A stretch of 21,498 bases of DNA from a virus, in the IMG/VR virus record IMGVR_UViG_3300031227_000506, positions 1 to 21,498 of that record; one strand, given 5' to 3'. Of the stretch, positions 1 through 21,498 are shown piece by piece. The translations under genes and the position numbers were made by a program. Under the pieces are notes generated by a model. That model saw only the letters and a list, made by a program, of their open reading frames with translations. It had not been told where the DNA came from and searched no databases. Numbering within the stretch: the stretch's first letter is position 1; each line of letters begins with the position of its first letter.

Positions 1-56
1 GCCTCGCCTGTAAGAATTAAAAGAGTTGCCGCCAATATCAAATATATTTTATTCAT
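1..56 (-). CDS. 5' end of a gene with a signal peptide (cut by window edge)
   Basis: Only the first 18 codons are inside the window, reading MNKIYLILAATLLILTGEA. This is a typical Sec signal peptide start: a Lys at position 3, then a hydrophobic run from about residue 4 to 16. The ATG at 56 is preceded by AAAGGAATAGGAA, a clear ribosome site, and follows the stop of the previous gene by 11 bases. It resembles the leader of the repeat protein at 8469-9728 (MKKLFLIIAILLFTG...). Its place after the distal tail genes would suit a tail fiber or a secreted lysis/host-interaction protein. The function cannot be read from this fragment. Confidence 0.7.
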   Translation of the reverse strand, partial: MNKIYLILAATLLILTGE

Positions 57-67
57 TTCCTATTCCT

Positions 68-742
68 TTATGGTTTTGCTGTCATGTTAAGATTGAAAAC
101 TGTTGTCCCAGCATATCCCCGGAACACCCTGTCTGTTGTATTATACCAAAACATCCCGTCATACAAATCTGCCCCTGACGGGTCGGTTGCATACCGTGGC
201 GGGTTGTTGTTTGATTGCACATAGCTCGTTGACGGCGTTGGTGGGGTGTCGTTTGTGTCAATAGGGGTGTTGGTTGCAAAGCCAGTGATAACAGCCTGAA
301 AGATATTGTCATCACCCTCATACCCATGCCACGCCCAATATACAGAACTCCTGTATTCTGCGGTTGCGCTGTTGCCTATGCCTGCCAAAAACGCTGTTGT
401 GAACGCGTCGGCGTCCATCAATAATTCGCCTTTACTCAACGGGCTTGTTTCATATGCCGCTGTCGTGAACGCGGTTTCAGAAACCCAATTTGACGTACCT
501 GAAACGCCCCTGTAAAAATCGCCATCAACGCCAAGCTTCCATGATGTTATTGCCTGAATCTCTGCAAGCGTCCACCACAACCCCGTGACCATGTTATACA
601 GTCGCAATCTCACTCTGGCTTGCTGACCATATCCGATTGCAGGAAAATAGCTTGTGCGGCGTTCGCTGTTCCCCGCTGAATTTAGCAATACTGGCTCACC
701 AAGCCCTGTGCCAATATGTACAAAAATGTCTTGCTTTGCCAT
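68..742 (-). CDS. Distal tail / fiber-like structural protein
   Basis: 224 residues, with a good ribosome site (AAAGGAAC) eight bases before the ATG. It lies downstream of the tape measure, among late genes for the tail tip. The C-terminus (about 175-218) is rich in Asn, Pro, Gly, Tyr and Trp and contains DGMFWYNTTDRVFRGY. This 'DGMFWYN-TD-R-G' pattern is typical of C-terminal segments of phage fiber and baseplate proteins that present a small beta module. The middle is rich in aromatic and small residues, and I see no signal peptide or membrane segment. Receptor binding is an inference from position and composition only; a baseplate component is equally possible. Confidence 0.6.
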   Translation of the reverse strand: MAKQDIFVHIGTGLGEPVLLNSAGNSERRTSYFPAIGYGQQARVRLRLYNMVTGLWWTLAEIQAITSWKLGVDGDFYRGVSGTSNWVSETAFTTAAYETSPLSKGELLMDADAFTTAFLAGIGNSATAEYRSSVYWAWHGYEGDDNIFQAVITGFATNTPIDTNDTPPTPSTSYVQSNNNPPRYATDPSGADLYDGMFWYNTTDRVFRGYAGTTVFNLNMTAKP

Positions 743-757
743 GTTTTGTTCCTTTGT

Positions 758-1216
758 TTATAATTCGCTTAAATCGTCATCATCTATATCGACATCAGAT
801 ATTTTTATGAATCCAATCTTGCGCCAGTCCGTTGCGTCAGGACAACCGTCGCCGTCAAGAGATGTGACTTTCAGGAAGTTCAACGCTTCAACATCTGCCG
901 TCAATGCTGTTGGAACGCCTGCTGTGAGGTTGTCCTCGTCAAACAGCGTTGTATATGCCTCTGTACCTGTTGACAAAACTATTACAGGTTTATATTTCAA
1001 CTGTATTTTATCAGCTTTTCGCACAATCCCTGTAATGACATTAACCTCTTCTGCCTGTACTTGTATTTCCCAGTTATCGCCAGACGCATCTTTATTAACC
1101 ATGCCGCCAACCATAGCAAGATTATTAAGAATCTTTGCAACAGTGTTCAACCATTCAGCAGATATATTGTGTAATAGTGTACCTTTTGCATAGTTATCTT
1201 TTAACGGGTATCCCAT
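758..1216 (-). CDS. Putative distal tail protein
   Basis: 152 residues from the chosen ATG at 1216. The reading frame is open to an ATG at 1243, but the 1216 start fits better: it forms a TAATG overlap with the stop of the preceding gene and has GGGAGG 9 bases upstream. The product starts MGYPLKDNYAKG, has a predicted helical stretch around 15-35 and ends in a very acidic tail (DVDIDDDDLSEL). I recognise no family. It sits two genes after the tape measure, where phages place distal tail or baseplate adaptor proteins, so a virion role is likely but not shown. Confidence 0.6.
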   Translation of the reverse strand: MGYPLKDNYAKGTLLHNISAEWLNTVAKILNNLAMVGGMVNKDASGDNWEIQVQAEEVNVITGIVRKADKIQLKYKPVIVLSTGTEAYTTLFDEDNLTAGVPTALTADVEALNFLKVTSLDGDGCPDATDWRKIGFIKISDVDIDDDDLSEL

Positions 1217-1512
1217 TACGACACATCCTCCCAATCCGTGCATGTATTGATTGTTTTAAATACCGCGCAACTGCCAGCTAACCCCGGTACAAGCCATGCC
1301 TTTGTCACACTTGTGTCCTCGTATAAAGTAATCACCTGATCTTTGCCGTACTGAATATCAACACCGACATATTTTATGGTTTCAATTGTGCGCGTGCGCT
1401 TAAAGTTTAATCCGGGTCCGCTACCGCCGAGCATTTGATATATTTCAATCATCACATTATAACTAACCGTCACTCTGTTTGTATCGTCAAATGTACTGAG
1501 CCATGCGGACAT
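1216..1512 (-). CDS. Small tail-region protein, unknown family
   Basis: 98 residues, starting three bases after the tape measure stop codon; the ribosome site is weak (GCGAG), so coupling to the tape measure gene is likely. It ends in a TAATG overlap with the next gene. The sequence is mixed alpha/beta with a Gly-rich turn (MLGGSGPG, about 27-34) and two Cys near the end. The size and place directly behind the tape measure resemble small tail-tip or distal tail proteins of siphoviruses, but no motif confirms this. Confidence 0.6.
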   Translation of the reverse strand: MSAWLSTFDDTNRVTVSYNVMIEIYQMLGGSGPGLNFKRTRTIETIKYVGVDIQYGKDQVITLYEDTSVTKAWLVPGLAGSCAVFKTINTCTDWEDVS

Positions 1513-1515
1513 ATT

Positions 1516-3237
1516 TTACTCGCTTGTTTGTAGTGCTGTTTTTAACCAAGTGTCAAGAGATTTAAGAGATGCAGCGGTAGACGCAGTGTTATCAGCTATT
1601 GCTTTATTTTGTGCAGCTAGTTCTTGTTCATCTTTAGTTATCTGTCCTCGTGCTTTAGCCGAATCAACTGCATATTTTTCAACATCTGATAGCTTGTCAT
1701 ATGGTTTGCCTTCTGCTTTTTCAAGTATCTTAAGGTATTTCTTATGAACTTTAGCAGCTTTTTCAATGTTTACTTCTTCACCTTCTCGAAAATCTTTATC
1801 TCCTGCCATTTGCTCGTAATAATCTGCTTGTTGAGAAAGTGTACTGATTTCTTTCTCTAACCCTGCAATAGACTTTCTCGATCTTGCATCATCTGCACTT
1901 GATAGCTTTTCAATATTATTCTTTTTCTCAGCATAATCAGAGTTAGCGTTTTTTAATTCTTCCTCTTTGACCTTTTTTAATTTGTCAATCTCAAGCTTTT
2001 TTAATGCAGCAATAGCTGCTTTTTCATGTTTCTCTAAATCTTCAACAGCCTTATACTTTTGGTTTAATATCGTACTCGCAAATTCGCCTTTGTCGCCTGT
2101 TTCAAATTCTTTTTCATAAGTACTGCGATTTTTACGCGCCTTTGCAAGTTCATTTAATAATCGTTGCGGATCTTTAACTAACTGCTGTATTCTTAAATCA
2201 TCATCAGCACCCGATAATGGCGGTTTGTCTGCATCTTCTTTTTTATCTTGCCACGCCCTTTTAATCTGCCGTTGTTTTACTTCTGCGTCATATAGTTCAT
2301 TAAACAGTTTTGGATTTTTAAGTAAATCCTCTTTTGACTGCCCGCCATCCTCAACAAGTTTCTTTCTAAACGCTCTACGATCAGCGGCTCTTGAAATTTT
2401 GTCAGTAATGTTTATTACAGAGTTTGCAACGCCACCCAACATCTCGCCTAATCGCTGTAGTCCTCCGCCCTCAATGAGATTGTGTATAACATCAGAAAAT
2501 CTATCAATTGCCTTTGAGAACACGTCAATAAACTCTGAACCAAACTTATCCTTCAGTTCTTGCCATGCTGTTTTAATTCTGCCAATAGAGGATTCTGCTA
2601 ATGCTGCATCATCTTCAAGCCCACCTGAGAACTTATTAACTTCTGCTGTAACGACTTTCCAAATATCGATCATATCACCGCCAGCATCAACGAGTCCTTT
2701 TATTTTCATTGACGCTTCTGTTGATATAATACCAAGTTTCTCTAACCCCATTGACCCGCGTGTAACATCTCGACCTTGTTTCAAATACTGTAAAAACCGC
2801 GAAACTTCGTTTGACACTTGATCTATATTGTTACCAGTAGTGGCTGCAACATCCGCTAACGCCTTCATATCTTTAGCAGACCCCAATAGACCACTTGACA
2901 AGTTCATTAAGTTACGGCTTGCGTCAATAAGTTCACGATGTCCAAAAATACCAAACTTCGCAACATCACGTAACTCTTCCAGATGTTTCCGCGCTTCTTT
3001 AGCAGAACCAACGAACCGGATAAACGGGTTCTTCATTGATTCGAGTTGCATTGCGCTTTTAATGGCTGAAACAAATCCTTTGAAAGCTGCCCGTACTGTA
3101 GCAATAATAGCCACCATAGCAACTAACCGCCTACCAATACCCATCGCCATTTTCTTAAAGTTTGACTGCGCTTGTTTTGTACCTGGCCCGGTCTGATCTT
3201 TTGCCCGTATAAAAAAGTCTAATATATTTCTACCCAT
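1516..3237 (-). CDS. Tail tape measure protein
   Basis: 573 residues from ATG 3237. GTG codons at 3249 and 3243 are possible alternative starts, 3249 having a weak GAAGAAG site. The N-terminal half is helical with a hydrophobic segment (RRLVAMVAIIATV, about 36-48) and then a stretch (about 70-220) with the 'LRDVAKFG...ATTGNNIDQVSNEVSRFLQ' style seen in tape measure N-domains. From about 320 to the end it is charged, Lys/Glu-rich coiled coil. It is the longest gene in the tail region and follows the tail tube and chaperone genes, as expected. In the family, length sets tail length at about 0.15 nm per residue, so a tail of roughly 85 nm is inferred. No lytic or peptidase domain is visible. Confidence 0.85.
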   Translation of the reverse strand: MGRNILDFFIRAKDQTGPGTKQAQSNFKKMAMGIGRRLVAMVAIIATVRAAFKGFVSAIKSAMQLESMKNPFIRFVGSAKEARKHLEELRDVAKFGIFGHRELIDASRNLMNLSSGLLGSAKDMKALADVAATTGNNIDQVSNEVSRFLQYLKQGRDVTRGSMGLEKLGIISTEASMKIKGLVDAGGDMIDIWKVVTAEVNKFSGGLEDDAALAESSIGRIKTAWQELKDKFGSEFIDVFSKAIDRFSDVIHNLIEGGGLQRLGEMLGGVANSVINITDKISRAADRRAFRKKLVEDGGQSKEDLLKNPKLFNELYDAEVKQRQIKRAWQDKKEDADKPPLSGADDDLRIQQLVKDPQRLLNELAKARKNRSTYEKEFETGDKGEFASTILNQKYKAVEDLEKHEKAAIAALKKLEIDKLKKVKEEELKNANSDYAEKKNNIEKLSSADDARSRKSIAGLEKEISTLSQQADYYEQMAGDKDFREGEEVNIEKAAKVHKKYLKILEKAEGKPYDKLSDVEKYAVDSAKARGQITKDEQELAAQNKAIADNTASTAASLKSLDTWLKTALQTSE

Positions 3238-3967
3238 CAGCACCCGCACTTTCTTCTTCTGCTGAATGTGTTTTGATTATATGTTTAATAGCCAACCGCA
3301 ATTCCCAGAACGCACGAGTTGACGAGCTGTTCGTATCTGGCCTTTCGCATCCCATCGGTAACGGTGCGTTCTTTATCATTCCCATTGCCTCATTAGCCGA
3401 CATCTTAAATAAAAAGTCCTCTGGTTTAAGTCCGGGATACCTGCCACAAGCTAACGCTATTAAATCGCCCCATTCAGAAACATCAACATTCTCATCTGGT
3501 TTATTCTCGTCGTCAATATCAAGATACTCATAACTGCCCAGCAACTTACTCACGGCGAACTGTAACCGTTTCCTACTGCATATAAGATTCTTTGCTGCCC
3601 AGAACTTAATCCGAATAGCTGCCCGTGTCTTGCTTGCTATCTTTGGTAACACGTCGCCAGTACGTGAATGAGCCATTGCAAACGCCATTGCTAACATATC
3701 CATTGTCCGGCTTTTACGCCACCATTTATAGGCATAACTTTCCAGCCATATCTCCGCTTGGATAGATAATGAATACAACCACACACGCCCAACCTTTATC
3801 GGCACATCAAAAAACAATGGCACATCTTGACGGTCAGGCGAAATTGTACGCTCAGATAATTCATGTATCCAGATGATTTCTTCTGGAGTCGGTGCAATAT
3901 CCCTTGTCTCAAGTTCTTTCATAACAGCATAAAACTGCGCTTTAACACGGGGTTTTAATACTTTCAT
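3230..3967 (-). CDS. Probable tail assembly chaperone
   Basis: 245 residues, starting immediately after the tail tube stop (TAAATG) and overlapping the tape measure start. This is the slot of the tail assembly chaperone (lambda G/T, HK97 gp14/15). The segment at about 165-200 (WGDLIALACGRYPGLKPEDF and the following residues) looks like the short C-terminal helix motif often seen in chaperone proteins of Gram-negative phages. The N-terminal part is helical and rich in Trp and Arg (LESYAYKWWRKSR). I see no overlapping second frame, so the usual -1 frameshift product is not evident. The assignment rests mainly on gene order. Confidence 0.5.
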   Translation of the reverse strand: MKVLKPRVKAQFYAVMKELETRDIAPTPEEIIWIHELSERTISPDRQDVPLFFDVPIKVGRVWLYSLSIQAEIWLESYAYKWWRKSRTMDMLAMAFAMAHSRTGDVLPKIASKTRAAIRIKFWAAKNLICSRKRLQFAVSKLLGSYEYLDIDDENKPDENVDVSEWGDLIALACGRYPGLKPEDFLFKMSANEAMGMIKNAPLPMGCERPDTNSSSTRAFWELRLAIKHIIKTHSAEEESAGADG

Positions 3968-4636
3968 TTATGCCACGTCAATTGACTGTTCGCCAGTAAC
4001 AACAGTTATTAAAAAACCTTGATTATTTCTTTGAGTATCGACATTAGTTACATCCCAAGCAGCGGCGGCGGTTGTTGTTGGTACACCAACCCATGTTGTA
4101 GTTGCAACGATCTTACAGTTGTAATTCTCACCAACTAAATGATCACCAACCTCGTCATTCTCGTCTGCATGCTGAATAGTGATATTACATGATGAACTCA
4201 TAACCGCAGCAACTAATCCAGCAGTCGCACCTAGAAAGTCAGTACCACCGAACCCGTCAGCTAATGCCATTGTATGTGTAGCGGTTGCAAGTGCCGGATC
4301 AGCGGCATGCGCGTTCTCTGCATGCTGATGGCCTGTTAGTGTCATAGTTGCATAATCGTTATTGACGGTACTGACACTGATACCTGTTAGTATCTTAGTA
4401 TCAAGCAACGCACCTATTACTGCCGGAACTGCCGGAACAGACCCATCAATATCAGCTTTATACGTTGCGCTCGTGTCAGTGCGTGTACCATATAGTTTTG
4501 AATTTTCTTCATTACCAGACTCATCAAGTACAAAAGCGCGTTCTTCAATAACGTCATTATTCGCGCTCTGTAATGAAAAGTCATCAATTGTCCCGAACCC
4601 GGTTGCGGCTCCAAAATCGACAGCTATATCAGCCAT
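3968..4636 (-). CDS. Major tail tube protein
   Basis: 222 residues, starting in a TAATG overlap with the small gene upstream. Composition is Ala, Thr, Val and Asp rich with few Lys, which is typical of beta-rich tube subunits. It lies between the head-completion genes and the chaperone/tape measure pair, the normal place for the tail tube gene. The start (MADIAVDFGAATGFGTIDDF) and the end (GFLITVVTGEQSIDVA) look like beta strands. A His-rich stretch (GHQHAENAHAADPALATATH, about 101-120) stands out and may be a surface loop or metal site. The tube call is from context and composition, not a recognised motif. Confidence 0.7.
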   Translation of the reverse strand: MADIAVDFGAATGFGTIDDFSLQSANNDVIEERAFVLDESGNEENSKLYGTRTDTSATYKADIDGSVPAVPAVIGALLDTKILTGISVSTVNNDYATMTLTGHQHAENAHAADPALATATHTMALADGFGGTDFLGATAGLVAAVMSSSCNITIQHADENDEVGDHLVGENYNCKIVATTTWVGVPTTTAAAAWDVTNVDTQRNNQGFLITVVTGEQSIDVA

Positions 4637-4782
4637 TAGTTATCCTTTACTTTCACGGTTTTTGGTTTCTTCTGTTCAGGGAAATAGCCTCTTTTTTCCC
4701 AGCGTTTAACGTCACATTCTGCGACATACCACGCATACCCCTGATGATTTACTAATTTAATTCTTTCTGGTTCATCTTTCAT
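4636..4782 (-). CDS. Small 48-residue protein between tail genes
   Basis: ATG at 4782 is preceded by AGGAG seven bases upstream, and the stop overlaps the tail tube start as TAATG, so the gene is very likely translated. The product reads MKDEPERIKLVNHQGYAWYV, then AECDVKRWEKRGYF, then a Lys-rich tail. The short C-x-DV-x2-WE-x2-GY pattern resembles the first third of the 112-residue protein at 7174-7512 (C-x3-DV-x2-FE-x2-GF), so both may carry the same small domain. No function is known; a head-tail joining or chaperone accessory is possible from its position. Confidence 0.75.
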   Translation of the reverse strand: MKDEPERIKLVNHQGYAWYVAECDVKRWEKRGYFPEQKKPKTVKVKDN

Positions 4783-4793
4783 AAACACTCCTG

Positions 4794-5237
4794 TTATACG
4801 TCAACAACATGGTAAACCACGTCAAATATGATTTCTATTTTATAAACAATCCTTAACGCTTTTCCATCGCCCTCGTCCCACGCACCATCTTTAACTGCCG
4901 GATATGTTGTGGTAAACAACCATGTAACGCTTTCACTTACGCTTTTAAACGGTGTTGCATCTTGTATCTTACTACCAACAGCCATTGCAGCATCACGCGT
5001 TGTGTACACGCCCTGTAAGGTTGCTTTTGTATGCCAACTACTTGACCCTGATGTATATGATTGATCCTGTATTTCACCGCCACCAATAGCAAACACAAAA
5101 GAATTGAGCTTGCCAGACAAAGATACATCAGAACCTATAAACGCATTCTGCCCAACTACACTCCCGGTCGTGGTTGCCAGTTGTGACAAACAATCATCCT
5201 CAGCGTCAGACCATACTGTATTAGCATTATCAGCCAT
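4794..5237 (-). CDS. Putative tail completion / terminator protein
   Basis: 147 residues; the start overlaps the gp10-like gene by eight bases and has AGGGG six bases upstream. It lies between the HK97 gp10-like protein and the tail tube protein, where siphoviruses encode the tail terminator (HK97 gp10/lambda U position). The sequence is beta-rich and Gly/Ser/Thr-rich, with a centre (GGGEIQDQSYTSGSSSWHTK) and a C-terminal strand run (RIVYKIEIIFDVVYHVVDV) that fit a small alpha/beta virion protein. The name rests on synteny. Confidence 0.5.
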   Translation of the reverse strand: MADNANTVWSDAEDDCLSQLATTTGSVVGQNAFIGSDVSLSGKLNSFVFAIGGGEIQDQSYTSGSSSWHTKATLQGVYTTRDAAMAVGSKIQDATPFKSVSESVTWLFTTTYPAVKDGAWDEGDGKALRIVYKIEIIFDVVYHVVDV

Positions 5238-5712
5238 TAAGTGCCCCTACTGCTTTTGTTATTTCGCTGTTATATATTGTTTTGATATTACCCTCATTAT
5301 CCTTAATTGCTCGTGTTAAGAACTTTTCCCGCGCCTGTGAACCTTTTGCTATTGTACCCGGGCCCCAATTCGTAATGCCGTCTTTTTCATGTACCTTTTT
5401 CGCATAACTTGCTGCCTCTGAATCTGACGGCACAAATAAATGCACAAATCCAACGGTTGCCTCTACCTTGATTGACCGTACCAGACCGCCGGGGTTGAAG
5501 TCTGTGCGTGTTGACTTGCCGCCCTTGAGTGTTCTTGCGTGCTGCCCTTTCTTCGGGCTTATAGGCGCATAGTCACGCGCTGAACGTCCAACAATCGGCT
5601 CAATACGCTTGTGAGCTTTGAGTGCCGTCTTATCCATCTTACTGCCAAGCTTGGAAAGCTTCGCTTCAATCTGCTCCATACCCTCTATTTTTACGCCAAC
5701 ATCAATAGCCAT
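5230..5712 (-). CDS. HK97 gp10-like head-tail completion protein
   Basis: 160 residues. The N-terminus (VGVKIEGMEQIEAKLSKLG...ALKAHKRIEPIVGRSARDYAPI) shows the hallmarks of the HK97 gp10 family: a strand, a 'G-x-E/L-L-x-L' helix, a long helix with paired Lys/Arg, then 'A-R-x-Y-A-P'. The usual 'TGxLRxSI' follows as GGLVRSIKVEAT (about 75-86), and 'YAKKVHE' (about 103-109) matches the 'YA..VE.GT' segment. Family members connect head and tail. The gene starts in a TAATG overlap with the minor head gene, so it is coupled to it. Confidence 0.8.
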   Translation of the reverse strand: MAIDVGVKIEGMEQIEAKLSKLGSKMDKTALKAHKRIEPIVGRSARDYAPISPKKGQHARTLKGGKSTRTDFNPGGLVRSIKVEATVGFVHLFVPSDSEAASYAKKVHEKDGITNWGPGTIAKGSQAREKFLTRAIKDNEGNIKTIYNSEITKAVGALNG

Positions 5713-6728
5713 TATATTGCCGCTTTCAACTTCTTATCAAGTTTCTTATCAACCTTCAATGCTTCCGGGGTACTACTAATCCCAACACGCGCCTTTTTAT
5801 CGCTCTGTATGCCTTTAGCATATTCGTTCCATGCTTCTTTATCGGGTACAGCAGGGTTTGGTGACTTTGCTTGCTCATCAATAAGCTTTTTGTCAACGTC
5901 AGCATCAACATATTCAGGTGTACATACACAATTTGGATGGAACACCCCGCCAGCCTCAGCATCAGCCATACTTGGGAACTTGCTGTTCGCCCCTGAAAGC
6001 GATACAACAACGCCACGCCATGCTGAACAGGCCGGGCACGGATCGCCTCCGCCCTCAATAGTTGCAAGATCATGGCCGTTGTCAACAAGCGCGTCTGTAT
6101 ACGCGTTCCGTGATACATTTGCAACGGTCGTTCTGTTTAACATATTGAAATAGTTTCCATTGTTCCATTTCTTGCCAGACTTATCAATAAACTGCCAACT
6201 ATTAAGTTTACCGCCCGCCATTTTCGTTACAGAATCACGCAACATCATTTGACGTTTGCGGGCTGTCCATCCGCTTATCTTTGCCATTCTAAACGTTTCA
6301 ACAACCGCAGAACGTAACTGCCGAATATCAGAAGCTAACATTTTCGTGGTCTGTGTTGCTGCAATACCCGGCGCATACTTCGGCACAAGTTCATTTACAT
6401 ACCCTTTGACGTGCTTCTTTTCGAGCTTAGAAACAACGTCGCCGCTCGCTTTCATATCATGTTTAGCTTTCTCAAAGAACTCTTTAGAAGCTGTCTTACC
6501 AACATCACCAGCCCACTTCTCAATGTCCGCCTGTAATAAATCGTATTCCGCTACCAGCTCCTTAAACATTGCATCACGTACAGCGCCACTTGACGCCAGT
6601 TTACTGTTATCAGCAAACCCAGCAAGTAACTTTTCAATGTTCTTTCTGCGATCAACTAACATATCAACCAGTTTTTTCTTACTGGCATTAATGCTTTTTC
6701 TCAGATGTGGTAACGGTTGATCTGCCAT
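5712..6728 (-). CDS. Minor head protein (MuF / phage minor capsid type)
   Basis: 338 residues with an AGAGG ribosome site. The N-terminal 150 residues are helical and charged. Residues about 197-275 form the MuF-type head morphogenesis domain: 'NRTTVANVSRNAYTDAL', then a Cys pair (CPAC, 231-234) followed by 'AWRG', and 'FHPNCVCTPEY' with H264, C267 and C269. The Cys/His set is typical of the minor capsid protein 2 / Mu gpF family and probably binds zinc. The family is incorporated in small copy number near the portal and can travel with the DNA. It normally lies next to the portal gene; here it sits after the capsid and adaptor genes, a modest rearrangement. I see no fused toxin or enzymatic domain. 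Confidence 0.8.
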   Translation of the reverse strand: MADQPLPHLRKSINASKKKLVDMLVDRRKNIEKLLAGFADNSKLASSGAVRDAMFKELVAEYDLLQADIEKWAGDVGKTASKEFFEKAKHDMKASGDVVSKLEKKHVKGYVNELVPKYAPGIAATQTTKMLASDIRQLRSAVVETFRMAKISGWTARKRQMMLRDSVTKMAGGKLNSWQFIDKSGKKWNNGNYFNMLNRTTVANVSRNAYTDALVDNGHDLATIEGGGDPCPACSAWRGVVVSLSGANSKFPSMADAEAGGVFHPNCVCTPEYVDADVDKKLIDEQAKSPNPAVPDKEAWNEYAKGIQSDKKARVGISSTPEALKVDKKLDKKLKAAI

Positions 6729-6729
6729 T

Positions 6730-7122
6730 CTATCCTCTTAATACCTCAACTCTATTCTGGTCGATACCCAACCAGTTCATAGATTCCGGTGCAATTAATC
6801 CCATACCTTCTTCTTTATCGGCGTCGCGATTGATTGCTAAAAACTTTGCACCTGTCTGATCTCCGTTTGGTATTGCATCAGAATTAACTAGCATATACAA
6901 CGCCTGTTCATAAACCGCATAATCAGGCTGATAATAGTCACCAGCGTCAATCGTTTCATCATCTTCAATATCAGTGTCAATATATCTGTTCAACACCCGC
7001 AACGCATTAGCAATAGCACCAGTGCGCTGTGCAGTTGAAAAACTGTCCCATACCGCATATTGAATGTGTGTTTCTTCACCAAAATATGTATTTGCTGTTG
7101 TAATGCTTATTGTCACTGCCAT
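6730..7122 (-). CDS. Head-tail adaptor (connector) protein
   Basis: 130 residues with ribosome site AAAGGAA. The layout fits the gp6/DnaT-like adaptor family found right after the capsid gene in many siphoviruses: N-terminal strand, 'TANTYFGEE', 'AVWDSFSTAQRTGAIANALRVLNRYID' (about 23-49, the helix pair seen as 'W..a....k..aL..At..LD') and a helix 'AVYEQALYMLV'. The family extends the portal ring and forms the tail docking interface. The gene ends one base before the minor head gene begins. The fold is inferred from pattern and synteny. Confidence 0.65.
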   Translation of the reverse strand: MAVTISITTANTYFGEETHIQYAVWDSFSTAQRTGAIANALRVLNRYIDTDIEDDETIDAGDYYQPDYAVYEQALYMLVNSDAIPNGDQTGAKFLAINRDADKEEGMGLIAPESMNWLGIDQNRVEVLRG

Positions 7123-7173
7123 TATTAAATTCCTTTATAGGAGTGCAGCCGCTAGGCCACACCCCATATTACT

Positions 7174-7512
7174 CTACTGCCTCTTTGCTTCTGCTGTAGC
7201 TGGAGCCGGAGTCGGAGCCGCAACGAGAACAGGTGTATGGTTAGCTTTCACGCCCATACGCCCGCCAAGTTTCTTACGGTTCAATTCAGCGATCTTAGCT
7301 GTAAGCTCTTTTTGTTCTTTCTCAGCTTTAAGTTCGATCACTTCCGCTTCCGCACGTGCTTTTTCTACTGCCTTTTCATTGGCGTTCATGTCAGCCTTCT
7401 TAAAGCCTTCAGCCTCAAAATAAGCCACATCAGCAGCACTACATTGACGAGTGCGAATAACTGGGTTACCCATTCCGTCAATTAATGTTTTCTGAATCTT
7501 AATACGTGCCAT
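7174..7512 (-). CDS. Small coiled-coil virion-region protein
   Basis: 112 residues, start preceded by AAAGGAG. Three parts are visible: a compact N-terminal module (about 1-40) with a C-x3-DV-x2-FE-x2-GF pattern; a Lys/Glu/Ala-rich coiled coil (about 43-83); and an Ala/Pro/Thr-rich, probably disordered tail (TPVLVAAPTPAPATAEA). It sits directly after the major capsid gene. Genes of this size there can encode capsid accessory or connector proteins, but I do not recognise the family. The N-terminal module resembles the 48-residue protein at 4636-4782. Confidence 0.6.
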   Translation of the reverse strand: MARIKIQKTLIDGMGNPVIRTRQCSAADVAYFEAEGFKKADMNANEKAVEKARAEAEVIELKAEKEQKELTAKIAELNRKKLGGRMGVKANHTPVLVAAPTPAPATAEAKRQ

Positions 7513-7554
7513 ACTATCTTTTACTCCTTTCTGTTACGCAGGTTATTACTGTTA

Positions 7555-8412
7555 TTATGCTAACAGCGTAGTATTAAGGTTAATGTCGATTAGCGTTGCC
7601 GCACGATATGTTTTGTGACCAGCCAGCAACCTGCCACGAATAAGATCACCAAACTGACCTTCTGCCGGGCCGAGGTTCTGGATGCTGTTCGGTGCAATCT
7701 GATTAGCTAAAGCAATCGAATTGCCTTTAACGCCACAAAGACCATGAGTAGTACCGCCGCCAGATGTGCAGTTGTTTGACGCGAATATCTCAAACCCGCC
7801 AAGGTTGCCCATGCTGCCGTTCTGCAATACTTCTGAACCAAAATCAGTTGAAACGCTCATTACGTAACGCTGAAATGCCTGTGTCAGAATAGATGGTGCT
7901 ACGATATAGCGTCCGTCCATAGGTGCATTAGCATCGTTCAACTGTTTATTCAGCGAATCAAGGAGTTTTGGTACATCAGCAGCAGTAGCACCAAGCTGCC
8001 ATGCCGTTGAACCAGTCTCATAAGAATCAAGGCCAGCATTTGCGTATTCACCTAGAATCAGTACATCAAGGTCGTCACGTAACTGATACGCACCATCCTG
8101 TGCAAAAATCTGTTCCCATGGCGCTGCGGCCTGAAGTTTATCTTCATCACGCACGATTAATGCAAACACTTTATCAACATCAATCGACAGCTCAGTGTCG
8201 GTAACTGTAGCGTCTTCGTATGTGATGTTTGTACCGGCAACGTAATCATCTGTTGATACTGCGCTTGCTGCAAGGATATGTAGCAAATCGCCTTTTTTAC
8301 TAACTTCGCCTGTCACTTCTGTATTACAGATTGCTTGTGCCACAAGACTTTTCTGCAATACTTGTGTGATTTTCTGTGCCCATATTTCGGGTATAAATAG
8401 ATCCATTGACAT
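7555..8412 (-). CDS. Major capsid protein (HK97 fold)
   Basis: 285 residues, start ATG 8412 with AAAGGA nine bases upstream; a second Met at codon 3 is less well placed. The N-terminus (LFIPEIWAQKITQVLQKSLV) and the strand block 'GDLLHILAAS', 'YVAGTNITYEDATVTDTELSIDVDKVFALIVRDEDKLQA' (about 41-95) are characteristic of P22-like/HK97-fold coat proteins, covering the E-loop and spine-helix regions. A later block 'YIVAPSILTQAFQ' (about 164-176) and the final 'TLIDINLNTTLLA' also fit. At 285 residues it is short, with no N-terminal scaffold domain, which agrees with a separate scaffold gene upstream. It forms the icosahedral shell. Confidence 0.85.
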   Translation of the reverse strand: MSMDLFIPEIWAQKITQVLQKSLVAQAICNTEVTGEVSKKGDLLHILAASAVSTDDYVAGTNITYEDATVTDTELSIDVDKVFALIVRDEDKLQAAAPWEQIFAQDGAYQLRDDLDVLILGEYANAGLDSYETGSTAWQLGATAADVPKLLDSLNKQLNDANAPMDGRYIVAPSILTQAFQRYVMSVSTDFGSEVLQNGSMGNLGGFEIFASNNCTSGGGTTHGLCGVKGNSIALANQIAPNSIQNLGPAEGQFGDLIRGRLLAGHKTYRAATLIDINLNTTLLA

Positions 8413-8468
8413 AATATTTGTCCTTTATGTTTATGTCTGTATATTCGTTTGTTATTAGTCGGTTACTG

Positions 8469-9728
8469 TTATGGTCCACTCATTGCAGGGGAACCAGCAC
8501 TTTCCATTATAAACCATCGGTTTGCACTTACTGCAACGATCTCAATCATATCCTCAGCCGTGTCCATAGTCGCAACTGAATTCGTCCCGTTCAACGTGTC
8601 GCTTGCGTAAGTAGTAACCACAACATCATTTCCGCCATCTGTAGCAAAGAAAATCATGAAATGTTTACCAATCATTGTGTTCGCGTCTGGTAAGGTAATC
8701 GCAATTGCGTTACTGGTCGTATCTGCAACAACAATATCATCTGCTACGGTTAATGTCATATCAGTATCACTCGCGTCAACTTCATATCTCATCGGGCCAT
8801 ATAATCCACCCGGTGCTGATACTGCGCCTGTAAGAGTTGAGATACCCGTTACCGCCAAAGTTCCAGTAGTCACAACATTACCAGTAGCGTTTGCCACGGT
8901 GAATGCTGTTGAATCAACTGTAATGCCAGCGTTTGCTGCAATGATACCAGCAGCGGTTATTGTGCTTGCCGCTGAAACTGCTCCTGTAAGGGTCGATGTA
9001 CCATCTGATGTGAATGTACCGCCAACAACAGTATTACCCGTTGCACCCGCTACGGTAAACTTATCAGTGTATATTGTGATATCTGATGTTGAACCACCAA
9101 TTAAATCTGCTCCAGCGCCAAGCGTAATACTAGCAGCTGAACCAACCGCACCTGTCAGAGTAGTTGCACCTGTCACTGCCAGCGTACCAGCAATAGCCGT
9201 GTTACCAGTTGCATCCGCAACCGTAAACTTATTCGTGTCACAAGCAATGCCACCATCTGCAGAAAGCGCACCACTTACATCAAGTGTACTTGCAATAGCT
9301 GTCGCGCCTGACGATCCTGTTACGGTGAATTTATCGGTATGGATTGCAATGTCGGTTGCAGAGCCTCCAACAAGGTTACCCGTAAGTGTCACAGCTCCAG
9401 TTAATGCCGATGTACCTGTTACTGCTAACGTTCCAGTTGTTGAAATGTTGCCGCTTGTATCTGCTACTGTAAACGCTGAACCATCAGCCGTGATGCCACC
9501 ATTAAGGGCAGATACACCAGTTACCGTTACCGATGAGGCTGAAACCGCCGTGTCACTGGTGGTTGTAGTTGATATTGCCGCCGTTGCGATAGTTGCTGTA
9601 CCAGTAACAACCAGATCAGCTACAGTCAGCGTGGTTGCTGTACTTTCTTCCGTTACAGGAGTGTAATCCGTACCTATTGCAAACCCTGTAAACAACAGAA
9701 TTGCAATAATCAAAAATAGTTTCTTCAT
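8469..9728 (-). CDS. Signal-peptide repeat protein, probable fiber
   Basis: 419 residues. Residues 1-19 (MKKLFLIIAILLFTGFAIG) form a Sec-type signal peptide with no lipobox Cys. Residues about 33-306 hold five imperfect repeats built on '(K/A)FTVA-ATGN...GTLAVTG-STLTGAV', with FTV at 86, 134, 168, 224 and 276. Low-complexity Gly/Ala/Thr/Val repeats of this kind occur in trimeric beta-structured phage fibers and in surface proteins. A distinct C-terminal domain (about 313-410) ends 'ANRWFIMESAGSP', like a fiber tip. It lies between scaffold and capsid genes, where a decoration or head-fiber gene would be, and its ribosome site overlaps the scaffold stop. An exported signal on a virion protein is odd; an alternative is a secreted or cell-surface phage product. 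Confidence 0.7.
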   Translation of the reverse strand: MKKLFLIIAILLFTGFAIGTDYTPVTEESTATTLTVADLVVTGTATIATAAISTTTTSDTAVSASSVTVTGVSALNGGITADGSAFTVADTSGNISTTGTLAVTGTSALTGAVTLTGNLVGGSATDIAIHTDKFTVTGSSGATAIASTLDVSGALSADGGIACDTNKFTVADATGNTAIAGTLAVTGATTLTGAVGSAASITLGAGADLIGGSTSDITIYTDKFTVAGATGNTVVGGTFTSDGTSTLTGAVSAASTITAAGIIAANAGITVDSTAFTVANATGNVVTTGTLAVTGISTLTGAVSAPGGLYGPMRYEVDASDTDMTLTVADDIVVADTTSNAIAITLPDANTMIGKHFMIFFATDGGNDVVVTTYASDTLNGTNSVATMDTAEDMIEIVAVSANRWFIMESAGSPAMSGP

Positions 9729-9740
9729 GTTTTTTTACCT

Positions 9741-10403
9741 TTATTCTGTTACTCTACCTTCGTTTTTAGCTGCATAAATGTCAGCCTCATTTTTTGTGAA
9801 CTCGTCTGTTGACATACTGCCAAGTTCAGTTCTCGTATAAACACGTTTACCAGTTGTATTAACACCACCCGGGGGAGTGCTACCCGATCCACCACCCGTA
9901 TCAGCAGCGATTAATGCCTGATTACCAGTAATAAACTCATCGATCTTGGTTTTTACGGTATCTTTATCAGTTAAATCAACATCAGTTAGAGTTGACGCCA
10001 GCGCGCTACGCACCAAATCAGGACTCACGCCGCTAATAACTTTAATACCGCTATAAATCTTGTCGATCTCATGTTGGCGCGACATGCTTTCATTCTGCGC
10101 CTTTGCTGCAACTGATTCGGCCTTAACCGTTTCAAGTTCCAGCATCAGTTTATCCGTCGCTTGTTTTGCTTTCTCGTCTGCTGTTAAATCTTTATTTCGC
10201 AACTCGTCCATCTGCTGTTTCATCGTTTCCAGTTGTGTTTGTAACTCAGCCGTTTTCTTTTCAGCATCTTTTCGAGCTGTTGCAGCACGTGAATTAGCAA
10301 CTGCATCAACATCCGGCGTTTCAAACTTCTCAGCAAACGCTTTCTCATCTGCCGTAAGTTCTTCACCTTTAATTACTTTTGCTAATACTTCTTCGATCTT
10401 CAT
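9741..10403 (-). CDS. Capsid scaffold protein
   Basis: 220 residues from ATG 10403. An ATG also lies at 10409, but GGAG is seven bases from 10403 and only one from 10409, so 10403 is preferred. The protein is highly charged, with a long coiled coil (about 40-115), a helical segment (about 118-160) and a Gly/Pro/Thr linker. It has a C-terminal helix motif 'YTRTELGSMSTDEFTKNEADI' (the 't..el..ms..ef.kn...i' pattern common at scaffold C-termini, where the coat protein is bound). It lies between portal and capsid genes. No protease motif is visible. The family directs shell assembly and then leaves the prohead. Confidence 0.8.
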   Translation of the reverse strand: MKIEEVLAKVIKGEELTADEKAFAEKFETPDVDAVANSRAATARKDAEKKTAELQTQLETMKQQMDELRNKDLTADEKAKQATDKLMLELETVKAESVAAKAQNESMSRQHEIDKIYSGIKVISGVSPDLVRSALASTLTDVDLTDKDTVKTKIDEFITGNQALIAADTGGGSGSTPPGGVNTTGKRVYTRTELGSMSTDEFTKNEADIYAAKNEGRVTE

Positions 10404-10424
10404 GTTCATACTCCATATTTTACC

Positions 10425-10446
10425 CCGTGGATATAAGCCGCCACGG
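10425..10446 (-). other. Hairpin just upstream of the scaffold gene
   Basis: A six-base perfect inverted repeat, CCGTGG/CCACGG with a ten-base loop, lies about 10 bases upstream of the scaffold ribosome site. It could influence translation of the scaffold gene, which needs to be highly expressed, or act as a pause or processing site. No T-run follows, so it is not a terminator by itself. Confidence 0.4.
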
Positions 10447-10461
10447 TATCAGCTACCTCGT

Positions 10462-10488
10462 GAATAAAACGCCGTCACGATAGCGGCG
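10462..10488 (-). terminator. Weak intrinsic terminator-like hairpin after portal gene
   Basis: Reading on the minus strand, CGCCG, a nine-base loop, CGGCG, then TTTTATT. The five GC pairs (10470-10474 with 10484-10488) followed by a T-rich stretch resemble a short rho-independent terminator. It lies 16 bases after the portal stop and before the scaffold gene. In this position it probably attenuates rather than stops the late transcript, lowering portal-linked message relative to downstream genes or the reverse; this is inference. Confidence 0.4.
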
Positions 10489-10504
10489 ATATTTTAACTA
10501 TCTA

Positions 10505-12031
10505 CTAATAGTTAATTGCTTGTAATCCATCATCTTTCATAATTGCGTTTGTTACCGCTTCAATCTGTTCTGGTGTTAAATCACCACCACCAATCTTACG
10601 CACAGTGTCAAACATTTTCTTTAACACGATCTGCCGCATTTCGTTCGGCATGCCTGACGTATTTGATACCAATACTAACGCCTGCACATCTTCCATAAGA
10701 TTATCAACATTGAATTTCTTAGGATACGATGGTGTATATTCCGGGAACGTCTCATCAAACTCACGGCTGATCTTTATAATTTCAATCTCAGTTTCTTCAA
10801 GTTCATTCGCTCGTTTCTTTAATACAGCCTCAATATCCAGCCTATCGATCTTCTTTGCATCTGCAGACTCAGCAGAAGCAGAGCCTTTCTGCAGCATAAA
10901 CCCTACAGTATCAAATAAATCCCGCTTATGTGTATCGATCTCACTCCGCATTGACCCGAATATATTAGCGTCTGGTGTAATGTATCCCGGTGGCGTGTCG
11001 CCTTGGCCTATAAGGATAGGATACCCCATCCCAATCACCATGCCAGTAACGGCACTTACATCTTTCTTTAACGCACCTGCCATAGCTTTAACAGCAGACA
11101 TTGGCAGGTACATTTGCGGGTAACAAGTCCTGAAATAGTTTTCGCGTAATGCGCTTTCTAAATCCATAATTGTGCGGTTAATCGACTCGATTGAATCCCA
11201 TATGATAGGTTTTGCGCTCGGAACTCCCAGCAACCGGAACGGAACACGATTGCAATGCAACGTGTATTCAATATGTCCGTCAATGCGGGTTTTGTCATTT
11301 TCTTTGCCGTAGAATCGCGTTGCCATTCCATGCTGCCAGAGTGTTCTATAGTATTTTGTTATGCGTTGTGTTGCCGGGTCATTCCCTTCTGAAACGTTGC
11401 CTTGTGTAAGAACCCATTCAAGGTCGCCTTTACTGTCAAACTGCCAGTCAACCACTTCCAGCGGTGAATAGCCAACCCAATATGGTCGTATCTTCTGATT
11501 CTTTTTCGTCAATATTGATACCTTGCCGGGGTCAGCAACTTCCGGCATGTCAACGCCAATCCACGCCCATCCGCATACTTCTCGATCCGAATTGGCATCT
11601 TGCATAAACGTATTAATCGGCAACCCGTCACGGGTAATGTTATTTGCAATATCAGAATCTAACCCGTCACGCACTGGCGATTCGCCAAACACGTATTGAT
11701 TTAACTTTGCAACGATCCGCTGCATATGCGGTTTACAATGCGCTGTGTGTTTACGGCCTGTAACATGTGCGCCCTCACGAGTACCCCCATTAAACGCTGT
11801 ATCCGTCTCAGCAGCGAACCTCGAAAGTCTCGCGTCAATATACGGCTGCCCACCATCAAGGCCAAGCAGATTAATGCTTAACTGCGCTTTTCGAGCTGTG
11901 TATATCGAATGTTCCCGAACCATGATATAATCAGATTTACTATTTATTCCGCTTGACGCTGATGCAGGTCTGTTGCCAGTAGTCTTATCAAATCTGTTTT
12001 CTGTACTGTTCTGTCCGGTATAATCTGCCAT
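10505..12031 (-). CDS. Portal protein
   Basis: 508 residues, start preceded by AAAGGA that overlaps the large terminase stop codon. The order terminase-portal-scaffold-capsid is canonical. Visible portal-like features are an N-terminal acidic/polar segment, 'RIVAKLNQYVFGESPV' (about 103-118), 'WAWIGVDMP' and 'RPYWVGYSPLEVVDWQFD' (wing region), and 'NRTIMDLESALRENYFRTCYPQMYL' (about 285-309). A Gly-rich loop and a long helix 'ANELEETEIEIIKISREFDE' follow near 400. The length is normal for SPP1 gp6-like portals. Twelve copies form the DNA gate at one capsid vertex and dock the terminase. Confidence 0.85.
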   Translation of the reverse strand: MADYTGQNSTENRFDKTTGNRPASASSGINSKSDYIMVREHSIYTARKAQLSINLLGLDGGQPYIDARLSRFAAETDTAFNGGTREGAHVTGRKHTAHCKPHMQRIVAKLNQYVFGESPVRDGLDSDIANNITRDGLPINTFMQDANSDREVCGWAWIGVDMPEVADPGKVSILTKKNQKIRPYWVGYSPLEVVDWQFDSKGDLEWVLTQGNVSEGNDPATQRITKYYRTLWQHGMATRFYGKENDKTRIDGHIEYTLHCNRVPFRLLGVPSAKPIIWDSIESINRTIMDLESALRENYFRTCYPQMYLPMSAVKAMAGALKKDVSAVTGMVIGMGYPILIGQGDTPPGYITPDANIFGSMRSEIDTHKRDLFDTVGFMLQKGSASAESADAKKIDRLDIEAVLKKRANELEETEIEIIKISREFDETFPEYTPSYPKKFNVDNLMEDVQALVLVSNTSGMPNEMRQIVLKKMFDTVRKIGGGDLTPEQIEAVTNAIMKDDGLQAINY

Positions 12032-12045
12032 ATCTTAAAAATCCT

Positions 12046-13293
12046 TTATGCCACTGCAATAAACATTGACTGATAATTGTGTTTAAGTTTCCATGCTGCC
12101 AACGCCAACGATATTACACAATCGTCATGATACCCGTCTGGCGCGTTATATCTAACGTTCCCCGCTCTTGTCATTTCGTACTGGTATAATTCAAGTTCGT
12201 TTATCATAACCGCTATATCCGGGTACTCTATTTCTTTCTTTTCAATACACACAACTAAATGTTCAATCAACTGTTGTTTCGTCGTGTTCGTAAAACTGTA
12301 CCCGTCAACATCAACATCAGCCGCCTTTACTTGCTCAAGTACCGGATCACCCACGCCCGTTGAATCCATTAATACTGACGCGCCATTATACCTATTTGCT
12401 AAATCTTTTAATCTACCAACCTGTACCGAATAATCTATCTGATTAAACCGTTCAAACGCCACTATCTGAGCAGTACCAACGTCAATTACAACAAACACAC
12501 TAAAATCTGTATGCTTGGCAATATCCCAACCAATAACATACTGCCTGCCGGGTACTGGTTCCTGCAACTCACCTTTAATGCACTGACGAATACCCCGGAA
12601 CACGCCCGCACCATCTTCCAGAAAATCTGCTTCATATTCCTGCTGAAACACGTCACTTGGTAGCGTCTGTCTGGCAAACTCAACTTCACTGTCCGGTATA
12701 TAAGGGTTGCTTATTGTCGGGAACTTGAATGACTCGTATTCTGGATACAACGGATCATTACCCCGTAAATGTTCGTGATAAAACCAGTTACGACCGAATG
12801 GTGTTCCGATAATTAACGCGCGTCCATTAGTATCTGATAGCGTTGGTCGTAACGCTTCTTGCCATGCCGCTTTACGTACTTTTGCAGCCTCGTCAATTAC
12901 AAGAAACTTAACACCATCACCACGTAAATTATCAAACTTCTCAGCTGATAGAAACTGTGTCATTGACCCGTTTTTCCATGTAACCGTAAGATCAGAAAGA
13001 CGTGGAGGGCTTTTGAATGCTGTATTAAAATTGCTTGTCATTGTCCTGTATGGAATTAACGCTTGTCGATATACTGGCGCAACCCACCACGTCATACATC
13101 CGGGAAACTCCCATGCCGCTTTCGCAATCTCATTCACGCCAGCAAGTGTCTTTCCCCACCGCCGCCCACAGGTAGCGAACCTGAACCGTGCTGAACTGTT
13201 ATGTAAAAGAACCTGTTTATCATGCGGAGTATATAACTTAATCCGCTGTTTCTTCGTCTGTTTTTGTTGTCCCGAACTCTGCGATATACTCAT
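12046..13293 (-). CDS. terL: Terminase large subunit
   Basis: 415 residues from ATG 13293; the frame opens further to a TTG at 13323 but this lacks a ribosome site. ATPase motifs: Walker A 'CGRRWGKT' (42-49), Walker B 'FLVIDEA' (130-136, E135 catalytic) and the coupling motif 'IIGTPFG' (161-167). Nuclease motifs of the RNase H-like domain: 'GWDIAKHTD' (D257), 'VLMDSTGVGD' (D310) and 'YHDDC' (D390/D391). All key acidic residues are present, so the protein should translocate and cut DNA into the prohead through the portal. Length is normal. The start lies 56 bases inside the small subunit gene, so the two are translationally coupled. Confidence 0.93.
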   Translation of the reverse strand: MSISQSSGQQKQTKKQRIKLYTPHDKQVLLHNSSARFRFATCGRRWGKTLAGVNEIAKAAWEFPGCMTWWVAPVYRQALIPYRTMTSNFNTAFKSPPRLSDLTVTWKNGSMTQFLSAEKFDNLRGDGVKFLVIDEAAKVRKAAWQEALRPTLSDTNGRALIIGTPFGRNWFYHEHLRGNDPLYPEYESFKFPTISNPYIPDSEVEFARQTLPSDVFQQEYEADFLEDGAGVFRGIRQCIKGELQEPVPGRQYVIGWDIAKHTDFSVFVVIDVGTAQIVAFERFNQIDYSVQVGRLKDLANRYNGASVLMDSTGVGDPVLEQVKAADVDVDGYSFTNTTKQQLIEHLVVCIEKKEIEYPDIAVMINELELYQYEMTRAGNVRYNAPDGYHDDCVISLALAAWKLKHNYQSMFIAVA

Positions 13294-13666
13294 TATTTTC
13301 AATGCGTTCCGTTGCCTCTCCAATAAGCAACAAACCCAGTTTTACTACTTTTTCAACATCCTGCACGGTTACTGGTACCAACCTACCAGCTTTTATCTCC
13401 TCGATCGCTTTACTGATTAACACACTAACAATCTTGCGATAATCAGCTTTTGTTTCTGCAACGGTCTTGATGTTCTTCTTTTCGATTCTCTTTGCTATAG
13501 CTAAATCTCTCAGATGTACTCGTTTACGCCAATCAAATGCTTTTGCCCAATTGAAAATGGAACTTTTCCCAACACCATATTTTGTAGCAGTTGCTTCATA
13601 GCTACGGTCATTCCCATTGCTGTAATAATATTCAAAGGCTTCTATATGTCTGAGTGTTTCTTTCAT
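13238..13666 (-). CDS. terS: Terminase small subunit
   Basis: 142 residues, start in a TAATG overlap with the upstream fragment and with AAGGG upstream. The N-terminus (about 18-50, SYEATATKYGVGKSSIFNWAKAFDWRKR) is a helix-turn-helix of the type found in Gram-positive and Gram-negative phage small terminases ('ATKYGVGKSSI-NWAKAFDW-R'). The centre is a long helical oligomerisation segment and the C-terminus an acidic tail that would contact the large subunit. The gene immediately precedes and overlaps the large subunit gene. Its role is packaging-site recognition. Confidence 0.85.
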   Translation of the reverse strand: MKETLRHIEAFEYYYSNGNDRSYEATATKYGVGKSSIFNWAKAFDWRKRVHLRDLAIAKRIEKKNIKTVAETKADYRKIVSVLISKAIEEIKAGRLVPVTVQDVEKVVKLGLLLIGEATERIENNEYIAEFGTTKTDEETAD

Positions 13667-13968
13667 TATATGCCCTTAATTGGCACACGTACCCTGCCAT
13701 TCGTTGATTTATCAATATCGAACCGGAATATTTTAGCACCCCACCGTTTAACCATTACTTCAGCCTGTTCAATCTCGTGCTTTTTCATTCTATACGCACC
13801 ACAACCCCCTTTTTTATCTAAGTGATCAGCAGTGTAATAATACTTATTGAACCGCAATACTTTTCTGTGTTTCATTACGGTTTTTAAATAAAAGTCATAA
13901 TCTTCGTTCAGGTAAAGGGTTTCATCATATCTCAGTGTTATTCTGATATTTAAATACTTGCATACCAC
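13666..13968 (-). CDS. C-terminal fragment of a TAGT-like glycosyltransferase, probably truncated
   Basis: The open frame gives up to 100 residues, with GTG 13968 as the most upstream start and no ribosome site before it. The content, 'NEDYDFYLKTVMKHRKVLRFNKYYYTADH', then 'KKGGCGAYR' and 'RVRVPI', resembles the C-terminal part of the phage TET-associated glycosyltransferase (TAGT) family: an 'ED-D' acidic motif, 'VLRFN', 'K-GG---R', and a terminal basic strand. Full-length members are two to three times longer, and the nucleotide-sugar-binding N-terminal half is missing. A terminator hairpin and promoter sit right at the break. The stop overlaps the small terminase start (TAATG), so translation of some product is possible. 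I read it as a remnant; the family call is from memory of the pattern. Confidence 0.5.
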   Translation of the reverse strand: MVCKYLNIRITLRYDETLYLNEDYDFYLKTVMKHRKVLRFNKYYYTADHLDKKGGCGAYRMKKHEIEQAEVMVKRWGAKIFRFDIDKSTNGRVRVPIKGI

Positions 13969-13987
13969 AATTAAGACGAAATGTCAA
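13959..13987 (-). promoter_or_regulatory. Sigma70-like promoter for the late operon
   Basis: On the minus strand, TTGACA (13987-13982), a 17-base spacer, then TATGCA (13964-13959). The -35 is perfect; the -10 matches TATAAT at the first three positions. It lies directly behind a strong terminator and ahead of the terminase genes, a logical place for a late promoter. Transcription would begin near 13951, inside the glycosyltransferase-like fragment, so that frame's GTG would not be on this transcript. Confidence 0.5.
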
Positions 13988-13989
13988 GA

Positions 13990-14047
13990 TAAAAAGAAAC
14001 GGCGGCTGCTCCATCAACGCATACAAAAGGGATGAGCCAACCGCCGT
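13990..14047 (-). terminator. Strong rho-independent terminator
   Basis: Bases 13999-14008 pair with 14038-14047 over ten positions (ACGGCGG...CCGCCGT). The one non-Watson-Crick position is C-A on the plus strand, which is a G-U pair in minus-strand RNA. Further pairs (CATC with GATG) extend the stem inward to a loop of about 15 bases. On the minus strand the stem is followed by TTTCTTTTTA. It closes the operon of small genes and separates it from the packaging and structural genes. Confidence 0.85.
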
Positions 14048-14089
14048 CAATCTGGTTTTTCCTACTATTAACACTTATTACGTCATACG

Positions 14090-14308
14090 CTATCCTTTCT
14101 GTGGTGGTTTCGTTTTAGTTTGAATAATACCACGCAATACAACCACCATCGTAATGCTGGTAAAATCGTTATTAGTACATCGTCTGATAACTCTATAATT
14201 TAGACTTTGAGGCTGCATATTATCATTACTGAGCTGTTTGTTCATATCATCAAACGCATATTCAAGCTCTTGTTTATCAACGCCAAAAACAGGTTTTTTA
14301 TCCATCAT
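14090..14308 (-). CDS. Small protein of unknown function
   Basis: 72 residues (or 71 from the second ATG at 14305). A strong AAGGAGG lies just upstream, and the gene overlaps the previous stop codon (ATGA). The N-terminal half is polar with a helix 'QELEYAFDDMNKQLSND'; the C-terminal half looks like beta strands 'NYRVIRRC' and 'SITMVVVLRGII' followed by a basic tail. It is the last gene before the terminator. No family recognised; the helix-then-strand layout is common among small early phage proteins. Confidence 0.6.
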   Translation of the reverse strand: MMDKKPVFGVDKQELEYAFDDMNKQLSNDNMQPQSLNYRVIRRCTNNDFTSITMVVVLRGIIQTKTKPPQKG

Positions 14309-14511
14309 TCATCCTCCTTCTGCTCCTTCTTTGGCTTCTGAATATATCTACCCATAACAGCAGTTCTCGTATTATATTCGATTACGCCATAAATCGTTAA
14401 TGAACCAGGAATGAACACTGGTATTCTAAACTCAACATCGTCAGGTATAACCACATCACCATCACAGTTCATGTATTGTTCTAAATCACGTAGATGCTTA
14501 ATCAGTATCAT
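14305..14511 (-). CDS. Small protein of unknown function
   Basis: 68 residues from ATG 14511, seven bases after GAGG; a GTG one codon earlier is less well spaced. The product has an N-terminal helix 'HLRDLEQYMNCDGDVVIPDDVEF' and a beta-rich centre 'PVFIPGSLTIYGVIEYNTRT', then a Lys/Glu tail. It is coupled to the next gene by an ATGA overlap. I recognise no family. Confidence 0.65.
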   Translation of the reverse strand: MILIKHLRDLEQYMNCDGDVVIPDDVEFRIPVFIPGSLTIYGVIEYNTRTAVMGRYIQKPKKEQKEDE

Positions 14512-14520
14512 CACATCACC

Positions 14521-14682
14521 TCACTTTCCGTTTTTGAACTTGTGCTTGTCGCAGGTATTGGTTGGCAAGACATACTCGCCTACTATTTTACAGTCCAAAC
14601 CGCCGCCTTTTCTCCATTTACAATTAAAACACATGCGACCAGCTCGATACCCGTTCGCCTTTAATGTTTGTTTAGCTGTCAT
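14521..14682 (-). CDS. Small Cys-rich protein, probable zinc binder
   Basis: 53 residues, starting in a TGATG overlap with the preceding gene, with GGAG six bases upstream. The product contains 'MCFNCKWRKGGGLDCK' and later 'TCDKH': C18, C21, C31 and C44/H47 make a compact CxxC-Cx(n)-CxxH cluster. Such small zinc proteins of early phage operons often bind nucleic acid or a host protein, but nothing more specific can be said. Both ends fit neatly between neighbours, which supports it as a real gene. Confidence 0.75.
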   Translation of the reverse strand: MTAKQTLKANGYRAGRMCFNCKWRKGGGLDCKIVGEYVLPTNTCDKHKFKNGK

Positions 14683-14816
14683 CACCTACTCCTCTCTACC
14701 TGTTTAGTTTCTGCTGCCATATCCTCATGACTATATGGATTGGTACACATATAATGCACCAGCACCGCCACTGCTATTGACATGCTTAGGTACATGATTA
14801 TGCAAAAGGCTTTCAT
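14682..14816 (-). CDS. Small single-pass membrane protein
   Basis: 44 residues, GAGG seven bases before the ATG. Residues 2-24 (KAFCIIMYLSMSIAVAVLV and on) are a hydrophobic membrane segment; the remainder (SHEDMAAETKQVERSR) is a short charged tail, probably cytoplasmic or periplasmic depending on insertion. The start overlaps the previous stop as ATGA and the end overlaps the next start as TGATG. The role is unknown; inner-membrane peptides of this size in phages can alter host membrane proteins or block superinfection, which is only a possibility here. Confidence 0.65.
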   Translation of the reverse strand: MKAFCIIMYLSMSIAVAVLVHYMCTNPYSHEDMAAETKQVERSR

Positions 14817-14977
14817 GGCGTATCCTCGCCATCATCACTCGCCGCCTCTTGTTCTTCTGGTTCATCATATACTGACCCCGTGGCATCATATACTGTGCAA
14901 TAATTTTCTAGATGGTGCTTTAATCCCCTCAAATCAAAATCTTCTTCACCACAGAAAGGACAGATTATATTAGTCAT
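14813..14977 (-). CDS. Small C2HC zinc-finger protein
   Basis: 54 residues with a perfect AAGGAGG six bases upstream. The first half forms a single zinc finger: C6-x2-C9 within 'CPFCGEEDFDLRGLKHHL', then H21/H22 and C27. The C-terminal half is strongly acidic (EPEEQEAASDDGEDTP). The finger-plus-acidic-tail plan suggests binding to DNA or to a basic protein. It overlaps the previous gene by eight bases and the next by four (ATGA). No family name is assigned. Confidence 0.75.
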   Translation of the reverse strand: MTNIICPFCGEEDFDLRGLKHHLENYCTVYDATGSVYDEPEEQEAASDDGEDTP

Positions 14978-15257
14978 CGCTCACCTCCTTGTTGAGTAGT
15001 TGCTCTAAAACTCCAGCGGCAGGATAGTCGCTGGCATTCTCTAAGCTCTCTATTGCATTAGTTATAGCAGCCTCCAGCTCAGCTATGCGATCATCTTTAC
15101 TAGCAACCTCAGCCTGTAGCTGCTCTGTTTCTTTACCAATAGCATTCTCAAGTGCATGAGATATAGCTAGTGATACTTGTTTCATATGGTAGTGTTCACC
15201 CTTAAATCTGGCTAAAATAATACGTTCAACTTCTTTTCTCAATTCAAGACTTATCAT
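14970..15257 (-). CDS. Coiled-coil protein of unknown function
   Basis: 95 residues from ATG 15257. The frame is open to 15290, but 15257 forms a TGATG overlap with the preceding stop and has AGGAGGAG just upstream. Residues 1-35 (MISLELRKEVERIILARFKG and on) and 40-75 are helical; 'ETEQLQAEVASKDDRIAELEAAI' is a classic coiled coil. The C-terminal 20 residues may form a separate helix ('AAGVLEQLLNKE'). Probably oligomeric; no function recognised. Confidence 0.7.
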   Translation of the reverse strand: MISLELRKEVERIILARFKGEHYHMKQVSLAISHALENAIGKETEQLQAEVASKDDRIAELEAAITNAIESLENASDYPAAGVLEQLLNKEVSDD

Positions 15258-15586
15258 CACCCTGCTCCTCCTGCTTTGCATATTGTACATGGTTCGCTGA
15301 TGTGATACACTGTACCGTCAGTATTATCCTCAATAATCCAGCTATCGCCTGTCGCTGTCGGAACTCGTAACACAGTGCCTTTGCTTATCAGGGTGTACCT
15401 TATACAGTTAAAATCCACATGGACAGTGTCGCCCTCTATTATTCTGTTATCATTCATCGGTTTCTCAGCCTTCTTCACCTCAGCCTGTAGCTGCATCACC
15501 GCATCATACAATACACGCTTACATCCAGTATTCTGCACTTCGCCCAACTGGTCAAACATACCGTCAATATCTTGTTTAGTTATCAT
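15257..15586 (-). CDS. Unknown protein with SH3-like C-terminal half
   Basis: 109 residues from ATG 15586 (GAGG nine bases upstream); an earlier in-frame codon at 15601 lacks support. The N-terminal 40 residues are helical ('DIDGMFDQLGEV...VLYDAVMQLQAEVKKAEK'). The remainder, 'IIEGDTVHVDF...LISKGTVLRV...GDSWIIEDNTDGTVYHISE', has the strand-turn-strand pattern of a small SH3/KOW-like barrel. The helical part shares 'LQAEVKKAEKP' wording with neighbouring gene products (LQAEVASK; VKLAEKP), hinting at a shared ancestry of these small genes. No function assigned. Confidence 0.65.
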   Translation of the reverse strand: MITKQDIDGMFDQLGEVQNTGCKRVLYDAVMQLQAEVKKAEKPMNDNRIIEGDTVHVDFNCIRYTLISKGTVLRVPTATGDSWIIEDNTDGTVYHISEPCTICKAGGAG

Positions 15587-16157
15587 TATCCTCAGCCTCA
15601 TTTATACTGTTCCACTTATCACACCACATTTGCCCTGTGCCTGCTGGTACTGTTGCTTCCCCCACACAACCACATCGTAATATATCAAACACCTTATCGC
15701 CCGATGCCACAACCCACTTCGGTTTCTCAGCCAGCTTCACCTCACGCTCGTGTGCTGCGTTCATACGTTCACAATACCCCAATGCGGTTTCATATGTCGG
15801 GAAACACGATTGCTTTATCATTTCAAGCTCTGTGTCTATAGCATCATAGTTGGGTGATTCACCATAATGGTAACGCTTGGCAGGCACATACCGCTTAACC
15901 GGATTGTCCTTGCGCCAGGCTGCGTTCTTCTCATTACAATACTCAACAGCTAAACTATGGTTTCTGCCTTTGTATGTTGCGACAACCTGACTGCTTCTGT
16001 TGTCAACTACTAGACATCCATACTCAATATCAGAGTCGTTGTATATAGCATATGGCTCACGTTCGGCATCCCAAGCGTCCGCTATCTTCTCCAATACAGG
16101 CAGCCAGTACATGTTGCCATCTACCAGTCCTTTCAGCTTTTCTAGTGTATCATTCAT
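15576..16157 (-). CDS. Unknown protein with duplicated Cys-Asn motif
   Basis: 193 residues, AGGAGG seven bases before the ATG, ATGA overlap with the preceding gene. Two similar segments are visible: 'SLAVEYCNEKNAAWRK' (about 68-83) and 'ETALGYCERMNAAHER' (about 122-137). They share A-x2-YC-x3-NAA, a short helix motif seen in many small phage proteins. Between them lies a basic, aromatic stretch (KRYVPAKRYHYGES). The C-terminus has 'RCGCVG' and 'QMWCDKW', perhaps a metal site. It looks like a repeat-built adaptor, not an enzyme. No family recognised. Confidence 0.65.
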   Translation of the reverse strand: MNDTLEKLKGLVDGNMYWLPVLEKIADAWDAEREPYAIYNDSDIEYGCLVVDNRSSQVVATYKGRNHSLAVEYCNEKNAAWRKDNPVKRYVPAKRYHYGESPNYDAIDTELEMIKQSCFPTYETALGYCERMNAAHEREVKLAEKPKWVVASGDKVFDILRCGCVGEATVPAGTGQMWCDKWNSINEAEDNDN

Positions 16158-16351
16158 CTTTCGTCCTCCTGTTTCTTGTTAATTCGTTCGCTATCCTTTA
16201 CCATTTTTGGTAGTAAATAACGCACTTCATCCTCAATGTCTGACAGGGAAATATCAGCATCGGTATCAGTATGAGTCTCAACAATGTCCATGATCTCGGA
16301 TAAATAATGAGATATGACGTGTGCTGGTGACTTATATTGTGGTTTACCCAT
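16154..16351 (-). CDS. Small helical protein of unknown function
   Basis: 65 residues from ATG 16351 (MGKPQYKSPAHVISHYLSE), with AAGGAG ten bases upstream; longer reading to 16387 would run through the end of the preceding gene and has no ribosome site. The sequence is mostly helical and acidic in the middle (ETHTDTDADISLSDIEDEV) with a basic end. It overlaps both neighbours by a few bases. Nothing ties it to a known family. Confidence 0.65.
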   Translation of the reverse strand: MGKPQYKSPAHVISHYLSEIMDIVETHTDTDADISLSDIEDEVRYLLPKMVKDSERINKKQEDER

Positions 16352-16517
16352 TGCCGTACATCTCCTTAAGTCTATCAATCTCCTCATTTAAGTGTTTACA
16401 CATAGCGCCGAACTCTTTTGTCAACTCCATTACATGATCTGATACAAGGTTGTGTTCGTGCGCCAATACGCCTACATACTCCACCAACTGTTCATGTGTA
16501 TATTTTTCTATATCCAT
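16344..16517 (-). CDS. Small helical protein of unknown function
   Basis: 57 residues. GGAGG lies eight bases before ATG 16517 and the stop overlaps the next start, both signs of a real gene. The product (MDIEKYTHEQLVEYVGVLAH, then EHNLVSDHVMELTKEFGAMC and a helix KHLNEEIDRLKEMYG) is predicted to be all-helical, with several His. It is too short for the usual length cut-offs. Function unknown. Confidence 0.7.
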   Translation of the reverse strand: MDIEKYTHEQLVEYVGVLAHEHNLVSDHVMELTKEFGAMCKHLNEEIDRLKEMYGNG

Positions 16518-16520
16518 CTT

Positions 16521-16676
16521 CTAATCCTCCAAATATATTGTTTCTGCATCTGTTATCATAACCTCATCCCTATACGGATAATCAGCATCTGGCAACTGAT
16601 CCTGGTACTGCTGCCAGTACCCACCCGATACCGCCATCTGCCATAGTAATAGGTATGAGATGATTGTTAGTGTCAT
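16521..16676 (-). CDS. Small protein with hydrophobic N-terminus
   Basis: 51 residues; the start forms TAATG with the preceding stop and AAAGG lies eight bases upstream. The first 16 residues (MTLTIISYLLLWQMAV) are hydrophobic, followed by an aromatic/Gln segment 'GGYWQQYQDQLPDADYPYRDE' and an acidic end. The N-terminus may be a membrane anchor or weak signal sequence. Function unknown. Confidence 0.65.
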   Translation of the reverse strand: MTLTIISYLLLWQMAVSGGYWQQYQDQLPDADYPYRDEVMITDAETIYLED

Positions 16677-16876
16677 TAATTTGGCCTTTCTACACCGTCA
16701 AGTAATTCATCCAGCGTAGCGTTAATTTTTATCAACTCAGAAATGTCATAACCCTTGTCGCCTATAAACACACCACCGTGTTCGCTTATTGTAACAATAT
16801 GGCTATCAGTACTCAGTGCTTGACGTTCAAGTTCACTGGCTTTGTTAATAGCCTCTCTACGCTCTAAAATATTCAT
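16676..16876 (-). CDS. Small protein of unknown function
   Basis: 66 residues, ribosome site AGAGG nine bases upstream, embedded in the AAAGAAAGAGGC version of the purine-rich box seen before other early genes. The product begins with a basic helix (NILERREAINKASELERQAL), has two strands around 'HIVTISEHGGVFIGDKGYDI' and ends in a helix 'SELIKINATLDELLDG'. This alpha-beta-beta-alpha layout could be a small DNA- or protein-binding fold. No family recognised. Confidence 0.65.
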   Translation of the reverse strand: MNILERREAINKASELERQALSTDSHIVTISEHGGVFIGDKGYDISELIKINATLDELLDGVERPN

Positions 16877-16926
16877 AATCCAATGCCTCTTTCTTTCTTG
16901 ATTTTCACTTACTATACACGAAGTGT

Positions 16927-17457
16927 TTATTTATCAGGTATCAATATCTCCCGAATAACTATCTGCGTCCGGGGTTGGTCACTGTACTTTTTCATTACCC
17001 GTTTTAATACAACCTGCTTGTCGTCAGTATAATAGATACCCTCAAGCGCATCCATCAACAACTTTTCGAGGTTATCCAGGTCTGGTCTGGTTGTCTTAAA
17101 TTCCAGCCCGTTACATATAAGAAACGTCTTTACTTTCTTGCTGATGTTTCCAGTCCACGGGAACCAGAATATCACGTCAATGCATACAGGGCCACTAATG
17201 CAAACGCTGCCCGGCTGCCCCTGCTCGTTAGCCTGAGCCAGTGCCAGAACTTTAATAGAGTTACTACGCTTAACAACCTTTGGCTGCGGGTAATAGCCAT
17301 TCTTGCCACCCCTGACGCTCTGTTTCGGCATAGCCTGACCCAAATATTCAAAGGTGAACACCCTGCCCTGCTGTATGTCAGCCGTCAAAAATGCGTCCTC
17401 AATGTCAGTCATTATCTGATTCGGGCCTGGTGGGGTCATGTCATTCTTTGCCATCAT
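16927..17457 (-). CDS. rusA: RusA-type Holliday junction resolvase
   Basis: 176 residues from ATG 17457, with AAGGCGG upstream and a 17-base overlap with the preceding gene. The N-terminal ~30 residues precede the normal RusA start ('FTFEYLGQAMPKQSVR', about 34-49), so the true N-terminus could be later. The diagnostic block is 'RPDLDNLEKLLMDALEG-YYTDDKQV' (about 124-149). D126 and D128 match the first two catalytic Asp of RusA, K132 the essential Lys, and D145/D146 the third acidic site. The family is a homodimeric Mg-dependent enzyme that cuts four-way DNA junctions; phages use it to debranch replicating DNA before packaging. All catalytic residues are present. Confidence 0.88.
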   Translation of the reverse strand: MMAKNDMTPPGPNQIMTDIEDAFLTADIQQGRVFTFEYLGQAMPKQSVRGGKNGYYPQPKVVKRSNSIKVLALAQANEQGQPGSVCISGPVCIDVIFWFPWTGNISKKVKTFLICNGLEFKTTRPDLDNLEKLLMDALEGIYYTDDKQVVLKRVMKKYSDQPRTQIVIREILIPDK

Positions 17458-17836
17458 GCACCGCCTTTTTTTTATCGTGTATGTTGCCCGTTTTTAAAAA
17501 CGTGTATGCAGTGTGACTGTTCAAATGGTCAACCCCTTGCTGGTCATCGTCGTCAGTGACCATGTAAAAGCCGCCGTCATAGAATATAATCAGCACGGGT
17601 TTGTGGTTGTATATGCCTTTGTCGCTTTCGTATAATTTTGCACCAACCCTGTCAACTAACCCAGAAAACTGCACAACGGTTTCTGGTCTGACGTGATACG
17701 CAAAAGGTGCGCCAGAACTGTTTGAAATATAACTGCCTGCTGAAACGTGATTGTATGCTTTTGGTACGATTGCAAGGTTGCCAGACCGCCAATAGCCTTG
17801 TAAATCCATTCCTTTGAACTCAATTATCCTGTCCAT
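17441..17836 (-). CDS. YopX-like protein (first of two)
   Basis: 131 residues, start ATG 17836 with AAGG six bases upstream. The pattern is that of YopX domain proteins of phages: 'IIEFKGMDLQGYWRSGNLAIV' at the start, then 'VRPETVVQFSGLVDRVGAKLYESDKG' (about 49-74), matching the usual 'V-PETVGQ-TGL-D-NG--IYEGD', and a strand 'VLIIFYDGGFYMV'. YopX proteins have a beta-barrel fold and unknown function. A His/Lys-rich C-terminal tail follows. It overlaps the resolvase gene. A second, better-preserved copy is at 19309-19683. Confidence 0.7.
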   Translation of the reverse strand: MDRIIEFKGMDLQGYWRSGNLAIVPKAYNHVSAGSYISNSSGAPFAYHVRPETVVQFSGLVDRVGAKLYESDKGIYNHKPVLIIFYDGGFYMVTDDDDQQGVDHLNSHTAYTFLKTGNIHDKKKAVHDGKE

Positions 17837-17841
17837 AAGTC

Positions 17842-17853
17842 GCCTTTTCTTTT
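17842..17853 (-). repeat. Purine-rich leader box AAAAGAAAAGGC (also at 19270 and 19689)
   Basis: The 12-mer AAAAGAAAAGGC on the minus strand occurs just before the starts at 17836, 19263 and 19683 (boxes at 17842-17853, 19270-19281 and 19689-19700). Close variants precede 17457 (AAAAAAAAGGC) and 16876 (AAAGAAAGAGGC). It contains the ribosome-binding AAGG, but the conserved A-rich half goes beyond what ribosome binding needs, so a shared translational enhancer or regulator site of the early genes is possible. Confidence 0.55.
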
Positions 17854-17872
17854 ATTGATACGTGGAAAATGC

Positions 17873-17928
17873 GCCGGAAAAGTGCAGGATAGAAAGGGCA
17901 TTCAAACACCCGCACTGTGGTTCCCGGC
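17873..17928 (-). ncRNA. Long hairpin in the 101-base gap after the ATPase gene
   Basis: Bases 17873-17880 pair with 17921-17928 and 17881-17888 pair with 17909-17916, giving 16 stacked positions with one four-base bulge (17917-17920) and a 20-base loop. The two non-Watson-Crick positions are A-C on the plus strand, which become G-U only in minus-strand RNA, indicating that the folded molecule is the operon transcript. It lies between the ATPase stop and the next gene. No long T-run follows (only ATTTTCC), so an mRNA-processing site, RNA stabiliser or weak terminator is likely. Confidence 0.6.
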
Positions 17929-17937
17929 TTTTACTCG

Positions 17938-19263
17938 CTACTGCTGCGTATCTGTTGGTGTATCAACTGGTTCTGAAACCGCTCCGGTTTGAATACTCCC
18001 GTCAACAATATGTATTGATTCGGGTTCGTAACCGCCTACTTTTTCAGTTAACAGTTGGTATTTGTTCTCTGCTGCAATGCTTTCTATCATTGCAATGCCA
18101 TCTTCGTCAAGCAAACTCGCATCACGAACGCAGATTACTTTCAGTTCAGGATTGAGCGCCATTGCCATAGCGCATGACACGCGCAACTTCTCACCAGCAC
18201 TTAACATGCTGTACATTGTGCCGTTGTAGATGACCTTTTGATCTTCAATCGTCAACCCGTCAATCGGCATATTCGCCTCAGCAATAGCCTTTGCTTTCTG
18301 TGCTGCAATCTCTTTCAGTTGGTCAGTGAGCTTTTTACTCTGACTTTCCAGAACAGATACATCATCAGAATAAGTTGCAATATTCTCAGACCGTGCTTCG
18401 TTGGTTGCCTGATTCTTCAACACCTCAGACACCCCTGTAAGCTGTTCTTTCAGCTTGACAATAGTATCTACGCTCTCAATTGCGGCTTTGTCAGTGTTCT
18501 TTACACTAAGCTCAGCAACAATTAAATCATCGTAACGGTCAGTTAGATATACTTTCATACGTTCAAGCTCTGCCTCAGCCTGAGCAATTTTTTCTTTCTG
18601 AACGTCTATTACATCATTGAATACTTTAACATCTTTTTGGCAAGAAAGGTTTTCGTCAGCAACTTCTTCAGCTTTTTCAATCTGGTCAGTAATAGCATTA
18701 ATATCCGGCGTTTCAGCAGGTACATCAGGAATCAACTGCGGTGCATCTTTCAGCCGAACCTTTGCCGTTGTAAGCTCTTTATTGACGCTTGTACGCTCGG
18801 TATATACAGCAGCATATTTCGCGTCAACGTCAGCAGTGTCAAGCCCTGACAGGCTTTTGAGGAACAGCAGTCTATCAGCATCTTTCATGTTGGTAAACTC
18901 TGCCGGATCGAACGATATGAGGTTAATGAATTTATTGAGGAACGTTTGGTTCCCGCCAACAGGTGACATTCCCTCAGCATTAACCACCTCAACCCGGTCA
19001 GTTTTTCCGCCTTGTGTCCATATCCGTTTCACAACATACTCTGTCATTTTTTCGCCGATATGTGCTTTGACTTCTGCCCGTTCCGCTCCGTGCTTGACTG
19101 GATCATCGAGTTTTTTTCCCGTGACTGCAGTATAAAACGCATCAAGAATAGCCGATTTACCAGCCCCGTTCTTACCCGTAAACGTGACATTCTCACCTCC
19201 GGGAATTACAGTGATCTCGGTAATGTTCTTAAAATTTGTGATCTCGATCTTCAATAGGTTCAT
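17938..19263 (-). CDS. SbcC/RecF-like AAA ATPase
   Basis: 441 residues from ATG 19263. An ATG at 19269 is only one base from AAGG, so 19263 (seven bases) is preferred. The start 'LLKIEITNFKNITE' and Walker A 'GKNGAGKS' (30-37) are typical of SMC/RecF/SbcC ATPases that bind DNA ends. Coiled coil fills about 145-335, split near 205 by a single Cys (ENLSCQKD) instead of the CxxC zinc hook of Rad50/SbcC. The signature motif is 'MLSAGEKLRVS' (about 355-365); the Walker B region reads 'VICVRDASLLDEDG', with Arg-Asp where Asp-Glu is usual. This variant is known to me from phage members. No SbcD-type nuclease is in the window. It likely acts in phage recombination or replication. Confidence 0.8.
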   Translation of the reverse strand: MNLLKIEITNFKNITEITVIPGGENVTFTGKNGAGKSAILDAFYTAVTGKKLDDPVKHGAERAEVKAHIGEKMTEYVVKRIWTQGGKTDRVEVVNAEGMSPVGGNQTFLNKFINLISFDPAEFTNMKDADRLLFLKSLSGLDTADVDAKYAAVYTERTSVNKELTTAKVRLKDAPQLIPDVPAETPDINAITDQIEKAEEVADENLSCQKDVKVFNDVIDVQKEKIAQAEAELERMKVYLTDRYDDLIVAELSVKNTDKAAIESVDTIVKLKEQLTGVSEVLKNQATNEARSENIATYSDDVSVLESQSKKLTDQLKEIAAQKAKAIAEANMPIDGLTIEDQKVIYNGTMYSMLSAGEKLRVSCAMAMALNPELKVICVRDASLLDEDGIAMIESIAAENKYQLLTEKVGGYEPESIHIVDGSIQTGAVSEPVDTPTDTQQ

Positions 19264-19308
19264 TTCCATGCCTTTTCTTTTTCTTTGTGTTTAATAATTT
19301 ACAGTAAT

Positions 19309-19683
19309 TTAGCCGATAACCCTGCAAGAACCAACTACATTATAGAGCGGTTCAAGAATATTATCATCATCGTTCTCAATATCAAACTCTGAGCGGTCTT
19401 TATCCCAAAACACAGTAGCCAAGCCATCATCTATTCCCTGAGCGTTAAACCATTCAATAGTGCTGCCCTCATAAATATCAACACTATCAACATCTTTCTT
19501 TCCGGTAAACTGTCCGATAGTCTCACCATAAATTAAAAAACCATCAATGAAATGCAGCTCATTAGTTACAGCCAGCCCAGCAGCTCGTAATATGTTTGGA
19601 ATAGTATTACTGTCTTTCTTGTAATAGCCATACCGCCATTCGTTTGTTTTAATATCCTTGCCTCTAAACTTAATCTCTCTCAT
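19309..19683 (-). CDS. YopX-like protein (second copy)
   Basis: 124 residues. The N-terminus 'MREIKFRGKDIKTNEWRYGYY' is the classic YopX start. 'YGETIGQFTGKKDVDSVDIYEGSTIEW' (about 52-78) is the conserved core, followed by a strand pair ending 'LYNVVGSCRVIG', also typical. The protein is common in phages and prophages of many phyla; its function is not known. A promoter lies about 45 bases upstream, so this is the first gene of the operon with the ATPase gene. Its copy at 17441-17836 is diverged. Confidence 0.85.
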   Translation of the reverse strand: MREIKFRGKDIKTNEWRYGYYKKDSNTIPNILRAAGLAVTNELHFIDGFLIYGETIGQFTGKKDVDSVDIYEGSTIEWFNAQGIDDGLATVFWDKDRSEFDIENDDDNILEPLYNVVGSCRVIG

Positions 19684-19735
19684 ATCATGCCTTTTCTTTT
19701 GTTCTGCACAGCGTCAATGCCGTGCTGTTGTTGTT

Positions 19736-19764
19736 ATATTACATCAAGGTTATTATGATGTCAA
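19736..19764 (-). promoter_or_regulatory. Sigma70-like early promoter
   Basis: On the minus strand TTGACA (19764-19759), a 17-base spacer, then TAATAT (19741-19736). It lies in the 95-base gap between the replication partner gene and the YopX-like gene, so it would drive YopX, the ATPase and the genes beyond. Expected start is near 19729, leaving a leader of about 45 bases that ends in the AAAAGAAAAGGC box. Confidence 0.65.
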
Positions 19765-19778
19765 TACTATTAAATCGC

Positions 19779-20411
19779 TTAAAACGGTACATCAAGTACC
19801 TGTTCATCAGTATCACTTTTAACCGTAACAGCTATCTCTCGTATTTTCCCATACTCACCAAACCTCGGATTTCGTTTAATTCTGATCATATCAATTCCAG
19901 TGACTTTCTTTATTACACGGTTACCCTCAGTGACTTCTTCCATCCGGGCAACGATTGTATGTTTATTCTTTGCATCAATCAACCTGCCGCCTGAGATTTT
20001 GAGTTTATTATCACTTATCAGCTTACCCATCACATCAAACAGGTCTGCATGACTGGCTTTATATTTATCTGCTGCCTTGCAATTACAGCGGAAACTCTGG
20101 CTACCACCGCGCCCCTCAAAAACACAGCGAATACTTAATATTCCAGACCCATCACAACGCACACAATTAACGCGCTCAATCCCCATATTATACTTTGGCA
20201 TTGCTCCATAAAGCCGCCCGAAGTCCACTATTTTCGGCATATGTATGAGCTGATGTTTCGCATTTCTGCATAATTTAGCCCACATATGAGATGGTAAATG
20301 CTTGTACACATCGAAATAATCATCAAGTATACACTGTTCATCCATCATTTTCGGTCTACTGAAATACACACACAACGTTTCAAACTCTATTGCAAACTCT
20401 CTAAACAGCAT
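19779..20411 (-). CDS. Zinc-finger replication partner (possible helicase loader)
   Basis: 210 residues, GGAG seven bases before ATG 20411, start inside the initiator gene (11-base overlap), so the two are coupled. Residues about 30-70 ('DDYFDVYKHLPSHMWAKLCRNAKHQLIHMPKIVDFGRLYG') resemble the N-terminal helical module of phage replication proteins downstream of the initiator, such as helicase loaders. A Cys cluster (C83, C86, C109, C111) within 'CVRCDGSG...FRCNC' is a DnaJ-like zinc ribbon. The C-terminal half is beta-rich and basic. Lambda has O then P in the same order; a loader role is inferred from this. It could instead be a structural zinc protein of the replisome. Confidence 0.55.
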   Translation of the reverse strand: MLFREFAIEFETLCVYFSRPKMMDEQCILDDYFDVYKHLPSHMWAKLCRNAKHQLIHMPKIVDFGRLYGAMPKYNMGIERVNCVRCDGSGILSIRCVFEGRGGSQSFRCNCKAADKYKASHADLFDVMGKLISDNKLKISGGRLIDAKNKHTIVARMEEVTEGNRVIKKVTGIDMIRIKRNPRFGEYGKIREIAVTVKSDTDEQVLDVPF

Positions 20412-21234
20412 CGTATTTCTCCGTTAAATTTTTTATGACTTGTTTTCTTTTTGCCTCATCTGCACTAACTGATTTTGCACTCCCACCTCTTTCTTGCCCT
20501 TTTGACATCCAGTTTGTTAGGAACCGGAAATAATTCTTCTTACGCTTCTTCGGGTTTGCTATAAGCCACAACCCAGCCCGATCAATAGAATTGTCAACAT
20601 CAACTGCTGGGAATGCGGTGTACCATTTTTGCAGTATTTTTTCTGATATTCCAGTAAACGATCCTGTGTCAAAATCAAATTTCACCTGCTCTGTAACCGG
20701 AACTTTGTCCGGTTCGGAGCTACTCTTAGTATTTTCTTTATTCTTTATTTCTTTATTCTTATCATTCTTGTTATATATATTGTGCCCATCAGAATCCGTT
20801 CGTTGCCCGTTCGTTGCCCGTTCGTAGTCCCGTTCGTTGTGCCCTTCGTAGTTTTTCGGGGTCTGGTAAAACACGTAGTTTGAGATACTTACCTTAAACC
20901 CGTGAGTTACCTTCGTTGTGCCCACCATAGACCCGTTCGTTGCCCGTTCGTAGTCCCGTTCGTGCGTCCTTCGTAACCAGTCAAAAACTGCACGTACTTG
21001 TTTACAGCTTGGCTTCTCAACCCTATACCCAACGCGCCACGATACAGCGTCACAAACCTTTGCAATAGTAGTCACTAACTCACCACGGTTCAGGTTCTTA
21101 TATTCTTCATGTTGAACAGTCAATAGCAACCACACCCACACTTTCAGGTATAACGGAGGTTTTGCCATGATTTCGCTTTCAATGAGTTTTCTACTGAGCA
21201 AGATATAACCGCCGGGGATTAATGGTTTATACAC
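20401..21234 (-). CDS. Phage replication initiator / replisome organizer
   Basis: 277 residues. Start is GTG 21234, with GAGGGG about eight bases upstream. The N-terminal domain (about 8-124: 'GGYILLSRKLIESEIMAKPP', 'WLLLTVQHEEYKNLNRGELVTT', 'CKQVRAVFDWLRR', 'HGFKVSISNYVFYQ') is the winged-helix domain of phage replisome organizers and O-like initiators. A polar Lys/Asn linker (about 145-180) follows. The C-terminal domain (about 193-277) has 'LQKWYTAFP', 'NPKKRKKNYFRFLTNWM', a segment typical of O/DnaD-like initiators that contact the helicase loader. Residues 92-101 and 134-143 are the same decapeptide, ERDYERATNG, encoded by the iteron arrays. The protein probably binds these repeats in its own gene. 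Confidence 0.8.
   Translation of the reverse strand: MYKPLIPGGYILLSRKLIESEIMAKPPLYLKVWVWLLLTVQHEEYKNLNRGELVTTIAKVCDAVSWRVGYRVEKPSCKQVRAVFDWLRRTHERDYERATNGSMVGTTKVTHGFKVSISNYVFYQTPKNYEGHNERDYERATNGQRTDSDGHNIYNKNDKNKEIKNKENTKSSSEPDKVPVTEQVKFDFDTGSFTGISEKILQKWYTAFPAVDVDNSIDRAGLWLIANPKKRKKNYFRFLTNWMSKGQERGGSAKSVSADEAKRKQVIKNLTEKYDAV
20806..20837. repeat. 32-base direct repeat, copy 1 (iterons)
   Basis: Identical at all 32 positions to 20932-20963, 126 bases away (exactly 42 codons). It holds three CCGTTCGT octamers and encodes the decapeptide ERDYERATNG. Part of the lower iteron cluster (20796-20849). Confidence 0.9.
20932..20963. repeat. 32-base direct repeat, copy 2 (iterons)
   Basis: Identical to 20806-20837. 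It encodes the same decapeptide in the region that would be the wing of the winged-helix domain, where relatives are usually shorter. Part of the upper iteron cluster (20933-20974). Confidence 0.9.
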
Positions 21235-21252
21235 AAATCAACCCCCTCACCG

Positions 21253-21332
21253 CACAAAAAAGCCCCCAACCAGCTAGTACAGAAAGTATAGGGACAGAAT
21301 CCCTGATAGGTTTCATACTGGATAGGGGCTTT
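21253..21332 (-). terminator. Terminator with nested stems ahead of the initiator gene
   Basis: On the minus strand, AAAGCCCC (21332-21325) pairs with GGGGCTTT (21266-21259), followed by more Ts and a G. Nested inside are AGTAT/ATACT (21315-21319 with 21285-21289) and AGGGA/TCCCT (21290-21294 with 21300-21304, loop CAGAA). It ends about six bases before the initiator ribosome site, so it can act as an attenuator for that gene as well as the end of the upstream operon. Confidence 0.65.
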
Positions 21333-21361
21333 GACATTTTATATTGTTCCTTTCTGTACTA
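21275..21361. repeat. 12-base inverted repeat bounding an 87-base structured segment
   Basis: TAGTACAGAAAG at 21275-21286 and its exact reverse complement at 21350-21361. One arm lies outside and the other inside the terminator stem, so the two pairings are interleaved: they form either a pseudoknot or two alternative folds. The segment also has three (T/G)ATAGG copies (21287, 21305, 21321). Confidence 0.7.
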
Positions 21362-21369
21362 TTTAAATG

Positions 21370-21398
21370 AACTTACAACATCTTTACAGCCTTGTCAA
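21370..21398 (-). promoter_or_regulatory. Candidate promoter for the replication genes
   Basis: On the minus strand TTGACA (21398-21393), a 17-base spacer, then TAAGTT (21375-21370). The -35 is perfect but the -10 is poor (first, second and last bases match). A transcript from here would run through the structured leader into the initiator gene. Confidence 0.35.
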
Positions 21399-21406
21399 CA
21401 GTTATT

Positions 21407-21498
21407 TCAGCCCAACACGATCTCTTTTTTCCACTGCAACTCAACCCGCGCATCTTTCGCCTCAACCGCTTTGAAGTTCTTTTCTTTCTGTTCCCAGA
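21407..21498 (-). CDS. C-terminal end of an upstream gene (cut by window edge)
   Basis: The last 30 codons of a minus-strand frame, reading WEQKEKNFKAVEAKDAR, then VELQWKKEIVLG and a stop. Of the three frames this one has protein-like composition (amphipathic, Lys/Glu-rich); one other is closed early and the third is very basic and Cys/Ser/Arg-rich. It ends just before the candidate promoter and the structured leader. Too little is present to name it. Confidence 0.5.
   Translation of the reverse strand, partial: WEQKEKNFKAVEAKDARVELQWKKEIVLG

Follow-up and report, generated by a model that had tools for sequence, protein, structure and literature searches.

Does the gene for a phage replication initiator also contain the site at which replication begins? 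The question is raised by a 21,498-bp virus record (referred to here as the window, meaning the whole stretch of DNA analysed), which is possibly a fragment and which carries terminase, portal, head, tail and RusA-type genes. A first-pass annotation had proposed a lambda-like origin embedded in an initiator gene, built of seven exact octamers and three variants in two clusters plus one lone site. In-gene origins of this kind are textbook knowledge for phages lambda and SPP1.

The initiator gene and its predicted product

The gene is encoded on the minus strand, with the sequence GAGGGGG 7 nt upstream of its GTG start. The gene and the predicted parts of its product are as follows:

20401..21234, minus strand: initiator (replisome-organizer) gene, 277 aa, GTG start (ORF list and protein matches)
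20845..21234, minus strand: winged-helix domain, predicted to bind DNA, residues 1-130 (AlphaFold2; alignment of 33 relatives)
20971..21006, minus strand: putative recognition helix, residues 77-88 (AlphaFold2 model; the codon for K78 is 21001-21003)
20455..20709, minus strand: putative C-terminal effector domain, residues 176-260 (homology to Pseudomonas phage replication initiation proteins)

The N-terminal half of the protein was found to be 46.9% identical (E 4e-30) to a Staphylococcus phage StB20-like replication protein, while residues 176-260 matched the C-terminal part of Pseudomonas phage replication initiation proteins (35%, E 4e-4). PHROG 2514, annotated as 'DnaD-like helicase loader', matched the protein with an E of 2.4e-8 over residues 5-149 (counted from an ATG at 21168) and matched relatives down to E 1e-57. 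The window protein had no family in Pfam or NCBIfam, the DnaD domain (TIGR01446) that is present in the StB20-like protein is absent from it, and a fold search of the PDB returned generic winged helices only, none with E <0.001. In an AlphaFold2 model built with 38 relatives, pLDDT was mostly >90 over residues 21-128, with a dip at residues 91-100, and the wing was formed by strands 104-109 and 112-117; model confidence was low over the C-terminal domain (residues 176-260). The predicted winged helix and the PHROG 2514 match bear out the earlier description of the product as a winged-helix replisome organizer.

The leader of the gene (21245-21375, minus strand) contains a strong hairpin (z -2.4), GCCCCUAUCCAG ... 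CUGGUUGGGGGC, with UUUUUU after it; the GAGGGGG ribosome-binding site and the GTG start come immediately next. The hairpin had no match in Rfam and is a candidate intrinsic terminator or conditional attenuator of the initiator.

An array of ten phased sites beside an A+T-rich tract

The octamer CCGTTCGT (plus strand) was found seven times in the window, starting at 20796, 20807, 20818, 20830, 20933, 20944 and 20956, compared with 0.46 expected and a maximum of 2 in 100 dinucleotide shuffles of the window; with the whole window counted, all seven copies are confined to 20796-20963. Three CCTTCGT variants start at 20843, 20910 and 20968, and on the minus strand, which encodes the gene, the sites read ACGAACGG (seven) or ACGAAGG (three). 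The repeats are therefore present as first described and far above the level in shuffled DNA, and the start-to-start spacings (11, 12, 11, 24, 67, 12, 12, 11 and 11 bp) confirm the reported phasing of 11-12 bases. Counted from the gene start, the sites lie at 260, 271, 283, 294, 318, 385, 397, 409, 420 and 431. The site at 20910 had been regarded as standing alone; as its distance of 24 bp to the first group makes two steps of 12 and so keeps the phase of that group, the array is better described as 5 + 5 sites. These sites, with offsets measured from the wing codons (T-T-K-x-T), and the adjoining tract are listed below:

20967..20974, minus strand: iteron site 1, offset -58, ACGAAGGA, offset kept in relatives
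20956..20963, minus strand: iteron site 2, offset -47, ACGAACGG
20944..20951, minus strand: iteron site 3, offset -35, ACGAACGG
20933..20940, minus strand: iteron site 4, offset -24, ACGAACGG
20909..20916, minus strand: iteron site 5 (the supposed lone site), offset 0, ACGAAGGT, encodes wing strand T-K-V
20842..20849, minus strand: iteron site 6, offset +67, ACGAAGGG
20830..20837, minus strand: iteron site 7, offset +79, ACGAACGG
20818..20825, minus strand: iteron site 8, offset +91, ACGAACGG
20807..20814, minus strand: iteron site 9, offset +102, ACGAACGG
20796..20803, minus strand: iteron site 10, offset +113, ACGAACGG
20727..20780, no strand: A+T-rich tract, candidate DNA unwinding element, 85.2% A+T, encodes an N/K-rich linker

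The single iteron words named in this analysis are ACGAACGG, ACGAAGGT, ACGAAAGC and ACGAAGAC. The tract at 20727-20780 is the most A+T-rich 54-mer of the 21.5 kb window, in agreement with the 54 bases of about 85% A+T originally noted beside the array.

The ten sites occupy all three codon phases of ORF 20401-21234, and the same octamer encodes ERD/ERA, TNG or QRT according to frame. In 5000 synonymous-codon shuffles of the window gene, which leave the protein unchanged, the octamer occurred 1.03 times on average (maximum 5). In the AlphaFold2 model the first site group corresponds to a loop (residues 89-103), and the second group, with the A+T tract, to a low-confidence linker (residues 131-182). 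According to the model, the iterons would encode stretches in which the protein can vary, namely the loop before the wing and a disordered linker, plus one wing strand.

Site positions are conserved among relatives

A DNA-level search for phages carrying the gene gave no match, and single-sequence scans of viral contigs found none for the window protein and three loci for one relative (L039); alignment-based scans were therefore needed, and these covered genomes of Bacillota and others as well as IMG/VR contigs. With copies merged, the set comprised 58 core genes (<90% mutual identity) and 40 distant ones, which in the N-terminal domain are 34-57% and 24-40% identical to the window protein, respectively. 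Some relatives come from prophages, including those of Bacillus and Oceanobacillus; L012 is from Oceanobacillus sojae and L016 from Sporosarcina limicola. Surveys of 399-400 genomes each returned few members, mostly ones already known, so the family appears to be uncommon. Discovery of exact repeats gene by gene, against synonymous shuffles, gave strong results for the window and some relatives and was noisy elsewhere; as poly-A words win in A+T-rich genes, it was replaced by a positional test of the CGAA core.

The window's ten offsets were found to be the ten commonest CGAA offsets of the core family. With the window excluded, the 57 core genes carried 280 CGAA at these offsets compared with 101.7 (sd 7.9, maximum 125) in 300 synonymous shuffles, while displacement of the offsets by 1 base gave 18-22 and displacement by 2-6 bases gave 1-6. 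The 40 distant relatives carried 86 CGAA (33.6 when shuffled, sd 5.0), with a small drift in offset (90, 101, -45, -34), and in relatives, too, the core recurs across all three codon phases. In 46 of 56 genes (about 4 expected) the A+T maximum of the gene begins 115-175 bases past the wing site, and codon choice within the tract is slightly richer in A+T than in shuffles (0.758 vs 0.725). Site positions and A+T tract are thus kept in relatives while codons and repeat letters change. No phased CGAA array (at least 4 linked sites) was detected outside the gene in 825 kb of the relatives' loci, which are parts of each genome.

When four linked CGAA sites were strictly required, 26 of the 58 genes qualified, so many arrays are degenerate. 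In the CGAA search L022 was found to keep the gene without a recognisable array, and the array of L021 to have a different core. The exact window octamer is rare among relatives. The suggestion that both octamer and two-cluster geometry may be new consequently holds for the letters of ACGAACGG, which are peculiar to this phage, but not for the geometry, which is common to the family.

A second family copy in a Cloacimonadota genome (L115, G006:C17:51132-51572) was seen in the genome search to have an in-frame TAG; it has few CGAA sites and may be a decaying prophage copy.

Repeat letters co-vary with a residue of the putative recognition helix

Bases 6-8 of the iteron vary among phages and tend toward agreement inside one phage, the letters after CGAA being AGC, GGG or GGT, or GAC in relatives and CGG in the window. 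Agreement at base 6 was 0.60 between different sites of one gene and 0.37 when one and the same site was compared across genes; at base 8 the corresponding values were 0.58 and 0.34. Across all alignment columns, mutual information with the base 8 class was highest at residue 78 (0.81 bits), which is outside every iteron and near the N-terminus of the modelled recognition helix; residue 109 reached 0.77 bits, but is encoded by the wing iteron. The sites used here were CGAA-bearing sites at canonical offsets only, so arrays with other cores are not represented.

Of 17 genes with K or R at residue 78, 16 had G or T at base 8, and of 34 genes with other residues, 33 had A or C (Fisher p 4e-11, kinship ignored); the K/R grouping was seen in the data before being tested. 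With D at residue 78, base 8 was C in 88% of sites; with K/R it was G in 46%, T in 32% and C in 4%; with S, T, N, A, H or P it was mixed. Lysine and arginine donors facing keto bases, and aspartate facing cytosine, are chemically sensible pairings.

In a test of correlated evolution, residue 78 was the best column outside the iterons (likelihood ratio 40.2, p 4e-8); recognition-helix residues 82 and 81 also scored high, 82 being second in this test. The tree was made without the helix and iteron-encoded columns, leaving 92 columns, and is poorly resolved: the best tree requires 8 iteron-class and 7 residue-class changes, while well-supported branches force only 3 iteron-class changes. A strict test of independent pairs gave 2 that agree, 0 that oppose and 1 without change, which is not significant. 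The covariation of base 8 and residue 78 is evidence, drawn from sequence comparison, that each initiator would read its own repeats.

The N-terminal domain is joined to different C-terminal domains

Behind the shared winged helix and array, the following C-terminal domains were found:

DnaD: StB20-like protein
Lambda-O-like: L012, L020 and L030
PHROG 428/1163 type: L024 and L028
PHROG 678 type: L041 and L042
Pseudomonas-phage type: window protein

A DnaB-like helicase or DnaC-like loader gene lies closely downstream in four relatives (DnaC-like loader in L012; DnaB-like helicase in L020, L024 and L030), RusA was recognised downstream in L053, and the other relatives had no family match downstream. 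The StB20-like gene is flanked by ssb, RecT and RusA genes. Domain shuffling has been described for Oenococcus phage replisome organizers, where N-termini are divergent and a C-terminal DnaD domain is common (PMC12403621). The swapped C-terminal domains found here suggest that these initiators consist of an address cassette and an interchangeable part that recruits helicase.

Several neighbours of the window gene were also noted. A 210-aa protein (19782-20411, minus strand), the gene of which overlaps the end of the initiator gene, had no family match and shows by eye a zinc-binding-like motif, CxxCxGxG...CxC; by position it is a candidate helicase loader or adaptor. Between the initiator and RusA genes stands a gene (17938-19269, minus strand) for a 443-aa protein with an AAA_23/SMC-like domain (PHROG 1499, weak SbcC-like match). 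Two short genes (19309-19683 and 17441-17836, both minus strand) match PHROG 98 / 8684, of unknown function; their proteins are weakly alike (27%, E 2e-4), and the genes appear to be divergent duplicates flanking the SbcC/AAA-like gene. The nearest named relatives of the large terminase (12046-13323, minus strand) belong to phages that infect Tunturiibacter (40%), Thermus and Halorubrum, and for this reason the host of the phage may not be a Firmicute; the N-terminal domain type of the initiator is found mostly in Firmicutes.

Comparison with known origins

In lambda, the O protein binds direct repeats located centrally in gene O, next to an A+T tract, and the origins of Stx phages are alike (PMC7466680). 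In SPP1, gp38 binds direct repeats of oriL, which with an A+T unwinding element lies within gene 38 (PMC6316719). The window has the features of this plan, repeats within the initiator gene and an adjoining A+T tract. The differences from lambda lie in the array and in the protein. The lambda iterons, annotated at 39034-39118, number four and are 18 bp long; those of the window number ten, are 8 bp long and form two groups of five with a spacing of about 11.5 bp. The window protein matches no O-like family (lambda O family, PHROG 277) and only PHROG 2514, which lambda O reaches via residues 96-297 and the window protein via its N-terminal half; lambda-O-like families are matched by the C-terminal halves of L012, L020 and L030. 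The proposal of a lambda-like in-gene origin thus stands for the plan (repeats, A+T tract and relatives), but the N-terminal domain is not that of lambda O by sequence.

SPP1 is a phage of Gram-positive bacteria, and its oriL, compared here by description, likewise has repeats and an A+T element inside the initiator gene; it differs in having a second origin, oriR, whereas no second array was found in the stretches of related loci examined. The StB20-like protein (PHROG 2514 / PHROG 186 replisome organizers) has a homologous N-terminal winged helix, and its gene has CGAA sites at matching offsets, mainly of the ACGAAGAC type; its C-terminal half is DnaD, unlike that of the window protein, which is shared with Pseudomonas phage initiators. 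The Rep protein of Lactococcus phage TP901-1, annotated as an experimentally supported replication protein, is in PHROG 186 with the StB20-like protein, and no CGAA run was seen by eye in the part of its gene inspected.

Alternative explanations

The repeats could in principle reflect the protein, as a duplicated disordered linker (NERDYERATNG etc.) with no DNA function, and indeed the two groups encode alike peptides, HERDYERATNG and NERDYERATNGQ, both in a low-confidence loop and linker. Against this, one octamer is read in three frames (ERD/ERA, TNG and QRT), synonymous shuffles lose the sites, relatives keep the site positions while the peptide changes, and the letters co-vary with a helix outside the repeats, so that this explanation is already largely refuted and is very improbable. 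Since relatives keep CGAA at the same ten offsets in three phases, the array is, as far as sequence comparison can tell, a conserved DNA element and not a protein repeat.

Such an element need not be an origin. It could be a control site at which the initiator binds for autoregulation, incompatibility or replication handcuffing, with the start located elsewhere; in SPP1 the in-gene origin is accompanied by another (PMC6316719), no start is visible in the sequence, and GC skew does not change sign. Operators are rarely found mid-gene, though, an A+T tract is conserved next to the array, and 825 kb of related loci (parts of each genome) held no second array, so a control site is considered unlikely. 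A partition centromere bound by a TubR-like winged-helix protein would agree with the best fold match in the PDB, which is the plasmid partition protein TubR (a weak match, E 0.15, probability 0.93), and with the recording of some relatives as plasmids. The TubR match, however, reflects a winged-helix fold of a generic kind; neither the window nor the relatives examined contained a recognisable TubZ-like partner, the surrounding genes are for recombination and helicases, and the C-terminal domains match replication proteins, all of which leaves a centromere highly unlikely. The segment is instead very probably the replication origin of the phage, embedded in its own initiator gene, given the conserved site positions, the co-varying letters and the plan of repeats and A+T tract that it shares with lambda ori and SPP1 oriL.

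A change in GC skew at the gene had been put forward as a check on the origin. As only about 260 bp of the window lie upstream of the initiator gene, skew was read in relatives, and no sign change was seen at the gene in 34 of them, the right side being somewhat stronger in most. Since most of the flanking genes share one orientation, this result carries little weight.

Proposed mechanism and implications

If the segment is the origin, copies of the initiator would bind the ten phased ACGAA-type iterons via the N-terminal winged helix and form a nucleoprotein array of 5 + 5 sites, upon which the adjoining A+T tract (20727-20780) would melt and the C-terminal domain would then recruit helicase or helicase loader; we infer this sequence of binding, melting, helicase recruitment or loading and replication start. 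The gene would carry both a reader and its own address, and evolutionary change of the address would be accompanied by change in the recognition helix.

In-gene iteron origins are known, and what appears to be new is the cassette with co-varying specificity. A literature search, for which most subscription journals were outside reach, found no paper on origins of this initiator family, and the accessible literature did not contain the fixed ten-site, three-phase geometry, the concerted letters, the link between residue 78 and base 8, or a cassette with multiple C-terminal domains. Taken together, we lean slightly towards a mobile, self-addressed initiation cassette of winged helix and ten-site array at fixed positions in three codon phases, with specificity evolving in concert by a readable code (K/R at residue 78 with G/T at base 8, D with C), which has been shuffled before unrelated, helicase-recruiting C-terminal domains in phages of several bacterial phyla.

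The matching of initiator and origin during divergence is hard to study in single phages. About 100 natural variants, in which DNA word and helix residue change together, make the coevolution of initiator and origin directly testable. The family also provides a rule by which origins of uncultured phages could be sought in sequence, namely the motif xCGAA at each of ten set distances from the wing codons, and if the cassette reading is true, both origin and specificity would be predictable from sequence for phages as yet unseen.

What the first reader, a model, noticed from the sequence alone, without database searches (positions are those of the whole stretch)
21259..21361. Interleaved stems form a possible pseudoknot or switch before the initiator gene
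Going along the minus-strand RNA, the order is arm A (21361-21350), arm B (21332-21325), inner stems, arm A' (21286-21275), arm B' (21266-21259). A/A' is 12 perfect pairs and B/B' is an 8-pair terminator with a T-run, so the two stems cross. If A/A' forms first, it could hinder or help the terminator. That would make this a control point for initiator synthesis, analogous in purpose to copy-number control leaders.
Basis: partly seen in the sequence, partly recalled or inferred. Interest (0 to 1): 0.7.

Follow-up and report, generated by a model that had tools for sequence, protein, structure and literature searches.

The report
Folded RNA leader before replication initiator
Just in front of a phage's gene for starting DNA replication, the RNA can fold in two competing ways that would hide or expose the ribosome landing site of a tiny leader reading frame, so it may tune how much initiator is made, but no related sequence was found to prove it.

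Summary
The repeats are real and at the stated coordinates. A/A' (21361-21350 / 21286-21275) is a perfect 12-bp inverted repeat. B/B' is longer than reported: 15 nt, 14 of 15 paired with one G-U (21332-21318 / 21273-21259), with a 6-T run. No window shuffle out of 200 holds a crossing 12+8 pair. (1) A 36-codon ORF with a good Shine-Dalgarno starts at 21337, and its stop overlaps the initiator's GTG. (2) A TTGACA-17-TAAGTT promoter would start RNA right at arm A. (3) The whole B..B' stretch folds as one 74-nt rod (-30.5 kcal/mol, lowest of about 1790 stretches sampled on this strand). (4) The rod uses part of A', so the folds compete as well as cross. (5) The initiator's own SD lies in a third hairpin. 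Best reading: a 5' leader switch controlling initiator output by translation-coupled attenuation, working like plasmid rep leaders but not a member. The ORF's codon use is not that of a gene, and the terminator is atypical (44-nt loop). None of 42 initiator homologues or about 85 terminase relatives was found to carry the leader, so covariation cannot be tested. Partly supported, unproven.

The parts
21370..21398 (-). predicted promoter: TTGACA (21398-21393), 17 nt, TAAGTT (21375-21370); expected start near 21363
   Evidence: sequence, exact TTGACA with A2/T6 second hexamer; second hexamer only 3 of 6, so below the scan threshold
21350..21361 (-). arm A, within about 2 nt of the predicted 5' end of the RNA; overlaps the SD of the small ORF
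21348..21353 (-). Shine-Dalgarno AAAGGA of the small ORF
   Evidence: -10.3 kcal/mol to anti-SD, 1st percentile of background, 6th best of 32 starts
21227..21337 (-). 36-codon ORF MSKPLSSMKPIRDSVPILSVLAGWGLFCAVRGLICV*, stop overlaps initiator start; possible leader ORF
   Evidence: codon score unlike the window's genes
21318..21332 (-). arm B (15 nt; reader gave 21325-21332)
21290..21304 (-). inner hairpin AGGGAUUCUGUCCCU
21275..21286 (-). arm A'; its UUUC also pairs with GAAA inside the B rod
21259..21273 (-). arm B' (15 nt; reader gave 21259-21266)
21256..21261 (-). T-run at the end of the rod
21259..21332 (-). 74-nt imperfect hairpin (rod) containing B, inner hairpin, A', B'
   Evidence: -30.5 kcal/mol, z -4.4, 0 of 500; lowest energy of about 1790 sampled 74-nt stretches; 10th by z
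21214..21246 (-). hairpin over the initiator SD (arms 21246-21237 and 21223-21214), loop holds the GTG start and the small ORF's stop
   Evidence: z -2.0, p 0.044; opening cost 9.4 kcal/mol, 4th highest of 32 starts
20401..21234 (-). initiator gene, DnaD-like helicase loader (PHROG 2514), start GTG 21234

Best explanation
The stretch is the 5' leader of the initiator mRNA and acts as a folding switch. Inferred steps: RNA starts near 21363 at arm A. When A' has been made, A pairs with A' and covers the SD of the small leader ORF. When B' appears, B pairs with B' and the rod with its U-run forms, either breaking A/A' or crossing it; with no ribosome on the small ORF this favours pausing or termination just before the initiator SD. 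If a ribosome loads on the small ORF early, it covers B, prevents the rod, lets transcription continue, and on reaching the stop codon at 21229-21227 opens the hairpin that hides the initiator SD, so initiator translation is coupled to leader translation. Shown: the pairings, their order in equilibrium folding of growing RNA, the ORF and SD positions, the overlap of stop and start. Not shown: transcription start, termination, translation of the ORF, any regulation.
For: Crossing repeats beyond chance. Equilibrium folding of growing RNA: A/A' 97% formed when A' emerges, near 0 once B' is out and the rod dominates. The rod has the lowest energy of the 74-nt stretches sampled on the strand. With an initiating ribosome over 21355-21322 the rod cannot form (-15.2 versus -31.1 kcal/mol). 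The small ORF has one of the better SDs in the window. The initiator SD is strong (-13.0) but costly to open (9.4 kcal/mol). Initiator start supported by homology. Promoter match placing +1 at arm A.
Against: No relative carrying the leader was found, so no covariation. The codon score of the ORF is -7.0 against 7.0 +/- 3.6 for gene pieces of the window, so it may not be translated. An ORF ending this close to the initiator start has a chance of about 0.05. The terminator loop is 44 nt and the scan does not call it. The 131-nt leader as a whole is not unusually stable (z -1.4). The second promoter hexamer is poor (3 of 6).
Confidence: 0.4

Rival explanations
1. A simple structural hairpin: the rod is a partial terminator or RNase-resistant 5' structure limiting read-through from the upstream gene; A/A' is incidental or merely a 5' protecting stem, and there is no switch.
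For: The rod is the strongest signal (z -4.4; lowest energy in the scan); A..A' alone is weaker (z -2.7, p 0.012).
Against: A/A' is the only perfect 12-bp repeat of this range in the window and lies at the predicted 5' end and over an SD.
Confidence: 0.25
2. DNA-level control: A and A' are two inverted copies of a protein-binding site (operator), 75 bp apart, at the start of the transcription unit, and the RNA pairing is a by-product.
For: A is directly at the predicted transcription start; near-copies of AGTACAGAAAG with up to 2 mismatches are in excess in the window (18 against 7.2 expected).
Against: Most near-copies lie inside genes and not at promoters (positions), so the excess may be codon bias; the arm is not itself a palindrome; B/B' would be unexplained.
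Confidence: 0.12
3. The region is an ordinary short membrane-peptide gene and its foldings are coincidental.
For: Good SD, 36 codons, hydrophobic C-terminal half, stop overlapping the next start as in phage operons.
Against: Codon score far outside the range of the window's genes (0 of 560 gene pieces as low); crossing repeats in 0 of 200 shuffles; no PHROG match.
Confidence: 0.13
4. A nascent-RNA element acting on RNA polymerase itself (like HK022 put), transcribed at the start of the early operon.
For: Large structured RNA immediately at the predicted 5' end of a phage replication operon.
Against: No Rfam match even at a relaxed threshold; the U-run and the two ribosome sites are not needed for such an element.
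Confidence: 0.04

Closest known systems
ColIb-P9 repY-repZ leader (IncI/IncB/IncL-M plasmids); titles in the reference list of PMC10724649, details from own knowledge
   Same: short leader ORF whose end overlaps the initiator start; initiator SD in a hairpin that leader translation would open; long-range crossing pairing proposed as a switch
   Different: phage DnaD-like initiator; no antisense RNA promoter found by consensus scan; pairing partners differ: here the long-range stem covers the leader ORF's own SD and a U-run follows the rod
pT181 / pIP501 rep transcription attenuator (PMC5703833)
   Same: terminator-like hairpin immediately upstream of the initiator start, and an upstream segment that pairs with part of it (A with A', pre-emptor-like)
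   Different: no counter-transcript found; A pairs with an inner part of the rod, not with its 5' arm; the leader is an open frame with an SD
Ribosome-dependent leader-peptide attenuators (trp/his type; own knowledge)
   Same: SD-led short ORF through the hairpin; ribosome position would decide the fold
   Different: no run of codons for one amino acid; the signal sensed is unknown
HK022 put RNA (PMC9378689)
   Same: structured RNA at the start of an early phage transcript
   Different: no covariance-model match in Rfam; has a U-run and ribosome sites

Membership tests
ColIb-P9 repY-repZ type leader | leader ORF ending at the initiator start | tested here: met
   ATG 21337 to TAA 21227, overlapping GTG 21234; translation not shown
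ColIb-P9 repY-repZ type leader | initiator SD sequestered in a hairpin | tested here: met
   predicted hairpin 21246-21214, opening 9.4 kcal/mol; prediction only, weak significance
ColIb-P9 repY-repZ type leader | pseudoknot between a loop and the sequence next to the initiator SD | tested here: inconclusive
   crossing pairs exist but involve other segments
ColIb-P9 repY-repZ type leader | antisense RNA against the leader | tested here: not met
   no + strand promoter match opposite the leader; a consensus scan only
ColIb-P9 repY-repZ type leader | downstream initiator of the plasmid RepZ/RepA kind | tested here: not met
   PHROG 2514 DnaD-like helicase loader, no Pfam match
pT181/pIP501 attenuator | terminator-like hairpin directly before the initiator start | tested here: met
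   rod 21332-21259 plus T-run ending at 21256, start codon at 21234
pT181/pIP501 attenuator | counter-transcript drives the choice of fold | tested here: not met
   no + strand promoter match opposite the leader; a consensus scan only
intrinsic terminator | G+C-rich stem followed by a U-run | tested here: met
intrinsic terminator | short loop (about 3-10 nt) | tested here: not met
   44 nt between the arms, only partly closed by inner pairs; not called by the scan
compact H-type pseudoknot | loop 3 long enough to span stem 1 | tested here: not met
   1 nt (21274) between A' and B' against a 12-bp stem; only an open form using the 31-nt loop is possible
conserved structured RNA | covariation in relatives | not testable with these tools
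   no relative with the leader was found

The most novel reading that the evidence does not exclude
A phage replication initiator controlled by a self-contained RNA switch, in which crossing stems hide the start of a leader ORF and form a terminator-like rod, with no antisense RNA: a phage counterpart of plasmid copy-number leaders.
Probability: 0.25. Interest if true: 0.65.

Novelty: new variant of a known kind. Interest (0 to 1): 0.4.

Why it matters
RNA control of initiator synthesis is classical in plasmids. A leader with the same logic in a tailed phage, without an antisense RNA, would suggest that phages too can set early replication by leader translation, and it would be easy to test with reporters.

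Tried and rejected
Rfam at gathering and relaxed thresholds: nothing credible (suhB at 15.7 bits against a cut-off of 41 is chance). Exact 17-mer of the A'-B' junction in viral contigs: 4 matches without the rest of the leader, about the number expected by chance. A...A' with a 48-78 nt gap: no match. Peptide motif AGWGLFCA of the small ORF: 5 chance matches. Small ORF as a protein query: too short for the tool. Initiator homologues (42 loci): most initiators there closely follow another gene and no interleaved repeats were found. Terminase relatives: apart from L007, which is the same virus (99.985% over 13.7 kb) but stops short of the leader, none was found to share the initiator or the leader; many of these contigs are short fragments that do not reach that far. 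Leader DNA against phages and plasmids: no match to the element. A tiny transposable element with 12-bp ends: no other copy found, and B' would lie outside it.

Full report
What was checked. The window is a 21.5-kb virus record from IMG/VR, a tailed phage whose recognisable genes lie on the minus strand. The finding lies 137 nt from the contig end, directly before a gene whose protein matches PHROG 2514, DnaD-like helicase loader, and is 47% identical over its N-terminal half to the initiator of Staphylococcus phage StB20-like. Alignment supports its start at GTG 21234.

B/B' is longer than stated: 15 nt with one mismatch and one G-U. A/A' is the only perfect 12-bp inverted repeat with a gap of at most 100 nt in the window; 9% of whole-window shuffles and 0.05% of local shuffles have one. 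A crossing 12+8 pair was found in none of 200 shuffles. These thresholds were chosen after the fact, so the figures overstate the surprise somewhat.

On the minus strand a perfect TTGACA with a 17-nt spacer and TAAGTT predicts an RNA start near 21363, so arm A would be the very 5' end. The sequence AAAGGA at the end of A is a Shine-Dalgarno for an ATG at 21337 (sixth strongest of 32 starts), opening a 36-codon frame that runs through B, A' and B' and stops at 21227, overlapping the initiator's GTG. Its codon use is unlike that of the window's genes, so if it is translated it is more likely a leader than a protein gene. The initiator's own SD (GAGGGGG, strong) lies in a predicted hairpin whose loop holds both the initiator start and the small ORF's stop; opening this start costs 9.4 kcal/mol, fourth highest of 32. 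That hairpin is only weakly significant (p 0.044).

Switch or pseudoknot. Folding RNAs of growing length from 21363, A/A' is 97% formed once A' is out (-20.6 kcal/mol), and is replaced when B' appears (-29.9 and lower). The whole B..B' stretch is a 74-nt rod (-30.5 kcal/mol, z -4.4, 0 of 500 shuffles), the lowest energy of about 1790 stretches sampled on that strand, although nine other sampled stretches have a similar or lower z. The rod pairs the UUUC of A' with a GAAA, so the two folds share bases. The outer B/B' could still form with A/A' kept, as a crossing structure; simple sums (duplexes -15.0 and -22.4, inner hairpin -6.1, less an assumed penalty of 9-14 kcal/mol) give about -30 to -34, no different from the nested fold (-31.1), so the energies do not decide. 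The folding program used cannot represent pseudoknots. The 1-nt link between A' and B' excludes a compact H-type pseudoknot. I favour a sequential switch.

Mechanism. An initiating ribosome on the small ORF would cover B and forbid the rod, letting transcription continue, and its arrival at the stop would open the initiator's SD. Without it, the rod and its six T form just before the initiator SD. This is inference; only the pairings and positions are shown.

Relatives. Homologous initiators in 42 other loci lack any such leader as far as inverted repeats in the 160 nt upstream show; most follow another gene closely. Eighty loci of terminase relatives do not share the initiator region as far as they reach. 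One contig (L007) is the same virus but ends before the leader. So neither covariation nor independent confirmation of the sequence is available; this is the main weakness.

Comparison. The layout works like plasmid rep leaders: repY-repZ of ColIb-P9 (leader ORF, coupled initiator, pseudoknot; named through the reference list of PMC10724649, and own knowledge; the original papers could not be read) and the pT181 attenuator (PMC5703833). It is not filed as a member of either: no antisense promoter was found by consensus scan, and the initiator is of another family.

Verdict.

Noticed in passing
20797-20842 and 20934-20956: Six CGTTCGTNGNCC copies at 11-12 nt spacing in two clusters inside the initiator gene (0.86 expected), iteron-like, a candidate replication origin. 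Most of 29 initiator homologues examined (L016-L053) carry repeats of their own, with different sequence, at a similar place in the gene, often in two clusters separated by about 67 nt (no shuffle control was run for the homologues).
   Followed up: partly
21409-21498: The 3' end of a further minus-strand reading frame (EQKEKNFKAVEAKDARVELQWKKEIVLG*) is cut by the contig end, so the upstream context of the leader is incomplete.
   Followed up: no
L007 (window 2049-15722): A second IMG/VR contig (3300035698_001497) is 99.985% identical to the window over 13,674 bases: the same virus in another assembly or sample.
   Followed up: yes
19736-19764: A second TTGACA-17-TAATAT promoter match on the minus strand before the gene at 19683.
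   Followed up: no
12046-13323: Terminase closest among phage records to Tunturiibacter phage Tunturi_4 (40%) and Thermus phages of the P23-45 group (33%), while the initiator is closest to loci mostly from Bacillota: a mosaic genome.
   Followed up: no
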